From contig NZ_CANMNP010000009.1 in NCBI RefSeq assembly GCF_947499295.1, positions 124,001 through 188,000 of the forward strand: a stretch of 64,000 nucleotides of DNA, in the 5' to 3' direction. Positions 1 to 64,000 of the stretch are shown piece by piece. Numbering within the stretch: the stretch's first letter is position 1; every line of letters starts with the position of its first letter. The notes beneath the pieces are model-generated. The model did not search any database. It saw nothing but the letters and a program-made list of their open reading frames with translations, and was not told the origin of the DNA. The translations under genes and the position numbers were made by a program. Origin of the DNA: an uncultured Roseibium sp. GTDB lineage: Bacteria > Pseudomonadota > Alphaproteobacteria > Rhizobiales > Stappiaceae.

Positions 1-1008
1 CAGTCCATCGACTGCTCCCTGCCGGCCAAAGTCATACAACAGCACCTGGCAGGATGGGAAGACATCGGCCTGTCGGAGGCATTTCATCGCCTCCCAGGCT
101 GTTTTCATGCGTTTGCGCTCCGCATTAGAGAGACGAAATCGATCACAGATACGTTCCAGATCCTCGTGCACGAAACCTGCCAACACCACCAGACCAACTT
201 CCGGATCAAGCACCTCCGAAGCCTGATCCTCAAGGCTACGCAATGCATCGAAGTCGTTGATCCGTGCAAGACCGCCCGTCGCAATCTCCCAAAGTCCACA
301 ATCGTTCATAAGGCGAAGTGCACGTGCGGCCAATGGCGCTCGAAGAAGGCGGCGCATTTCATGACCGATGCGCTCAGCTGAAAGATGCCTCAGCCCCTCG
401 CGTTGACGCAGGCATGCCCCTAATCCGGCCTCATCCATTTCGCCGGCACCATAGGCCGCGTAAATGCGAAAGAACCGCAAGATCCTCAGAAAGTCTTCCC
501 GAATGCGCTGATCCGGATCGCCGATGAACCTGATGCGTCGGCTTAAACAGTCATCGAGCCCACCAAGCGGGTCGTGTAGCAACCCGTGCCGGTCAACGTA
601 AAGCGCATTGAGTGTGAAATCGCGCCGCTTGGCATCCTTGACCCAGTCCCTTCCGAAGACGACCCTGGCCTGCCGACCGAACGTTTCCACGTCCTCGCGA
701 AGTGTGGTCACCTCATAGGGAACGCCATCACTGACAACCGTAATCGTGCCGTGATCGATCCCGGTCGCGATTGGCTTGAGACCTGCGGCCTCAGCACGCC
801 CTATGACGTCCTGGGGCCGAGCGGTCGTGGCAATATCGATATCGGGAACCGGATGATCCAGCAACGTGTTGCGAATAGCGCCGCCAACCACCCGGGCCTG
901 ATCTCCATCCTGCTCAACAGCTGCAAAAACATTCTGGATGCCTTGCGACCGAAGCCAGTCTGCCTGCCGGAAAATGTTGTCAACATTCACCGCCATTTTT
1001 TCATTCAT
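1..1008 (-). CDS. cca: CCA tRNA nucleotidyltransferase / poly(A) polymerase family, 3' part outside window
   Basis: Adds or repairs the 3' CCA end of tRNAs in the cytoplasm. About 336 residues are visible and the reading frame stays open to the left edge, so the C-terminus is missing. The class II nucleotidyltransferase signature is clear: VVGGAIRN followed by DIDIATTARP near residues 40-65, RRDFTLNALYVD near residue 135, and RIREDFLRILRFFRIYA near residue 175. The ATG at 1008 overlaps the stop of the upstream DUF6111 gene by 8 bp, which suggests translational coupling; a second in-frame ATG lies at 996. Whether it is strictly CCA-adding or a poly(A) polymerase cannot be settled from the visible part, but the cluster with DUF6111 and a Nudix gene is the usual alphaproteobacterial CCA-enzyme context. 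Confidence 0.9.
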   Translation of the reverse strand, partial: MNEKMAVNVDNIFRQADWLRSQGIQNVFAAVEQDGDQARVVGGAIRNTLLDHPVPDIDIATTARPQDVIGRAEAAGLKPIATGIDHGTITVVSDGVPYEVTTLREDVETFGRQARVVFGRDWVKDAKRRDFTLNALYVDRHGLLHDPLGGLDDCLSRRIRFIGDPDQRIREDFLRILRFFRIYAAYGAGEMDEAGLGACLRQREGLRHLSAERIGHEMRRLLRAPLAARALRLMNDCGLWEIATGGLARINDFDALRSLEDQASEVLDPEVGLVVLAGFVHEDLERICDRFRLSNAERKRMKTAWEAMKCLRQADVFPSCQVLLYDFGRQGAVDGL

Positions 1009-1261
1009 ATCGGCCTGGAACAAATTGACCGTCGCGCATTTCAGACGGCCTCCAACTGGCTCCTTCCGGTGCCTGATTGTAGGAAGCCATGCCCACAAGG
1101 CCGCCGACAACGAGAACCAGACCTGTCAATGTCAGCCAGGCGATAGGGCCTTTGGACCAATTGCCCGGCCGATCTTTCTTGTTGCTCAGCCAAAGCCAAA
1201 GTGCATAGGCGAAGAAGGGCAAAAGGAACAACAGAAGGTGGGTAAGAAAAACACGTAGCAT
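1001..1261 (-). CDS. DUF6111 family small membrane protein
   Basis: An 86-residue protein with two hydrophobic segments (about residues 4-25 and 41-60), a basic NKKDR stretch between them and a polar tail; it should sit in the inner membrane. It matches the DUF6111 family in length and in position between a Nudix gene and the CCA-transferase gene. Its ATG shares one base with the stop of the upstream Nudix gene (TAATG), and its stop overlaps the next start by 8 bp, so the three genes form one translationally coupled operon. No function is known for the family. Confidence 0.8.
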   Translation of the reverse strand: MLRVFLTHLLLFLLPFFAYALWLWLSNKKDRPGNWSKGPIAWLTLTGLVLVVGGLVGMASYNQAPEGASWRPSEMRDGQFVPGRYE

Positions 1262-1911
1262 TAGCCATAAACCGTTTCGTAAAGGGACCGGATGATACCG
1301 GCGGTAACACCCCAGATGTATCGTTCGCCGTAAGGCATCTCATAAAAATAACGTCGTTTACCCTGCCACACGCGGCTTTGCTTGATGTGGTTGCCAGGAT
1401 CCATCAGAAAGCCGAAAGGCACTTCGAAGACGTCTTCGACTTCATCAGGGTTTGCACGAAACGCGGTATCGGCACCGATCATTCCGATCACGGGAACAAC
1501 CCGGTAACCGGACCCGGTCAGATAGGGGGACAGCCGCCCGATCGGTGCGACACTATCAGGCTTCAAGCCGATCTCTTCATCTGCTTCACGCAGTGCCGCT
1601 TCAACAGGCCCGGCATCGGTCGGGTCGATTTTTCCACCCGGAAAGGCAACCTGCCCTGCATGCGATTTCAGATGTCCGGTACGCTGTGTCAGGACAACGC
1701 TCGGCCCGTCGTCGCGCGGCAGGATGCCGATCAGCACTGCGGCATCGCGCGGAGGCCCCTCCCAGCGTGCGTACGGCCCAAGATCAGGGTTCAGAACATG
1801 GTCACCCGTGTCCTTGTCCGCATTGTCACTCTCTGCCAGCGAAAGACGCTGCTGCAACAATTCGGTGATATCCGCACAGGGCAAAATATGGTTCAACGAA
1901 GACGCGGTCAT
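1261..1911 (-). CDS. CoA pyrophosphatase-type Nudix hydrolase (NudL-like)
   Basis: A 216-residue Nudix hydrolase. The CoA-specific UPF0035-type motif is visible as VVLTQRTGHLKSHAGQVAFP just before the Nudix box (GGKIDPTDAGPVEAALREAD, then EEIGL) near residues 75-120. Members hydrolyse coenzyme A and its derivatives to phosphopantetheine and 3',5'-ADP. It is the first gene of the operon with DUF6111 and the CCA enzyme. The ATG at 1911 has only a weak ribosome-binding site. The assignment rests on motif type; activity on CoA is inferred from the family. Confidence 0.88.
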   Translation of the reverse strand: MTASSLNHILPCADITELLQQRLSLAESDNADKDTGDHVLNPDLGPYARWEGPPRDAAVLIGILPRDDGPSVVLTQRTGHLKSHAGQVAFPGGKIDPTDAGPVEAALREADEEIGLKPDSVAPIGRLSPYLTGSGYRVVPVIGMIGADTAFRANPDEVEDVFEVPFGFLMDPGNHIKQSRVWQGKRRYFYEMPYGERYIWGVTAGIIRSLYETVYG

Positions 1912-1935
1912 GCAGTCAGACAGCCCATCTGCGGT

Positions 1936-2550
1936 TCAGTGCTCTTCAGATCCGCGCAAGAGGTCGGGCTCCAACGCAAAAAAAGCACCTCCGCTCCAGA
2001 TCCCCAGCTCAGTTTCACTATCACTGCCCCGTTCTTCCATCATATCTGCCAGCTGATACATCAGCGCCCGCGTAAACAGCGCTTCCAGCCGGCCTCTGAC
2101 ATGTACATAGGGTTTTAAGCCGCCGCTGTCCGGTTCTTTTTCAAATCTCAAGGGATGGTCGGGGCCAGCCTCGACGAGATCACCGAGATTTGTCCGAAGC
2201 GTCAACACCTGGTTTTCACCAGTTCCTTCAGCCGCCAGCTCGACGGCCAGGAAGGGGGCGTCCTCGACGGTGATACCGATCTTCTCAACCGGTGTGACCA
2301 GATAGTGCTTGTTGTCCTCATCCCTTCGAAGCACTGAGGCGAACAGTTTGACAAGCGCCTGCCGACCAATCGGCGAACCGAGGTAATACCACGTTCCGTC
2401 GCGGGCAATACGGATATCAAGATCACCGCAAAACGGCGGGTTCCACTTGTCGACCGGCGGCAAGGATCGGCCAGTCTTGTCAGCGCGGCTCATCAGGGCT
2501 TTCAGTCCCTCGGGCATTCCCTGGCCAACAGTTTTTGCTCCATCCGCCAT
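1936..2550 (-). CDS. DUF1285 domain protein
   Basis: A conserved protein of about 204 residues containing the DUF1285 signature: PPVDKWNPPFCGDLDIRIAR, then DGTWYYLGSPIGRQALVKLF, then a region ending in KPYVHVRGRLEALFTRALMY. No signal peptide or membrane segment is seen. The family has no established reaction. The start is uncertain: the frame opens with a TTG at 2601, with ATGs at 2580 and 2550. I chose 2550 because the family core begins shortly afterwards and an AAGGA lies 10 bases upstream. It ends 24 bp before the Nudix gene and may be its first operon partner. It is divergent from the MoxR operon. Confidence 0.82.
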   Translation of the reverse strand: MADGAKTVGQGMPEGLKALMSRADKTGRSLPPVDKWNPPFCGDLDIRIARDGTWYYLGSPIGRQALVKLFASVLRRDEDNKHYLVTPVEKIGITVEDAPFLAVELAAEGTGENQVLTLRTNLGDLVEAGPDHPLRFEKEPDSGGLKPYVHVRGRLEALFTRALMYQLADMMEERGSDSETELGIWSGGAFFALEPDLLRGSEEH

Positions 2551-2836
2551 TTGCAGAAAGTCCTTAAGTTGCCTTTGCATCAACACCGGGATTTTTGACA
2601 ATTCCCGTTGACGCTCATCCGTTCCAATCCGGTTGAACCGGGGAAGTAGTCACAAGCTTTTCCCCAGGCCAAGGAAAGAATCTTGGACCTTTCCTCTGTA
2701 TGGCGCACAATTGCGCCTTATCTACTCATTTATATGGTGTCAGACTGCTTGAGTCGCAGCAACTCCTGACGAATGAGCATTCATACCCGGCATGTGATTT
2801 GACCGGAGTTTAAAGAAGTTACGGGAAAGGTGATTC
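2551..2836. promoter_or_regulatory. Divergent intergenic region, DUF1285 / moxR operon
   Basis: This gap separates the DUF1285 gene (minus) from the MoxR operon (plus), so both promoters should lie here. An AAAGG ribosome-binding site precedes the moxR ATG. The stretch around 2690-2740 is AT-richer than its flanks, but I could not pick convincing -35/-10 hexamers for either direction. Confidence 0.35.
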
Positions 2837-3856
2837 ATGAGCGTTGTTTCCCCCTCCAGCCCAACAGAAGCAGACCTCGCCGCGGTCGCGGAAAGTGCCG
2901 AGCGTGCGGTCAATCGCATCAGCGATGCAAAGGCTGATATCGCCCGCGTCATTTTCGGCCAGGAAACGGTTGTTGAGCAATCGCTCGTCACCATTCTGGC
3001 CGGTGGACACGGTTTGCTGGTTGGTGTGCCGGGTTTGGCAAAAACCAAGCTGGTGGAAACGCTTGGAACTGTCCTGGGCCTTGATGCCCGGCGCATCCAG
3101 TTCACTCCGGACCTGATGCCCTCGGACATTCTCGGCGCGGAGGTCATGGAGCAAAGCAGCGATGGTGGCCGGTCCTTCCGCTTCATTCCTGGCCCGGTTT
3201 TCTCTCAGCTCCTGATGGCTGACGAAATCAACCGTGCCAGCCCCAGAACCCAATCCGCGCTGCTGCAGGCAATGCAGGAATATCATGTCACGGTTGCGGG
3301 TCACCCGCACGTTCTGCCGCGTCCTTTCCACGTGTTGGCCACTCAGAACCCGCTTGAACAGGAAGGCACCTATCCGCTGCCCGAAGCACAGCTCGACCGG
3401 TTCCTCATGCAGATTGACGTGCACTATCCCGACCTGGAAGCAGAACGGCGTATCCTTTTGGAAACAACAGGCGCCGACCAGGCCGAAGCCCAGGTCGCCA
3501 TGACAGCGGAAGAGCTGATGGACTATCAGCAACTTGTGCGCCGAATGCCCGTTGGAGAGTCGGTTGTTGAAGCCATTCTCAAGCTGGTGCGTTCCGCCCG
3601 GCCGGACGAGGGATCAGCCAATTCCGGTGTCACGGATTTGATCGCCTGGGGCCCCGGCCCGCGCGCCAGCCAGGCACTCATGCTGACAGTTCGCGCACGC
3701 GCGCTCGTAGATGGTCGCCTCGCCCCGTCCGTTGACGACGTGCTGGCTCTTGCCGAACCTGTTCTGCAACACCGAATGGCTCTCACATTCGCAGCACGGG
3801 CAGACGGACACACCGTGCGCGATGTCATTAGACGGGTGAAGGACTCTATCGCCTGA
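2837..3856 (+). CDS. MoxR family AAA+ ATPase
   Basis: A 339-residue AAA+ ATPase of the MoxR family, which act as chaperone-like ATPases for maturation or activation of partner complexes. Visible features are a Walker A variant GVPGLAKTKLVETL (about residue 60), a Walker B LLMADEINRASPRTQSALLQ (about 125), a sensor 1 region HVLATQNPLEQEGTYPLPEA (about 170) and the C-terminal lid. It starts the operon with DUF58, BatA/DUF4159 and a second large membrane protein, the recurrent MoxR-VWA-like layout. The start ATG at 2837 is preceded by AAAGG. The partner is probably the DUF58 product encoded 32 bp downstream. Confidence 0.92.
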   Translation: MSVVSPSSPTEADLAAVAESAERAVNRISDAKADIARVIFGQETVVEQSLVTILAGGHGLLVGVPGLAKTKLVETLGTVLGLDARRIQFTPDLMPSDILGAEVMEQSSDGGRSFRFIPGPVFSQLLMADEINRASPRTQSALLQAMQEYHVTVAGHPHVLPRPFHVLATQNPLEQEGTYPLPEAQLDRFLMQIDVHYPDLEAERRILLETTGADQAEAQVAMTAEELMDYQQLVRRMPVGESVVEAILKLVRSARPDEGSANSGVTDLIAWGPGPRASQALMLTVRARALVDGRLAPSVDDVLALAEPVLQHRMALTFAARADGHTVRDVIRRVKDSIA

Positions 3857-3888
3857 TCAGATCATTTCTCTCGCGGGAGCCAGACTGA

Positions 3889-4812
3889 ATGGAATCCGGA
3901 AACAATACGACAGGCATAGACCAGACGACCTGGCCGAACGTGATTGGCGAAGCCAGGTCTGTTGCCGACGCGTTACCGGATCTTCTTGTCGAAGCCAGCC
4001 ATGTCGCAAGCTCGATCATCGCCGGTTGGCACGGCCGCCGCCGTGCGGGACCGGGTGAAAGCTTCTGGCAGTTTCGCCCCTTCAATATGGGCGAACCGGC
4101 AAAACGAATTGATTGGCGGCGATCTGCCCGGGACGACCATCTTTATGTGCGCGAACGGGAATGGGAGGCAGCCCACACCGTCTGGCTCTGGTCGGACCTT
4201 TCATCTTCCATGGTGTTTCGCTCACGCCTTTCTGACGTCAACAAGCGCGACCGGGCTATCGTGTTGATGCTAGCCCTTGCCGACATGCTGGCCGAAACAG
4301 GCGAACGCATCGGCCTTCCCGGTCTGACGCGGCCCTTCTCGGACCGGCGGGCGGCAGAACGTCTCGCAGATGCGCTCGCTCACCTTTCAAAACCCGTGGC
4401 ACTTCCGGACACTATGTCTATCAAAAGATTTGCCGATGTGGTTCTGGTCTCAGACTTCCTCGATCCCATAGACGAGATTGCGGAATGGATTGCCAGAGTG
4501 GCCAGCACCGGCGCGCGCGGACATTTGGTTCAGGTGCTCGACCCAATTGAAGAGACCTTTCCATTCGATGGCAGGATCGAGTTTACCGACCCGGAGAAAG
4601 GCATCCGGCTGACCGCAGGCCGCGCGGAAAACTGGCGCGAGGACTATCACAAGCGGTTGGAGGCCCATCGGGCGGAAATTCGGGATATGGCGCGGCGAGC
4701 CGGATGGACCTATGTTCTACATCATACCGACCGGCCGGCATCCGAGCCTTTGCTGGTTTTGCATAGCGCCCTGTCCGGTGCGCTTGATGTGATGCAGAAA
4801 GGAGGCGTCTGA
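3889..4812 (+). CDS. DUF58 domain protein
   Basis: A 307-residue protein carrying the DUF58 signature around residues 45-85 (GRRRAGPGESFWQFRPFNMG followed by EPAKRIDWRRSARDD) and a VWA-like beta-strand region (VWLWSDLSSSM near 100). DUF58 proteins lie beside MoxR ATPases and resemble von Willebrand factor A modules; they are thought to be the MoxR substrates. No membrane segment is obvious, unlike many DUF58 proteins. It follows moxR by 32 bp and lies 3 bp before the GTG of the next gene, fitting a single operon. Confidence 0.88.
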   Translation: MESGNNTTGIDQTTWPNVIGEARSVADALPDLLVEASHVASSIIAGWHGRRRAGPGESFWQFRPFNMGEPAKRIDWRRSARDDHLYVREREWEAAHTVWLWSDLSSSMVFRSRLSDVNKRDRAIVLMLALADMLAETGERIGLPGLTRPFSDRRAAERLADALAHLSKPVALPDTMSIKRFADVVLVSDFLDPIDEIAEWIARVASTGARGHLVQVLDPIEETFPFDGRIEFTDPEKGIRLTAGRAENWREDYHKRLEAHRAEIRDMARRAGWTYVLHHTDRPASEPLLVLHSALSGALDVMQKGGV

Positions 4813-4815
4813 GCC

Positions 4816-7635
4816 GTGTTTGCAGGCCTGCCCCTGACGTTTACCGCGCCGTGGATACTGGCAGCCCTTACCCTGCTGCCGGTCATCTGGTGGCTTTTGC
4901 GGCTCACCCCCCCGCGCCCGCGCGAGATCCAGTTTCCGCCCACTCGGCTGCTCTTGAACATTGATCAGCACGAGGAAACGCCTCAACGCAGCCCGTGGTG
5001 GCTGACACTTTTGCGTTTGTTGCTGGCCGCGCTTTTGATCATTGCCCTTGCCGGGCCGATCTGGCGTTCGTCAGAACCGGTCGCGACCGGGGATGGTGTC
5101 TTGTGGCTGCTGGTCGACAATGGCTGGACTTCAGCAAACGGCTGGGATGCACAAGTTAGTGCCGCCGAACAGATCCTCAACACCGCGTCCCAGGACGGAC
5201 AGCCCGTGCTTTTCGCGGCAACAGCCGATGGTCCCGGTCAGAGCTTTGTACCGGAAGCAGCTGCGAGTGCGCTTGAAAGGCTGCGGGCTCTGGAACCTCG
5301 GCCCTATCCTCCAAGGCGCAGCGAACTGAGCATCGGCTTGCGAAAGTCTGCACAAGAAACTCCGCCTGGCGCGGTAGTCTGGCTTTCCGACAACACCCAA
5401 ACCAACGGCGCGTTTTTGTCAGATCTTGCGCAGATTATCGGCGCAGTCCCTGTGACGGTGATGTCGGGGCTGGATACGCCAATGGGTCTTAAAGATCTTA
5501 CCAACGATGCCGAGGCCCTGGCGCTCAAGGTTGTCAGGCACCCGGACCAGAAAGTGGGAACCGCCACTGTTCGAGCGCTTGATCTCAAGGGACTGGTGCT
5601 CGGCGAAGTTCAGGCGACCTTCGAACCCGATGCAACGGAAACAGAAGCACGATTTGAACTCCCGACGGAACTGCGAAACGATATTGCGCGCGTGGAGATT
5701 GCAGGCGAAGCCGCAGCTGGTGCGGTGCAACTTGTGGATGACAGCTGGCGGCGCCGGACAGTAGGACTGATTTCAGGACAATCCGGCGATCTTGATCAGC
5801 CATTGCTCTCACCCGTCTATTATCTTGAACGGGCGCTTGCACCCTTCTCAGACATTCGCCGCCCACGTGACGCGGATATTGCCGAAGCCGTTCCAGGACT
5901 GATCGATCAGGGCATATCCGTGCTCGTGCTTGCCGATGTCGGCCGGCTGCCGGACACAACCGCTGACACGTTACGCGACTGGGTTGAAAACGGCGGCACG
6001 CTGGTGCGCTTTGCCGGCCCGCGCACTGCTGGCGGCAGTGACGACCTGATCCCGGTCCGCCTTCGCGCTGGTGACCGGTCACTGGGCGGTTCACTCTCCT
6101 GGAAACAGCCGCAGCACCTGGCAGCCTTCCCCGACGGATCACCTTTCTCGGGCCTCAAGGTGCCCGAAGAAGTCACCGTGACCCGCCAGGTTCTCGCCGA
6201 GCCGACTTCGGAACTTCCGGAAAGAACCTGGGCCATGCTGGAAGACGGCACGCCGCTCGTGACTGCAGCTCCTGTAGGAGCCGGCAGTGTTGTCCTTTTC
6301 CATGTCACAGCCGATTCGACGTGGTCGAATTTGCCCCTGTCGGGCGTGTTCTTGAACATGTTGCGCCGGATCCTGGCCGTATCCAATGTGGCCGCGGCCT
6401 CGGAGACGGCAGAAGACGGGCAACCAAGCCAGAGTGTTCTGCCTCCACTGCGCCTTCTGGACGGATACGGCCGTTTCGGTCCGCCGCCGGTCGAAGTCAC
6501 ACCGGTAAACAGCACGGTTTTCCGAGAAGCATTGGCAAGCCGCCGCACCCCTCCTGGCCTCTACGGCACAGAGGACGGTTTCAGGGCTCTCAATCTGCTG
6601 CAACGCGAGGATAGCCTGGAAACGCTTGATCTGACAGCTCTCGGCGAACGGGCAGAAGCCGTGCCTTATCCTGCCTCCGACCCATTCGATCTGAGGTCCC
6701 TTTTCTTCACACTGGTCTTTCTTCTCATGATCGTGGATGCGATTGCAGTTTTCCTTTTGGCCGGTGGGTTGGCTCGCGTTGGCCTACGGAACCGGACCGC
6801 CGGTCTGGCGATCGTCACCGCACTTGCCGCGATCTCGTTTGCCGGGATTGCGCCGCAAAACGCTCATGCCCAGTCGACCTCATCGGAATTGCAGGCGCTG
6901 GAATCAACGCTTGATACCCGCCTTGCCTATGTTCTGACCGGCAATCCCGAAATTGATGATGCCAGCGCTTCGGGCCTGTCCGGTTTGACCCAGTTTTTGG
7001 CGGAGAGAACGGCTCTGGAGCCCGGACCACCGGCTGCGGTCGATATTGCTCGCGACGAGCTAGCCTTCTATTCCCTGCTTTACTGGCCCATCGATCCAGC
7101 CATGGACAAGCCCGGCGACCAAACCATCGCACGCATTGATACTTTCATGCGCAATGGCGGCACGATCTTGTTCGACACTCGCGATCACATCAACGCTTCG
7201 ACAACCGGCTTCGGGTCGACACCGGCCACACTGAAATTGCGGGAAATTCTGGAAGATCTCGACGTCCCACCGCTTGAGCCCGTGCCGCAGGACCATGTTC
7301 TGACCAAGGCTTTTTATCTGCTGGAGACCTTTCCCGGTCGCTACGCGACCAGCCCCCTGTGGGTTGAGAGTTTAGAAGAAACCGCGACTCGTGGTGACCG
7401 GCCGGTCCGGGCAGGTGACGGCGTTTCGCCAATTCTGATCACCGGCAATGATTTCGCAGCTGCCTGGGCTATCTCGGACAGCGGTGAATTCGTCTATCCG
7501 ACGGTTCCCAACAATCCGATACAGCGCGATTATGCGTTCCGCTCTGGCGTGAACATCGTCATGTACAGCCTGACTGGCAACTACAAAGCCGATCAGGTTC
7601 ACATCCCTGCTCTTTTAGAGCGGCTAGGACAATGA
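4816..7635 (+). CDS. BatA-like / DUF4159 domain membrane protein
   Basis: A 939-residue inner-membrane protein starting at a GTG, 3 bp after the DUF58 stop, with GGAGG nine bases upstream. The N-terminus has the BatA-type start (FTAPWILAALTLLPVIWWLL, then a basic PPRPRE segment) and a second membrane helix around residues 57-80. A long extracytoplasmic region follows, two helices lie near residues 630-675, an AHAQ-type cleavage-like site follows, and the C-terminal about 220 residues form a DUF4159 domain (ELAFYSLLYWPIDPAMDKPG, then RNGGTILFDTRD, and later FYLLETFPGRY). Such fusions occur in alphaproteobacterial MoxR operons whose physiological role is not settled; aerotolerance and envelope stress have been proposed for related Bat genes. 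Confidence 0.87.
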   Translation: MFAGLPLTFTAPWILAALTLLPVIWWLLRLTPPRPREIQFPPTRLLLNIDQHEETPQRSPWWLTLLRLLLAALLIIALAGPIWRSSEPVATGDGVLWLLVDNGWTSANGWDAQVSAAEQILNTASQDGQPVLFAATADGPGQSFVPEAAASALERLRALEPRPYPPRRSELSIGLRKSAQETPPGAVVWLSDNTQTNGAFLSDLAQIIGAVPVTVMSGLDTPMGLKDLTNDAEALALKVVRHPDQKVGTATVRALDLKGLVLGEVQATFEPDATETEARFELPTELRNDIARVEIAGEAAAGAVQLVDDSWRRRTVGLISGQSGDLDQPLLSPVYYLERALAPFSDIRRPRDADIAEAVPGLIDQGISVLVLADVGRLPDTTADTLRDWVENGGTLVRFAGPRTAGGSDDLIPVRLRAGDRSLGGSLSWKQPQHLAAFPDGSPFSGLKVPEEVTVTRQVLAEPTSELPERTWAMLEDGTPLVTAAPVGAGSVVLFHVTADSTWSNLPLSGVFLNMLRRILAVSNVAAASETAEDGQPSQSVLPPLRLLDGYGRFGPPPVEVTPVNSTVFREALASRRTPPGLYGTEDGFRALNLLQREDSLETLDLTALGERAEAVPYPASDPFDLRSLFFTLVFLLMIVDAIAVFLLAGGLARVGLRNRTAGLAIVTALAAISFAGIAPQNAHAQSTSSELQALESTLDTRLAYVLTGNPEIDDASASGLSGLTQFLAERTALEPGPPAAVDIARDELAFYSLLYWPIDPAMDKPGDQTIARIDTFMRNGGTILFDTRDHINASTTGFGSTPATLKLREILEDLDVPPLEPVPQDHVLTKAFYLLETFPGRYATSPLWVESLEETATRGDRPVRAGDGVSPILITGNDFAAAWAISDSGEFVYPTVPNNPIQRDYAFRSGVNIVMYSLTGNYKADQVHIPALLERLGQ

Positions 7636-7651
7636 GGTCTCGCGAGCACTG

Positions 7652-9727
7652 ATGGTCTGGTCACTCTCCTTCGATCCGCTTTTGCCTCTGTGGGCCCTGA
7701 TTGCCGGTGCCGTCATTACACTTCTGCTCACAAGCCTTTCCGGCTTCTTGAGCCTGCGAGGCTGGGTCCTTCGGGGGATCGCAATGGCCTTGCTGTTATT
7801 GGCGCTTGGCAACCCGGCGATCGAGCGAGAAGACCGCGAACCGCTTTCCAGCGTTGTTGCGCTCGTTGTTGACAAAAGCCAGAGCCAGCGTCTGGCCGGA
7901 CGCGAGACAACAACCGACGAGACGGCGGCAGAAATTCAAAACCGGATTGAAGCCTTGAACGGCTTCGACTTGCGCGTTCTGGAAGCCCGGAACTCAGGCT
8001 CCGGCAACGGCACGGAACTGTTTCAGACCCTCGCCAACGGCTTGGCCGACGTTCCCCCTGAAAGGGTCGGCGGCGCAATCATCATTAGCGACGGGCAAAT
8101 CCACGATCTGCCGGAAAGCGCCGCCTCGCTCGGTTTTGACGCACCTGTGCACGGTCTGATTACCGGAACCGCCGACGAACGCGACCGCCGTATCGTTCTG
8201 GACAAGGCACCCCGTTTTGGTCTTGTGGGATCGGAACAGACGGTCAGTCTGACGGTCGTCGATCAGGGGCAAGGCACCGGGCCGGGTGATGCAGTTCGCC
8301 TCACCGTCAAACGCGACGGCGATGTCATCACCGAAAGAACAGCACGCACCGGCGAAAAGATCGACATCCCTGTCGGGATCGCCCATGGAGGCGACAACAT
8401 CTTCGAATTCGAAGCCGAACCTCTCGCTGGCGAGTTGACCACCTTGAACAACAGAGCTGTGGTGACGATTGACGGCATTCGGGAAAATCTGCGCGTCTTG
8501 CTGGTGTCCGGGTCGCCGCATGCGGGAGAACGCACATGGCGGAACCTGTTGAAGTCGGACGCTTCTGTCGATCTGGTCCACTTCACCATCCTGCGGCCAC
8601 CTGAAAAACAGGATGGCACGCCCATCAACCAGTTGTCGCTGATTGCCTTTCCCACCCGCGAGCTGTTCTCAGTGAAGATCGACGAGTTCGATCTGATCAT
8701 CTTCGACCGTTATGTCCGGCGCGGCGTACTGCCGATGCTCTATTTCGACAACATTGCCCGCTACGTTCAAGATGGTGGCGCAGTGCTTCTGGCAGGTGGA
8801 CCCGACTATGCGGAAGGCGGAAGCCTCTACCGGACACCGCTTGCACCAATCCTGCCCGCCCGTCCGACAGGAACCGTTTTGGAACAGCCCTATCACGCCA
8901 CGCTGGCCGAGCTGGGCGAACGTCACCCCGTTACGCGTGGTTTGCCAGGCTCGGAGCAGGATCCGCCGGCTTGGAGCCGCTGGTTCCGTGCGGTCGATAC
9001 CGAACTCGACAAGGGTCAGACCCTGATGTCGGGCCCAAGCGACACCCCGCTGTTGGTGTTGAACCGGGAGGGTGAAGGCCGTGTCGCCATGCTGCTCTCT
9101 GATCACGTGTGGCTGTGGGCGCGCGGTTTTGAAGGCGGCGGACCGCATGTGCCGCTGTTGCGCCGCTTGGCCCATTGGCTGATGCAGGAACCGGACCTTG
9201 AGGAAGAAGCGCTCAGCGTTTCCATGCGTGGATCGGAACTGATTGTCGAGCGGCAGACTTTGGGTGAGAGCGTCAGCAATGCCACGATCGTTGCGCCGAC
9301 GGGCGAACAGACCGACATCACATTGACCGAGCAACAACCCGGCCTTTGGACCGGCAGTCTACCGGTAACGGAGACTGGCCTCTTCACCGTGACTGAAGGC
9401 GATATGAGCACCCTCATCCACGTCGGACCGCAGAACCCGCGCGAATACACCGATGTACTTTCGACCGCCGATTTGCTTGATCCGATCAGTGAAGCCACCG
9501 GCGGTGCAACGCAACGATTGCGGGATATTGGCGGCGATCTGGATGTTCCGCGTGTGGTCTCTATGCAGCAGTCAGCCAGCTATGCCGGAAATGGCTGGAT
9601 TGGCCTGAAGACCACAGAAGCCAGTGTTCTAAACGGCGTGGACCGCTACCCGCTCTTGATCGGGCTACTGGGCCTGGCGGTGCTTCTGGGGGCCATTTCA
9701 CTGACCTGGTATCGCGAGGGCCGCTAG
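7652..9727 (+). CDS. Large membrane protein with glutamine-amidotransferase-like fold, last gene of moxR operon
   Basis: A 691-residue protein beginning 16 bp after the DUF4159 gene. Two N-terminal helices (about residues 5-55) are followed by a VWA-like stretch (VVALVVDKSQSQRL near 70), a class I glutamine-amidotransferase-like region (DLIIFDRYVRRGVLPMLYFD, AVLLAGGPDYAEGG) around residues 345-400, Ig-like segments, and one C-terminal helix ending in YREGR. No catalytic Cys is visible at the usual nucleophile position, so it is probably a binding or scaffold fold. Its stop overlaps the convergent GNAT gene by 4 bp. Family assignment (COG5426-like) is from memory and is less certain than the operon membership. 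Confidence 0.75.
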   Translation: MVWSLSFDPLLPLWALIAGAVITLLLTSLSGFLSLRGWVLRGIAMALLLLALGNPAIEREDREPLSSVVALVVDKSQSQRLAGRETTTDETAAEIQNRIEALNGFDLRVLEARNSGSGNGTELFQTLANGLADVPPERVGGAIIISDGQIHDLPESAASLGFDAPVHGLITGTADERDRRIVLDKAPRFGLVGSEQTVSLTVVDQGQGTGPGDAVRLTVKRDGDVITERTARTGEKIDIPVGIAHGGDNIFEFEAEPLAGELTTLNNRAVVTIDGIRENLRVLLVSGSPHAGERTWRNLLKSDASVDLVHFTILRPPEKQDGTPINQLSLIAFPTRELFSVKIDEFDLIIFDRYVRRGVLPMLYFDNIARYVQDGGAVLLAGGPDYAEGGSLYRTPLAPILPARPTGTVLEQPYHATLAELGERHPVTRGLPGSEQDPPAWSRWFRAVDTELDKGQTLMSGPSDTPLLVLNREGEGRVAMLLSDHVWLWARGFEGGGPHVPLLRRLAHWLMQEPDLEEEALSVSMRGSELIVERQTLGESVSNATIVAPTGEQTDITLTEQQPGLWTGSLPVTETGLFTVTEGDMSTLIHVGPQNPREYTDVLSTADLLDPISEATGGATQRLRDIGGDLDVPRVVSMQQSASYAGNGWIGLKTTEASVLNGVDRYPLLIGLLGLAVLLGAISLTWYREGR

Positions 9728-10221
9728 GGTTCTTGACCGCGCGCACCGCCGTGGGGCATGTCGCCATCGTTCAGTAACGCTACCAGCAGCCGTGCGGGAT
9801 CAACGGGCCCAGGCAGCGTCACGCGGCCGAACGGGACCTGCTGAAAACCGAATGGACTGTAATAGGGAGCGTCACCGACGAGAAGAACCACCCTGTCATC
9901 GGCCGCGGCTGCAGCGTCCATTGCCGTGCGCATGAGAGACTTGCCCAGCCCCCTGTTCTTGAAATCTGGCGAGACAGTCAACGGCCCAAGCAGAAGCGCG
10001 TCAGCATCCCCGATAAGGATGGGGGACAGCCTGATGGACCCAGCCACTTGCGACCCGGCAACCCCCACGAAGCTGAGGTCCGGCCGATGCGACACGCCTT
10101 CGCGGATGCGGAACGCGGTCCGCGCAAACCGGCCCGGGCCGAAGGCTTCGGCCTGCAGTGCTTCGATAGCATCGTTATCTGTGATGTCTTCGGGCCGAAT
10201 GACCCACGGTGTCTGTTTCAT
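9724..10221 (-). CDS. GNAT family N-acetyltransferase
   Basis: A 165-residue acetyltransferase-like protein. The acetyl-CoA-binding motif A is visible as LTVSPDFKNRGLGKSLMRTA (about residues 80-100), and the C-terminal YYSPFGFQQVPFGRVTLPGP is typical of the YhbS-like branch. It would transfer an acetyl group from acetyl-CoA to an unknown amine. I prefer the ATG at 10221; the frame also extends to a TTG at 10242. It converges with the moxR operon with a 4-bp overlap of coding ends. The substrate is not predictable. Confidence 0.85.
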   Translation of the reverse strand: MKQTPWVIRPEDITDNDAIEALQAEAFGPGRFARTAFRIREGVSHRPDLSFVGVAGSQVAGSIRLSPILIGDADALLLGPLTVSPDFKNRGLGKSLMRTAMDAAAAADDRVVLLVGDAPYYSPFGFQQVPFGRVTLPGPVDPARLLVALLNDGDMPHGGARGQEP

Positions 10222-10595
10222 GAATTGGTTCCCGGCAGGCAAACTTGCAAGAAAGCGCAGCTGCCAGAAACCGGTCTATCAATCTGTCTTGGAAAATCCG
10301 GGATCTGGTCAGACGCGACGAAGCGGACGAGAGAATTCTCGTCGGATGGTTCGTCGTCGAAGTGTCAGACCTGTGGTCATTGATCCCAGTCTCGCCATGC
10401 GCCCGTCGACCTTTGCGGAGACGGCTGCAAATTCATGGAGGAAAGCGGTTAGCATGCAAGCCATTCCCGGTCCAGTGCTTTTTGCCATTCATCCATGCGG
10501 AAGATTGTTCACGCTTGCCGAACACAGCATTCAGTCGATTGATTTTGCGGTCGGACGCACGACTTAATCCATCAGCGAAAACAAAGGAGTTGAAC
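10222..10595. promoter_or_regulatory. Divergent intergenic region, GNAT / glutathionyl-hydroquinone reductase
   Basis: About 370 bases between two divergent genes. An AAAGGAG ribosome-binding site for the glutathionyl-hydroquinone reductase is at 10583-10589. The short open frames inside it show no recognisable protein. I see no hairpin terminator or repeat here. Confidence 0.4.
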
Positions 10596-11570
10596 ATGGG
10601 TTTGCTGGTAGACGGCGTCTGGACGGATCAGTGGTACGACACGAAATCGACCGGTGGCCGATTCGTGCGCAAGGATGCTTCATTTCGAAACTGGATCACA
10701 CCGGACGGTGCCGCTGGTCCTACAGGCACAGGCGGTTTCAAAGCTGAAGCAGGCCGCTATCATCTTTTTGTTTCCTATGCCTGCCCATGGGCACATCGCG
10801 CCATGGTGTTCCGCAAACTGAAAGGCCTTGACGAGCTCATATCGCTTTCCGCCGTTCAGCCCCTGATGCTGGAAAACGGTTGGGAATTTGCCGAAACCGA
10901 GCCGGTGGCTGGGGCGAAATATGCTTGGAACATCTATGCCAAAGCCGATCCTTCATATACAGGCCGTGCAACGGTGCCAATTCTTTGGGACAAACATCAA
11001 AATACGATCGTCAGCAACGAGTCTTCTGAAATCATTCGAATGTTCAACTCCGCGTTCGATGATTTGACCGGGTCGAAACTTGATTTTTACCCCGCTGCGC
11101 TTCGCGCCGAGATCGACGAAGTCAACGAGCGGATCTACCACACGCTAAACAACGGAGTGTATAAGTCCGGCTTTGCCACGACACAGGAAGCCTATGAAGA
11201 GGCCGTGACGGTGTTGTTCGATACGTTGGATTTCCTGGAAGACCGACTTTCGACACGTCGGTATCTTGCCGGTGAACAACTAACGGAAGCCGATTGGCGC
11301 CTTTTCACCACTCTGGTGCGCTTCGACGCTGTCTATGTTGGCCATTTCAAATGCAACATCAGACGCATTGCCGACTATCCGAACCTGTCCAACTATCTGC
11401 TGGAACTTTACCAGGTGTCTGGAGTTGCCGAAACCGTCGATATGCCGACGATCAAGCAACATTATTATGGCTCGCATGAAAGTGTTAATCCGACGAGGAT
11501 TGTACCCGTCGGCCCGGACCTTGATTTTCTGGCCCCGCACAATCGCGACAGGTTGAAGGCCGCGGCATGA
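10596..11570 (+). CDS. Glutathionyl-hydroquinone reductase (ECM4/YqjG-type omega-like GST)
   Basis: A 324-residue xi-class glutathione transferase. The catalytic motif CPWAHRAM is at about residues 61-68, with the nucleophilic Cys of the CPWA signature. The C-terminal helical domain contains LSTRRYLAGEQLTEADWRLF and FKCNIRRIADYPNLSNYLLE, characteristic of this class. Members reduce glutathionyl-hydroquinones by transferring glutathione from the quinol ring to the enzyme Cys. The ATG at 10596 has AAAGGAG seven bases upstream; the frame extends further upstream but without family sequence. It appears to be a single-gene unit. Confidence 0.93.
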   Translation: MGLLVDGVWTDQWYDTKSTGGRFVRKDASFRNWITPDGAAGPTGTGGFKAEAGRYHLFVSYACPWAHRAMVFRKLKGLDELISLSAVQPLMLENGWEFAETEPVAGAKYAWNIYAKADPSYTGRATVPILWDKHQNTIVSNESSEIIRMFNSAFDDLTGSKLDFYPAALRAEIDEVNERIYHTLNNGVYKSGFATTQEAYEEAVTVLFDTLDFLEDRLSTRRYLAGEQLTEADWRLFTTLVRFDAVYVGHFKCNIRRIADYPNLSNYLLELYQVSGVAETVDMPTIKQHYYGSHESVNPTRIVPVGPDLDFLAPHNRDRLKAAA

Positions 11571-11596
11571 TACTGCCCGAAAGACGCCAGATGGTT

Positions 11597-12082
11597 TCAC
11601 CAGCGGCTGACGGCGGTTCCTTCGCCGGCCAGCCATTCTTCAATACGACGAACGGTTGCCGAGGTGACACCAGCCGGAAGATTTCGAGGCGCAAAAAAGG
11701 CCGCTTCAACGATTTCAGCGTTGGGGCTCAGGAAGTTTTCGGCTTCAGTCCATTCCGAAACAAGAAACAGCCCGACATGATCCCTGCCCGTTGCTTCCTC
11801 GTTCAGGTAGACATTCATCAACACGGGTTCACCTGAAGTCGAGATCCCTGCCTCTTCAAGAACTTCCCGGCATGCCGCCTCGACCATTGTTTCGCCCCGG
11901 TCGACGCCACCTCCCGGCAAATACCATCCTTCCAGATAACTGTGCCGGACCAACAGGATCCGCTCCTTTGCATCGAGAACCAGAACTCGCACACCAAGCG
12001 TGTAGGGATTTCGGACAAGCCCGAGCGCCTGGATCATGCGCTTGGTCCAGCCTGAAGGCAGGTAGGAAAGGACCTTCAGCAT
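11597..12082 (-). CDS. Nudix hydrolase
   Basis: A 161-residue Nudix protein with a canonical Nudix box GGGVDRGETMVEAACREVLE followed by EAGI (about residues 56-79). The preceding ILLVRHSYLEGWYLPGGGVD is the usual beta-strand before the box. The substrate (a nucleoside diphosphate linked to another group) cannot be inferred. It converges with the upstream glutathionyl-hydroquinone reductase, with a 26-bp gap. Confidence 0.88.
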   Translation of the reverse strand: MLKVLSYLPSGWTKRMIQALGLVRNPYTLGVRVLVLDAKERILLVRHSYLEGWYLPGGGVDRGETMVEAACREVLEEAGISTSGEPVLMNVYLNEEATGRDHVGLFLVSEWTEAENFLSPNAEIVEAAFFAPRNLPAGVTSATVRRIEEWLAGEGTAVSRW

Positions 12083-12288
12083 TCAATGCCGACCCGTCCA
12101 GCCGGGCTGAACCCGGCGTTCAGCTTCGCGAACCATGCAGTTACCCCCTGTTAACCCATGCATTGCGTGCAAGGCAGCCCAGTCAGAATAACGCTCCTCA
12201 TCGCAACTGCGAGTGCCTATATATCAGGCAAGATGATGATTTCGAAGGCAGCGCAATTCCGGCCGCCTGACCCCTGAAGGAAACTCCG

Positions 12289-12408
12289 ATGTTGAACGCT
12301 CTATTCGGCAAACGCCGCCGTCGTCACTCCAACTATCAGTGGAAACCCGCTGTAGATCTCAGCAACCCGCGCGTTGTTGCCGCTCTGACCACATTCACGA
12401 GCAACTGA
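12289..12408 (+). CDS. Possible 39-aa small basic protein
   Basis: A short frame of 39 codons starting MLNALFGKRRRRHSNY and ending TTFTSN. It has an AAGGA ribosome-binding site 7 bases before the ATG and is followed 26 bp downstream by a strong hairpin (12434-12471), giving it the look of an independent transcription unit. The FGKRRRR cluster suggests nucleic-acid or membrane-surface contact. I do not recognise a family; real translation is inference from the signals around it. Confidence 0.45.
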   Translation: MLNALFGKRRRRHSNYQWKPAVDLSNPRVVAALTTFTSN

Positions 12409-12433
12409 TCCGGCGTAGAAAAACTTCTTTTTG

Positions 12434-12471
12434 AAAAGGCGCTGCGTTATTTGCTTGACGCGGCGCCTTTT
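12434..12471 (+). terminator. Rho-independent terminator-like hairpin
   Basis: A 13-bp stem with one G-U pair: AAAAGGCGCTGCG at 12434-12446 pairs with CGCGGCGCCTTTT at 12459-12471 around a 12-base loop. The A-run before and T-run after make it usable in both directions. It separates the 39-aa frame from the metallophosphoesterase gene starting at 12491. Confidence 0.7.
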
Positions 12472-12490
12472 GCTTTGAAGATGCGCGCCC

Positions 12491-13426
12491 ATGTCGCAAT
12501 TCACGCTCGCCCACATTTCGGATCCGCATCTTGGACCGCTTCCGGATCCCAAGCTGCTCCAGCTCTTTTCCAAGCGCATTCTTGGGTATCTGAACTGGCA
12601 CCGGAACCGATCGAAAATCATGGGCGCCAATTATCTGGAACAGCTTGTTACGGACATGAAAGCGCAGGCACCTGACCACATTGCGGTCACCGGGGACCTG
12701 GTCAATATCGCGCTGCCGCTGGAGATAACCGGTGCACGGGCCTGGCTGGAAGAGATCGGCGAACCGTCGAAGGTATCTGTCGTTCCCGGCAATCACGACG
12801 CCTATGTTCCCGGAGCATTTCGCAAGGCCCGAACGGCCTGGTGGCCCTATATGTGCGGCGATCAGGCAACCGAAGAGCCTGATCCGTCGGCGAAGTCCGG
12901 GGCAACCTTTCCCTATGTTCGCAAACGCGGTGAAATAGCGCTCATCGGCGTCACTACAGGACGTGCCAGTGCACCCTGGTTTGCAACGGGCAGAGTGGGC
13001 AGCGCACAGAGCAAGCGATTGAGAGCCGTTCTTGAAGAACTCGGCAACGAGGGCTTGTTTCGGGTCGTCATGTTGCACCATCCGCCCTTCAAACATGCCA
13101 CGCGCTGGCACAAAAGACTTTCAGATGCGTCACGCGTGCGCGCAGTCGTCAAGAGAGCGGGAGCCGAACTCATCCTGCACGGTCACACCCACATAGACAG
13201 TTTCGAAGAGATCGAAGGCCCTCACGGGCCCGTTCCTGTCGTGGGTGTACCCTCGGCGACCAGCGCTCCGGGAGGCAGGAGCCGGCCGGCACGCTACAAT
13301 TTGTTCACGATCGAAAAACGAAATGAAGGCTGGTCCTGCCGGATGGAGGAACATGGTTTCGATGTTCCCCACGAGCCGGTAAGCCTGCTCGAACAAAGGG
13401 ACATAAACATCCCGAACGCCCGATAG
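12491..13426 (+). CDS. Metallophosphoesterase (cyclic-nucleotide phosphodiesterase-like)
   Basis: A 311-residue calcineurin-like phosphoesterase. All metal-binding motifs are present in order: HISDPHLG (residues 8-15), GDLVNIA (about 67), GNHDAYV (about 101), LHHPPF (about 196) and LHGHTHIDS (about 230). The arrangement matches the CpdA-type class III phosphodiesterase group, so the substrate may be cAMP or another phosphodiester, but this is inference. No signal peptide is present. It lies just downstream of a terminator and converges with the next gene with an 18-bp gap. Confidence 0.88.
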   Translation: MSQFTLAHISDPHLGPLPDPKLLQLFSKRILGYLNWHRNRSKIMGANYLEQLVTDMKAQAPDHIAVTGDLVNIALPLEITGARAWLEEIGEPSKVSVVPGNHDAYVPGAFRKARTAWWPYMCGDQATEEPDPSAKSGATFPYVRKRGEIALIGVTTGRASAPWFATGRVGSAQSKRLRAVLEELGNEGLFRVVMLHHPPFKHATRWHKRLSDASRVRAVVKRAGAELILHGHTHIDSFEEIEGPHGPVPVVGVPSATSAPGGRSRPARYNLFTIEKRNEGWSCRMEEHGFDVPHEPVSLLEQRDINIPNAR

Positions 13427-13443
13427 ACGACGTTTTTCAGGCG

Positions 13444-14025
13444 TTAAAGAGGATTTGCAAACCAGGCGAAGGCGACCAGCCCGATCACGCCTGCCGCAAG
13501 TCCAATTCCAAATGCCCCAATGACGGACAGCCAGGGTGTGCGGCTCTCCTTGACGCGCACCACTTTTGAATCGAGCGCCACCTGGCGTAGACGATTGTTG
13601 AGCCAGTCGCCTTCCAGTGCCTTTTCCCGTTCAAGCACGCGCTCGGCGATATACTCTGTCAGGCAATCCGCCATGTCATCGATATTGGCCGTTTCCAGAA
13701 TGACCACCCTGCCGAGACGGGTATCCTTCAAAAACCTATAGGTCCGGCGATCGCCGCCAACCACGACATGACTTGTTGCATCTATCCAAAGACGCGGTGT
13801 CGAGCCTGAAATGATCTGAAGCGAAAACTGGTCGTCGTCTGCCGGGATTTCCTTGAAGACGTCCTTGAGTTCATCGGCCAGCATATCGAGCCGGGCCCGC
13901 TCTGTTTCCTGCAGCTCAACCACCACATCGGACCGCTCGACTTCACCGAGCTGAACTTTCCGGATAGCATCGCGCAACGAGCGCATGCGCGTATGTGGAA
14001 CTACGTTATCCTGCATTTCAGACAT
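13444..14025 (-). CDS. Conserved hypothetical protein with C-terminal membrane anchor
   Basis: A 193-residue protein with a charged, probably helical N-terminal half (residues 10-60), a middle alpha/beta segment (TPRLWIDATSHVVVGGDRRT near 76-95; GRVVILETANIDDMADCLTE near 104-123), a basic linker, and one hydrophobic C-terminal helix (about residues 167-190), suggesting a tail-anchored inner-membrane protein facing the cytoplasm. I do not recognise a named family. A full CtrA box at 14156-14170 lies 131 bp upstream in the divergent region shared with mtnA, so it may be cell-cycle regulated. Confidence 0.72.
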   Translation of the reverse strand: MSEMQDNVVPHTRMRSLRDAIRKVQLGEVERSDVVVELQETERARLDMLADELKDVFKEIPADDDQFSLQIISGSTPRLWIDATSHVVVGGDRRTYRFLKDTRLGRVVILETANIDDMADCLTEYIAERVLEREKALEGDWLNNRLRQVALDSKVVRVKESRTPWLSVIGAFGIGLAAGVIGLVAFAWFANPL

Positions 14026-14155
14026 GAGGCGCCTGACTCCGTGCTTCTGCCGATTGGTGAATCAAGTCTTAACCGACTCATTTCGGAGCGAAACAGCCTT
14101 GACGCCGTTACCACCAGCTATCCACCGGCATTGATCTGAACATGGTTAACAAAGC

Positions 14156-14170
14156 TTAAGGGATTTTTAA
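14156..14170. promoter_or_regulatory. CtrA box (TTAA-N7-TTAA)
   Basis: TTAAGGGATTTTTAA matches the full CtrA consensus exactly, in the divergent region between the membrane-anchored hypothetical gene (starts 14025) and mtnA (starts 14258). A near-match TTAACCGACTCATTT lies about 90 bp to the left at about 14070. Assignment to CtrA is by consensus and by the alphaproteobacterial setting. Confidence 0.6.
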
Positions 14171-14257
14171 CCCTGATGCCAGCAAGCGCGTGCTGGCGCG
14201 TGGCATGTTCATGGGTTATGCAACAACAATCCGCATCAGGTTCAAGGAGACGTTGCG

Positions 14258-15364
14258 ATGAATGTGGACGGCAAGAAGTATCGGACCATCTGGCTTGCGG
14301 CAGACGGTGCTTCGGTCGAAATCATCGACCAGACAAAGTTTCCATACGCATTTGAAATCGTGAAACTGCACACGATGGAGGATGCTGCACATGCAATCCG
14401 TGTGATGCAGGTGCGTGGTGCTCCCCTGATCGGCGCAACAGCTGCCTATGGCGTTGCTTTGGCCATGCGCGCGGACCCATCAGATGATGCCCTGCACGCG
14501 GCTTGTTCTGCCCTGCTGGAAACCCGCCCGACTGCAGTCAATCTCCACTGGGCGCTCGATCGGGCTCGCAAATCTCTCATTCAGGTGGCTCCAGAAGTGC
14601 GCACGGAGGCAGCCTTTACGCTGGCGAACGATATCTGCGACGAGGACATTGCCATCAACATGGCAATCGGCATGCATGGCATGGAATTGATTGCCGCCAT
14701 TGCCCGGACCAAACGTGAAGGCGAGCCGGTCAACATTCTAACGCATTGCAATGCGGGCTGGCTGGCAACTGTCGACTGGGGAACGGCAACAGCCCCTGTC
14801 TATATGTCTCATGACAGCGGCATACCGGTCCATGTGTGGGTCGACGAGACCCGGCCCAGAAACCAGGGGGCGTTTCTGACCGCCTGGGAACTCGGCCACC
14901 ATGGCGTGCCGCACACCGTGATTGTCGACAATGCGGGTGGCCATCTGATGCAGCATGGCGAGGTCGACATTGTCATCACTGGTACGGATCGCACGACAGC
15001 AACCGGTGATGTGTGTAACAAGATCGGCACCTATCTCAAGGCGCTCGCGGCCAGAGACAACAATGTGCCCTTCTTTGTCGCGCTTCCCTCACCCACCATC
15101 GATTTTTCGCTTTCTGATGGCGTACGGGAAATTCCGATAGAAGAGCGCGCCGGCAACGAAGTCAGCCAGATGACTGGCCGCACCGATCGCGGTTCGATCG
15201 AGACGATCAACATCGTCGCCGATGGTTCTGCAGTCGGCAATCCGGCTTTCGATGTCACACCGGCACGACTTGTCACCGGGTTGATCACGGAACGGGGTGT
15301 GCTCGATGCCAACCGCCAGTCGATCGCCAATGCCTTCCCGGAACGTGTCAAGGTCAGCGCGTGA
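14258..15364 (+). CDS. mtnA: S-methyl-5-thioribose-1-phosphate isomerase
   Basis: A 368-residue eIF2B-like isomerase converting methylthioribose-1-phosphate to methylthioribulose-1-phosphate in methionine salvage. Recognisable blocks are [19 protein letters not shown] (about residues 49-67), [12 protein letters not shown] with the catalytic Cys (about 160), [16 protein letters not shown] (about 198) and [20 protein letters not shown] with the catalytic Asp (about 234). Length and motifs fit MtnA well. AAGGAG lies 7-12 bases before the ATG. No other salvage gene is adjacent in this window. Confidence 0.95.
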
Positions 15365-15404
15365 TCCGCTTCAAATTCGAAGAGCGCCGAGACGGCTGGA
15401 ACAG

Positions 15405-16016
15405 CTAGCCGATAACCGGAATATGCGGTGCTCTTTCTTTACCGTGAAGACCCAGCAGCCTCGGATCATCGGCAATCTCAACAGCGCGCTTGTAGGGCCG
15501 GTAGCCGCAGGACATATAAAACTTCAGGGCCTGCGGACTGTCTCCGGTGCAGGTGTGGAGCCAAAGACGTTTGGTTTGCGGCCGTGCCCAGGCCATGTCG
15601 ACCGCTTGCGCCATAAGCCAGCGCCCTGCCCCGCCGCCAATTGCCTCAGGTACCAGCCCGAAATAGGCGACTTCCGGCTCTTCTGGGTTGGCAAAATCGA
15701 GTTCCAGAGTGCCGATTGGCTTTCCATTTCGAAGCGGCAGGTAGTTTTCCCGCGTCGGCTCGCTGAGCATGTCGCTTAAAGTGTCATCGTCATAGATCAG
15801 ACGTCCAAACCAGATCCAATCCTCGCCAACCTGCCGGAACAGAGCGCGATAGTCGTCAAGATCCGGCGCAGTCCATCGCTGCAGCCTGATATCATCTCGA
15901 GGCGCGGCAATAGGAGTTTCCGGTGCACGAAGCATTTCCAGATAGGTGACGATAAAAGCGATCTTTCCATCCGGCACATACGTATAGCCGTCCATATCGG
16001 CCACTTTGACAGTCAT
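15405..16016 (-). CDS. GNAT family N-acetyltransferase
   Basis: A 203-residue acetyltransferase. The acetyl-CoA-binding motif is FGLVPEAIGGGAGRWLMAQA near residue 120, followed by TKRLWLHTCTGDSPQALKFY and a CGYRPYKR ending typical of GNAT folds. The frame is open further upstream, but GGAGG precedes a pair of ATGs at 16019 and 16016; the second gives better spacing. The target amine is unknown. It is divergent from the 91-aa gene, with a CtrA box between them. Confidence 0.85.
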   Translation of the reverse strand: MTVKVADMDGYTYVPDGKIAFIVTYLEMLRAPETPIAAPRDDIRLQRWTAPDLDDYRALFRQVGEDWIWFGRLIYDDDTLSDMLSEPTRENYLPLRNGKPIGTLELDFANPEEPEVAYFGLVPEAIGGGAGRWLMAQAVDMAWARPQTKRLWLHTCTGDSPQALKFYMSCGYRPYKRAVEIADDPRLLGLHGKERAPHIPVIG

Positions 16017-16102
16017 CATCCCTCCAGAAACTCGTGTCTTCAATCCGCCAATAGCAGTTGGGAGCGTCCCCACCAAGGGGTCAATTCGCGTATTGCGATG
16101 GA

Positions 16103-16117
16103 TTAACCGGCTGTTAA
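16103..16117. promoter_or_regulatory. CtrA box (TTAA-N7-TTAA)
   Basis: TTAACCGGCTGTTAA is a perfect full CtrA site ending 44 bp before the ATG of the 91-aa gene at 16162, a spacing suited to a CtrA-activated promoter. The divergent GNAT start is 87 bp to the left. Assignment is by consensus only. Confidence 0.65.
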
Positions 16118-16161
16118 CCAAGACTTGAGACCTTGGCAGGGTATCCAGGAAAGATGCGAAT

Positions 16162-16437
16162 ATGCCCAAAGTCGGAAACTACGTCCAACGCGACTATCAC
16201 AACAAGTTCCGTTCACAACGGAAATCGACTTGGTCAGACTACAACAAGGCCTGGACCAAACGACGTCAGGCATCTACTCAAAAAATGCAGGAACTTCGCA
16301 ACCTCGCCACCAATTTCACCAATATCGGTGTTCAGGCGAGCCAGGCAAACACTGTTTTCCTGATGCAAAACCAAGGTCAGGGCACGGCCTATGCAAGCCC
16401 AACCGCGGTCATGTCCCGCATCAACGTGATTGTCTGA
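16162..16437 (+). CDS. Hypothetical 91-aa protein behind a CtrA box
   Basis: Starts MPKVGNYVQRDYHNKFRSQR, is very rich in Lys/Arg/Tyr/Trp in the first 45 residues, then has a helical segment (QKMQELRNLATNFTNIGVQA) and a Gln/Ala/Ser-rich tail ending MSRINVIV. There is no signal peptide or membrane segment. AGGAAAG lies about 8 bases before the ATG. A perfect CtrA box just upstream points to cell-cycle or motility-linked expression. I do not recognise a named family; a flagellum- or division-related accessory role would be inference from the promoter alone. Confidence 0.7.
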   Translation: MPKVGNYVQRDYHNKFRSQRKSTWSDYNKAWTKRRQASTQKMQELRNLATNFTNIGVQASQANTVFLMQNQGQGTAYASPTAVMSRINVIV

Positions 16438-16691
16438 CGAAAAAATCTGACGCTTCTTCCTATTGCCGATAGGCATTTGCACCATCGCCTGTGACACCAG
16501 TCCATATGGATTATTCGGGTGTCACACCATGGAACTTCGGCACTTTTCACGAACGCTGCCTTGACCCACAATCAATTGCTGCAATCCTGAGAATTCGATC
16601 GCTATCCAGCGGGCCTGATTCTAGTCAAGATTGTGTTTCACTAAGCTGCGCCATCGCCCCCATTTCAGAATGGGACCTAACGAGTTTCGCC

Positions 16692-17387
16692 ATGATGCCA
16701 AACATTCTGATCGTGGATGACGATGCGCATATACGCGGCATCGTTCGGATAGCTGCGGAAAATGCCGGGATGAAAACCACTGAGGCCGCAAGCGGGCAGC
16801 TCGCGCTCGACATGATGCAGCAACGAATGCCCGATCTTGTCATCCTGGATGTCGGTATGCCGGTCATGAACGGCTTTGAGTGCTGCCGGCACATTCGAAG
16901 TCTGTCGCGCGTGCCTATCCTGTTTTTGACAGCCCGCGATGAAGAAGTCGATCGCGTGGTTGGTTTTGAACTGGGGGCTGACGACTATGTTTCAAAACCC
17001 TTTTCTCCACGCGAACTTGTCTTGCGTATCAAAGCCATCCTCAGCCGTGGCAAAGGAACGGATGAGGACTTCCTGAAACATGGAGACATTCGGCTCGACA
17101 CTCGGGCACATTTGTGCCGGCTTGGATCCATGGAAATTCCGCTGACTGCAACGGAATTCGCCTTGCTGGCAATGCTCATGCGACAACCGGAAAAGATGCT
17201 CGACCGAAACACGTTGATTGAAGGAATATATGGTCGCAACAGCGTTCTGTCAGGACGGACAATTGACAGCCACGTACGCAATGTAAGAGCTAAGGCGGCT
17301 GCGCTTGGTTGTCCTGATCTCATTCGAACCGTCCGCGGTGCCGGTCTGCGTCTGGGGATTTGCAGACTTGAACAAGGCACGCAGTGA
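16692..17387 (+). CDS. OmpR-family response regulator
   Basis: A 231-residue regulator. The receiver domain has the acidic pair in ILIVDDDAHIRG, the phospho-acceptor Asp in DLVILDVGMPVMNG (about residue 52) and the conserved Lys in YVSKPFSPREL. The C-terminal winged helix (about residues 130-230) includes TATEFALLAMLMRQ and SGRTIDSHVRNVRAKA. It is phosphorylated by the kinase whose GTG start overlaps its stop by 4 bp. Two adjacent ATGs (16692 and 16695) are possible starts. The secreted glycosidase-like gene downstream of the kinase is a plausible target. Confidence 0.92.
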   Translation: MMPNILIVDDDAHIRGIVRIAAENAGMKTTEAASGQLALDMMQQRMPDLVILDVGMPVMNGFECCRHIRSLSRVPILFLTARDEEVDRVVGFELGADDYVSKPFSPRELVLRIKAILSRGKGTDEDFLKHGDIRLDTRAHLCRLGSMEIPLTATEFALLAMLMRQPEKMLDRNTLIEGIYGRNSVLSGRTIDSHVRNVRAKAAALGCPDLIRTVRGAGLRLGICRLEQGTQ

Positions 17388-18949
17388 CCTGGTCGGCTCA
17401 GAGATGGCAACCGCCTATGTCGCTTGTGGTGCTCGTGGTCTGTTGTGTGATGTTTGCAGTGCCCGTGACTGCAATTCTGATCCTGAAATTGGGAGTGAAC
17501 CGGTTCATTCATGAAACCGAACAATCCCTTATCCAACAAGGGGCAATTTACTCCAGCGCCTACGCTGCCGCTTTCGAGGAAGCGACACGCGAGACTGGCG
17601 GCGAGAAGATGCCCGGCTATTATTTGCCCCCCCAAAAACGTGTTTTCTGGAACGCGCGTGCAAGAACATTTCAACCGTTACTGGACCTGCGACGGGATAC
17701 GGTTCTTCCGGTTCGACCTGGTGCAAAGCCAGTTGTGCTCACTCCCGGACCGAGACACCTGGCGATTACTACAGACCTTGAGCTTCTATCGAACCGAGCG
17801 CGCCGCACAACGCTTTCAAATGTCCTGTTTCTCGATCACAAAGGCTTGGACTTGCATGCTGACACGCCGGGAAGTTTCGCAGAACTCACCGAGGTCAATG
17901 AAGCTCTCAATGGCGGAATAGGCGCGGTTTTGAGATGGCGCAGCGGAGCCGAAACGTCTTCATCCTTCATTCGTCTCAATCGAGGCACCGGATTCAGGGT
18001 GTTTGTTGCCTATCCGGTGATCAGCGAAAACCGCGTGATCGGTGTTGTCTACCTGTCCCGAACACCCGATGAGTTGGGCGCTTATCTTTCTGAAGAGTGG
18101 CTCTCAATTATCGTCGTTGCTGCTGTGACCGCTATCGGCGCCGCCGTTCTTGGCGCTTTGCTGGTTCGCCAAGTCTCCAGACCCATCATGGATCTGCGAA
18201 ACCGGGCACGCGCGCTGGCAAGAGGAGACCTGGAAAATCTAGAGCACTTGCACCGCTACGGAACACGTGAATTGGCGCAGCTTGGTGACGCCGTTGTTTC
18301 AATGGCAAAGACCCTTTCGGAACGATCAACGGAAATAAGCACCTACACAACACATGTCACACATGAGTTGAAAGCTCCGGTGACAGCAATAATTTCTGCT
18401 TCCGAGCTACTCGAAGAAAGCTCTCTTCCCGACGCCTCACGCAGGCAACTGCTTGAAACCCTGAAGGTCCAGGGGCAACGAATGGAAAAGCTCTTAAATC
18501 AGCTTCGGGACATCACGAGACTGCGTCAACAAATGCGCGGAACGCCTGCAAAGTTGGTCGACATGCTGCCGGATTCACCCGGTTTGCGGATCATCACAAC
18601 ACCGGTTGATGCCATTCTGCCGCTGTCCCTCATACACGGGCAGACGGTTTTTGCACATCTGGCCCAAAATGCAGTCGGCCACGGGGCGGATCAGTTTAGG
18701 ATTGTCTGGCGGGACAATGTGCTTGAGATTCAGGACAATGGCGAAGGTTTTGAAGACAAGGATATGAAGCGGCTGACGGAGCCCTTTTACACGACCCGGC
18801 GCGATAACGGCGGGACCGGTCTTGGCCTGTCAGTCGTGAATGCCATTCTTGAGCGATATGACACTCAAATTGAGGCAGTGCCGTCTCCGGGTGGCGCGCT
18901 CTTCCGGATAGCATTTCCCATTGACGGTCTGCTTGAAAATCGAACCTAA
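17384..18949 (+). CDS. Sensor histidine kinase
   Basis: A 521-residue membrane kinase starting at a GTG in the GTGA overlap with the response-regulator stop. Helix 1 lies around residues 12-36, a periplasmic sensor of about 200 residues follows, and helix 2 around 243-266 leads into a HAMP region (PIMDLRNRARALARGD). The H-box is HVTHELKAPVTAI (about residue 325), the N-box is LAQNAVGHGADQF, and the G-boxes are QDNGEGF and GGTGLGLSVVNAI near the C-terminus. The sensed signal is unknown. It forms a two-gene operon with the regulator, and the glycosidase-like gene follows 135 bp later. Confidence 0.92.
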   Translation: MTWSAQRWQPPMSLVVLVVCCVMFAVPVTAILILKLGVNRFIHETEQSLIQQGAIYSSAYAAAFEEATRETGGEKMPGYYLPPQKRVFWNARARTFQPLLDLRRDTVLPVRPGAKPVVLTPGPRHLAITTDLELLSNRARRTTLSNVLFLDHKGLDLHADTPGSFAELTEVNEALNGGIGAVLRWRSGAETSSSFIRLNRGTGFRVFVAYPVISENRVIGVVYLSRTPDELGAYLSEEWLSIIVVAAVTAIGAAVLGALLVRQVSRPIMDLRNRARALARGDLENLEHLHRYGTRELAQLGDAVVSMAKTLSERSTEISTYTTHVTHELKAPVTAIISASELLEESSLPDASRRQLLETLKVQGQRMEKLLNQLRDITRLRQQMRGTPAKLVDMLPDSPGLRIITTPVDAILPLSLIHGQTVFAHLAQNAVGHGADQFRIVWRDNVLEIQDNGEGFEDKDMKRLTEPFYTTRRDNGGTGLGLSVVNAILERYDTQIEAVPSPGGALFRIAFPIDGLLENRT

Positions 18950-19083
18950 ATCCGACCTCCTACCTGCACCAAATCTGCACCTGACATGCGCAACAGCAAT
19001 GCCGTAGACGTCAGACATCGCGAGTATTGTCCAAAGCGTCCAAGTCACGCTCACAGAGCGACAATCCACGCAAGGCGAACTTC

Positions 19084-20136
19084 ATGAATGCTCAGTTTTC
19101 TGCAGCTGCGATTGCAATCGCAAGTCTTTTCATTGGTGCCACGATCAGTCAGACATCGGCCAATCCCAGTGAGAAGTATCTGAATTCCTATAAGGAATAT
19201 TCAAGCGCTTCTTGTCCGCTTGAAACCGATGACATCACGCACTTCGTCTATTTCGCGCGCGATCGCAGTTCGATCAGAGACCACCCCCTCTTGAAGAACG
19301 ATCGGCTTTCCGGAGCACAAATCATGTATTCCTGGAGACAGCTGGAGCCTTCACAAGGTCGGTATGATTTCTCCGCCATAGAAAACGACCTCGTCTATTT
19401 GGCTGCCCATGGGAAAAAGCTCTTCGTGCAATTGCAGGACGCTTCGTTTTCACCGCATTTCAAGCCTGTCCCAAACTATCTCCTGTCCTCCCGGTTCGAC
19501 AGCGGTGTTTCTCCCCAATATACGGATGAGGGCGAACTGGAAGGCTGGGTCGCAAAACGCTGGAACAAGGCCGTGCAGGATCGATTTGCAGCACTTCTAC
19601 ACGCACTCGGTGAAGAGTTCGACGGCGAGATCGAAGGGTTAAATCTTCAGGAGACCGCGATCGGCATCAGTTCTGAGACAGATGCTTCGTTTTCCGCGTC
19701 TGGCTACGCAAGCAGCTTGAAGACCAATATGCGCGCTTTGAAATCGGCCTTTCGAACTTCAACCGTGATGCTCTACGCCAACTTCATGCCCGGCGAGTGG
19801 CGTCCATGGGAAGATCAGGGATACCTGAGCGGACTGTACGAATTCGGCGAAGAAACGAAAGTCGGCCTTGGTGCACCGGACCTGATCTACACCCGGAAGG
19901 GTCAGTTGAACCATGCCTTGGCGATGATGCACGAACGATCCTATTCAACCCCTCTTGGAATAGCGGTCCAGGATGGAAACTACATTGGTGAAACCAATAC
20001 GCTGAAGGTCCTCCATGAGCGAAAAAACATAGTGCCTATCCTCCATGCCTTCGCCAAGGACTTCCTGAAAGTCGATTACATGTTCTGGAGAAATCAGAAA
20101 CCCTATTTCGAACAGGATCTCCTTCCCTGTCTCTGA
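19084..20136 (+). CDS. Secreted TIM-barrel glycoside-hydrolase-like protein
   Basis: A 350-residue protein with a signal peptide (residues 1-29, cleavage likely after TSA before NPSEKY). The mature part has TIM-barrel glycosidase features: GAQIMYSWRQLEPSQGRYDF (the typical beta-strand 2 block), KKLFVQLQDASF, and IEGLNLQETAIG, which carries a possible acid/base Glu. I cannot assign a GH family with confidence; GH5/GH10/GH42-like clans show similar blocks. I chose the ATG at 19084 because the signal peptide begins there; the frame is open to 19027. It lies downstream of the two-component operon and convergent with flhA. Confidence 0.75.
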   Translation: MNAQFSAAAIAIASLFIGATISQTSANPSEKYLNSYKEYSSASCPLETDDITHFVYFARDRSSIRDHPLLKNDRLSGAQIMYSWRQLEPSQGRYDFSAIENDLVYLAAHGKKLFVQLQDASFSPHFKPVPNYLLSSRFDSGVSPQYTDEGELEGWVAKRWNKAVQDRFAALLHALGEEFDGEIEGLNLQETAIGISSETDASFSASGYASSLKTNMRALKSAFRTSTVMLYANFMPGEWRPWEDQGYLSGLYEFGEETKVGLGAPDLIYTRKGQLNHALAMMHERSYSTPLGIAVQDGNYIGETNTLKVLHERKNIVPILHAFAKDFLKVDYMFWRNQKPYFEQDLLPCL

Positions 20137-20192
20137 CAGGGTCAATCAATACGAGGCAATTGCGTGATCGGGCTTTCGCTCCAAGAGCCCGA

Positions 20193-22370
20193 TCAGATCG
20201 AACCGATGGTCTTCAACTTGATGCGCGGATGCACTTCCGATTGGCTCATGATCGTCGTATGTGCCCGGAAACGCTCGACGATGGAGCGGACGAAGGGACG
20301 GGTTTGCGGCGATGTCAAAAGCACGGGCACCTCGCCTTGCTGAGCAGCTTCTTCAAAAGCATCCCGCACTTTTCCGACAAACTCCTGCAACTTGCTGGGC
20401 TGCATGGCGAGTTGACGATCATCGCCTTCACCGACAATCGATTCCAGAAACGCTTGCTCCCATTGCGGCGACAAGGCGACAAGCGGCAGATATCCGCCAG
20501 GTGCAAGATTGGCTGCACAAATCTGTCTACCCAGCCGCATGCGAACGTGCTCTGCGATTGTGTCCGTGTTGCGCGTCATGCCGGTGGCTTCCGACACGCC
20601 CTCCAGGATCGTGCCGAGATCGCGCACCGAAATTCGCTCATTGAGCAGCGCTTGCAGCACGCGCTGCAGGCCGGACACAGTAATCTGCGAGGGCACAAGA
20701 TCCTCAACGAGCTTGGCCTGTTCACCTTGCAGTTCCTTCAGCAGTTTTTGAACATCACCATAAGTGAGCAACTCGCTGATATTGGCCTTGATCGTTTCGG
20801 TAAGGTGGGTGGACAAAACTGTCGCGGGATCGACCACTGTATAGCCGCGCAACGAGGCATCTTCACGATATTGCGCCTCAACCCAGGTTGCCGGCAATCC
20901 GAAAGTCGGCTCGGTCGTGTGTGTTCCCGGCAGCTTGACCTGGCCGCCAGCCGGATCCATGACCATGAAGTGGTTGGGATAGAGAACGCCGCGCCCGGCC
21001 TCAACTTCCTTGACTTTGATGACGTAGTCGTTCGCGCCAAGCTGAATATTGTCGAGAATTCTCACAGGCGGCATGATCACGCCCATGTCGCCGGCCACCT
21101 GGCGGCGCAGGGCCTTGATCTGTTCGGTAAGAACATCACCATCGTTCTGCGTTTTTCCGTTGATCAACGGCAGCAGTGCATAACCCAGCTCGATGCGGAG
21201 TTCGTCCATCTTGAGCGCATCGGTAATCGGTGGCTCCGGCGGTGGTTTCGGAGCCGCATCAATCGCTTTCTTCTCGGCAACCTTGACGGCCGCCTGTTTC
21301 TTGTTCGCGCTAATCCGGAACGCCAGATACCCGGCGACCGCTGCGAGACCGAAAAACGGCACGATGGGCATGCCAGGAAGAAGTGCCAGGATCACCATGA
21401 CAGCGGCCGACATACCGAGTGCTTTCGGATAACCCGTGAACTGGCTGGTGAGCGCCTTGTCTGCCGCGCCGTGCACACCTGCTTTCGACACCAGAAGACC
21501 GGCAGCAGTCGACACGATCAGCGCCGGGATTTGCGACACAAGACCGTCACCGATGGTCAGAAGTGTGTAGTTGTTGGCGGCTTCGGAGAACGACAGTTCC
21601 ATCTGCGCGACACCGATGAAAATGCCGCCAAGTATGTTGATAAACGTAATGAGCAGGCCGGCGATCGCATCACCGCGCACAAACTTCGATGCACCATCCA
21701 TGGCTCCAAAGAAAGAGCTTTCATCCTCAAGCGCCTTACGCCTGGATTTGGCTTCGCCTTCATCGATGAGACCGGCCGAAAGGTCAGCGTCGATGGCCAT
21801 CTGCTTGCCGGGCATTGCATCCAGGGTGAACCGCGCAGCCACTTCCGCAATACGTCCCGAGCCTTTTGTAATAACGACGAAATTCACAATCACCAGGATC
21901 GCAAAGACGATGATTCCGATGACGAAATTACCGCCCATGACAAGGTTGCCAAAGGACTGAATGACATTGCCGGCCGCTGACGTTCCTTCATGACCGTTGG
22001 CCAGGATCAACCGTGTCGAGGCGATATTGAGACCAAGTCGCAACATCGTCGCGATCAGAAGCACAGTCGGGAAGGATGAGAATTCCAGAGGCTTTTGAAT
22101 GAACAGCCCGGTCATGAGGATCAGGACTGAGAAGATGATCGACACCGCCAGAAACATGTCCAGCATGACCGGTGGCATCGGCAGGATCAGAAGTGTCAGA
22201 ATAACCAGAATGCCGGTGGCAAGCCCGACATCACCCTTGCGAAGGGTGTCGATCATCTCGTGCATGCTCGGAAAGCCCGCGAAGTGGCCACCCGTCTGGG
22301 GTGTTGCCGCCTTCTGCTCCGGTGCGGGCCCGCCCGGTCCGCCTTGTCCGCCTGCTGCCGTGTCCGACAT
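20193..22370 (-). CDS. flhA: Flagellar biosynthesis protein FlhA
   Basis: A 725-residue export-gate component of the flagellar type III apparatus. Eight hydrophobic helices lie in the N-terminal half (about residues 45-360), including LRLGLNIASTRLIL and the conserved FHIPEP-type cytoplasmic loop (ARFTLDAMPGKQMAIDADLS). The soluble C-terminal domain contains PVRILDNIQLGANDYVIKVK and later a region ending LGRQIC. The N-terminus has a Gly/Pro-rich extension of about 30 residues. AAGGA lies about 10 bases before the ATG. It follows flbD by 82 bp in the same direction and ends the fliF cluster in this window. Confidence 0.97.
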   Translation of the reverse strand: MSDTAAGGQGGPGGPAPEQKAATPQTGGHFAGFPSMHEMIDTLRKGDVGLATGILVILTLLILPMPPVMLDMFLAVSIIFSVLILMTGLFIQKPLEFSSFPTVLLIATMLRLGLNIASTRLILANGHEGTSAAGNVIQSFGNLVMGGNFVIGIIVFAILVIVNFVVITKGSGRIAEVAARFTLDAMPGKQMAIDADLSAGLIDEGEAKSRRKALEDESSFFGAMDGASKFVRGDAIAGLLITFINILGGIFIGVAQMELSFSEAANNYTLLTIGDGLVSQIPALIVSTAAGLLVSKAGVHGAADKALTSQFTGYPKALGMSAAVMVILALLPGMPIVPFFGLAAVAGYLAFRISANKKQAAVKVAEKKAIDAAPKPPPEPPITDALKMDELRIELGYALLPLINGKTQNDGDVLTEQIKALRRQVAGDMGVIMPPVRILDNIQLGANDYVIKVKEVEAGRGVLYPNHFMVMDPAGGQVKLPGTHTTEPTFGLPATWVEAQYREDASLRGYTVVDPATVLSTHLTETIKANISELLTYGDVQKLLKELQGEQAKLVEDLVPSQITVSGLQRVLQALLNERISVRDLGTILEGVSEATGMTRNTDTIAEHVRMRLGRQICAANLAPGGYLPLVALSPQWEQAFLESIVGEGDDRQLAMQPSKLQEFVGKVRDAFEEAAQQGEVPVLLTSPQTRPFVRSIVERFRAHTTIMSQSEVHPRIKLKTIGSI

Positions 22371-22452
22371 TCTTATTCCGGTTCCTTAAAAGTGCTTCTG
22401 ATCCAAAGCTTTGAAACACCGATGTTCAATCAACAAATGCCTGTTCGAATTC

Positions 22453-23805
22453 TCAGGCTCGCGCTTCGCCGGGGCTTGGTACGCTGACGCCCTCGTCGGT
22501 ATACTGGTTCAGCTTGTTGCGAAGCGTACGGATGGAAATACCCAGGATTTTCGCAGCATGGGTTCTGTTGCCTAGACAATGATCCAACGTGTCCAGAATG
22601 AGATCCCGTTCAACGTCTGCTACAGTGCGGCCGACGAACGATCTGGTAACCGCTTCTGCTGTTTGCGCGGCACGTTCCGCAGGGTTTCTGGATATGGCGA
22701 GCGGAGTACCATCCGGCATGCGGATCGCCTCAACGCCTATATCCGGGCCGGATGCCAGCAGGACAGCCCGGTGCATTGTGTTTTCAAGTTCGCGCACATT
22801 GCCCGGCCAGGGATTGGCCATCAGGGCCTGTCGCGCTTCACCCGAGACATTGCGTTGCGGAACACCGTTGGCTTCCGAATAGTGCTTGATGAAGAACAGC
22901 GCCAGTTCCATGATGTCTGCTGGGCGTTCACGCAGCGCAGGCAGCTTCAGGTTCACCACATTCAACCGGAACAAAAGGTCCTCGCGGAACTGGCCCTGGC
23001 GGACGCTTTCGGCAAGATCCCGGTTGGATGTCGCCAAAATTCGAATATTGACCGGAACAGGACGCGTGCCGCCAACCCGGTCAATGACCCGCTCCTGTAT
23101 GGCCCGCAACAGTTTGGCCTGCAGGCGCACGTCCATTTCCGAAATCTCATCTAGAAGCAGGGTACCGCCATCGGCTTCCTCGAATTTGCCGATCCTGCGG
23201 GCTACGGCTCCCGTGAAGGCTCCCTTTTCGTGCCCGAACAGCTCCGATTCCAGAAGATGTTCCGGGATCGCCGCGCAATTGATCGAAATGAACGGTTTTG
23301 ACGTGCGGTTGGAGCACTTGTGAACGTGTCGTGCAATGACTTCCTTGCCGGTTCCGCTTTCTCCGGTAATCAGCACAGATGCTTCCGAAGGCGCTACCTG
23401 CTCGGCCAGTTTCACAACATTGGCCATCGCTTCGTCACGGTAAATGAGGTCACCGCGCTCCTGCGCGACGGCTGCCAGGACCGCTGCGATCATTTCCGGA
23501 TCCGGTGGCAGCGGAATGTATTCTTTGGCGCCGGCGCGAATGGCCGAAACCGCAGCCTGTGCATCCGTTTCGACGCCGCAGGCGACAACCGGAATATGAA
23601 CCCGTTCGTTCTGCAGCTTTGTAATCAGACCGGCAATGTCGAGGTGGACCTCGACCATCATGAGATCGGCGCCCCGCCCGGATCTGAGGACTTTCAAGGC
23701 GCCCTCCACATCGTCAGCGTGGGTGACTTGCGCACCGCCCTGCATCGCAATTTTCGATGCTGTCGTCAGCTGTCCGCCAAGTGTTCCGACAATTAAGAGA
23801 CGCAT
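22453..23805 (-). CDS. flbD: Sigma-54-dependent flagellar regulator FlbD
   Basis: A 450-residue activator of sigma-54 flagellar promoters. The N-terminal receiver-like domain is degenerate: the acidic pair is absent and the phospho-acceptor position reads MMVEVHLD, with Glu instead of Asp. The AAA+ domain has Walker A GESGTGKEVI (about residue 147), the sigma-54 contact loop GAFTGA and Walker B LLLDEI. The C-terminal Fis-type HTH is HAAKILGISIRTLRNKLNQY. Position after fliN matches the Caulobacter fliF operon. Activity is probably set by partner proteins such as FliX rather than phosphorylation, as known for Caulobacter FlbD. Confidence 0.93.
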   Translation of the reverse strand: MRLLIVGTLGGQLTTASKIAMQGGAQVTHADDVEGALKVLRSGRGADLMMVEVHLDIAGLITKLQNERVHIPVVACGVETDAQAAVSAIRAGAKEYIPLPPDPEMIAAVLAAVAQERGDLIYRDEAMANVVKLAEQVAPSEASVLITGESGTGKEVIARHVHKCSNRTSKPFISINCAAIPEHLLESELFGHEKGAFTGAVARRIGKFEEADGGTLLLDEISEMDVRLQAKLLRAIQERVIDRVGGTRPVPVNIRILATSNRDLAESVRQGQFREDLLFRLNVVNLKLPALRERPADIMELALFFIKHYSEANGVPQRNVSGEARQALMANPWPGNVRELENTMHRAVLLASGPDIGVEAIRMPDGTPLAISRNPAERAAQTAEAVTRSFVGRTVADVERDLILDTLDHCLGNRTHAAKILGISIRTLRNKLNQYTDEGVSVPSPGEARA

Positions 23806-23817
23806 CTGCTTTTTTTC

Positions 23818-24168
23818 CTATCGATCCGTCTTGATGATTTCGGTCATGGTCACACCGAGCTTGTCCTCCACAAGGACAACCTCGCCGCGTGCCACAAGCC
23901 GGTCATTCACATAGATATCAATCGCCTCGCCAACCTTGCGGTCCAGTTCCAGAACGGTTCCGGATGCCAGCTTCAAGAGATCGGAGACGTGCATGCGCGA
24001 GTGCCCGAGCACCGCAGAAATTCGAACGGGCACGTCGAAAACGGCCTCGAGGTCGGCCGCGGATTGGGGAGCATGCACTTCGTCTTGTTCAAGACTGCGT
24101 TGCGGTGCTTCCAACTCGTCGAGCGGAATGCTGTGTTCCTGCTCTTCGCCTATCTGCTCGTCACTCAT
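23818..24168 (-). CDS. fliN: Flagellar motor switch protein FliN
   Basis: A 116-residue C-ring component. The SpoA/CheC-type domain is visible from about residue 45: FDVPVRISAVLGHSRMHVSD, LASGTVLELDRKVGEAIDIY and VNDRLVARGEVVLVEDKLGV. The acidic N-terminus is variable, as in other FliN proteins. Its ATG overlaps the upstream fliH-like stop by 4 bp, and flbD follows 12 bp later. Confidence 0.95.
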   Translation of the reverse strand: MSDEQIGEEQEHSIPLDELEAPQRSLEQDEVHAPQSAADLEAVFDVPVRISAVLGHSRMHVSDLLKLASGTVLELDRKVGEAIDIYVNDRLVARGEVVLVEDKLGVTMTEIIKTDR

Positions 24169-24899
24169 ACGTCAGTCCCTTTCCCCGCCGACGTGTCGGA
24201 CACTTGTGCCTTCTTCGCGGTGCCGCGGGCCCTCAAATAAGACCGGATCGAAGTGTCGATCTCAGCTTCAAGAGCTTTCCGGTCGCGCCGAATGCCACCA
24301 TCCGCCCATTCAATATGGCAATCGCCCCGGCCGATTTCGGGTTCCCCCAAAATGACAAGGCGGCCTTCAAAACCCTTTTCATGGACAATCGGATCCACTT
24401 TCGGCTTCAGCGCCTCAACATCCTTTTCCGCAATGCGGATCACAAGATGAGGCGCCTTGCGAAGCGGACCCAGGCATTCTGACACCAATGCCACAGCTTC
24501 GGCCAGCGGCTGACGTGCGATCAGATGGGCACACAGTCGTCTAGCCACAAGAAATGCGAGGCCGACAGCGTCTTTTTCACGTGCGGCCTGTTGTTCGTCC
24601 AGTGAGTACACGACTTCGCGGACGGCAACGACAAGGCGATTCACTTCTTCGGTCAGCAGGGTTTCCTGTTTGGTCTGCAAATCCTGAAGCGCTTTTATCC
24701 GGCCTTCCTCGAATGCCTGTGCCCTGGCCTTCTCCAGAATTTCCTCATGTTGAGTAACAGGAATCTTCGGGATTTCCGGCTCAGGCGGAGCAACGATCTC
24801 CGGCTCCTCCTCCTGGGCGGCGAAGTCCATGTCAAAGAGAAATTTCGACGGGTTCGTCATGCTTCCCATTCTGTCGTAAGTTCGTACCGGCTGCTGCAT
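24165..24899 (-). CDS. fliH: FliH/FlbE-type flagellar assembly protein
   Basis: A 244-residue soluble protein at the fliH (flbE) position between fliG and fliN. Residues 20-45 are Glu/Pro-rich, followed by a helical region (EILEKARAQAFEEGRIKALQ) resembling the FliH coiled coil, and a C-terminal domain (PHLVIRIAEKDVEALKPKVD) like that of the FliH/HrpE family. It would tether the FliI ATPase to the export gate and C-ring. The ATG shares one base with the fliG stop (TGATG), and its stop overlaps fliN. Sequence conservation in this family is low, so the call leans on synteny. Confidence 0.85.
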   Translation of the reverse strand: MQQPVRTYDRMGSMTNPSKFLFDMDFAAQEEEPEIVAPPEPEIPKIPVTQHEEILEKARAQAFEEGRIKALQDLQTKQETLLTEEVNRLVVAVREVVYSLDEQQAAREKDAVGLAFLVARRLCAHLIARQPLAEAVALVSECLGPLRKAPHLVIRIAEKDVEALKPKVDPIVHEKGFEGRLVILGEPEIGRGDCHIEWADGGIRRDRKALEAEIDTSIRSYLRARGTAKKAQVSDTSAGKGTDV

Positions 24900-25945
24900 C
24901 AGTAGATAATCTCGTCGTCACCCTTGGACTTGGAGATCATGATCTCACCCTTCGCCGCCAGGTCCTTTGCCTTGTTCACCATGCTCGTCTGGGCTTCGTC
25001 GACATCACGCAGCCTTACTGGTCCGAGCGCATCCATATCGTCCTGAAGCAACTTGGCCGCGCGTGAAGACATATTGCTGAAGAAGAAGTCGCGCGCCGTA
25101 TCGGTCGAGCCCTTCAAGGCGATCGCCAGCTGATCTTTTTCCACATGACGCAGCAGTGTCTGACAGCTTGCCGCATCCAGTTTCAGAAGATCGTCGAATG
25201 TGAACATCAGCGTCTTGATGCGGTCGGCTGCTTCTCGGTTGTCTTCTTCAAGAGCTGCAAGGAACCTGGCTTCCGTCTGTCTGTCGAAATTATTGAAGAT
25301 GTCCGCCATCATCTCATGGCTGTCGCGCCGGGAGGTGTTGGTCAGGTTCGACATGAACTCAACCCTGAGCGTCTGTTCGACCTTCTCAAGAACTTCCTTT
25401 TGCACTGCGTCCATGCGCAGCATACGGCTGACCACTTCAAGGGCCAGTTCCTCAGGCAGGATGCCAAGCACCCGTGCGGCATGATCTGAGTTGATCTTGG
25501 AAAGAACCACCGCCACAGTTTGCGGGTATTCGTTCTTCAGATAGTTGGCCAGAACATTTTCTTGAACGTTGGAGAGTTTCTCCCACATGTTACGCCCGGC
25601 AGGGCCGCGGATCTCCTCCATGATGACGCTGACCTTGTCGCCGGGCAAAAAGCTCGTCAACAGTCGCTCAGTCGCGTCGACGTTGCCTGTCAGCGCTCCC
25701 TTTGAGCTGACCCTGCGGACAAAGTCCTTGAAAAGATCTTCCAGCATATTCGGCGTGACCGGCCCGAGATTGGCCATTGCAGCCGAGACCTGACGTACCT
25801 CGATCTCATCCAGTTTTGACCAGATTGGCGAACCGTGGGATTCACCGAGTGCCAGCAGCAGAACTGCCGCGCGCTCCGCGCCCTTAAGTTCACGGTCTTC
25901 TTCGTCTAAGCTGACTTGAAGCTGTTGTTGGAGTTGGTCGCTCAC
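24899..25945 (-). CDS. fliG: Flagellar motor switch protein FliG
   Basis: A 348-residue C-ring protein that couples the MS ring to the stator torque. The N-terminal FliF-binding part ([20 protein letters not shown]), the middle ARM repeat ([20 protein letters not shown]) and the C-terminal charged torque helix region ([40 protein letters not shown]) are all clear. Translation starts at a GTG at 25945, 2 bp after the fliF stop. Confidence 0.96.
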
Positions 25946-25947
25946 GC

Positions 25948-27564
25948 TCAGGCCGCCTGCTCATCCAACCAGCCGCGGACGATATTGACCGCTTCGGTTG
26001 GGTGATCCTTGATCATGTCGCCCACCTTGGCGATCGAACTTGCCTGCATCGCGCCTTCCTGCTTGGCCTGTTCAAGCCACTCAATGACAAACTCGTCTTC
26101 AGGGTCATCCTCCTGCGGAACATCGGTCTCCACCACCAACGTGCCATCCGGACCAATCATCAGCTCTTGAGGCTGTTTTTCCTCTGGCGTCACGATGCGG
26201 CGCAGCAGAGGGCGAACCACGAAGAGAAGAAGAAGAACCGCGATCAGGAAAAGAACACCAAGTTCTGCGAAACGAATGATGTCATCGCGTGTGAAGTCGA
26301 AAAGACCATCGCTTTCGGCCAGAAGGTCTTCCTGCGGGGGGAGCGCGAATTGCAGATTGACGACTTCAACCAGGTCGCCGCGCTCTTCGTCGAAGCCAAT
26401 GGCGGAACGCACAAGCACAGCAATCCGGTCCAGCGTCTCCTGCGAACGCGGCGTATAGACATTGTTTCCATTGCCGTCAGGCTGGTAAGTGCCGTCAACA
26501 AGCACCGCAACGGAAAGACGATTGATTTGACCGGCTTCGATAACCTCGGTCCGTGTGGAGCGCGAAATTTCGTAGTTTACGACCTCTTCGGTAACACTGG
26601 TGGTATCGCGGTCGCCGGCCTGACCGACATCACCTTCGCCCTGCGGCAGCTGATTTCCGACCGTAACCTGCCCGTTCCGGGAAATTGCCGAACTCGCCTC
26701 TTCCTTGGTTTGCGTGGACCGGACGACTTGCCCTTCCGGATCGAAGGTTTCGGTCGTTTCGGTTAAACGGTTGTAGTCGACTTCGGCATTCACCCGAACA
26801 CGTGCGCGCCCCGGACCGACGATCGAATTCAGGATCTCTTCCACCTGATTGCGCAAACGCCCTTCGACCGCCTGGTTACGCTCTTGCAGTGAAGCGGTCA
26901 GCATGCCGTCTTCGTCATTGCCGACGCCGGATGCCAGCAACCGGCCGGCTTCATCGACTATGGAGACGCGATCCGGATCAAGCCCGTCAACGGCTGTCGC
27001 GACCAGATGCTGCACAGCGCGGATCTCGCCGGGACCGAGCGCGCCGCGCACGCTCAATACGATGGATGCCGAAGGCGGACGGCGGTCTTTCTGAAACAGC
27101 TGCCGCTCCGGAATTACCAGGTGAACACGGGCTGCGCGAATACGGTCGAGCGAGCCGATGGTTCGCGACAACTCGCCTTCCATCGCACGCAAGTGGTTGA
27201 TGTTCTGGACAAAACTGGTGGCACCCAGAGTATCGGTACGGTCAAAAATCTCATAACCGATCGAGCCACCCGTTGGCAGACCTTCCGCGGCAAGCTGCAT
27301 CCGCAAACGCGCAACTTGCTCCTTTGGCACGAGAATGGTCGCACCCTGACGGCTGAGTTTGAATTGAACGCCCTGACTTTCAAGTTGAGTGACGATAGCC
27401 GCTGAATCTTCAAGGGCCAGCTCATTGTAGAGCGTCGTCATTTGGGGAGAGGTAACACGGAAAATAATGAATGCGAAAACGCCGATCAGGATCGCCGCCA
27501 CTGCACCCATGGCAGCAATACGTGCTGGTCCCAACGCTTTTATGAATTCAATCAGTCCGTTCAC
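25948..27564 (-). CDS. fliF: Flagellar MS-ring protein FliF
   Basis: A 538-residue MS-ring protein. After the short start ([20 protein letters not shown]) comes TM1 (about 18-40), then YscJ/FliF ring-building domains ([49 protein letters not shown]), a periplasmic FliF C-domain, TM2 (about 435-455) and a C-terminal cytoplasmic tail that binds FliG ([12 protein letters not shown]-like). I chose the GTG at 27564, where family sequence begins; the frame is open to 27645. A full CtrA box lies 100 bp upstream, as expected for this early flagellar operon. Confidence 0.95.
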
Positions 27565-27663
27565 GAGTGCCCGCCCGCATCTGAAGCATTGTCTAAAACT
27601 GTTATTGTTGGAGTCGGCTCGACACACCACACTCCTGATGGGCAAAATTTGCCGCCCAGATGG

Positions 27664-27678
27664 TTAACAAGCAGTTAA
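27664..27678. promoter_or_regulatory. CtrA box upstream of the fliF operon
   Basis: TTAACAAGCAGTTAA fits TTAA-N7-TTAA exactly, 100 bp upstream of the fliF GTG in the gap between sciP and fliF. CtrA activation of class II flagellar operons such as fliF is established in Caulobacter, so this is the best supported of the three CtrA boxes in the window. Confidence 0.8.
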
Positions 27679-27817
27679 CGATTATGTCGCCAAAGCGACG
27701 AATTGGCGGCTTTCTGCGGAAATGGCATGTGCAAAATGCGACAGAAGTGGGGAAAAACTGCCTACTTTATTAATTTTTGGATAAGTTCCGTCAAAACGGC
27801 AATATCAAATCATCAAC

Positions 27818-27842
27818 AAAAAAGGCCGGCACAGCCGACCTT
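27818..27842 (-). terminator. Rho-independent terminator of sciP
   Basis: On the minus strand a 9-bp stem with one mismatch (AAGGTCGGC / GCCGGCCTT) around a 3-base TGT loop is followed by six T residues. It lies 50 bp after the sciP stop and before the fliF promoter, so sciP and fliF are separate transcription units. Confidence 0.85.
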
Positions 27843-27891
27843 CTTCAAGCACGCCACTTGCGTGCCCGGATATTATAATGCGCCTTGAGGA

Positions 27892-28167
27892 TCAGGCTCG
27901 GTATTGCTGGATCCGCGTTGCCCGCAGCCCGGCAAGACCGTGCTTCTCAATGGAACTTTGCCAGGAGAGGAACTCCTCTACCGTCAAAGTGTATCTCTGG
28001 CAGGCTTCTTCAAGGGATAGCAGACCCCCGCGAACGGCAGCTACTACTTCGGCTTTGCGGCGGATGACCCACCGCTTTGTCGAGGTCGGAGGCAAGTCTG
28101 CTATGGTAAGCGGACTACCGTCAGGCCCTATGACATATTTTACACGCGAACGAATATGTTCGGTCAT
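27892..28167 (-). CDS. sciP: CtrA-inhibitory protein SciP (DUF1153)
   Basis: A 91-residue DUF1153 protein. The conserved core is visible: VKYVIGPDGSPLTIADLPP, then TKRWVIRRKAEVVAAVRGGL, then SLEEACQRYTLTVEEFLSWQ, which forms the helix-turn-helix. In Caulobacter SciP binds CtrA and blocks transcription of CtrA-activated genes after DNA replication starts. Here it lies between the fliF operon (with its CtrA box) and the fliK-flgD genes, all on the minus strand, and has its own terminator. Length and motifs match the family closely. Confidence 0.93.
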   Translation of the reverse strand: MTEHIRSRVKYVIGPDGSPLTIADLPPTSTKRWVIRRKAEVVAAVRGGLLSLEEACQRYTLTVEEFLSWQSSIEKHGLAGLRATRIQQYRA

Positions 28168-28540
28168 TGTACTCTCACACTAACCATGACCAAGGTTCGA
28201 ATGAGACTACATGACGACGCTTAACAAACGCCTAAAGCAAAATTGTGTTTTTATTAACTATAGAATCTAAATTTAGTGAATGATATTTAGGATTCTACAA
28301 AGATAATCATTCAATAGCTTAACTAATGAATATGGTTTTATTAACCATAATTACTATCTCGTGCAATTTGCAACGCAATCCGGTTAACCAACGCAAATCG
28401 CATCAGGACCCCGAGATGGCATTTATAATTTTTCTGAAGCAAGGAAGCAGCCTTTACCGGACACATGGGCGCGTGTCCGGTCGAGCGACTGACGGAACTA
28501 CAGTGCGATTTCAGATTGGGCAGAGAAGGTTCAACCGGTA
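28168..28540. promoter_or_regulatory. AT-rich sciP promoter region and flgD 3' hairpin
   Basis: No gene recognised. The 28240-28360 part is markedly AT-rich and contains TTAACCAT at 28341-28348, a CtrA half-site, inside a palindrome ATGGTT-N5-AACCAT (28332-28348); a second half-site-like TTAACCAA lies near 28383. A perfect 9-bp hairpin (ACCGGACAC at 28456-28464 with GTGTCCGGT at 28473-28481) sits 60 bp past the flgD stop; it lacks a T-run and may be an mRNA end structure. CtrA control of sciP from these half-sites is inference. Confidence 0.5.
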
Positions 28541-29200
28541 TCAGCTTGGACTGGACACCGAGAGCACCGACGAGACAGGAACGCTGCGCCCATCAACACT
28601 CAGAACCGCCGAACCGCTTGACCAGTCGACGCTATCGACAATGCCCGAGACTGCGGTCGTGACTTTTTCCGGACGACTGTTGGCATCCCTCAAATCGAAC
28701 GAGATCGAATAAACGCCATCAGCCGCGTCGCCTCCCGTATCGGTCTGCCCGGCCCAGTTGAATGTGCCCGATCCAGCCTTGAGCTCAACTTCGCCGCTAT
28801 ACACAAGATCACCGCTTGAATTGCGGATCTCAAAGCTGCCTGAAGCGTCTTCTTGCAGTTCATACCCCCAGCTGGCGGCACTGCCGGACAACAAGGTACT
28901 GGACGCATCTGCGGTGATCTCGTTCCCGATATAGCTGACATAGCTCATACTCTGGTTGGATTCCAGCGATGCTATGATGCTCTCAAGGTTCTTGTTCTGC
29001 TGAATTGACTGTTCGACATTGGAATACTGAACCAGCTGACTCGTGTACTCAGCTGAATCTATCGGATCGAGCGGGTCCTGGTTCTGGATCTGCGTTGTCA
29101 GAATGCTCAGAAACAGCTCATAATTCGCCATCAAGCCATTCTGGCTCGACGTACTGGCGCTTTCAGCGGTCGTCGACGTTGAAGAAGAAATTACTGTCAT
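28541..29200 (-). CDS. flgD: Flagellar hook assembly (cap) protein FlgD
   Basis: A 219-residue hook-cap protein needed for polymerising the hook protein FlgE. The conserved N-terminal block is FLSILTTQIQNQDPLDPIDS, followed by EYTSQLVQYSNVEQSIQQNK (about residues 29-70), then an FlgD Ig/tudor-like C-terminal part (FEIRNSSGDLVYSGEVELKA; GVYSISFDLRDAN). The N-terminal 20 residues are Ser/Thr-rich, as usual for exported rod-hook substrates. AGGAG lies 6 bases before the ATG. It follows fliK by 32 bp. Confidence 0.93.
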   Translation of the reverse strand: MTVISSSTSTTAESASTSSQNGLMANYELFLSILTTQIQNQDPLDPIDSAEYTSQLVQYSNVEQSIQQNKNLESIIASLESNQSMSYVSYIGNEITADASSTLLSGSAASWGYELQEDASGSFEIRNSSGDLVYSGEVELKAGSGTFNWAGQTDTGGDAADGVYSISFDLRDANSRPEKVTTAVSGIVDSVDWSSGSAVLSVDGRSVPVSSVLSVSSPS

Positions 29201-29232
29201 TCTCAGCTCCTGGAGCGCATTCCCGCCCCACC

Positions 29233-31191
29233 TTAGATTTTCAGATCAAGACCACCGCGCTGCTGCGCAAGCGTCATGCGCACGATGTCCTCGACTTCAG
29301 GTTCCATCTCCATGGCTTCCGCTCCGTCTGCATCCTGCCGGTCTGCGGACTGGTCACCCTGACCGTTACCGGAGGCAAATTGCTGCTCGCCATCACGCTT
29401 CAGAGAAAACTGCAGATTGTCTGAATCCGGATTTAGACCTGCTGCTTCCAAAGCGCGTTCAAGGCCACGTTGATCGCGCATGAACATATCGAGAGTTTCC
29501 GGCCTCTCAACGATCAGGTGCGCCTGCACACTTCCGTCAGACCCCACCTTCATATTCACTTCAACTCGCCCGAGTTCAGGCGGATCGAACCTCATCTGGA
29601 AACGGGTCTGGCCGTTTTTCAGATTTCGGGCAATTTCCGCAGCCACCTGGGAGGCTACTTGTGCCGATTGAGCCTGATTGGGCGTCTGCAGGCTTTCGGT
29701 ACGCATTGCACCGGTCAGATCGCCGCCCCTTACGGTCGCCGACCCGATTTCGCTGCTCAAGCTCAGGTCAGCAGTGACCAATGAAAGATCCGGCTTTTCT
29801 GTCGTTAAACCTGCGGGCAGCGCAGCAGCGGCAGCTGGCAGCGTGACATTTGCCAGACGAGCCTCCGGACGGGGCCCTGCCCCAGCACCCGTGTTTGCTG
29901 CAGCCAGCCTTTCTCTCAAAGTATCTGCCTTCACATCAGGTCCGGCATCGGCAATCGCCCTGGCGGGATCCTTGCCAGCCTGAGGAGACACCTCGCCACC
30001 CGGCTGCACCAGAGCATCACTGCCCTTCAGACCCTTGGTTGTTGCCGCGGCCTGAGGAGACACGTCAAGCGGTCCGGACCGAGTTCCAATGTCCTTGGCC
30101 TGACTTCCGGCAACCGGCTGTGTCGCCAGTACCGAATTCTGCGCTGCTCCATCCCTGGGCAGAGTTTTCAGCTGCTTTGCACCGTCATCATTGGAGGCAA
30201 CGGGTGCACTGGTGGTGCTGAGCTGCTTTGTCGCCTCTCCTGCCGTGCGAGCCAATTCCCCGGCCGGCCCCTTTTCAAGCCCACCTTCTTTTACAGCGGC
30301 AACAGCCGGCATCAGGTCCCCTTCACCCGCCGAGGCAGCGGAAACCGGCGGCACTGTGGATGGAAGACCTTGCTGCTGATGGGCTTGCTTTTGCGCCGTG
30401 CCAGCAGTGGAGGCTCGAAGCTCTTCGGGCAATTCGGATTGCCAACGACGCGTGTTTGTCGAAACGGGCACAAGGACACCCTGCCCTGCATCAGCTGCAG
30501 CCTGACCGCTCTGCAGCGGCGATGCGGACCCGGCCTGACCAACCGCGCTTGACATCGGACGACCGGCTTCAGGCAAACCCGCGCCGAAAACTGGTGCTGC
30601 CCCAGCCGGCAGACCACTCACCGGTCCGGAAACACCTGCATTGCCAACTGCCACCCGATTGGCGCGGCTCGCGTCATGATTTGCCAAGCCACCTGCCAGG
30701 GCTGCGTCAGACACAACCTTGTCAGGCGAAAGCGCATTTAGAATTGTCTCCGCGGACGGCTGAGTTGACAGCGCCAACAGCGGGTCGGCAGCCCCATCTT
30801 CATTTGCCGGCAGATCCTCTGAGAATGCTTCCTGCCCCGGCTCTATCTCAGTTGCTTCGGCCGGCAATACATTGCCATCAGCTTCGTCAAGCGCGTCCAG
30901 TGCATCCTTCACAAGACCCGAACCATCTCCGGCAGGCACTGCTGTTGCAGCGCCGACCAGCGAGGGAACCTTTATGCCCTCCGCCGCATCACCTGCGATA
31001 TCCACTTCAAGCAGGGAAAATCGGCCTACGGGACCGACGGCCTGCCCCTCTGGCGTGGCATCGCCGACATCCAGCGCTCCAAGTTCCCGCGCAAAATTCG
31101 AGACCTTGCCCCCCGCGCCGGGCATTTGTGCCGGAGCCCCCAGGCTGCTTGCACCAGCAGCCAGAGCACTGGCTGAAACATCATTCGTCAT
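29233..31191 (-). CDS. fliK: Flagellar hook-length control protein FliK
   Basis: A protein of about 652 residues with a long low-complexity Ala/Gly/Pro/Gln-rich N-terminal region and a C-terminal Flg_hook domain (about residues 530-610): TRFQMRFDPPELGRVEVNMK, VGSDGSVQAHLIVERPETLD and MFMRDQRGLERALEAAGLNP. FliK acts as the secreted ruler that switches export specificity when the hook is complete. Start choice is uncertain: the frame opens at 31302, with ATGs at 31245 and 31191. I prefer 31191 because the upstream residues are Cys/Trp-rich and unlike the rest. Confidence 0.88.
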   Translation of the reverse strand: MTNDVSASALAAGASSLGAPAQMPGAGGKVSNFARELGALDVGDATPEGQAVGPVGRFSLLEVDIAGDAAEGIKVPSLVGAATAVPAGDGSGLVKDALDALDEADGNVLPAEATEIEPGQEAFSEDLPANEDGAADPLLALSTQPSAETILNALSPDKVVSDAALAGGLANHDASRANRVAVGNAGVSGPVSGLPAGAAPVFGAGLPEAGRPMSSAVGQAGSASPLQSGQAAADAGQGVLVPVSTNTRRWQSELPEELRASTAGTAQKQAHQQQGLPSTVPPVSAASAGEGDLMPAVAAVKEGGLEKGPAGELARTAGEATKQLSTTSAPVASNDDGAKQLKTLPRDGAAQNSVLATQPVAGSQAKDIGTRSGPLDVSPQAAATTKGLKGSDALVQPGGEVSPQAGKDPARAIADAGPDVKADTLRERLAAANTGAGAGPRPEARLANVTLPAAAAALPAGLTTEKPDLSLVTADLSLSSEIGSATVRGGDLTGAMRTESLQTPNQAQSAQVASQVAAEIARNLKNGQTRFQMRFDPPELGRVEVNMKVGSDGSVQAHLIVERPETLDMFMRDQRGLERALEAAGLNPDSDNLQFSLKRDGEQQFASGNGQGDQSADRQDADGAEAMEMEPEVEDIVRMTLAQQRGGLDLKI

Positions 31192-31563
31192 TCCAAATGG
31201 CAGCACATTTGCCCCCAATTCGTTCGCCCGCCACGGCAGGCACATTTCGTCACCGAATTGAAAGCAAGCACCGGGCCAGTTTCGGACATCCCGACAAGAC
31301 ATTGAAAAATATGACTTAAAGTGTTTTCCCTTGCACTAAGAACGAAAAAGAAGGCGGCAAGCTTTGCCGATCCGGCAAAGCGTGCCTGCCATGCAAGGGA
31401 TGCAATTGGCAGACACCTGGCTTATCTGTATAGTGCCGCCGAATTTGAAATGACAAAGGATCTGAGCGGCCGGCGGAACCTGAAGTGGAAACCGGGACCG
31501 CGCCTAGTGGCATGATGCTGTGCCAGCCAGGTTGATCCGCCAGAACTTCTGGAAGTTGAATTG
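31192..31563. promoter_or_regulatory. Divergent region, fliK / mnmA
   Basis: About 370 bases holding the promoters for fliK (minus) and mnmA (plus). I looked for a sigma-54 element (TGGCAC-N5-TTGC) for fliK on the minus strand; the only candidate, near 31375-31395, has the wrong spacing. A short inverted repeat (TTTGCCGATCCGGCAAA) is at about 31364-31380. No other gene is visible. Confidence 0.35.
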
Positions 31564-32742
31564 ATGCGAAACAGTCTGGATCTTCCCGGCCGCCCAGAAG
31601 ACACGCGTGTCGTGGTCGCCATGTCAGGTGGCGTCGACAGCTCAGTCGTTGCGGCACTGATGAAGGCAGAGGGATATGACGTCATTGGCGTCACACTGCA
31701 GCTTTATGACCACGGCGCTGCCGTGGCAAAGGCAAAGTCCTGCTGCGCCGGCGTCGACATTCACGATGCACGAAGGGCTGCGGAAAAGATCGGGATCCCG
31801 CACTACGTGCTGGATTATGAAAGCCGTTTCAAGGAACAGGTTATGGACCGGTTCGCCGATAGCTATATTGCCGGTGAGACGCCGATCCCGTGTGTATCCT
31901 GCAACCAGACGGTCAAGTTCACCGATCTGCTAAAGACCGCGCGCGACCTCGGAGCGGACGCTCTTGCCACCGGGCACTATGTGCGCTCGTCCCAGAAGGG
32001 CAACAAGCGGGCGCTCTTCCGTCCGACGGATCTTGACCGCGACCAGAGCTACTTTCTGTTTGCAACAACGCAGGAGCAGCTTGATTTCGTGCGCTTTCCG
32101 CTCGGAGGCATGCCGAAGGAGAAAGTGCGTGAGCTTGCAGCCGAATTCGGACTGTCCGTTGCCAACAAGCCCGACAGCCAGGACATCTGTTTCGTTCCCG
32201 ATGGCGACTATGCTGCAGTAATCCGCAAACTTCGTCCCAACGCGGCTGAGCCTGGCGATATTGTTCACATGGACGGACGTGTCTTGGGCCAGCACGAAGG
32301 GATCATACATTTCACTATCGGCCAGCGGCGCGGCATTGGCGTGGCAACCGGGGAGCCGCTCTATGTGGTCCGGCTCGAAGCGGACGACCGGCGCGTGGTT
32401 GTCGGTCCTAGAGAGGCGTTAGCGACCCGGACCATCCTCTTGCGCGAGACGAACTGGATCGGCGATCAGCCATTGGATGAAGGCGATGAAATCGAAGTCT
32501 TTGCCAAGGTTCGCTCCACCCGCCCACCGGCTCCGGCAACGGTCCGGATCCTGAACGGCAAGGCCTTTGTGGACCTTGCAAATGGAGAAACCGGTGTTGC
32601 GCCGGGTCAGGCCTGTGTTTTCTTTGACGGCGACGACGAAACCGCGAGGGTTTTAGGGGGCGGCTGGATCCACAAAACCGAACGCACCGGCGAAAAGGCA
32701 GTTGATTTTCCACAAGCGAACGCGCCGGTTTCAGCCGCTTGA
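31564..32742 (+). CDS. mnmA: tRNA 2-thiouridine(34) synthase MnmA
   Basis: A 392-residue enzyme that activates U34 of Lys, Glu and Gln tRNAs by adenylation and inserts sulfur. The PP-loop motif is [14 protein letters not shown] (about residues 20-33). The catalytic Cys pair lies in [12 protein letters not shown] (about 104) and [13 protein letters not shown] (about 205). The C-terminal beta-barrel domains ([20 protein letters not shown]) are complete. The ATG at 31564 directly follows an in-frame TTG. A tRNA gene lies downstream on the same strand. Confidence 0.96.
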
Positions 32743-32856
32743 GACGCTTCAAAAAAGAATGCGGGCGGCCGCTCATTCAACGCTTGACGCCCGCCTGCCC
32801 GCTCACTATAAGCACCCCACATCGCGCGGACCTGACAAGGTCCAGCCGCTTTGGAT

Positions 32857-32933
32857 GGCGGAGTAGCTCAGCTGGTTAGAGCAGCGGAATCATAATCCGC
32901 GTGTCGGGGGTTCAAGTCCCTCCTCCGCTACCA
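32857..32933 (+). tRNA. tRNA-Met (CAU anticodon)
   Basis: A 77-base cloverleaf. The acceptor arm GGCGGAG pairs with CTCCGCT (G-U at the first pair). The anticodon stem GCGGA/TCCGC encloses the loop ATCATAA, giving anticodon CAU. The T arm is GGGGG-TTCAAGT-CCCTC and the CCA is encoded. The GGCGGAGTAGCTCAGCTGG form is that of alphaproteobacterial elongator tRNA-Met; a lysidine-modified tRNA-Ile2 would also carry CAU and cannot be formally excluded. Confidence 0.9.
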
Positions 32934-33776
32934 AATTCAGCCAAGATGATCCGATGCGTGCAAAGTCTAAATAGCACAGTCCAAAGGCTCATCCTTTAAG
33001 CGATCTGGCATGAAGGAATGGTGCTTGAAATCAGCTCATCTGGATCGCAGGAAACCAAATTTTCAGACCGCTCCCCGCATAGCCCCAAGACATGGCCAAT
33101 GCCATGGCTGTCCGTCTTCATTTGTTTTGAGACAATTGTGGCTTTGATTATACGGAGGCTCTGGCTCATCAGGTTGCCTTATGTAAACAACCGTCGCATC
33201 GTCGTTGACAGTGACACGGCGTCTTCGGACATATTGCCACTGCTGCAATCGTGATAAGCGCATTGGACCAGGCTCGTTTCAAACAGTCGGGATCCACTAA
33301 AAAGACGTTCTCTTACAAACGGATGCTGGTTGGAAGATCTTTGCACGCATGCACACAATTGTGTGGCGATCAACAATGAAGCGGAACCGGTCGGGTTCGA
33401 CGTCGAAAATTGAACCTGGGCGGCTAAGACAGCAGCTTCAAGCCAAGAAAAAAGCAGGACAACCGACTGTAAAACGAGAGCACTCGTCTCCGGCGCGTTC
33501 GTCGCACTTCTAAGGCAATGACCGTTCGATCCGGTCCCGCTTTCAGATGATCTATAGTCGAATATGTGACCAATTGATCATTCACGGCAAAGACTGGCTT
33601 TCACGGAAGATCTACCCGAGGCAATGGTCTTAGGCTTGCGCCGCACTCAGCAAATGACTGGAGAACAACACCGTCTGCGTTTCGCAGACGTAACTGCAAA
33701 ACGCCAGTCAGACAAATCTACTGCGTGAAGCCAAATTTCTAAACTACACATCGGCCATCCAAAGACCGCTTCGTGT
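32934..33776. other. Gene-poor stretch downstream of the tRNA
   Basis: About 840 bases with no recognisable gene. Short open frames here have no family features. A perfect 8-bp hairpin (CGTCTGCG-TTT-CGCAGACG) is at 33672-33690. I looked for a copy of the tRNA 3' end that would mark an attachment site and saw none in this stretch. It may be decayed sequence between the tRNA and the catabolic operon. Confidence 0.4.
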
Positions 33777-35147
33777 TCAATCTTTCGCCTCGGATTTACT
33801 TAGTTTTCCAAGTTCGGCCAACACCGCTGCACCTGTTTTGATGCCGTCGATGAAACGCACAACTTCCAGGTTTTCGTTCGGGGCATGATTGGCTTCATCG
33901 GCGTTCGCGTAAGGGATCACGAAGGCTGGAAGATCCAAGATCTTGGTGAAGACATAGTCTGGCAACGACCCTCCGACAGTCGGATAAAGCAGAGGGTCAA
34001 CGCTGCGCGCAGCCTTTACGGCCGCAATCAACGGCGCGGCGAACGGGCTGGTCAGCGGCGTTTTGGAAGGCAGCATTCCATTGTGGCGGATAACTTAGAC
34101 CTCCGGGGCAAAACGCGCCACATGCGCCTCCACCCGTTCGAACACATAGTCGGGCGTCAGCGGCTCAACGAGTCGGATATCGCATTTGGCGATCGCCTGG
34201 TTCGGGAGAACCGTTTTGCTGCCGGGGCCGTTATACCCGCCGCTGATCCCGTTGATCGTTAAAGTGGGGTGGAACATCAACCTGTCCCAGTAAGGCCGGT
34301 CTCTCGGCCCGTCCAGCTCATCGATGGCAAGGTCCGCCTTCACGGCGGTTTCATCGTCGGGAAGCCGGGAAATAACCTCCCGTTCCAGATTGGTCGCCGG
34401 AATAACCGGCTCGGTTATGCCTTCAACAGTGATGTTTCCGTCCGCGTCTTTCATGGTTGCAAGAAGCTGCACCAGCGTCCAGATCGGATTGGGCACCACT
34501 CCGCCGAAGTTGCCAGAATGCACGTCACGCGAAGCGCCTTTTGCCAGCAGATCGAAGGACGCAACTCCACGCACTCCGAACGTGATGACCGGCTGACCGC
34601 TTTCATGCAGCGGGCCATCGGATGTAACCACGAGATCTGCTTGAAGCCGGTCTGCGTTTTGCTTCACGAAGTTCGCGATTTGCGGCGAACCGATTTCCTC
34701 TTCTCCCTCGAGCAGAAAAATCACGTTGCATGGCAATGTGCCATGGACTTTCAAATGCGTTTCGATCGCCAGCAATTGGGCGAAATGCTGCCCCTTGTTG
34801 TCACCGATGCCGCGCGCCCAGATCCGCCCATCCCGCAATGCCGGCTCGAACGGAGGGCTTATCCAGGCCTCCAGAGGGTCGGGCGGTTGCACGTCGTAGT
34901 GGCCATAGAGCAATACCGTCGGCCTCGCCGGATCCACATCGAAACGCCCCAGAACGAACGGATGTCCAGGTGTCTCTACAAGACCGGCTTCAAATCCCAA
35001 CCCCTCCAGATGCCTCACAAGCATGCCGGCGACCGCACGAATTCCAATATCATGCGCGGAGATGGAAGGATGGCGGACATAGTCCATCACGCGCGCCACG
35101 AACTCGTCCGCATTTGTATCGATGTGATCGAAGAGCGCCTTGTTCAT
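33777..35147 (-). pseudogene. M20 family amidohydrolase/dipeptidase interrupted by an in-frame TAA
   Basis: Codons 1-350 (to 34098) encode a M20 metallopeptidase: metal-binding blocks LLYGHYDVQPPDPLEAW, WARGIGDNKGQ, FLLEGEEEIGSP and the lid region VHSGNFGGVVPNP. A TAA at 34095-34097 then stops translation, but the same frame continues without shift through VIRHNGMLPSKTPLTSP to the normal C-terminus (YPTVGGSLPDYVFTKILDLP; NADEANHAPNENLEVVRFID), which carries the last catalytic His. Full length would be 456 codons, normal for the family. One base change explains the break, unless it is a sequencing error. The start overlaps the hyuA stop by 4 bp, so it is the last gene of the ABC/hydantoinase operon. 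Confidence 0.85.
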
Positions 35148-37189
35148 GCGGTGTCCCGCTTCAGCAGAAGAGCACCGGAGGCGTGAACTTGTGCGGTCCA
35201 GCCTGGCGAGATCACCGACGTTGTATCCAATTGTGTAAGGATCGCAGGACCGAAAATTTCAACTTCAGCGCCAAGGGCAGCCCGGTCATAAATCGGCGTT
35301 TCCAGCGTCCCGTCAGGCCAATGGACCATTTGAGTTTGAAGCGGGTCAGGTTTGGTTGCCGGGTCAAGCGCCGGCACTTTGATGGGTTCGGTGCGGCCCA
35401 GCGCTTCCACGCGGAGCGTCACCAGCTCAATCGGAGCGTCGAGCACAAAGCCATAGAGCGCTTCATGTGCAGCTCTGAAGTTCTTTTCCGTTTCTGGCGC
35501 GGATAGGCCCCAGTCGACGGCAATTTCACCACCTTGTCCGTGAAACCGCAAAAGTGCGCGGGCCTGCAACACCCGTTCCTCAGTAGGGACGCCTTCGGTA
35601 TCCAGCCATTCCTCAGCCTTGGATGTCAGCTCACTGACAATCGCATCGCCAACATCCTGATCCGTCTGTCCGGGCATGGGCAGCGCGCGTGTGAACTCCG
35701 CTTTCATGTCTGCCGCCAGCAACCCGCCTGCACAAAGCAGTCCGGGCGCGGGAGGAACCATCACATGCGAAATGCCCAGAAGCTCAGCAAGTGCGCAGCC
35801 ATGCAAAGGCCCTGCTCCGCCAAAGGGAACCAACGTAAATTCGCGCGGGTCATGACCGCGTTCGACCGACACGGTCCGTACCGCGCCGATCATATTATTG
35901 TTCATAATCGCAAGAATACCCTGTGCAGCCTCTTCATCGTTGAGCCCTAGAGGCTTGGCGACATTGTCACTGACAACTCGCCGGGCCGACTCCACATCAA
36001 GTGACATCGAGCCACCAAGCAAAGCGTGTGGCAGGTTGCCCAGCGTTACATGGGCATCAGTGACCGTTGCCTGTCGGCCGCCCTGTCCATAGGCAGCCGG
36101 ACCCGGGCGCGCGCCTGCAGAATGCGGCCCGACGGCAAGCGTGTCATTGGTAACCTCCGCAATTGAGCCACCGCCTGCACCAATCGTGACCATATCCACC
36201 ATGGGCAGTGACAGCGGCCATTCTCCGACCTTGCCTTGCTGGGTCAGTGCAATGGCACCATCCCGTATGAGGCAGATATCGGCGGATGTGCCGCCGATGT
36301 CGACGGTGATTATGTCGTGAATACCGCAGGCAGCAGCCGCATCAACGGCGCCTACAACACCGGCGGCAGGACCGGACAATGCGGTCAACGCCGGCGCGAC
36401 CCGGATTGCTTCGGTTCCCGCCACGCCGCCATTGGATTGCATTAACAACAAGGGTGACGCAGCTTCGGCATCGTCCAATCGTTCCTGCAAGCGGGAGATG
36501 TAGCTGGAGACACCGGGCATGACGTTCGCATTCAAAACAGTTGCCAAAGATCGTTCGAACTCACGGACAACCGGCAGAACGTCCGTCGAACAGGTCACGG
36601 CAACGCCCGGAAGCGCATTTCTAAGAATTTCAGCCACGCGGATTTCGTGGACCGGGTTGGCGTAGGCATGCAGCAGACAAACGGCAACCGCTTCCACATT
36701 CTGGGTTTTCAGGGCGTCAACGACCTGCTGCGCGCTGCCTTCGTCAAGCGGTTCAAGAACCTTTCCGCCGGTTCCGATCCGCTCCGCAATCTCATGAATT
36801 CTATCCGCCGGAACCGGGCGTGCAGGTTTGACCCAGGTGAAGAGATTTGCATGGCGCGGGATATCCTGGCGCCCGATCTCAAGCACATGCCGGAAACCGC
36901 GTGTCGTCACAAGCGCGGTTCTGGCTCCCTTGTCTTCAAGGATCATATTGGTGGCAACGGTCGTGCCATGAAGTACGCGGGACAGGTCCTTCGCGCTGAT
37001 GCCGGCATCCTCCATCACACTCCGGACCCCGGTCATAAAGGCTTGGGAAGGATCGGAAGGGACCGACGGCGTTTTCGCCCGCCACATGGAGCCGGAATTG
37101 CGATCCAGCAACGAGATATCGGTAAACGTGCCGCCGATATCGACCGCAACGGCGTAGGATGGATCCAGTGTCGCGTCAAACGAAGGCAT
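35144..37189 (-). CDS. hyuA: Hydantoinase/oxoprolinase subunit A (HyuA-type)
   Basis: A 681-residue protein of the N-methylhydantoinase A / 5-oxoprolinase family, which uses ATP to open cyclic amides. The ASKHA ATP-binding motif YAVAVDIGGTFTDISLLD is at residues 12-29; a second acetate-kinase-like block is DIITVDIGGTSADICLI (about 280), and ALSGPAAGVVGAVDAA lies between. AGGAG lies 7 bases before the ATG at 37189 (another ATG is at 37195). It overlaps the hyuB stop by 14 bp and the M20 start by 4 bp. Substrate (hydantoin, N-methylhydantoin, 5-oxoproline or another lactam) is not determinable from sequence. Confidence 0.92.
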   Translation of the reverse strand: MPSFDATLDPSYAVAVDIGGTFTDISLLDRNSGSMWRAKTPSVPSDPSQAFMTGVRSVMEDAGISAKDLSRVLHGTTVATNMILEDKGARTALVTTRGFRHVLEIGRQDIPRHANLFTWVKPARPVPADRIHEIAERIGTGGKVLEPLDEGSAQQVVDALKTQNVEAVAVCLLHAYANPVHEIRVAEILRNALPGVAVTCSTDVLPVVREFERSLATVLNANVMPGVSSYISRLQERLDDAEAASPLLLMQSNGGVAGTEAIRVAPALTALSGPAAGVVGAVDAAAACGIHDIITVDIGGTSADICLIRDGAIALTQQGKVGEWPLSLPMVDMVTIGAGGGSIAEVTNDTLAVGPHSAGARPGPAAYGQGGRQATVTDAHVTLGNLPHALLGGSMSLDVESARRVVSDNVAKPLGLNDEEAAQGILAIMNNNMIGAVRTVSVERGHDPREFTLVPFGGAGPLHGCALAELLGISHVMVPPAPGLLCAGGLLAADMKAEFTRALPMPGQTDQDVGDAIVSELTSKAEEWLDTEGVPTEERVLQARALLRFHGQGGEIAVDWGLSAPETEKNFRAAHEALYGFVLDAPIELVTLRVEALGRTEPIKVPALDPATKPDPLQTQMVHWPDGTLETPIYDRAALGAEVEIFGPAILTQLDTTSVISPGWTAQVHASGALLLKRDTA

Positions 37190-38987
37190 CGACATACTCC
37201 TGACGGTGAAAACGCCGGACTTCCGGACGATCATTGCGTAGCGCCTGCGTCGCCAGATGGTCGAGTTCACCTTCCTCGATCACAACGCCATATTCGCCTA
37301 TTGCTGCTTCCTGGGTGACGAAACCTCCGAGGACGTCGCGCAGCACCTCTTCTGCCGGGCGGTCATACGGGTGGCCGTAACCACCCCCTCCCCCGGTTTG
37401 TATGCGCAAGATATCTCCCCTTTTCAGCATGTTGCCGTCGGAGAGCGGATCGAGGCGGATTTCCGCCTCGGTTCCCGGATTGACAACCGCAACACCGTGC
37501 CGTCCCGATTTGCCGCCATGGATACCCCAGGGCGGGTTTTTGACGCTGTCGATACGGATCGCCACCATGGTTTCCTCTGCGAGGATTTCATATTCCCGGA
37601 CAATTCCGCAACCGCCCCGATAACGTCCTGCGCCGCCGGAATCCGTTGCGATCCCGTATACCCGCATCGTGACCGGGTAACCGGCTTCTAGAAATTCGAC
37701 CGGGTAGTTCTCCTGGGCGACAAAGTAGACGGCATCGATCCCATCGGCCGTAGAGCGCGCGCCATAGCCAACGCCGATCCCGTCTGCCAGGAGATAGGGT
37801 TCGAGCCTGCCTTCCACTGTCCGGTACTTGCCGCGCATGATGTTGACCACATAGGCGGAGTTCGCAGCCGGTGCCTCGCCTTCCCCGGCATTCAAGAGCC
37901 CGCACATGGCGGAAATCATCCGCATGGCGGTGAGACCGCGCAGCCCAAGCGGAGCCGGGTACTCCGGCTGCAAAAAACTGCCCTTTCGAAACAGCACCTC
38001 GTCCAGAGCATTCGGCCCGCCCGCATTGCAAACCTGGCTGGGATCTCCCCCTAGATAGAAGAGACCGAGCGCCATACCAGGAACGCCCTTGTTCATCAGG
38101 TAGTTGATTGGCCCCGGCGCCTGATCGTCGCTCTCGCGGGCATCGAAGCTGTAAACGTCGTCTCCGTCCTCGCCTTTGGCACGGGTGAGCGAAAACCGCA
38201 TATGAAACGGCCCGTTTCCGTGCCCGTCCGTATCAATCGCATCGGTAAAGCTATGCGTACCGTAGTCAAAGCTTTCAGCCAGCTTTCCGCGCACAAGCTT
38301 CCGGGTACGCTGCAAGAGCTGCGCAAGCGCATCTTCCATGATGGCCGGTCCGAACCGGTCCAGAATTTCACCCACCCTGCGCACACCCAGCTCGACAGAA
38401 GCCATCAGGGCACGCATGTCGCCAATGCTTTGATCGGGATATCTGGAATTGCGGTGAAAGATGTCGAGGACGGCCTGATTGACCCTGCCCGCTTCGATCA
38501 TTTTGGTCACCGGGATCATGATCCCTTCCTGAAAAATATCCGTCGCATCGGGGCTAATGGACCCCGGACGCAGTCCGCCGATATCGGCGAAATGCGCCCA
38601 GCTCATCACAAAGGCCCGCACCTTGCCGTCGCGAAAAACCGGAGCGAGCAAAACCTGATCGTTGGAATGGGAAATCGCGCCGTAGGAACCGTAGCAATCG
38701 TTGTACCAGTAGACATCGCCTTCCTGCATGGTTTCCATGGGAAACTTTTCAAGAACGGGGCGTGTCATATCCCCGAAAATGGGAACCATCGACCCCACCG
38801 CCATGGTGCCGTTTCCGTCAAACAACGCGGTGTAGAAGTCCTTCTTTTCCCGGATAAACGCCGAGATGGCGGTGCGTTCTATAAGCGCTTCCATTTCAGA
38901 TTGGGCGGCGGCGATCGCGCCGCGAATGATCTCAAGCGAGACAGGATCGCAGAGCGCCTGTTCAATCACGCGCGTTTGCTTATTCAT
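37176..38987 (-). CDS. hyuB: Hydantoinase/oxoprolinase subunit B (HyuB-type)
   Basis: A 603-residue partner of the A subunit. Family blocks are DPVSLEIIRGAIAAAQSEME at the N-terminus, HSNDQVLLAPVFRDGKVRAF and WAHFADIGGLRPGSISPDAT (about 130-160), and the C-terminal GGSGGAGRYRGGCG-like and GGGGGYGHPYDRP motifs. Together A and B form the ATP-dependent ring-opening enzyme. The ATG at 38987 has GGAG six bases upstream and overlaps the oxidoreductase stop by 8 bp. Confidence 0.93.
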   Translation of the reverse strand: MNKQTRVIEQALCDPVSLEIIRGAIAAAQSEMEALIERTAISAFIREKKDFYTALFDGNGTMAVGSMVPIFGDMTRPVLEKFPMETMQEGDVYWYNDCYGSYGAISHSNDQVLLAPVFRDGKVRAFVMSWAHFADIGGLRPGSISPDATDIFQEGIMIPVTKMIEAGRVNQAVLDIFHRNSRYPDQSIGDMRALMASVELGVRRVGEILDRFGPAIMEDALAQLLQRTRKLVRGKLAESFDYGTHSFTDAIDTDGHGNGPFHMRFSLTRAKGEDGDDVYSFDARESDDQAPGPINYLMNKGVPGMALGLFYLGGDPSQVCNAGGPNALDEVLFRKGSFLQPEYPAPLGLRGLTAMRMISAMCGLLNAGEGEAPAANSAYVVNIMRGKYRTVEGRLEPYLLADGIGVGYGARSTADGIDAVYFVAQENYPVEFLEAGYPVTMRVYGIATDSGGAGRYRGGCGIVREYEILAEETMVAIRIDSVKNPPWGIHGGKSGRHGVAVVNPGTEAEIRLDPLSDGNMLKRGDILRIQTGGGGGYGHPYDRPAEEVLRDVLGGFVTQEAAIGEYGVVIEEGELDHLATQALRNDRPEVRRFHRQEYVDAFV

Positions 38988-40002
38988 GATCAACTCCAGT
39001 CAGAGCGGGAAGTGTGAGCACCGTTTGCCCCAGTCCGCCGGCTTCGACGCGGGCGTGCGCGGCAACTATTTCAGACAGTGGATGAGTTGCGCCGATGCTG
39101 GGCGACAATGTGCCCTCGGAAAGCATTCTTGTGATGGTTGCTTCGGCTTCGGTCCGCTGACCGGCCGTGAGCCGAAAGCCTTGAATGAAACGGATCTGCG
39201 CACCAAGCCCGGCAAAGGCATAATAGGGCAGCACCGGCGCCGGGTTTGAACTGCAGGAATAACTGGCAATGGCTCCGTGGGACGCTAGGCAGGCGGCATC
39301 AATTTCAAGATTGGCAGCCAGGTCCACTTCCACAATGAGATCAGCGCCTGCACCGGCCGTTTCACGGACCACCTCTGCCGGAACCTCCTGTCGATGCCGG
39401 TCGATCACCACGACGTCACCGAATGCGGCTACCGCGGCCGCTCCATCTTCTGAGCTCACCGTGCCGATGACCTTAGCGCCATGCGTCACCGCGATCTGGA
39501 CACAGATCTGACCGACGGCGCCAGCGGCGCCCTGTATAAGAACCGTCTTTCCAGCTAAGCCTCCGGCACCCAGCAACGCCAACCAGGCCGTTAATGCCGG
39601 AACACCCAGGCACGCTCCGGTTTCGAAGCCCGTATCATCGGGCAACCGAACGGCCTGCGGTGATGGCAGGACCACATACTCAGCGGCCGTCCCGAAAGCG
39701 CGCCCCGCTTCGCCGTAGCCGCCCTGCGCATTCCAAAGCCAGACCCGCTCTCCGATCCTTTGGGAAGAAACACCTTCCCCAACAGCCTCAATCACACCCG
39801 CACCGTCCGAATGCGGAATGATCAAAGGATGAGCCATGGAAGAGGCGTTCCATCCCGCGCGCCTTTTGGTGTCTGCGGGATTTATTCCCGACGCCATGAC
39901 GCGCACGCGTACATTTCCCTCGCCGGGCGAAGGCACCGGGCGATTTCCAAGCTGAAGAACCTCAGCCGCATCACCTGTCTGGGTGTAATAGGCTGCTAGC
40001 AT
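38980..40002 (-). CDS. Zinc-less MDR alcohol dehydrogenase / quinone oxidoreductase
   Basis: A 340-residue medium-chain reductase of the NADPH:quinone oxidoreductase type: MLAAYYTQTGDAAEVLQLGN start, DGAGVIEAVGEGVSSQRIGE (about 65-85), and the nucleotide-binding VLIQGAAGAVGQICVQIAVT (about 142-162). No structural-zinc Cys cluster is seen, as expected for the QOR branch. It overlaps the upstream ATPase stop by one base (TGATG) and is embedded in the operon, so it probably reduces or oxidises an intermediate of the imported compound; the actual substrate is unknown. Confidence 0.88.
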   Translation of the reverse strand: MLAAYYTQTGDAAEVLQLGNRPVPSPGEGNVRVRVMASGINPADTKRRAGWNASSMAHPLIIPHSDGAGVIEAVGEGVSSQRIGERVWLWNAQGGYGEAGRAFGTAAEYVVLPSPQAVRLPDDTGFETGACLGVPALTAWLALLGAGGLAGKTVLIQGAAGAVGQICVQIAVTHGAKVIGTVSSEDGAAAVAAFGDVVVIDRHRQEVPAEVVRETAGAGADLIVEVDLAANLEIDAACLASHGAIASYSCSSNPAPVLPYYAFAGLGAQIRFIQGFRLTAGQRTEAEATITRMLSEGTLSPSIGATHPLSEIVAAHARVEAGGLGQTVLTLPALTGVDHE

Positions 40003-40979
40003 CACGGGCTCACGAAATGGCAGGCGACAAGGCGCGTATCTATTCGGCGCGGCGTGGGAACTTCGCTGGCGCACCGGGATTGGGCTTTCGGGCAACGATC
40101 ACGAAAGACACAGCCGGAAGGCGGGTTACGCGGATCGGGGGCTCCGCTGCCGATAGGCAGGGGATCATGGCTCTGGTCCACATTGGGTGTGGGCACCGCC
40201 GCCACCAAAGCCTGGGTGTAAGGGTGCAAGGGAGTGTGGACGATGTCCTCCGTTGGGCCATCCTCCATGATCTTTCCAAGATACATGACGATGGTGCGCT
40301 CACACACGTAGCGCACCAGGGCAAGATCGTGGCTGATATAGATAGCCGTCAGACCCAGACGGTCGCGCACGTCGCGAAAGACATTCAAAACACCCGCACG
40401 CACCGAAACATCGAGCATGGAAACCGGTTCGTCAGCGACGACAAAATCAGGCTCCAGGATCAGGGCACGCGCCATGACGACCCGCTGAAGCTGCCCTCCC
40501 GAAAGCTGATGGGGAAACCTTTCCAGGAATTGCTCGGGATCACCAAGCCCCACGAGGGCCAGAGCATCGACCACACACTGGTGCCAAGAGCCGCGTTCGA
40601 CCTTGGCATTGGCAAGAGGCTCTTCAAGCGTTTTGCGGATGGAATAACGCGGGTTCACTGCATCGAACGGATTTTGAAAAATCATTTGCGAACGGCTGCG
40701 GAACCGTTGCAGGTCGGCACCTTTCAGATCCCTGATTTCTTCCCCTTCAAACCGCGCGGACCCGCCGGTTACTTCTTCAAGCCGCACCAGGATCCGGCCC
40801 ATGGACGTCTTGCCGCATCCCGACTCACCCAACAGGCCGACACTTTCGCCTTTCTTGAGGGAAAAGGTCACACCGTCGACTGCCTTGACCGTCGTCGACA
40901 GGCCCATCATGGCGGAAACCGCATTGCCAATCTTGTAGTGCAATTGGGCGTTGCTCAGTTCGATGATGGTTTCACTCAT
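40002..40979 (-). CDS. Peptide-type ABC transporter ATP-binding protein (OppF/DppF-like)
   Basis: A 325-residue ATPase. Walker A is GLLGESGCGKTSMGRIL, the ABC signature is HQLSGGQLQRVVMARAL and Walker B is DFVVADEPVSMLDVS. The C-terminal oligopeptide-transporter domain ends with FRDRCPKAQSRC, a possible Fe-S or structural Cys element typical of Opp/Dpp ATPases. The ATG at 40979 overlaps the upstream ATPase stop by 4 bp. It pairs with the next ATPase to energise the permeases of this operon. Confidence 0.94.
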   Translation of the reverse strand: MSETIIELSNAQLHYKIGNAVSAMMGLSTTVKAVDGVTFSLKKGESVGLLGESGCGKTSMGRILVRLEEVTGGSARFEGEEIRDLKGADLQRFRSRSQMIFQNPFDAVNPRYSIRKTLEEPLANAKVERGSWHQCVVDALALVGLGDPEQFLERFPHQLSGGQLQRVVMARALILEPDFVVADEPVSMLDVSVRAGVLNVFRDVRDRLGLTAIYISHDLALVRYVCERTIVMYLGKIMEDGPTEDIVHTPLHPYTQALVAAVPTPNVDQSHDPLPIGSGAPDPRNPPSGCVFRDRCPKAQSRCASEVPTPRRIDTRLVACHFVSP

Positions 40980-41995
40980 GCCGCCGTCCCCCAGGTAGCA
41001 GGCATCTTGGCGTCTTCCCGCAAAGCTGGAGCCTCGGAGACGCGGTGACAGGCAACGAAATGGCCTGGAGCTCCCTCGATCAGCGGCGGCTCGTCCGTCC
41101 GGCACTGATCGAGGGCAAAGGGGCACCTGGCTGCAAATCGGCACCCCGATGGCGGGCTGGCAAGATCCGGAGGGCTGCCGGCAATAGGGGTCAGTACGCC
41201 GCTTCCCGCCGATTGGAGATCGGGAAACGCGTTTTTGAGACCCATTGTATATGGATGAAGCGGTTCACTCAGAAGGGTCGCGGTATCGCAATCCTCGACA
41301 ACCTTTCCGGCATACATCACCACCGTGCGGTCACATATATACGCCACCACAGATATATCGTGCGTAACTAGAATGACGGACAGACCAAGCTCCCGCTGCA
41401 GATTGCGCAACTGGTCCAGGATTTGGCGTTGGATGATGACGTCAAGCGCGGTGACCGGCTCGTCTGCGACCACCAGTCTCGGCTGAAGGGCCAAGGCAAG
41501 CGCGATTGCCACACGCTGGCGCATGCCGCCGGAAAACTGGTGAGGAAAATCGCGCAAGCGCCCCGGATCGATCCCCACCATTTCGAAGAGTTCAAACGCA
41601 CGCTTACGCGCTGCGGATTTGCTCATACCTCCGCGGTCTCGCAGAACTTCCATAATCTGATATTCGACCCGGTAAACAGGATCGAGCGAGTTCATTGCCG
41701 ATTGAGGAATAAAAGCGATAGCGCGCCAGCGCAGCGCGTTCATATCCCGTTCGGACAGGGAGACGATGTCCTGACCATCGAACTGCATCTGCCCATCAGC
41801 GATCCGGGCGTTGTCCGCAATCACCCGGGTTAGTGCACGCGCCATCGTGGTTTTGCCACAACCGGACTCACCAACCAGCCCAACAATGGAGCCCTGAGGC
41901 ACATCGAAGCGGGCCTTGCTGACGGCAACGATGTCGAGCGTTCCGACTTCATAGGCAATGGTCACATCTCTGACCGACAAGAGTGGTCCGGTCAT
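40976..41995 (-). CDS. Peptide-type ABC transporter ATP-binding protein (OppD/DppD-like)
   Basis: A 339-residue ATPase with Walker A GLVGESGCGKTTMARAL, signature HQFSGGMRQRVAIALAL, Walker B RLVVADEPVTALDV, and a C-terminal oligopeptide-transporter domain with FAARCPFALDQCRTDEP. It begins 1 bp after the stop of the upstream permease gene and overlaps the next ATPase gene, consistent with tight co-translation. Confidence 0.94.
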   Translation of the reverse strand: MTGPLLSVRDVTIAYEVGTLDIVAVSKARFDVPQGSIVGLVGESGCGKTTMARALTRVIADNARIADGQMQFDGQDIVSLSERDMNALRWRAIAFIPQSAMNSLDPVYRVEYQIMEVLRDRGGMSKSAARKRAFELFEMVGIDPGRLRDFPHQFSGGMRQRVAIALALALQPRLVVADEPVTALDVIIQRQILDQLRNLQRELGLSVILVTHDISVVAYICDRTVVMYAGKVVEDCDTATLLSEPLHPYTMGLKNAFPDLQSAGSGVLTPIAGSPPDLASPPSGCRFAARCPFALDQCRTDEPPLIEGAPGHFVACHRVSEAPALREDAKMPATWGTAA

Positions 41996-41996
41996 G

Positions 41997-42896
41997 TCAG
42001 CGCCCCAACTTTGGAAACAGCAGATTTTCATATCCGCGCGAAATGAAGAAACCGGCACTCACCACCAAAATGATGGCAAGGCCAGGAGGTATGAACCAGT
42101 AATAGGCCTGCCGGGCGAGCGCCTGGCTTGCAAAAGCATCCTGCAGCATAAAGCCCCAACTGATGGCGTCCGGATCACCGAAACCCAAAAAGCTGATCGA
42201 TGCTTCCGTCAGGATCGCCCAGCCGATCGCGATCGAGCCGTAGAGAAAGGAAAGGGGCAGAATATTGGGTGTGATGTGACGCAGAATGATTTTCAGGTCC
42301 GACGATCCGACGACCCGCGCAGCCTCCACGTAACCGCGCGAGCGGAGCGAAAGCACCTGCGAACGGATCACCCTGCCCGTGTCGCGCCAAAGGACAAGCC
42401 CCATGGCGATAACCGTGTTCCAGATAGAAGGCTCGGAGAAGGCGGAAATCACGATGACAAACGGGAGAAACGGAATGCCGAACGCGACGTCGGCAAGGCG
42501 CATCAGAACGGCATCGACCCATCCGCCAAAATAACCGGCCAGCAAGCCGACAATGGAACCGATAAAGGCCACCATGAACGCAGCGGTGAAGCCAACCAGC
42601 AAGGCAGAACGTGCGCCCCACACAATCTGGGAGAAGATGTCACGGCCAAGCGAGGTCGTTCCCAGGATGTGGCCTTCAGCGCCGGGAAACAGATCGGATG
42701 CGAGGTCGTAATCAGCGGTATAGAGGATTTCTGAAGGGTCATATGGCGCGATATATGGTGCGCATATTGCTGTCACGACAAAGACCGCATAGATCACCAG
42801 TCCGGCCAGTGCGAAAGGATCGCCGACAGGCAACCGAATTGCGGCAAAGATACGGGCGATGCCGCTTTCGTGTTTCTGTACCGCCGTTTCAGGCAT
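41997..42896 (-). CDS. Peptide-type ABC transporter permease (OppC/DppC-like)
   Basis: A 299-residue inner-membrane permease with the usual N-terminal helix (LAGLVIYAVFVVTAICAPYI), the periplasmic-loop block HILGTTSLGRDIFSQIVWGA, and the EAA motif YVEAARVVGSSDLKIILRHI. About six helices are expected. The ATG at 42896 overlaps the preceding permease stop by 8 bp. Confidence 0.94.
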   Translation of the reverse strand: MPETAVQKHESGIARIFAAIRLPVGDPFALAGLVIYAVFVVTAICAPYIAPYDPSEILYTADYDLASDLFPGAEGHILGTTSLGRDIFSQIVWGARSALLVGFTAAFMVAFIGSIVGLLAGYFGGWVDAVLMRLADVAFGIPFLPFVIVISAFSEPSIWNTVIAMGLVLWRDTGRVIRSQVLSLRSRGYVEAARVVGSSDLKIILRHITPNILPLSFLYGSIAIGWAILTEASISFLGFGDPDAISWGFMLQDAFASQALARQAYYWFIPPGLAIILVVSAGFFISRGYENLLFPKLGR

Positions 42897-43866
42897 GGGA
42901 AATCCTTGGATCAAGAAATGTATAGAGCAGATCCGCAATGAGGTTCATGGCTATGACCACGATGGCAATCATCAGGAAAGCACCCTGAGCCAGCGGGTAG
43001 TCGGAAGCCAGAACGGCGGCGACCAGTTCACGGCCCAGGCCAGGCCAGGAAAACACGCTTTCGACGACCACGTTGCCCTGAAGCTGATATCCGACAGCGA
43101 TGGCAAAGGACGTGATCACCGGTAACAGCGCATTGCGAGCTCCGTGACGTATGACCACGGCAGAGGGCGACAGACCCTTGACCTTCGCCATGGTGACGAA
43201 ATCCTCTTTCATCACATCCAGCATATTGGAACGCATCAAAAGCAGCGGCAGCCCCTGGGAGTAAATTGCCAGTGTCAGCATGGGCAAAATCAGGTGAGAC
43301 AGAAAATCCGCCGATGTGTAAAGCGCCCAGAGGCTGCTGTAGTCGGTACCGGCAGATCTCGTCCCGCCCGCGGGGAACCACCCGAGCGAGAACGAGAAAA
43401 TCGCCAGCAGGACCATGCCGAGCCAGAATTCCGGCATAGCCCGGGTCGCAAGCACGGCAGGCAAGGCAGCAACTTCCACTCGGGAACCTCTCCGCCACGC
43501 CAGCCAGGCTCCTGCCAGAATGCCAAAAGCATATGCCACGATCAGGGAGGAAAAAGTCAGCACAAGCGTGTTGGGCAGCAGCAGCCAGATACGTTCCGCA
43601 ACAGGTGCGCGATACCGGAAAGAATACCCGAGTTCGCCCTGAAGCAGGTTTCCCAGATATGCGAAATACTGTTGCCACAATGGCTTATCGAGACCGAATT
43701 GGCGGATGAGCGCCTGTTGCTGCTCCTCAGTAAATGTAGGGTCGATATAGGCGGCCAGCGGACTGCCCGGCATCAAGCGGAACATCAGGAACAGGATGGT
43801 CACCACAGCCCAAAGGACCAGCGCCAGTTGCAGCGTTCTGATGAGCAGAGGCTTAAGTGAATTCAT
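42889..43866 (-). CDS. Peptide-type ABC transporter permease (OppB/DppB-like)
   Basis: A 325-residue permease: first helix LALVLWAVVTILFLMFRLMP followed by PGSPLAAYI, the conserved LGLDKP-type block (FGLDKPLWQQYFAYLGNLLQ then GELGYSF), and EAA loop DFVTMAKVKGLSPSAVVIRH. Length and order match OppB/DppB. The ATG at 43866 is 110 bp after the binding-protein stop; a strong hairpin lies in that gap. Confidence 0.94.
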   Translation of the reverse strand: MNSLKPLLIRTLQLALVLWAVVTILFLMFRLMPGSPLAAYIDPTFTEEQQQALIRQFGLDKPLWQQYFAYLGNLLQGELGYSFRYRAPVAERIWLLLPNTLVLTFSSLIVAYAFGILAGAWLAWRRGSRVEVAALPAVLATRAMPEFWLGMVLLAIFSFSLGWFPAGGTRSAGTDYSSLWALYTSADFLSHLILPMLTLAIYSQGLPLLLMRSNMLDVMKEDFVTMAKVKGLSPSAVVIRHGARNALLPVITSFAIAVGYQLQGNVVVESVFSWPGLGRELVAAVLASDYPLAQGAFLMIAIVVIAMNLIADLLYTFLDPRISHA

Positions 43867-43928
43867 CGCACGTCCCGAAAGGCCACCGGCAAAAGCAGCA
43901 AGAAAATGTCCAAGACTTTTTGGAAGAT

Positions 43929-43961
43929 AGCGCGCGGCACTTTTCAAGCGGGCCGCGCGCT
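43929..43961 (-). other. Intercistronic hairpin between binding protein and permease
   Basis: AGCGCGCGGC at 43929-43938 is perfectly complementary to GCCGCGCGCT at 43952-43961 (10 bp, 13-base loop). It lies 15 bp past the binding-protein stop and is not followed by a T-run on the minus strand. Such hairpins often stabilise the upstream mRNA so the binding protein is made in excess over the membrane components; that role here is inference. Confidence 0.65.
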
Positions 43962-43976
43962 GCTTATGTCAACGCG

Positions 43977-45632
43977 TTACTTCGCAAGTGTTTCCGAAAC
44001 GCCTTCCGGATAGGTCAGGCGGTCTCCGATACCGCCGTAACCTGCTTCTTCAAGAATACCCTTGGCGACATCCGAACCGGCCTTGAAGCCATCGACAACA
44101 TCAGCGGCATGCCAGTATTCAAGCGCCGGGGAAACGACTGAGTTCGACGGCACCGCGAACTTCTTGAAAGCGGCATTGACAATCAGACGGCGGTCCACGG
44201 CGCTGGACAGGGCCCGGCGGAACGCAGGGTCGTCAAACGGGGGGCGGCGAAGATTGAAGGCCACATACCGGAAACCGATATCAACGGTCGAAACCACTTC
44301 AAGGTCGCCGTCTTCCTCAGCCGCCGTGATGAGAACCTGCGGATCCCCCTGAAAGTCGGTGAGGAAGTTCAATTCGCCTGAGCGAAGCATGCCGAGAGCG
44401 GCCTCTGCATTCGGAACGATCCGCAAGATAAAGCGTTCGGCCTTGGGTGCGTTAAAGTGAACGGCATTGGCCTCAAGCACAATCTCTTCATTTGGCAGCC
44501 AGCGCACGAACTTGAAGGCGCCTGACCCGATCGGTGTGTCTTCCTGATAGGATTCCGCGTTCTCTTCCTTGGCAGACAAGTCTGTGAGGATCGGTTCCCA
44601 GACATGTTTCGGGATGATGTTGATCTTGGCAAGGCTGGAAGTCAGGAACGAGGCTGACGGCGTCGCCAGGGTGAAAACGACAGTATTGTCGCCTTCGACC
44701 TCGATGTTGGTCACATTCTGACCAAACGGAGCGTACATGGGCGCTTCGCCACCTGTGGTCGCCTGATAGGAGAACACCACGTCTTCAGCTGTGACCGGCT
44801 GGCCATCATGGAACTTCAGGCCATCGCGCAGTGTAACTGCAATGGTGGTGTCGCCGCGCCATTCATAACTTTCGGCCGCCCAGGGCGTGGGCAAGCCATC
44901 CGGTCCGACACGGAACAGGCGGTCATAGATGAGTTCGGTCAGCCAATTGTCGGTGACACCCGAAATATAAAGTGGGTTTACGGCAATCACATTGTCCGAG
45001 CTGTTGACGATGACGTCTTTCTGCTCGCCGATCGGCGCCAACGACAACCACGTCCAGTAGCTGCGAATGCCAATTCCAGATTGGTCGACAACGGACGCCG
45101 GGTCAAACACGTTCTTGTCAAAGGCGAAAGCCTGCTGCGGATGCACGAGCATCATATTCGGCTGATCGGCGTCGAGCATCTTCTGCGCCTCGAGAACAAG
45201 CGCTTGACGCTTCTCAGGATCGACCGTGATCCGCTGCTCTTCTACCAGTTTGTCGTATTCTGGGTTGTTATAACCGATGAAGTTATAACCCTTTTCGGCA
45301 GTCGAAGAATGAAAGAGGTTGTAGATGATCTCATCCGGGTCAGAACGCTCGGGTCGCCCCGTCATCTGCCAGGCCGTCACATCCCAGTCATTCCGGTTGT
45401 ACCAGACCGTGTCGGCCATCTGCGACCAGGGCATGACGTCAATCTCCACATCGAGACCCAGCTTGCGCCACTCCTGTGCGATCAGCTGGATCGCCTGAAA
45501 CTCGGCAGGTTGAGCCGCCTGAGGCCGCGACAACAGGTGAATCGTGCGGATCGGGTCCTGCGCGGCAACGGATGTCGCATAAAGCGATGCGCCCAGCACA
45601 CTCCCGACGGCAATTTTGAGAAATGTCTTCAA
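43977..45632 (-). CDS. ABC transporter substrate-binding protein, SBP_bac_5 family, apparently circularly permuted
   Basis: A 551-residue periplasmic protein with a signal peptide (MKTFLKIAVGSVLGASLYAT, cleavage after VAAQ). Residues 25-205 (AIQLIAQEWRKLGLDVEIDV; NNPEYDKLVEEQRITVDPEK; MLDADQPNMMLVH) correspond to the normally C-terminal part of DppA/OppA-type proteins. Residues about 206-551 then give the normally N-terminal part (NWLTELIYDRLFRVGPDGLP; LRDGLKFHDGQPVTAEDVVF; PIGSGAFKFVRWLP; FRRALSSAVDRRLIV), ending where the family usually continues. The start is a TTG at 45632 with AGGAG upstream at good spacing. It heads the operon, and substrate is probably a peptide, hydantoin or related amide. 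Confidence 0.9.
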   Translation of the reverse strand: MKTFLKIAVGSVLGASLYATSVAAQDPIRTIHLLSRPQAAQPAEFQAIQLIAQEWRKLGLDVEIDVMPWSQMADTVWYNRNDWDVTAWQMTGRPERSDPDEIIYNLFHSSTAEKGYNFIGYNNPEYDKLVEEQRITVDPEKRQALVLEAQKMLDADQPNMMLVHPQQAFAFDKNVFDPASVVDQSGIGIRSYWTWLSLAPIGEQKDVIVNSSDNVIAVNPLYISGVTDNWLTELIYDRLFRVGPDGLPTPWAAESYEWRGDTTIAVTLRDGLKFHDGQPVTAEDVVFSYQATTGGEAPMYAPFGQNVTNIEVEGDNTVVFTLATPSASFLTSSLAKINIIPKHVWEPILTDLSAKEENAESYQEDTPIGSGAFKFVRWLPNEEIVLEANAVHFNAPKAERFILRIVPNAEAALGMLRSGELNFLTDFQGDPQVLITAAEEDGDLEVVSTVDIGFRYVAFNLRRPPFDDPAFRRALSSAVDRRLIVNAAFKKFAVPSNSVVSPALEYWHAADVVDGFKAGSDVAKGILEEAGYGGIGDRLTYPEGVSETLAK

Positions 45633-45791
45633 GTCGCTCTCCTGTTCCTGAGCCTAGACGCAAGAGCGTTCAGGCCGTTTCATTTTGGGCGAAACCACCG
45701 CCGGTCCTCCCGGCGCGCGTGACTGACCACCTGCCCTCACCACCCATCTGCATAAAAAATGATCACCACTGACGTCTTTGCATGCATATTT

Positions 45792-45838
45792 TGTTTTATT
45801 CAGTGAAACATTTTTGATATACTTCAATCAGTAAAACA
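45792..45838. promoter_or_regulatory. Two inverted copies of a putative IclR operator in the iclR/ABC divergent promoter
   Basis: TGTTTTATTCAGTGAAA (45792-45808) reads TTTCACTGAATAAAACA on the other strand and matches CTTCAATCAGTAAAACA (45822-45838) at 13 of 17 positions. The pair lies between the iclR start (45876) and the binding-protein start (45632). A third copy precedes the M28-like gene. Shared motif with consensus YTTCAMTSARTAAAACA; binding by the adjacent IclR protein is inference. Confidence 0.7.
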
Positions 45839-45875
45839 CATCGAAAATTAAAATCAATAGAGTGCAGAGAAGAAA

Positions 45876-46664
45876 ATGGCAGGACCGACAGCAACTGATG
45901 CAGCCGGACGGAAGTCTTACCGAATAGATGCAGTGGCCCGCGCGCTTAGAGTTCTGGAAGCCTTGGGTGACAATCCCGGCATTGGCACGACAGCTCTCGC
46001 AGAAAAGCTTGGCGTAACCAAATCCATCGCGTTCCGGCTGCTCCAGACCCTGGAAGAAGACGGTTACGTTCAGCGTGACGAGGAGCGAGCAATCTATTCG
46101 CTTGGCTACCGCATCGCGCTGCTTGGCGAACGCGTTGGACGCAAAGGCGCTTTGTTGCAGGTGGCGCGTCCTGTTATGGATACCCTGAGGGACGAAACGG
46201 GTGAAAATGTAAACCTGGTTGCACGAGAAGGAACCGCATCGGTCGCAATCGCAACCCGTGAGGGCCTTCATAGCATTCGTCTTTTCGCACAAACCGGACG
46301 GCGCGGCCCCCTGCATGCAGGTGGTGCGTCCATGGTGCTTTTGGCCTATGCAGAACCCAGTATTCGCGATCGTGTACTCGAGGGTCCGCTCGAGCGGTTC
46401 AGCCCCCATACGATCACAGACCCGGAGCGGTTGCGCGAAGCTCTCCTGCTCATTCGCTCGAACCGCTACAATGTGGCGATCAACGACCTGGACGACGGCG
46501 CCTTTTCCGTCGCCGCACCGATCCAGAACACGGCCGGCGAAATCATCGCGGGCATCTCGGTCGCCGGCGCATCAGCCCGCCTGGATGAAGTGCGGCGGGC
46601 AAGCTACATCGAAAAAGTTGTCGAGGCCGCGGACGAGATCTCAAAACGCCTGACCCTTAGCTGA
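45876..46664 (+). CDS. IclR family transcriptional regulator
   Basis: A 262-residue regulator. The winged HTH (about residues 15-75) includes DAVARALRVLEALGDNPGIG, TTALAEKLGVTKSIAFRLLQ and LEEDGYVQRDEE. The C-terminal IclR effector domain follows (GENVNLVAREGTASVAIATR; GRRGPLHAGGASMVLLAYAE; VAINDLDDGAFSVAAPIQNT). IclR proteins usually bind a small metabolite and control the adjacent catabolic genes. It is divergent from the ABC/hydantoinase operon and upstream of the M28-like gene, with two operator-like motifs ahead of its own start. The short GAGAAGA precedes the ATG. Confidence 0.94.
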   Translation: MAGPTATDAAGRKSYRIDAVARALRVLEALGDNPGIGTTALAEKLGVTKSIAFRLLQTLEEDGYVQRDEERAIYSLGYRIALLGERVGRKGALLQVARPVMDTLRDETGENVNLVAREGTASVAIATREGLHSIRLFAQTGRRGPLHAGGASMVLLAYAEPSIRDRVLEGPLERFSPHTITDPERLREALLLIRSNRYNVAINDLDDGAFSVAAPIQNTAGEIIAGISVAGASARLDEVRRASYIEKVVEAADEISKRLTLS

Positions 46665-46759
46665 CAGTTTTTTTCATTTCCAGCAAGACGCGCCCCCAAT
46701 TCACGCATGCCGCATTCCGTTGAACGCACGGGTTGCGGCGCACAGCGAATTGCTGCTAG

Positions 46760-46798
46760 TGTTTTATTCTACGCTACATTGTTTCAATGAGTAAAACA
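46760..46798. promoter_or_regulatory. Putative IclR operator upstream of the M28-like gene
   Basis: TTTCAATGAGTAAAACA (46782-46798) matches the 45822-45838 copy at 15 of 17 positions. A weaker inverted partner starts TGTTTTATTC at 46760, repeating the inverted-pair arrangement seen before iclR. The strong copy spans the ATG at 46787, which argues that translation starts at 46811. Confidence 0.65.
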
Positions 46799-46810
46799 CT
46801 GGAACCTCCC

Positions 46811-48541
46811 ATGAATGCCGCCGAGACCAAACTGCTTGACCAAGTCACCATCGATGAACCCTGGGCACTGGTTGAAAGTTTTTCGACCTTCAAACGCGAA
46901 CATCCTGATGATGTGAACCGAGGTATGGACGAAGTTGTCTCCCGGCTGAAAGCACATGGTGTTGAAGTCAGGGTCCACGAACCGGACCTCTTTTTGAGCC
47001 TGCCGGGACAGGCCCGGGTTGAAGCGGACGGCCAGATATTCCGCGCCAAGCCGCCTGCGTTCAGCGCCGATGCAAGGGACGGGTTCACAGGGGACCTTGT
47101 CTATATTCCCGGCACCACGAACATGGACGAGGAAGACGCGTTCGAGAGCCAGCTTGAAGCGGGCCCCGACATGGAAGCACGGGTGCGCGGCAAAATTGTC
47201 CTGACCGAAGGTTTCGCAAGCCCGGCCATCATTTCTCTGATGGAGGCCTGCGGTGCGGTCGGCGTAATCGCCATCAACCCCGGGGTCGACATTCACTGGG
47301 GTATCTGCACCACGATCTGGGGAATTCCCGGGACGGCTGATCTGGACCGCAAGCCGCGTATTCCGGCTGCCGCCGTCAACTTGGAAAGCGGCAAAACACT
47401 CATCGAGATGGCGCAGGCCGGCAAGAGCGCCACAATCATAACGGAGATGGAGGAGGGCTGGTTCCGCTCCAAGCTGCCCGAAATCACAATCAGAGGCACG
47501 GAAGAACCGGAAAAATATGTGTTGTTGCACGGTCACCTGGACAGTTGGGATGTGGGCGTGGGGGACAATGCAACCGGCGATGCGACCATGCTTGAGATAG
47601 CCCGTGTACTTTGGGCCAACCGCGACAAACTCCGGCGCTCGGTGAAAATCTGCTGGTGGCCCGGCCATTCGACTGGCAGATACGCGGGATCGACCTGGTA
47701 CTCCGATACATTCGCGCTCGATCTTGATGAGAACTGCGTCGCTCAGGTGAACTGCGACAGTCCCGGTTGCCGGTGGGCGACGGAATTCATCCATGTATCG
47801 GTCATGTCTGAAGCCCATGACTTCCTGGCCCAGGTCATCAGAGAAGTTGCCGGCAAGGAACTTCAATCCGAGCGGCCGCACCGGGCGGGCGACTACTCGT
47901 TCAATGACATTGGCCTCTCCAGTTACTTGATGTTGTCGTCCGCAATGACAGACGCTCACAGGGAGGAGCTCGGCTACTATGCCGTTGGCGGCTGCGGTAT
48001 GAACATCGCCTGGCATACGGAAAACGACACGCTGGAAATTGCCGACAAAGACATCCTTCTGCGGGACATCAAAGTCTATCTTCTTGCAGTCTTCAGAAAT
48101 GCAAATGCATCAGTGCTGCCAATGGACTGGCGGGCAACAGCCCGCGAGTTCCAAGCAACGATTGACGACTATCAGCAGCAGGCGGGGGACGCTTTCGATC
48201 TGTCAGCTTGCAGCGTCGCCACCACCACCCTTGCCGAAGATCTGGACCGCTTTTACGCTCGTGTTGATCAGGGCAGAGTTTCCGAAGAAACGGCAAATAC
48301 CGTGATCCAGGAGCTGGCGCGTATTCTGGTACCGCTCAACTTCAACAGAAGCGCACGCTTCCGCCACGATCCGGCCCTCACAATCCCGCCGCTGCCTGCT
48401 CTGGAAGAAGCAACGAAGATCGCGAAGCGGCCCGTTGACCTGCAAGGGTTTTCGCGCACAGAACTTGTGCGCGGCCAGAACCAGGTGATTGCCGGCATGC
48501 GCGCGGCCCGGAAACTAATCGCGAGCGCAGCCGGAAGCTGA
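46811..48541 (+). CDS. M28-family-like protein with PA domain, catalytic Glu pair not visible
   Basis: A 576-residue soluble protein. A PA-type insertion (residues about 80-230; GKIVLTEGFASPAIISLMEA) precedes an M28 peptidase fold: HGHLDSWDVGVGDNATGDAT with the first His and bridging Asp, a segment CWWPGHSTGRYAGSTWY where classic M28 enzymes have Glu-Glu, then VNCDSPGC and NIAWHTENDT with the remaining Asp and His ligands. The Glu pair replaced by His-Ser suggests an altered hydrolase or binding role. I chose the ATG at 46811 because an operator covers the ATG at 46787. It follows iclR and probably belongs to the same regulon. Confidence 0.82.
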   Translation: MNAAETKLLDQVTIDEPWALVESFSTFKREHPDDVNRGMDEVVSRLKAHGVEVRVHEPDLFLSLPGQARVEADGQIFRAKPPAFSADARDGFTGDLVYIPGTTNMDEEDAFESQLEAGPDMEARVRGKIVLTEGFASPAIISLMEACGAVGVIAINPGVDIHWGICTTIWGIPGTADLDRKPRIPAAAVNLESGKTLIEMAQAGKSATIITEMEEGWFRSKLPEITIRGTEEPEKYVLLHGHLDSWDVGVGDNATGDATMLEIARVLWANRDKLRRSVKICWWPGHSTGRYAGSTWYSDTFALDLDENCVAQVNCDSPGCRWATEFIHVSVMSEAHDFLAQVIREVAGKELQSERPHRAGDYSFNDIGLSSYLMLSSAMTDAHREELGYYAVGGCGMNIAWHTENDTLEIADKDILLRDIKVYLLAVFRNANASVLPMDWRATAREFQATIDDYQQQAGDAFDLSACSVATTTLAEDLDRFYARVDQGRVSEETANTVIQELARILVPLNFNRSARFRHDPALTIPPLPALEEATKIAKRPVDLQGFSRTELVRGQNQVIAGMRAARKLIASAAGS

Positions 48542-49036
48542 TGGCTAGCTCCTTAAATACTGTCATATTCAGGCTTGAACCAAAGTCGGCAAATCTTTGC
48601 GGAGCGACTTTCAAGAACCCGGTATCGCAAGGCTTGATGCGGTAAGTCGACTTAGCTGACCTGATGCCAATTCGCCAACGGAAAATGACATGGCATAGAT
48701 CTACTTCGTTGAGTGGTGCGAGAATCGGCGTCAGCATTCCCTAAGCGATAAGCCTGCTCTGGCTTATCCAAATAGGGATAGTTTTCGATTTTTAACGAAA
48801 GAGTAGCCTGAGATTCGTGTCAGAAACTCAGCAAGACCAGGGTACACATTGCGAAAGTCGAACGCTGAAATGGACAGCCCCGGCTGCGCATACCGACCTA
48901 CCCAGTTTCATCTCGTTTCTGCAAAAACTAAAGTCTTGCGGAGACTATCCGGATGATCTGGCGACCAAATCCGCCGGTTTCGCAGGCCGCAGGGCTGAAG
49001 CTGCCAAGTTTTTTCGACGCCTTGAGCGCTCTCGGC
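48542..49036. other. Intergenic region between M28-like gene and giant adhesin
   Basis: About 495 bases between two convergent genes with no recognised gene. A perfect 8-bp hairpin (GATAAGCC at 48747-48754, GGCTTATC at 48761-48768) may be a transcription end structure for either side, but no clear T-run follows. A 77-codon frame from 48817 overlaps the adhesin end and is judged spurious. Confidence 0.4.
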
Positions 49037-52000
49037 TCAGGCCGCGTTGACGGCAATGTTTGCTTCGGTGCCCTCGGTGTCGAGCACCACCCGGATCGTG
49101 TCGCCAATCGATGCGTGATCCTGGAGCGTCGCGGCTTCCTGCCAGGCGTGATCGCCTTCTTTGCCGACTTCAACGCGAAGCTCACCGTTCTCACCGCGCT
49201 GGGCTCGGATGTATTCAGCCGCATCGGCCGCTGAACCGAAAGCGTTGGCGAGCAGTTGGCCAAGGTCGAGCTTGTCGCCTTCTCCGAAGGTGTAATCGGT
49301 GATGATGTCGGCTTCGGCCAGGGAGTTGAGCACGAATGTGTCGGCGCCTGCACCTCCGGTCAGCGTGTCGAACCCGAGACCACCGATGAGAATGTCGTCG
49401 CCGTTGGAGCCAACCAGGATGTTGCCACCATCGTCCCCGGTGATGACAGATCCGGCGACAGTCACCGTTACCGTAGCTTCAGGTGTGCCACCGTTATCGC
49501 CGGACGCGTCCGCGCCGTTAACGACCGTTCCGGGCGCTTCCGCGCTGTTGGAAACGGTAGAGGTCGTCAGAGGCGTTTCGTCCGACAGGACATCCAGGTC
49601 GATCGAGCGCGTCACGGTAGTGCCCTTCGCAAAGACCAGCTCCAATTCGACTACATCCTTGCCGTGATATCCGTCAGCCGGTGTGTAGGTTACCGTGAAG
49701 TCTTCGCTGATGTCGACGCTGCCGATGGACGTATCGCCCTTGATATCGACGGAAGCAAGGCCCGCGGCGACCTCCTCCGCAGTCGCTGCATAGAGCACCA
49801 TCGCAACCCCGGCCGCGACGGCCGCGGACTGGCGGTTAGTGTCGGCTTCGGTGTCGGCGGTGTCATCGTTAGCAGCGCCGAAGCTCACGCCGGTGTAAAC
49901 GCCCTCAGAACCGTCCACCTTGGTGTAGGTGCCTTCCGCAAAGACTGTATTGCCGTCAACGGCCCGGTCGACCTTGCCTGCGTTGAGATCGATCGAAGAG
50001 ATCCCGTGTTCGAACAGGCTCTGGAGTTCACCCGCCTGGCTGAAACCGTCGGAGTTGGCATCCTGCCAGACCTTGATGTCGCTGAATGCGGCATCCTGAG
50101 TGTCGATCATGCCGTCACCATTGTCATCGAGCGAGGCCAGCGCTTCCAGAGAGTCCGCGAAAGAACCATCGTTGAAAACTTCGGAGAACACTTCCGATCC
50201 GTTTTCAATGGCCCCGGATCCGTCAAGATCGACCACCAACATGCCGTCATCGGGGCCAACCCAGCCGATGGTCTCAGCCGTTCCATCAGCGTCAATATCG
50301 AAGACCACCGGGCCGGCGAGAAGCTCAGTGCCATCGCCGTCAAGATCGAGAATGATCGGGTCGGAGACTGTCACCAACAGACCGGCATCGTCGATCGTGT
50401 AGGTCTGGCCTCCAAATGAGAAGCCAAGGGTGGCGAACTCCACGATGGCCGGGTCGGCTGCGCCCGCCAAGGTGTATGCGGTCACAAAATCGGCATCCAA
50501 GCCGGTACCAGCTGTATTGAATTGAACGAGTAAATCGAAACCACTTTCGAGAACACGCACATAGTCGGACGAAGCCCCCCCACTACCAATCGCCGCCTCA
50601 AGCGCGTCTAGATAACTCTGAAAAGTGTCACTGTCAGGCGTTGTCAGGGTGATCATCACATCATCGAAATTGATGACCTCAACGCTGTCCGTGATCGTGT
50701 CGGCGCCGTCACGGCTGACGACTGTATCTTTGATCGTGATTGTTCCGTCGGCATTTATGGTCAGGACATAGTCCGCTGCATCGCCGGTCAGGGAGATGCT
50801 GTCGGAGCCTTCGCCTCCATCGAAGAAATCGTCACCAGCACCGGATTGGAAGATATCACCGCCGCCATTGCCATTGAACACGACACTGTGGCTGCTCGTC
50901 ATTTCGGACGCATCGACGGTATCGCCATCCCCGCCGCCATTGATCGTGATCGTCGTCGGATCGAGATCAGTGCCGGTGAAATCGCCGGAAACAACAAAGT
51001 TATCGGCACCGCCAAGGCCATTGACGTCAATGTCTTCAATGCCGTCGAGTTCGGCGATGACGGTCGAAGCGCCCGTCGGCCCGGCCAGGCCGCGCGACAC
51101 CACGATCTCCGTGTCGGCATCGAGCAAGCCGCCAAGGCCGGTCCGAATGTTGTAGTCGGTTACCGTCTCGATGAAGAAGGTCTCATCGGCGGACGCTTCG
51201 CCGGTGACATCAAAGGTGTCTATGTCGGTGCCACCATCGACAATGTCGCGGCCATCGCCAACCGTCCAAAAGATCGTGTCGTCGCCGGCACCGGTGCCGA
51301 TCGTGTCATCACCAGCGCCAAGAGTAACCTGGTCGTTGAAACCCGTTCCGGTGATATCGTCATTACCGGCGCTGTTATCGTAGATGCTGACCTCCGGCAC
51401 GTCGCCAGTAAAGGTGTTGGTGGCGCTGACGATTGCGCTGACATCCGTTGCGCCAGAAGTCTCAACGCCGATGCCGATCTGCTCAAGTTGATTGTCCATG
51501 AAGCTGTTACCGGAAATAGCATCAGCATCGGCACCGTCATTTGCCAGGCCGACAAAGTTATCTTGCAGAACGTTGTCAGTGATCGTTGCATTCGAGCCCG
51601 GATTGAGAAAGATGCCGGTCGTGAAGCCTGAAATCTTTGAATTGCTGACGTCCAGCCCGTCTGCATCGCCTATTTCGTTAAGCACGCCGCGCGCATTGCC
51701 GAAACCGCCCGTGCGCTCGATCAGCATATTGGTGATGGTGATATCGTCCGCCACGACGTAAATGCCGGGCGTCGTACCTGCCGATGCATCCTGCAGGATA
51801 TGTACACCATCGATCGTGCTGTCTTCTGAGCCTGTGTCAAAGGTGAAAGAGCCGGTGACCACGCTTTCCGTGCCGCGCGACGCATCGTCTCCGGAAACGT
51901 CTTCATTAGCGCCAAGGATCGTCAAATCCTTGTCGACGGTGACGTCTTCATCGTAGGTGCCGGGCCCGAGCAGGATCGTGTCGCCGTCTAAGGTGCCGAC

Positions 52001-55000
52001 ATTGTCGATGGCGTCCTGGATCGTGGTGTAAGTCGCTTTCAGGGCGTTCGTCGTGCCGTCGAACACCCGCACCAGCCCGGTATGCGTCACGGTTACGGAA
52101 AACTCGCCCGTGGCGCTGTCGCCGTCGCCGTCTGTCGCCGTGATGTTGAATGTCAGGTTGATCTCATTGGCCGCGGCGCTTGGGACCGCCAGTGTGTCGA
52201 GATTGGCCAGCAACGTAAATGTGTATTCGACCGTCGTGTCGTCGAGCGACACGGTGAAGACCTGATTGGCGTCCGGATCGGCGCCGGTGTAGCCCACAAG
52301 GGTGCCGTTCACGAAGTCAAAACTTACCGAGGCGCCATTCGACGTGAGGGTAGTGCCGGTACCTGTACCGTCGGTCACCGTCACATTGTTCTCAGCGGTC
52401 GTTGTGTCGGTGAAGGTTGCCGAGCGGTCACCCGTTCCGTTGCTGCCATTGTTGCCGTCGTCGGCACCGAAATCGATGCCGAGCGAACCGCTGATACCGT
52501 TATCGTCCGCGCTGGATGTCAGCAGGACATCCGCGTTGATGACGCCGTCTTCAACGAGGGTCGCAACGATTTCCGGCACGTCGTCGGCGACATTTACCGT
52601 CACCAGGCCGGTCAGCGTGACTGCGTCGCCATCGCCGTCGGAGGCATCAATGAACTGGCCCAACTCAAGCGCGATCGGGTCGTCGGTGCCGTGGTCGAAC
52701 TGCTGGAGCAAAGTGAAAACGGCGTCTGTTCCGTCGAGCGTCAGGGTGAAGAGGATTGTGTCATCATCGTCGAGTGTGCCGTTATCCGGATCGGTCGTAC
52801 CGTCGTCGACGAAGCCGCTGATGGTTGTGCCGTCCGAGACGATGCGCACCTGAGTGCCGCCGGCAGTCAGTAAACCGAAGTCCTGCGCTGCAAACGTCTG
52901 GAGCGAGAAACCGCCGCCGTCGACGCCGAAATCGACGGTAGACGCGAGATCGAGCGTGGCGATGAAGGATCCTGTGCCTGCCTGGAACACATAGACCTGG
53001 CCGACATCCGAACCCTGCGTTGCGTCTCCCGGCGCACCAACGGCGATGGTGTTGCCCTCGATTGAAACCGAAGCACCCATGTCATCTCTGCCGAATGAGG
53101 ACGGCGTCGGGTCCTCCAGCGTTTGGATCAGGTCTCCCGTCGTTGCGTCGAAAACATAGCTGCGGCCGCCTTCATTTCCACCCGCGTCGCGGGCCGACGC
53201 GCCGATAACGACCTGGTTGCCGTCGATGGCGACGGAAAACCCAAAAAAGCCGGCCTGGACGGGTTCAGGGTCATCGAAAGTATGAAGCAGCTGGGACGTA
53301 CCGGTCGTTTCATCAAAGGAATACAGATAGACTTGGCCACCATTTAGCGCGGTCGTGTCGTCCCCTCGCGCGCCGACCACCACGAGATTGCCCTGGATCG
53401 CGACATCGGACCCGAAAAAGTCCAGACTGTTCGGGCTAGGGTCAGTGAAGGACAGGATGAAGTTGCCTGCGGTATCGAACAGGTGCACCTCGCCCACGGA
53501 TGTGCCGTTGCTCGGGGCGGAGACGACGAGGAAATCGCCGTCGATGTCAACCGCATCGCCGAACCGGTCTTCTCTCGAAGGGTTCGGGTTTCTGATGAAA
53601 ATTGACGGGTCCGGGTTGCTCGGGTTGCTGGCATCGAAAAGATATGCTTGCCCGCCTCTTGTCCCCCCGTCAGGAACCCCGACGGCGCCAATCAGCAGCA
53701 GATTACCCGATATGGCCACATCGGAGCCAAACAGAGCTTCTCCGGGACGGAACACCCCGTTGAACAACGGCGCATCGTAGCTCGTGATCAGGTCGCCTGT
53801 CGTTGCGTCAAACAAGTGAGCTTCGCCCTGACGGGGCCCGCCCTGGGCATCAAAAGGAGCGCCGACAAGGATAAGGTTTTCTTCCATGTCGACAGAAACG
53901 CCGAACTGCGGTCCACCAAAGAAACTTCCACGGCTGAAACCGGCGCCGTCGAATGTGTGGACAAGGTCGCCGGTGGCCAGATTGAAAAGATGGACGTCGC
54001 CGAAATCTCTACCATTGCGCTCGTCGCGCGGCGACCCTACCAGCAAAAAGTTTTCAAAAACGGCGACGGACGCCCCGAAACCGTCCGCGCTGGTCACCGC
54101 GGGGTCGTCGAAGATGACTGGCGCGCCCGCCTCGTCCACCGTCGCCGTCACCGCGACGTCAGTCAGCTCCGGGCCATCGTCGGTGATGCGGATGATCTCA
54201 TAAAATTCGCTCCCTAGCGGATCCGTCAGATCTCCTTCAACATCTCCGTCGCCATCGGTAACAGTGAAGTCCAAGTACAGATCAATGGGATCATTGTCGC
54301 CTGTCCCCGGATCGGGGTGGTCGAAAGCCGCCAGCTGCGTGAAATCATAACTACCTTCCGGCCGAACGACGACCTCGAAGACGTTTTGCAGTGAGGTCTC
54401 CGTCTTACCGATGATTGTTATCACCCCGGTGGCAGTGTTCGTACTTACGTCGGTGGTTACCCGTTCGCCGCCGACCGTTAAATAGTCAGTGTCTTCAATC
54501 AACGGAAAGCTGGAAAGAAAAATGTCGTCGCGGCTGACGAAGCCATCATCATCCGAGAACACTGCTGCGTTGGTTACGACTGCACCATCGGCACCTGGAT
54601 CAAACTGGAGCTGCCCGCTGACTATGGTCTCCAGACTATCTGCTTCATTAACTTCAACAGGATCGAAGGGGTTGGGCTCAATGGGATCGGGCCCGTCATC
54701 GTCGAAGGTAATCCGGTCGCTGATGTCCTCGCGTGTTGAAACGGTATCGCCGTCAGCGTCGGTTACCGTGAGCTGGGCCCAAACCGAACCTGGATTAACC
54801 GTGCTGTCGTTGCCAATCGCGATGTCTTCATCAGAGCTGTCGGGATCGTCGTGCCAAAGCGACACATACTGGGCAATGCTGATGCTGCCATCATCTTCAA
54901 TGGCTATGGCAAAAGCGGCTGGGTCGTTTGCGTCCGCAGTAGCGCCAATGTCATCATACCGGCCAACGATCAGACCCCCCTCTACAAAGAGGAAGATCTC

Positions 55001-57004
55001 CTCTCCTGGGCCGGTGTCTGCTTCACCCGTTGTGTAGAGGCCGGACGAAACCGGGCCCGTTGAATCGGCACCTGCGGCATCCACCAGCACCAATTCAAGC
55101 GACTGATCCTGGATCGGCGCGTCGGCACCGGCATCGAGTGATGCGCCCACATCAATCACGGTGTCCCGTGCATAGATCGGACCGAATGGAAGAAGGTCGT
55201 CGTCGGAGCCAACACCACCAGCACTGTTGAGCACGTTGGCGAAAAGATCGATCACATCCTGATCGTATTCCCCTGTGGTCTCATCGAACACATTGTCGCT
55301 GTGCTGCTCACCGTCGGACGTCTCATCGACGCGAACGGTACCTGGGCTCGGATCACGACGTGTCGGGGTCGAGTCCAGAAGTACAAACTGCGGGTCAGGC
55401 ACATCATCGTTGATGACGACGGCGAAACTGCCGGTCACGCTGTCGCCGTCGCTGTCAGTCGCGGTGAAGTCGGCGCTGAGTGTCAGAGCGTCGCTTTCGT
55501 CCTCACCGCCAGAGCCGGTTTGATCAAGGTGGTCCACATTGTCATGCAGGGTGAAGCTGTAGCTGCCTTCGTCAGAAGCCGAAGAGCCATCATCAAGGCT
55601 AAGGCTGAACACAAGACGGTCACCAGCGGTGCGGCCCTCGATGGATGTGACCGAACCGTCCGTACTCGTGCCGGTGATAACGACAAGAACCGCTTCCCCG
55701 TTGGACGTCAAAGCCGTGCCGCCGGCCGTAACCACCGCAACACCGCCGGTGACGTTGAGGCCGACCTGACGGTCAATGCCATCGGAGACCGTACCCTGGC
55801 CTTCGTCCCAACTGTCCGCTCCCCAGTTGATACCAAGCGAACCGGTCACCGTTGCAGTGGTAAACGCGCCCGTGCTCGCATCAGCCTCTTCGGTCACCAC
55901 CCCAAGGATATTCCCCGCGATCACTGGCGTATCGTCATCTACACTCACCGTCAGTGTGGAGCTTGCAGAATCGCCATTGAAATCGGTGGTGGTGAAGCCG
56001 AATAGTAGAGGCAGACTGGTACCCTGGTTCGCGCCGTCATGATCCAGGTTTTCATAAAGGATGATTTCGTAGGCTCCGCCGAAATCTTGAACATCGCCGG
56101 TGACGATGAGTTCGACAGTAAAAACAATTTCGCCCGAGCCGTCGGTCTTTGTTGCGGTCAAGAACTCACCGCCAGGAGAAGCTGCGTTCTGCGAGAAGGT
56201 CAGTTCCAAGGGCACGCCGTCAGACGTCAGATCTGCCGGGAGGTTGTCCTGATCGAATAAGAGACTGATCTCGTTGATCGTTCCGGCGTTCTGGCCGAAA
56301 CTGAGACCCAAATCGCCGGAGGACGTCAGGGGAAGATCTCCGGCCCCGTTGGGCTCCGTTCCGTCGGCCAGATTGGCCTCGTCGAGCGAGACTTCAACCG
56401 CACCGCCAATGACCGGAGCCGAATTTGGCAAATCCGGTGTCTCGTCGTCCGCGCTGCCGCCATCGCTTTCCGGCCCATCGCCGGTTAAAAGCTCGTCCGC
56501 GCCCGCGCCATCGCTTTCCGGCGGTTCACCCGTCAAAAGGTCGGCAACTCTCAAGCCGTCGCCAAGATCCCCAATCGAGACGTCTTCAAAGGCCTGGCCG
56601 CTTCCCTGCGGCCCGCCCAAAGCCGTTGCAAGATTGGTTGTTTCACCCGATGCAGTCTGGATCTCGTCGGCAAGCTGAAGATTGGCGATCGCCGTGAATT
56701 CATCGATAGAGAGCGTCTCGCCTTCTCCCACCAAGGCGATTTGTGAATTGACGTCACCCTCGAAGAAATTCTGGATGAGGACGGTTCCTCCATCAGGGAA
56801 AATCATCTGCAGGTCGCCATCGATCCTGATGAAGGAAATGTCTTCGCTCAGGATTTGCCTGAAATCAACCAGTTGGCCGGACGCAAGAAACGTGACGATG
56901 CTCTGCTGCGCGTCTGGACGTGTAACAACCAGAAGTCCATCTGCTACATCTTCGTTTGCGTTGTTGGAGACGTTGGCTGGGGCGATCCGCACGATCTCGT
57001 TCAT
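49037..57004 (-). CDS. Giant RTX/T1SS adhesin-like protein with FG-GAP propeller and beta-helix
   Basis: A 2655-residue acidic protein. Residues 1-135 form an adhesin N-terminal module (PDGGTVLIQNFFEGDVNSQI). T1SS-143/VCBS-like repeats end in DDDTPVI (about 360), NDDVPDP (535), DDDGPDP (771), TDDGPEL (945) and ADDVPEI (1473). Residues about 970-1350 hold seven FG-GAP blades (FGVSVDMEENLILVGAPFD-type), inserted inside the fifth repeat. About 1645-1850 is a right-handed beta-helix; RTX nonapeptides (GAGDDTIGTGAGDDTI) lie near 1905, a Ca-loop region (ILDLDGDGTELL) near 2210-2380, and terminal RTX (GSNGDDILIGGLGFDTLTGG) near 2520-2558. The C-terminus should be the type I secretion signal. No T1SS exporter is encoded in the window. 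Confidence 0.9.
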   Translation of the reverse strand: MNEIVRIAPANVSNNANEDVADGLLVVTRPDAQQSIVTFLASGQLVDFRQILSEDISFIRIDGDLQMIFPDGGTVLIQNFFEGDVNSQIALVGEGETLSIDEFTAIANLQLADEIQTASGETTNLATALGGPQGSGQAFEDVSIGDLGDGLRVADLLTGEPPESDGAGADELLTGDGPESDGGSADDETPDLPNSAPVIGGAVEVSLDEANLADGTEPNGAGDLPLTSSGDLGLSFGQNAGTINEISLLFDQDNLPADLTSDGVPLELTFSQNAASPGGEFLTATKTDGSGEIVFTVELIVTGDVQDFGGAYEIILYENLDHDGANQGTSLPLLFGFTTTDFNGDSASSTLTVSVDDDTPVIAGNILGVVTEEADASTGAFTTATVTGSLGINWGADSWDEGQGTVSDGIDRQVGLNVTGGVAVVTAGGTALTSNGEAVLVVITGTSTDGSVTSIEGRTAGDRLVFSLSLDDGSSASDEGSYSFTLHDNVDHLDQTGSGGEDESDALTLSADFTATDSDGDSVTGSFAVVINDDVPDPQFVLLDSTPTRRDPSPGTVRVDETSDGEQHSDNVFDETTGEYDQDVIDLFANVLNSAGGVGSDDDLLPFGPIYARDTVIDVGASLDAGADAPIQDQSLELVLVDAAGADSTGPVSSGLYTTGEADTGPGEEIFLFVEGGLIVGRYDDIGATADANDPAAFAIAIEDDGSISIAQYVSLWHDDPDSSDEDIAIGNDSTVNPGSVWAQLTVTDADGDTVSTREDISDRITFDDDGPDPIEPNPFDPVEVNEADSLETIVSGQLQFDPGADGAVVTNAAVFSDDDGFVSRDDIFLSSFPLIEDTDYLTVGGERVTTDVSTNTATGVITIIGKTETSLQNVFEVVVRPEGSYDFTQLAAFDHPDPGTGDNDPIDLYLDFTVTDGDGDVEGDLTDPLGSEFYEIIRITDDGPELTDVAVTATVDEAGAPVIFDDPAVTSADGFGASVAVFENFLLVGSPRDERNGRDFGDVHLFNLATGDLVHTFDGAGFSRGSFFGGPQFGVSVDMEENLILVGAPFDAQGGPRQGEAHLFDATTGDLITSYDAPLFNGVFRPGEALFGSDVAISGNLLLIGAVGVPDGGTRGGQAYLFDASNPSNPDPSIFIRNPNPSREDRFGDAVDIDGDFLVVSAPSNGTSVGEVHLFDTAGNFILSFTDPSPNSLDFFGSDVAIQGNLVVVGARGDDTTALNGGQVYLYSFDETTGTSQLLHTFDDPEPVQAGFFGFSVAIDGNQVVIGASARDAGGNEGGRSYVFDATTGDLIQTLEDPTPSSFGRDDMGASVSIEGNTIAVGAPGDATQGSDVGQVYVFQAGTGSFIATLDLASTVDFGVDGGGFSLQTFAAQDFGLLTAGGTQVRIVSDGTTISGFVDDGTTDPDNGTLDDDDTILFTLTLDGTDAVFTLLQQFDHGTDDPIALELGQFIDASDGDGDAVTLTGLVTVNVADDVPEIVATLVEDGVINADVLLTSSADDNGISGSLGIDFGADDGNNGSNGTGDRSATFTDTTTAENNVTVTDGTGTGTTLTSNGASVSFDFVNGTLVGYTGADPDANQVFTVSLDDTTVEYTFTLLANLDTLAVPSAAANEINLTFNITATDGDGDSATGEFSVTVTHTGLVRVFDGTTNALKATYTTIQDAIDNVGTLDGDTILLGPGTYDEDVTVDKDLTILGANEDVSGDDASRGTESVVTGSFTFDTGSEDSTIDGVHILQDASAGTTPGIYVVADDITITNMLIERTGGFGNARGVLNEIGDADGLDVSNSKISGFTTGIFLNPGSNATITDNVLQDNFVGLANDGADADAISGNSFMDNQLEQIGIGVETSGATDVSAIVSATNTFTGDVPEVSIYDNSAGNDDITGTGFNDQVTLGAGDDTIGTGAGDDTIFWTVGDGRDIVDGGTDIDTFDVTGEASADETFFIETVTDYNIRTGLGGLLDADTEIVVSRGLAGPTGASTVIAELDGIEDIDVNGLGGADNFVVSGDFTGTDLDPTTITINGGGDGDTVDASEMTSSHSVVFNGNGGGDIFQSGAGDDFFDGGEGSDSISLTGDAADYVLTINADGTITIKDTVVSRDGADTITDSVEVINFDDVMITLTTPDSDTFQSYLDALEAAIGSGGASSDYVRVLESGFDLLVQFNTAGTGLDADFVTAYTLAGAADPAIVEFATLGFSFGGQTYTIDDAGLLVTVSDPIILDLDGDGTELLAGPVVFDIDADGTAETIGWVGPDDGMLVVDLDGSGAIENGSEVFSEVFNDGSFADSLEALASLDDNGDGMIDTQDAAFSDIKVWQDANSDGFSQAGELQSLFEHGISSIDLNAGKVDRAVDGNTVFAEGTYTKVDGSEGVYTGVSFGAANDDTADTEADTNRQSAAVAAGVAMVLYAATAEEVAAGLASVDIKGDTSIGSVDISEDFTVTYTPADGYHGKDVVELELVFAKGTTVTRSIDLDVLSDETPLTTSTVSNSAEAPGTVVNGADASGDNGGTPEATVTVTVAGSVITGDDGGNILVGSNGDDILIGGLGFDTLTGGAGADTFVLNSLAEADIITDYTFGEGDKLDLGQLLANAFGSAADAAEYIRAQRGENGELRVEVGKEGDHAWQEAATLQDHASIGDTIRVVLDTEGTEANIAVNAA

Positions 57005-57718
57005 TCCTGGGCACTCTGCACATTGGCGGTTTTAACTAGACTTGCACTCCCACCGTTTACAGTTTTTTACCCTTATAAATAGCCCACGTTTCATTAACTT
57101 TAGAAAAGGTAAATACGCAAGTTCAATTCTGAACGAAATTTCCAAGTAAAATTAACAAAACAGAAGACGTCAAAAATACAAAATACGTGTGAAATAATCA
57201 AAATTTCATCTTTTATAATAAATTAATAGCAAAATTCATAATACTTAAAAGAAATGTTTCAGAAATTTATTTAAAACTTGAAAGCCTTCAGCTAGAAAGA
57301 GCATTTACGCAAATTCAGCAGGTCATTTTCCAATCTGGACTGCTCACAACTCAAATCGTGAGGCACTAATCGTGCTCGACTGCAGCGATTTGATCGCCGG
57401 TGAGATCTGCCCCTCGCCCAATTAAGTGACCCGCAAGATTTTTAGAGAAATGGAGGAGCTTGAACGTCCGCGAAGCGCCATACGCCAGAAGAAATTGTCT
57501 CGAACCACCGCCCCATTTCAAGCATTTTCGGTTGTGGTCAATAGGTACAATTGGTTCGTTTAGCAAAAGCAGCCCAGCGTTTTGATATAAGGATAGATTA
57601 ACGATCACAGGTCGCAAAAATACCTTTCCCAAATCACATCAAGGTTTGCGAGAAAACCAAACCAAACCGGAATCCGATGGGTCGGGGATAATGGCGGTAA
57701 CGGTCCTCCGCTATTAGA
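57005..57718. promoter_or_regulatory. AT-rich leader/promoter of the giant adhesin gene
   Basis: About 700 bases without a convincing gene. The 57050-57300 part is strikingly AT-rich (long runs of A/T, clearly unlike the rest of the window) and lies directly upstream of the adhesin start at 57004. Such tracts are typical targets of silencers like MucR/Ros or H-NS-type proteins. Short frames at about 57366-57632 have no family features. Confidence 0.5.
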
Positions 57719-57922
57719 TCAACATGATCTAGCGCGGTCAAATTTGCGGTAACACAACTTGATTGCTCTCATATTCGGATCGAAGAATTTCTTCTTCCAC
57801 GCATTAGGTGAATGAGCGCTGACACCCGGACGCTTCGAGACCACAGCAACAGGAGAACCAAGCCCCGTGATTTGAGCCGCCACGGCCCGCTTGAAATCGC
57901 CACTGAAATCGCTCGTGTCCAT
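57719..57922 (-). pseudogene. IS3-family transposase OrfA remnant
   Basis: The first about 46 codons (DTSDFSGDFKRAVAAQITGL, then SPVAVVSKRPGVSAHSPNAW, KKKF) clearly match the helix-turn-helix N-terminus of IS3/IS911 OrfA proteins, but with several substitutions at usually conserved positions (for example KRPGVSAHSPNAW for the usual KRLGVSxHSLYAW). After the KKKF the match ends and the frame runs into unrelated sequence. No OrfB or terminal repeats were found, so this is a decayed fragment between the adhesin and the lrp gene. Confidence 0.7.
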
Positions 57923-58166
57923 GATGGCCCCCTTCCCCCAAAATTAGAATGAAGACGTCCACAAATCACAGGACTGGTCCCTCCCGGTCTTTGAAGATGA
58001 GCCAAAACCTCTCCGTCGAGCAATCAGCTTATTTGCACCCAAAGGCGCTGATGGAAAAACCCGACAGTCATCGCCACACGCAAAAGATCCGTCGGCTTCG
58101 CGCTTGGCTTGAGTGTATGAACGATGTGAACAAGGGCTATAGATCCCAGGCTCCGAGCCCAAGGGA

Positions 58167-58622
58167 TCAGCTTGTGGGGGTTAGCGGCGGCAGCCGGTTT
58201 TCAATGATCGTCGATTTGACGATTGAGGTATGCGTTTCCGCCCGATCATGGAACGGCAGCAGGATCTCATCCAGCTCTGCCACATCCCGCAGAACCAGAC
58301 GGGCAACATAACAATCATCGCCTGTGACACGGTCACACGACATGAAACGCGGTTGCTGTTCAAGCATCTGTTCCACGATATGCAACTGACCGCTGCGGGG
58401 TTTTATCCTGACCAGCGCTTGAATGGTGTATCCAAAACTGCGCAAGTCTATTTGCGCACCAAACCCCGAGATATAGCCCCGTTCCTGCAAGTTGCGCAGT
58501 CGCTCGCCAACCGCTGGTCCAGACAATCCAATTTCTTTGCCAACCTCCGCCAGACTCGTGCGGCTATTGGCCTTCAGAATTTCCACAATCTGACAGTCAA
58601 TTTGATCAATCAATTTCGACAT
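58167..58622 (-). CDS. Lrp/AsnC family transcriptional regulator
   Basis: A 151-residue regulator. The HTH is at residues 5-60 (IDCQIVEILKANSRTSLAEV; GKEIGLSGPAVGERLRNLQE) and the RAM ligand domain follows (LVRIKPRSGQLHIVEQMLEQ; VTGDDCYVARLVLRDVAELD). It is divergent from the PhzF-like gene 123 bp away and probably controls it together with the RidA and LysE-type genes in response to an amino acid. Confidence 0.92.
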   Translation of the reverse strand: MSKLIDQIDCQIVEILKANSRTSLAEVGKEIGLSGPAVGERLRNLQERGYISGFGAQIDLRSFGYTIQALVRIKPRSGQLHIVEQMLEQQPRFMSCDRVTGDDCYVARLVLRDVAELDEILLPFHDRAETHTSIVKSTIIENRLPPLTPTS

Positions 58623-58745
58623 GCAAAAAATTTATCCGAAATACCATCGAGATGAAAGATTTTTCAGCCAAACGCAATTGATTTGTTCGGGACGAGCTGC
58701 CGCGGCACCCGGTATTGTCACGCCACATGACATGAGGAGATATTG

Positions 58746-59585
58746 ATGGATATTCAGCGAATTGCAGCATTTAGCCAGGGTGCAGAAGGGGGCAATCCCG
58801 CGGGTGTCGTTCTGTTGCAAACCGCGGTTGCGGACGCAGATATGGCGCGGGTCGCGGCTGAAGTCGGATACTCGGAAACTGCTTTTGCCGTTCAGCAGGA
58901 TGGTACCGGCAATAACTGGCGGGTCCGCTACTTCTCGCCTGAATCCGAAGTGCCGTTTTGCGGCCATGCAACGATTGCACTAGGGGCGGCGTTGGGCCAA
59001 CGCAACGGTGCTGGCACCTATTCACTGACACTGAACGACGCAACAATTACGGTTGAGGCCGAAGCATCCCAGGGTGGGATGGTCGCGACTCTCGCGTCGC
59101 CGCCGACCAAAAGCCGTGCATTGTCCGGCTCTGAAATGCGAGATGTTCTGGCGCTCTTCAAGCTTACAGAGGATGACCTGGATCCACGACTTCCACCTGC
59201 TCGCATCCACGGGGGTGCGGACCATGTTGTACTGCCGCTGAATGACCGCGCCCGGCTTGCGTCCATGGATTATGACCTGGACATGGGACGAAACGTGATG
59301 CGCGAGCACAGTCTTGTGACCATCATGCTGGTCTGTATAAAGGACAATCAAACGTTCGACGCACGGAATGCCTTTGCCTCTGGCGGCGTGTTCGAAGACC
59401 CGGCAACGGGTGCCGCGGCAGCAGCGTTTGCAGGGTATCTGCGCGACAGTAGCTGGCCGCATGGAGGCCGTTTTACAATTCGCCAGGGCGAAGACATGGG
59501 TAGCCCATCCCTAATCCACGTCACGTTGGATGATATCAAAGGCGCGTCAGTGCGAGTGTCAGGGGCAGCGCGGGATATCGCATGA
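58746..59585 (+). CDS. PhzF family isomerase-like protein
   Basis: A 279-residue PhzF/DapF-fold protein. The N-terminal catalytic region is VGYSETAFAVQQ with the family Glu (about residue 44), followed by PEVPFCGHATIALGAAL-type sequence (about 62-85), and the C-terminal block FEDPATGAAAAAFAGYL (about 215). PhzF proteins isomerise or epimerise small acids, but most members have unknown substrates. AGGAG lies 6 bases before the ATG. It is the first gene downstream of the divergent Lrp regulator. Confidence 0.92.
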   Translation: MDIQRIAAFSQGAEGGNPAGVVLLQTAVADADMARVAAEVGYSETAFAVQQDGTGNNWRVRYFSPESEVPFCGHATIALGAALGQRNGAGTYSLTLNDATITVEAEASQGGMVATLASPPTKSRALSGSEMRDVLALFKLTEDDLDPRLPPARIHGGADHVVLPLNDRARLASMDYDLDMGRNVMREHSLVTIMLVCIKDNQTFDARNAFASGGVFEDPATGAAAAAFAGYLRDSSWPHGGRFTIRQGEDMGSPSLIHVTLDDIKGASVRVSGAARDIA

Positions 59586-60080
59586 CAGATACACCCGCTG
59601 TCATCCACGCCTGCATCACTACCCATATCCGTAAGGATGCGGGCGGGGGTGCCGGCATGCCTTTCCGATGCTGTCACTCTTTGAAACCTTAGTGATGATT
59701 GGGTGACAGCAGAAACACTGGACAAACCAGCCTTTGCTGACTTGGCGCAAAAGGATGTGAAGGCTTTTGAAAGACTGCATCAGACGGTCGCCGGGTCTCT
59801 ACAAGTTGGACACAACAGAAGTTCAGATCGACTGTAGCGCCGTGATGGCAACGAACCTTCCCAAAGGTGGAAGGCAGGACTGCATATGCATTTCTCAGGC
59901 TTTGCTCTGGCACTTTCACGGAATGTGTCGAAAACGGAGGCTTTGGCCAAATTGTCGATGAGAATTGACTGAGCCAACAAACGGGCTGATGTGTCGCCCG
60001 CATTTTTTGTTCGTCCTGCCGGTTGTGCGGGCCTATTCGTCCCTTGCAAACATCGATCAACACCAGAGGGGACTGAAAAC
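59586..60080. other. Gap between PhzF-like and RidA genes
   Basis: About 495 bases without a recognised gene. Several overlapping minus-strand frames (59689-60106) have no known family; their composition looks like eroded coding sequence, possibly an old insertion, but I cannot identify it. The RidA ATG at 60081 is preceded by AGAGGGGACTG. Confidence 0.35.
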
Positions 60081-60479
60081 ATGATCAGCCAATTGTCACC
60101 GGACACCCTGCGCGCTGTGCCAGAGCAATACCAAGGTATCTATGCGCATGGGACGCACATTTTCGCACCGCAGAATTTGGTGTTCCTTTCTGGGCAAATC
60201 GGCGTCGCAGCCGATGGAGTGACTTGCGCAGGTTTCGAGCGTCAGTGCCACCAGGCGATGGACAATGTTGAGGCCCTTCTGGCCGACACGGACATGAGCC
60301 TGCCCGATGTCCTGCGCGTGATTTACTATGTGACCGACGTGGCAAACTTGCCGATCCTGTCCGAGATACGCCAGGCGCGATGGAACCAGGGCCAAGCCCC
60401 GGCGGTGACCACGCTTGTTGTGGCCGCACTGGCCGCTCCAGACCTTTTGGTTGAAATTGAAGTGACCGCAGCTCGGTAA
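60081..60479 (+). CDS. RidA family (YjgF/YER057c/UK114) protein
   Basis: A 132-residue RidA-type protein: HIFAPQNLVFLSGQIGVAAD at the N-terminus, QCHQAMDNVEALLADTDMSL, then DVLRVIYYVTDVANLPILSE, and the C-terminal VTTLVVAALAAPDLLVEIEV with the conserved VxxLxxPxxLVEIE signature. The usual Arg of the RxxxxV imine-deaminase site (R105 in archetypal RidA) is not obvious here, as T precedes TLVV where RidA has SR/ARxxV; it may therefore be a RidA subfamily member without deaminase activity. It is followed 13 bp later by the LysE-type gene. Confidence 0.88.
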   Translation: MISQLSPDTLRAVPEQYQGIYAHGTHIFAPQNLVFLSGQIGVAADGVTCAGFERQCHQAMDNVEALLADTDMSLPDVLRVIYYVTDVANLPILSEIRQARWNQGQAPAVTTLVVAALAAPDLLVEIEVTAAR

Positions 60480-60492
60480 ATCTGGACGCCTT

Positions 60493-61089
60493 ATGTCAGA
60501 GCAAGTGCTTGCCCTTATTCTATTCGCGGTTGTCGCGACCTCGTCACCTGGCGGGGCAACAACGCTTGTCACGGCATCGGGCGCGCGCTTTGGCTACCGC
60601 CGGAGCCTGCCACTTATCCTTGGCATCGCTTTGGCGCTAGCAACACTGGTGGCCGTTTCGGGAACGAGCTTTGCCACGACGATCATCGCGGCACCAAGCT
60701 TACATTTGGCTGCAAAGGGAATTGGCTCGATCTATCTGCTTTGGCTGGCGGCAAAAATCGGCCTGGCCGGTCCACCAGCGGCGAGCAAAGCGAATAGTCA
60801 GCAACCCATTGGCTTTTTAGGGGGCGCAATGCTGTTGTTGGTGAACCCAAAAGCATGGGCAATGGCCTTGGCCGTAGCTTCATCTTTCTCACAAATCGCG
60901 GTGCACCCGACGACCCTTGGCTTCATACTCGCCACCGTCTTTGCGGTGGCTGCCTGCCTGTCCCTTTCAGTCTGGGCGTTGGCGGGCAGTGTTGTCGCGC
61001 GAACACTCAGCAGAGCGTGGCATTGGCACATGTTCAATTGGACAATGGCTGTACTGCTTTTGGCATCGATCGTAATGTTCTGGGTTTAG
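60493..61089 (+). CDS. LysE/RhtB family exporter
   Basis: A 198-residue inner-membrane protein with about six hydrophobic segments. The LysE-family opening is visible as TSSPGGATTLVTASGARFGY (residues about 17-36), followed by GSIYLLWLAAKIGL and FLGGAMLLLVNPKAWAMALA. It probably exports an amino acid or derivative. Together with Lrp, PhzF and RidA it makes a small amino-acid handling cluster; the substrate is unknown. Confidence 0.9.
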   Translation: MSEQVLALILFAVVATSSPGGATTLVTASGARFGYRRSLPLILGIALALATLVAVSGTSFATTIIAAPSLHLAAKGIGSIYLLWLAAKIGLAGPPAASKANSQQPIGFLGGAMLLLVNPKAWAMALAVASSFSQIAVHPTTLGFILATVFAVAACLSLSVWALAGSVVARTLSRAWHWHMFNWTMAVLLLASIVMFWV

Positions 61090-61734
61090 CGGCGAAAAAG
61101 TGTGTCTTGTGCCGATGAAAAGGACTTGCCGAAAGACCGACCACTATCATTCGGCTGATCCCGTCCTTGTCATTTACACTTCGGTCGGTCACGCTTCGCG
61201 TCTTGCGACTAACATGTTTCCGAAGAACGCTTCCAATTACAGACCCTTTTGGAATTGCATGCCTCACCGGTCGTTTGTGTAGCCAGGCAATCGGGTTTCC
61301 ACGCCACAACAGGCGGCAATCCTACTCGGCCGTTTGCCTGAATAGAGCCCTCAAGTGTTACTTCGGATGATCATCAGACACGTTCGGCACCATATTGGCA
61401 ATTGACTCGGATCCAATTTGCAAACCGACATTCGTTCGTCACACGGCATAGATCTTTCCGCGCTTAAAGCCCGCTTTCGTTCCAAGTGAACGGGACGAAA
61501 GGTATGTGTCCCTTTTCAGCCCATTCTGCGATCCGTCACTGGTGCCAAATGCAGACCTTCACAAGATGTGTTGCAAATTATTCAGTCGGGTTATTTTTGA
61601 CAGGCCCATGACCCGAAAACGCAAAGCTGCAATTTGGTTGCGCAAGGCATAGGCCAAGTCATTGATCAACTCGTGCTTTTGGCTCGACCGGGCTGGATGA
61701 CGAGAGTGCGATGCTTTCAGGCACAGTGTCGCGC
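61090..61734. other. Intergenic stretch after lysE-type gene
   Basis: About 645 bases with no recognisable gene. Small frames on both strands lack family features and their codon use does not resemble neighbouring genes. I saw no terminator with a clear T-run and no repeat. Confidence 0.35.
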
Positions 61735-61935
61735 TCACCGCCAGTGGTCAGAGCGTGGCCTGGCGTTTTCTCTCGCCTGCCGAACATCTTCTGAATTCAT
61801 TCCAATGTCCCGGCGCAAGTGAACGGGCAAGTTATCGACATGAGTCCGGGGTCTTGGGCGCCGCGTGAGAAAAAACGTGCGACTGTGTACCCAGGGTGCA
61901 AAAATTTTGATAGCTTCTGAGAGTGAATATCTCAT
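61735..61935 (-). CDS. DUF1127-like small protein
   Basis: A 66-residue basic protein. The C-terminal half contains HVDNLPVHLRRDIGMNSEDV, which fits the DUF1127 (YjiS-like) core L-x-x-L-x-D-x-x-L-R-D-I-G. The N-terminal 30 residues are Arg-rich and less conserved. DUF1127 proteins have been linked to RNA binding and to phosphate/carbon metabolism in some alphaproteobacteria. It is divergent from a GcvA-like LysR gene 99 bp away, a pairing often seen for this family. Confidence 0.6.
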   Translation of the reverse strand: MRYSLSEAIKIFAPWVHSRTFFLTRRPRPRTHVDNLPVHLRRDIGMNSEDVRQARENARPRSDHWR

Positions 61936-62034
61936 ATTTAGAGTCCGATCCTGACTAAATTTCCCAATTTATCGGGACTTTCGGATCCGACATCAAATAA
62001 ATCGGCCATCACCAGACATTAGTGAGATTTATGA

Positions 62035-62985
62035 ATGGCGCGTTCTTCGCTCCCCCCACTTGCCGCCGTAAGAGCCTTTGAAGCAGCGGCTCGTCATGGA
62101 AGTTTTACCAGTTCAGGCAGAGAATTGGGCCTGACGCAAGCTGCGGTCAGCTATCAGATAAAGGTGCTGGAAGAACGGGTCGGGCAGCCTCTGTTCCACC
62201 GGCGCGCCAGAGGGGTCGAACTCACGCATGTCGGGACCGAATTGGCGAAAAAGGCAAGCGCAGCACTGGATGTGATTGCAGATGCCTTTGCCGAAGCACA
62301 AGGCAGCGCGCAGGCAACACTGGAAATAAGCGTCATTCCCACTTTCGCGACCAATTTCCTTGCCGAAAGGCTGGGCCGCTTCCAGATTACGCATCCCAAC
62401 ATCGCGGTGAGGCTCGAAGTAAGTGAAACGCTGATCGACTTTCAATCTGACACGTTCGACATCGCAATCCGCAGCGGCAAGGGGCAATGGCCGGATCTGG
62501 AATGCCACAAATTGATTGAAATCGAATTCACGCCCATGCTGAGCCCGGCTCTCGCTGAGACCATCGGCGGCGTCAGCAAACCTGAAGACCTCCTGAAACT
62601 TCCGATCCTGGGCGGAGGGGATCCATGGTGGGTGCGCTGGTTTGAAAAGGCGGGGGTCAATTCCGACGTCCTAGAAGGTCGACCGAGCCAAACCTTCGGA
62701 CCGCAGATTCTGGAAGCAACTGCCGCAATGGCAGGGCAAGGTGTCGCCATGCTGACACCTGCATTTTTCAAAAGCGCAATCGACAGCGGTCAATTGATCC
62801 GTCCCTTTGAACTCTGTTCCAGCGACGAAACAGCTTACTGGCTGACTTACGCCCATGCCTACAGGAACACTCCTAAAGTCAAAGCCTTTCGGTCCTGGCT
62901 GGTCCAAGAAGTAGATGGCTTCCTGCAAACCGAGAAACAAAGAGGTTATGTTTCTCGCGCCTCCAGTTTAGCTGATCGCGACTGA
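62035..62985 (+). CDS. LysR family regulator (GcvA-like)
   Basis: A 316-residue LysR-type regulator. The HTH is near residues 7-65: LAAVRAFEAAARHGSFTSSG, ELGLTQAAVSYQIKVLEERV, GQPLFHRRARGVELTHVG. The substrate-binding domain follows (LEISVIPTFATNFLAERLGR; VRLEVSETLIDFQSDTFDIA; QGVAMLTPAFF). The SSGRELGLTQAAVS start is typical of the GcvA branch. It probably regulates the divergent DUF1127-like gene. Confidence 0.92.
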   Translation: MARSSLPPLAAVRAFEAAARHGSFTSSGRELGLTQAAVSYQIKVLEERVGQPLFHRRARGVELTHVGTELAKKASAALDVIADAFAEAQGSAQATLEISVIPTFATNFLAERLGRFQITHPNIAVRLEVSETLIDFQSDTFDIAIRSGKGQWPDLECHKLIEIEFTPMLSPALAETIGGVSKPEDLLKLPILGGGDPWWVRWFEKAGVNSDVLEGRPSQTFGPQILEATAAMAGQGVAMLTPAFFKSAIDSGQLIRPFELCSSDETAYWLTYAHAYRNTPKVKAFRSWLVQEVDGFLQTEKQRGYVSRASSLADRD

Positions 62986-63123
62986 GGCAGGACACATAAC
63001 GGCTGTCTTCCACCACGTGGAAGGACGGCAGTCAAATTCGCAGGACTTGCTGATGGAACTTGTCCTTTCTGCATACGCGCAACGATCCGGCAATGCCAAG
63101 TTATGCACACAGCGCTCCATCGG

Positions 63124-63561
63124 TCAGACCGTCACCTGTTGCGATGGAGCAGGATAAGCCGCCTCAAGCATCACGTCGGCAAGGCTGTCATAGGCATGCA
63201 TCCAGGCTGAAAGCAGCTCGTCTGAAAGCGTATCTTCCAGAAGGGTTTCCAGCATTTTGATCAAGGCCTGACGAACAAGAGCATAGTGTGCCCTTTCAAC
63301 ACCGTAGGCCAGATGGCGCAGTGCAAGATCCCTGACGAGAGGCTCAAGTTCTTCAGCATTTTGAAGTTGCGAAACAACCAACCCAAGCGTGCTCATGAGC
63401 TTCACGGACTGGGTGCTCATGTCTACTACGAATAAATTTCTCGTCTCGGGCGCGAGCTCGAACAGTTTTTCATAAAAGACGTCTCCAGCACGCTGCAGGT
63501 CGCCAGAAAGCCGGATATAGGATGTGCGAACGAGATCGATATCGTCCCGGCTCAAGCTCAT
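63124..63561 (-). CDS. Single-domain globin
   Basis: A 145-residue globin resembling Vitreoscilla haemoglobin and the globin part of flavohaemoglobins: GDVFYEKLFELAPETRNLFV (helices A-C), VKLMSTLGLVVSQLQNAEEL, and ALRHLAYGVERAHYALVRQA, where the His of RHLAYGV is the expected proximal haem ligand. No FAD/NAD reductase domain follows, so it would bind O2 or NO with a separate reductase. AGGAG lies about 9 bases before the ATG at 63561; the frame extends to 63645 without globin sequence. Confidence 0.88.
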   Translation of the reverse strand: MSLSRDDIDLVRTSYIRLSGDLQRAGDVFYEKLFELAPETRNLFVVDMSTQSVKLMSTLGLVVSQLQNAEELEPLVRDLALRHLAYGVERAHYALVRQALIKMLETLLEDTLSDELLSAWMHAYDSLADVMLEAAYPAPSQQVTV

Positions 63562-63857
63562 CTTTTCTCTCCTGTTTTTCGGTCTTTGGCAGCTGTTGGC
63601 TTCAATTGTTTTCGTTGAAAAGCAGCTTAGAGGAACACTAGCCACTTGTCGGACAACCGGCTACAGGCAAGTACGCAGGAAGAGCCTGCACATTAGTGCG
63701 AAGTCATGACTGTCTGGAGCGGCTATCCGGTGGATTTGTGCACTGGTCCAAATTCTGTCGAAAAGATACGGACAACAGTTTTTCACTTGATGGGGACAAT
63801 CTCTGATGGCAGTCCGACAATTGTCAGATTTTGCTCCGCTTGTTTCATTCGAATTCG
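63562..63857. other. Upstream region of the globin gene
   Basis: About 296 bases between the globin start and the stop of the partial gene at the right edge, both on the minus strand. I saw no clear promoter hexamers or FNR/NnrR box; a TTGAT at about 63787 has only a weak partner. Confidence 0.3.
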
Positions 63858-64000
63858 CTAAGCGGCACGCCCTTCATTGGCCGTACTGGTTTCCTTGGCA
63901 GCGCACTCCAGGTCGGTTTTCAGGCTACCGTCGCCAAAGAGAACTTTTGCAGTCTCACGCAGTTGCCGGATCGCGGTCTGAACCCTTAAAGTCTGTACGG
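63858..64000 (-). CDS. 3' end of an unidentified gene, cut by right edge
   Basis: An open frame of about 47 codons enters from the right edge and ends at a TAG at 63858-63860. The visible C-terminus (TAIRQLRETAKVLFGDGSLK, TDLECAAKE, ANEGRAA) is charged and probably helical. Too little is present to name a family. Confidence 0.4.
   Translation of the reverse strand, partial: VQTLRVQTAIRQLRETAKVLFGDGSLKTDLECAAKETSTANEGRAA

Follow-up and report, generated by a model that had tools for sequence, protein, structure and literature searches.

The gene at 45632..43977 on the reverse strand of the window (the whole 64,000-nucleotide stretch analysed here, from an uncultured Roseibium sp.) appears to encode a natural circular permutant of a cluster C (DppA/OppA, SBP_bac_5) substrate-binding protein, a reading to which we give a probability of about 0.93. 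Behind a signal peptide, the chain carries the old C-terminal third, a join of ~8 residues, and then the old N-terminal two thirds. The protein very likely belongs to an unrecognised cluster C subfamily (by analogy, 'cluster Cc') that goes back to one permutation and is spread through Alphaproteobacteria, Deinococcota, Chloroflexota, other bacteria, and haloarchaea. If so, the fold works with its ends in the other lobe, and this topology has been kept over a very long divergence; members of the permuted group are found down to ~25% identity. A preliminary description of this DNA had proposed the permutation, which is supported by the order of profile matches, by structure prediction, and by conservation across relatives.

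Order of the family profile along the chain

The gene is a single open frame of 551 aa without an internal stop, as had been described, and the peptides quoted in the preliminary description are present in the order given there. The parts of the gene are:

43977..45632, - strand, probable permuted SBP_bac_5 (cluster C) substrate-binding protein, 551 aa, TTG start (ORF, PF00496, canonical-only HMM)
45561..45632, - strand, putative signal peptide, residues 1-24 (by eye; pLDDT <50 for residues 1-22)
45042..45557, - strand, segment B, residues 26-197, matching the canonical C-terminal third and placed first (PF00496 profile 296-366; structure match)
45018..45041, - strand, join of ~8 residues (198-205), old C-terminus to old N-terminus (alignments and predicted secondary structure; limits approximate)
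44010..45017, - strand, segment A, residues 206-541, matching the canonical N-terminal two thirds, ends after ..EEAGYGGIGDRLTYP (PF00496 profile 2-283; structure match)

When the genome is searched with the SBP_bac_5 profile, positions 2-285 match window 44891-44016 with 214.9 bits, and positions 296-366 match window 45518-45297 with 30.7 bits (cut-off there 32.4). The genome has 17 such matches: 15 other genes have one each, and the window gene has two, in swapped order. With hmmscan, the window protein passes the PF00496 cut-off in two stretches (241.5 bits vs 32.4), the best of which places residues 248-537 on profile 2-283. Each half scanned alone also exceeds the cut-off (34.9 and 215.6 bits). 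The preliminary description named a profile running collinearly through the whole protein as evidence against a permutation; the two stretches are instead swapped and become collinear only once rearranged. When the protein is rearranged in silico (205-551, then 25-204), a single PF00496 stretch covers 2-366 of 368 profile positions with 254 bits, compared with 241.5 in the natural order. In the PDB, phmmer places the cut identically: AppA (1xoc) residues 23-346 correspond to window residues 206-534, and 1xoc 379-499 to residues 50-175. Aligned separately, the halves give complementary matches to PF00496 and, as predicted models, to canonical structures.

Among the NCBIfam equivalogs (DppA, OppA, NikA, GsiB, and others), 10 models match the window protein and none reaches its curated cut-off; the best is Opp4A, with 122.8 against a cut-off of 650. 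By descent and by score the window protein belongs to SBP_bac_5, but by chain order it does not.

An independent HMM was built from 22 canonical proteins only. With this model, all 118 entries of the permuted set are swapped (the window protein, 37 diverse and 80 near relatives; 108 distinct proteins), and the 25 canonical proteins held out, some of which nearly duplicate rows in the model, are all collinear.

In the aligned permuted rows the chain ends shortly past '..AGY..L.YP'. The ends sit in the loop where the canonical chain goes from this segment to the next strand. C-terminal tails are longer in L071, L076, L163, and L167, and the end comes earlier in L166. In L071 and L076, ~45 additional residues separate the signal from the first strand, and the C-terminus is extended by a tail of ~30 residues whose last two are GG; both proteins are encoded near an isocitrate-lyase/PEP-mutase-like gene (by eye). 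Their stretch before the first strand resembles their own C-terminal '..LKDAGY..RL.YP' and was considered as a duplication footprint; it was rejected, with 21 and 33 of 300 shuffles scoring as high. A search of the class for more proteins of this type gave 2 of 318 genomes, both already in the set. No duplicated intermediate of the permutation was seen.

Predicted structure

The AlphaFold model of the window protein has a pLDDT of 91. Compared by Foldseek, so that folds missed by this program do not show up, the full model fits cluster C structures only over residues ~174/197-550, which correspond to canonical chain residues 1 to ~360-430 (50 entries listed). The first third modelled alone (26-204) gives a mediocre model (pLDDT 70.1, pTM 0.49), and it fits canonical chain residues ~341-521, many of the matches having an rmsd of 6-9. 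The predictions therefore contain all canonical parts of the two-lobed cluster C fold, since 197-550 and 26-204 fit complementary parts of the canonical chain, and the chain order of these parts is not the canonical one. Among the PDB matches listed (60 of 101; 60 of 105), no solved structure has the permuted order.

Distribution of the permuted order

Four other genomes of the genus have full-length frames 92-97% identical to the window protein, and five further genomes of the family (one of the genus) encode relatives with 29% identity and the same permuted order. With the window's own genome included, the permuted order is found in 10 of 87 genomes of the family, and, in samples taken at E <= 1e-32, a limit outside which more distant members fall, in 12 of 297 genomes of the taxonomic order (where another 2 match with canonical proteins only), in 13 of 385 genomes of the class (one more is cut by a contig end and 4 are canonical only), and in 1 of 398 genomes of the phylum, the window's own. 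The permuted order is therefore scattered rather than universal.

Named genomes were scanned with residues 26-262, the stretch spanning the old chain ends, and the best 80 of 169 relatives were kept, some of them being the same genomes as in the family, order, and class samples. All 80 have the permuted order, 79 of them as one full-length frame; in L106 the match ends at residue 474. They include Roseibium, Ruegeria, Mesorhizobium, Nitratireductor, Neorhizobium, Reyranella, and others. Records labelled Trueperaceae, Thermomicrobiales, Chloroflexia, and ANGP1 are also among the best 80; these are MAG records, possibly misbinned, with L124 being a 4.29-Mb chromosome record.

A plasmid search at E <= 1e-30 gave 34 records. 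Every one has the permuted order and matches over 80% or more of the query, and for 33 the match is a single piece. Other proteins of the same order, which the preliminary description had suggested looking for, are thus found among both the named relatives and the plasmids. The remaining plasmid copy (L170/H3, Neorhizobium galegae plasmid pNgVX) is split by its annotation into two genes, one for a hypothetical protein and one for an SBP; it is frame-broken or mis-sequenced, because its match needs two pieces and two genes are annotated. Haloarchaea account for 20 of the 34 records, with 25-32% identity; their presence is that of plasmid records, 8 of the 20 assigned by taxonomy lines and the remaining ones by name. 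A tblastn search of phage records gave 24 with identity <60%, of which 2 cover 80%, in two pieces. The database records examined name the permuted protein simply 'ABC transporter substrate-binding protein'.

An assembly or frameshift artefact has a negligible probability. The preliminary description had considered a misassembly joining two fragments, which did not turn out to be the case: the protein is one open frame, and the same order exists in independent assemblies and in complete plasmids. Chance or misassembly is excluded because the five full-length frames of the genus (92-100% identical, own included) and all 80 named loci share this order.

Gene neighborhood and possible function

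The genes around the SBP gene are (limits of the permease and ATPase genes are those of the ORFs):

46787..48541, + strand, M28-family peptidase (PF04389)
45876..46664, + strand, IclR-type regulator, divergent (PF01614, PF09339)
42889..43947, - strand, DppB/OppB-type permease (PF00528, PF19300; true start may lie inside)
41997..42938, - strand, DppC/OppC-type permease (PF00528, PF12911)
40976..42058, - strand, ABC ATPase, DppD/OppD type (PF00005, PF08352)
40002..41144, - strand, ABC ATPase, DppF/OppF type (PF00005, PF08352)
38980..40095, - strand, quinone-oxidoreductase-like dehydrogenase (PF08240, PF00107)
37176..38993, - strand, hydantoinase B/oxoprolinase, HyuB (PF02538)
35144..37270, - strand, hydantoinase A/oxoprolinase, HyuA (PF01968, PF05378)
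33777..35147, - strand, M20 metallo-hydrolase in two frames, 35147-34095 and 34076-33777 (PF01546, PF07687 in the first piece; second piece by eye)

The operon in the window thus has the order SBP, two permeases, two ATPases, dehydrogenase, HyuB, HyuA, and M20, and it contains the complete gene set of a Dpp/Opp-type importer (SBP, two permeases, and two ATPases). The M20 gene past HyuA is split: a piece of 350 aa is followed by a likely C-terminal part in another frame, by a frame break or a sequencing error. Farther away, a 2655-aa ORF at 49037-57004 (-) has repeated calcium-binding/VCBS-like and RTX-like motifs and the look of a large secreted adhesin (by eye), and two neighboring ORFs at 28541-31302 (-) resemble genes of the flagellar hook (FlgD- and FliK-like; both by eye).

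Two permease and two ATPase ORFs lie beside the SBP in all 61 loci with both 8-kb flanks and in 76 of all 80. Among the 61, M28 is found in 53, HyuB in 45, IclR in 42, the dehydrogenase in 40, HyuA in 33, and M20 in 3; HyuA and M20 are undercounted here, because in the window both lie ~8 kb or more from the SBP. The HyuA/HyuB neighborhood that had been pointed out is real in the window and also exists on plasmids. The named plasmids carry the same island with variations, one including an Asp/Glu racemase. Maritalea has other neighbors, with no hydantoinase nearby. In eight haloarchaeal records, permeases come next in 8/8 and an ATP-binding protein is annotated in 7/8; their other neighbors include creatininase and M20 (one record), D-aminoacylase and dipeptide epimerase (one), and M28 (two).

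We infer that the protein would serve a Dpp/Opp-type importer as its functional binding protein and that it was permuted once. As in its canonical relatives, it would adopt the usual two-lobed trap fold with the solute bound between the lobes, and would deliver the solute to a DppBC-type importer of its own; nothing but the location of the chain ends would differ. What the solute is can be guessed from the neighboring genes, which differ between clades, and this is the weakest of our proposals: a small amide, for example a hydantoin, an amino acid with an N-carbamoyl or N-acyl group, or a dipeptide that is pyroglutamyl or contains a D-residue. Such a solute might then be cleaved by the HyuAB, M20, and M28 enzymes.

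A reason for the permuted order may be sought in membrane anchoring. A lipobox-like motif ([L/I][A/S]GC) follows the signal in all eight haloarchaeal rows (L159, L160, L163, L165, L166, L167, L168, and L169), so these members may be membrane-anchored. The motif is found in 0 of the 30 other permuted rows, the window protein included; anchoring cannot therefore be the general reason, and we regard it as unlikely in that role. 'Tat-like' motifs are found by a crude pattern in 6 of 38 permuted rows.

Phylogeny and origin of the permutation

For trees, 85 rows were aligned and 17 near copies were removed, leaving 68 (36 permuted and 32 canonical). Note that the canonical proteins were sampled by likeness to the permuted ones, and unevenly. 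In the tree of the A part, the permuted rows form one branch with an SH-aLRT of 94, just below the mark of 95. The tree of the B part (the C-terminal third) has two changes of order with all 68 rows, and, without 7 long rows, one change and one branch with support 95. The joint tree, without 3 long rows, has 29 canonical rows besides the 36 permuted ones and shows one permuted branch with support 100/98, and the same values are obtained with 35 permuted and 32 canonical rows (8 canonical added, 9 rows left out). Within the permuted group, the joint trees support the deep branches only weakly. The permutation is thus apparently of single origin and marks an old, widely spread group. It would have arisen a single time, when one SBP gene was duplicated in tandem, the copies fused, and the outer parts were then lost.

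Domain shuffling could also give this order, if one SBP gene contributed its C-terminal third and another the N-terminal two thirds fused behind it. Such a chimera would be consistent with the two changes that segment B alone needs on the full 68-row tree, and a sister group is firmly resolved for neither segment. The nearest canonical row, however, is the same for both segments, L171 (Cytobacillus firmus), with raw and corrected distances and among 32 as well as among 40 canonical rows, which favors a single parent gene; since L171 was itself retrieved through a match to segment B, its rank is unbiased for segment A only. Similarity ranks of the canonical rows also agree between the segments (Spearman 0.45, p 0.003; the rows are not independent), and the cut is complementary, leaving one full-length domain. 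We consider a chimera quite improbable.

The trees are unrooted, so that the polarity, from canonical to permuted, is one that we infer; a single branch divides the two orders. The B-A order could in principle be ancestral and the textbook A-B order derived. Against this, the best stretches of the PDB matches listed (60 of 101; 60 of 105) all have the textbook order, as does the canonical set wherever both parts matched, a set picked for lacking a permuted match. Moreover, rooting on L015, our own choice of root, leaves the permuted group flanked by canonical rows on either side; L015 is presumably YejA-like. An ancestral B-A order is therefore very improbable, and a single permutation of a canonical gene remains our preferred reading.

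Significance

It is striking that a permutation kept by a large, diverse natural family has gone unseen in a heavily annotated transporter family. Paired natural permuted and canonical proteins can be used to test if the position of the chain ends matters for lobe closure, secretion, anchoring, and docking, and the permuted proteins offer a ready biosensor scaffold with ends at another place. They are also a warning: such proteins show up as partial matches when profile or structure searches are collinear.

Comparison with known systems

The preliminary description knew of no natural permutation in this family. This holds for cluster C in the papers searched: no published cluster C permutation was found in the literature searched, among the papers listed, most subscription papers being outside its scope. 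According to the CIRPIN preprint, permuted pairs in AlphaFold clusters number in the thousands; its available text does not contain the terms periplasmic, transporter, or solute, and its pair lists may hold a permuted/canonical cluster C pair (PMC12667903). By term search, binding protein, periplasmic, ABC transporter, and solute are absent from the available text of PMC13133429.

For another class of substrate-binding proteins, a permutation has been published. According to the available text of PMC4990184, the Treponema pallidum protein TpMglB-2 (Tp0684), classed as 'Type Ic / Cluster Bc', is an ABC substrate-binding protein whose chain is circularly permuted by nature; it has homologues of the same topology, and glucose binding and a shape change have been shown. 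The window protein does not belong to this class, being SBP_bac_5 by profile and having the C-terminal third as its moved part.

Compared with the canonical proteins of SBP_bac_5/cluster C (AppA 1xoc, DppA 1dpp, OppA 1ola, NikZ 4oet, and YliB 1uqw), the window protein has the C-terminal third first, and its chain ends in the loop after '..AGY..YP'. L171, although nearest for both segments, and L177 (Meiothermus taiwanensis), which is among the nearest canonical rows, have the textbook order. TpMglB-2 is of Type I/cluster B, whereas the window protein is of cluster C (PMC4990184). In TpMglB-2, as far as the available text describes it, the first three strands of the N-lobe have moved to the C-terminus; in the window protein, the C-terminal third has moved to the N-terminus. 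Finally, the moved part of TpMglB-2 aligns at only 13% identity (PMC4990184), whereas each part of the window protein is recognised by the family profile.
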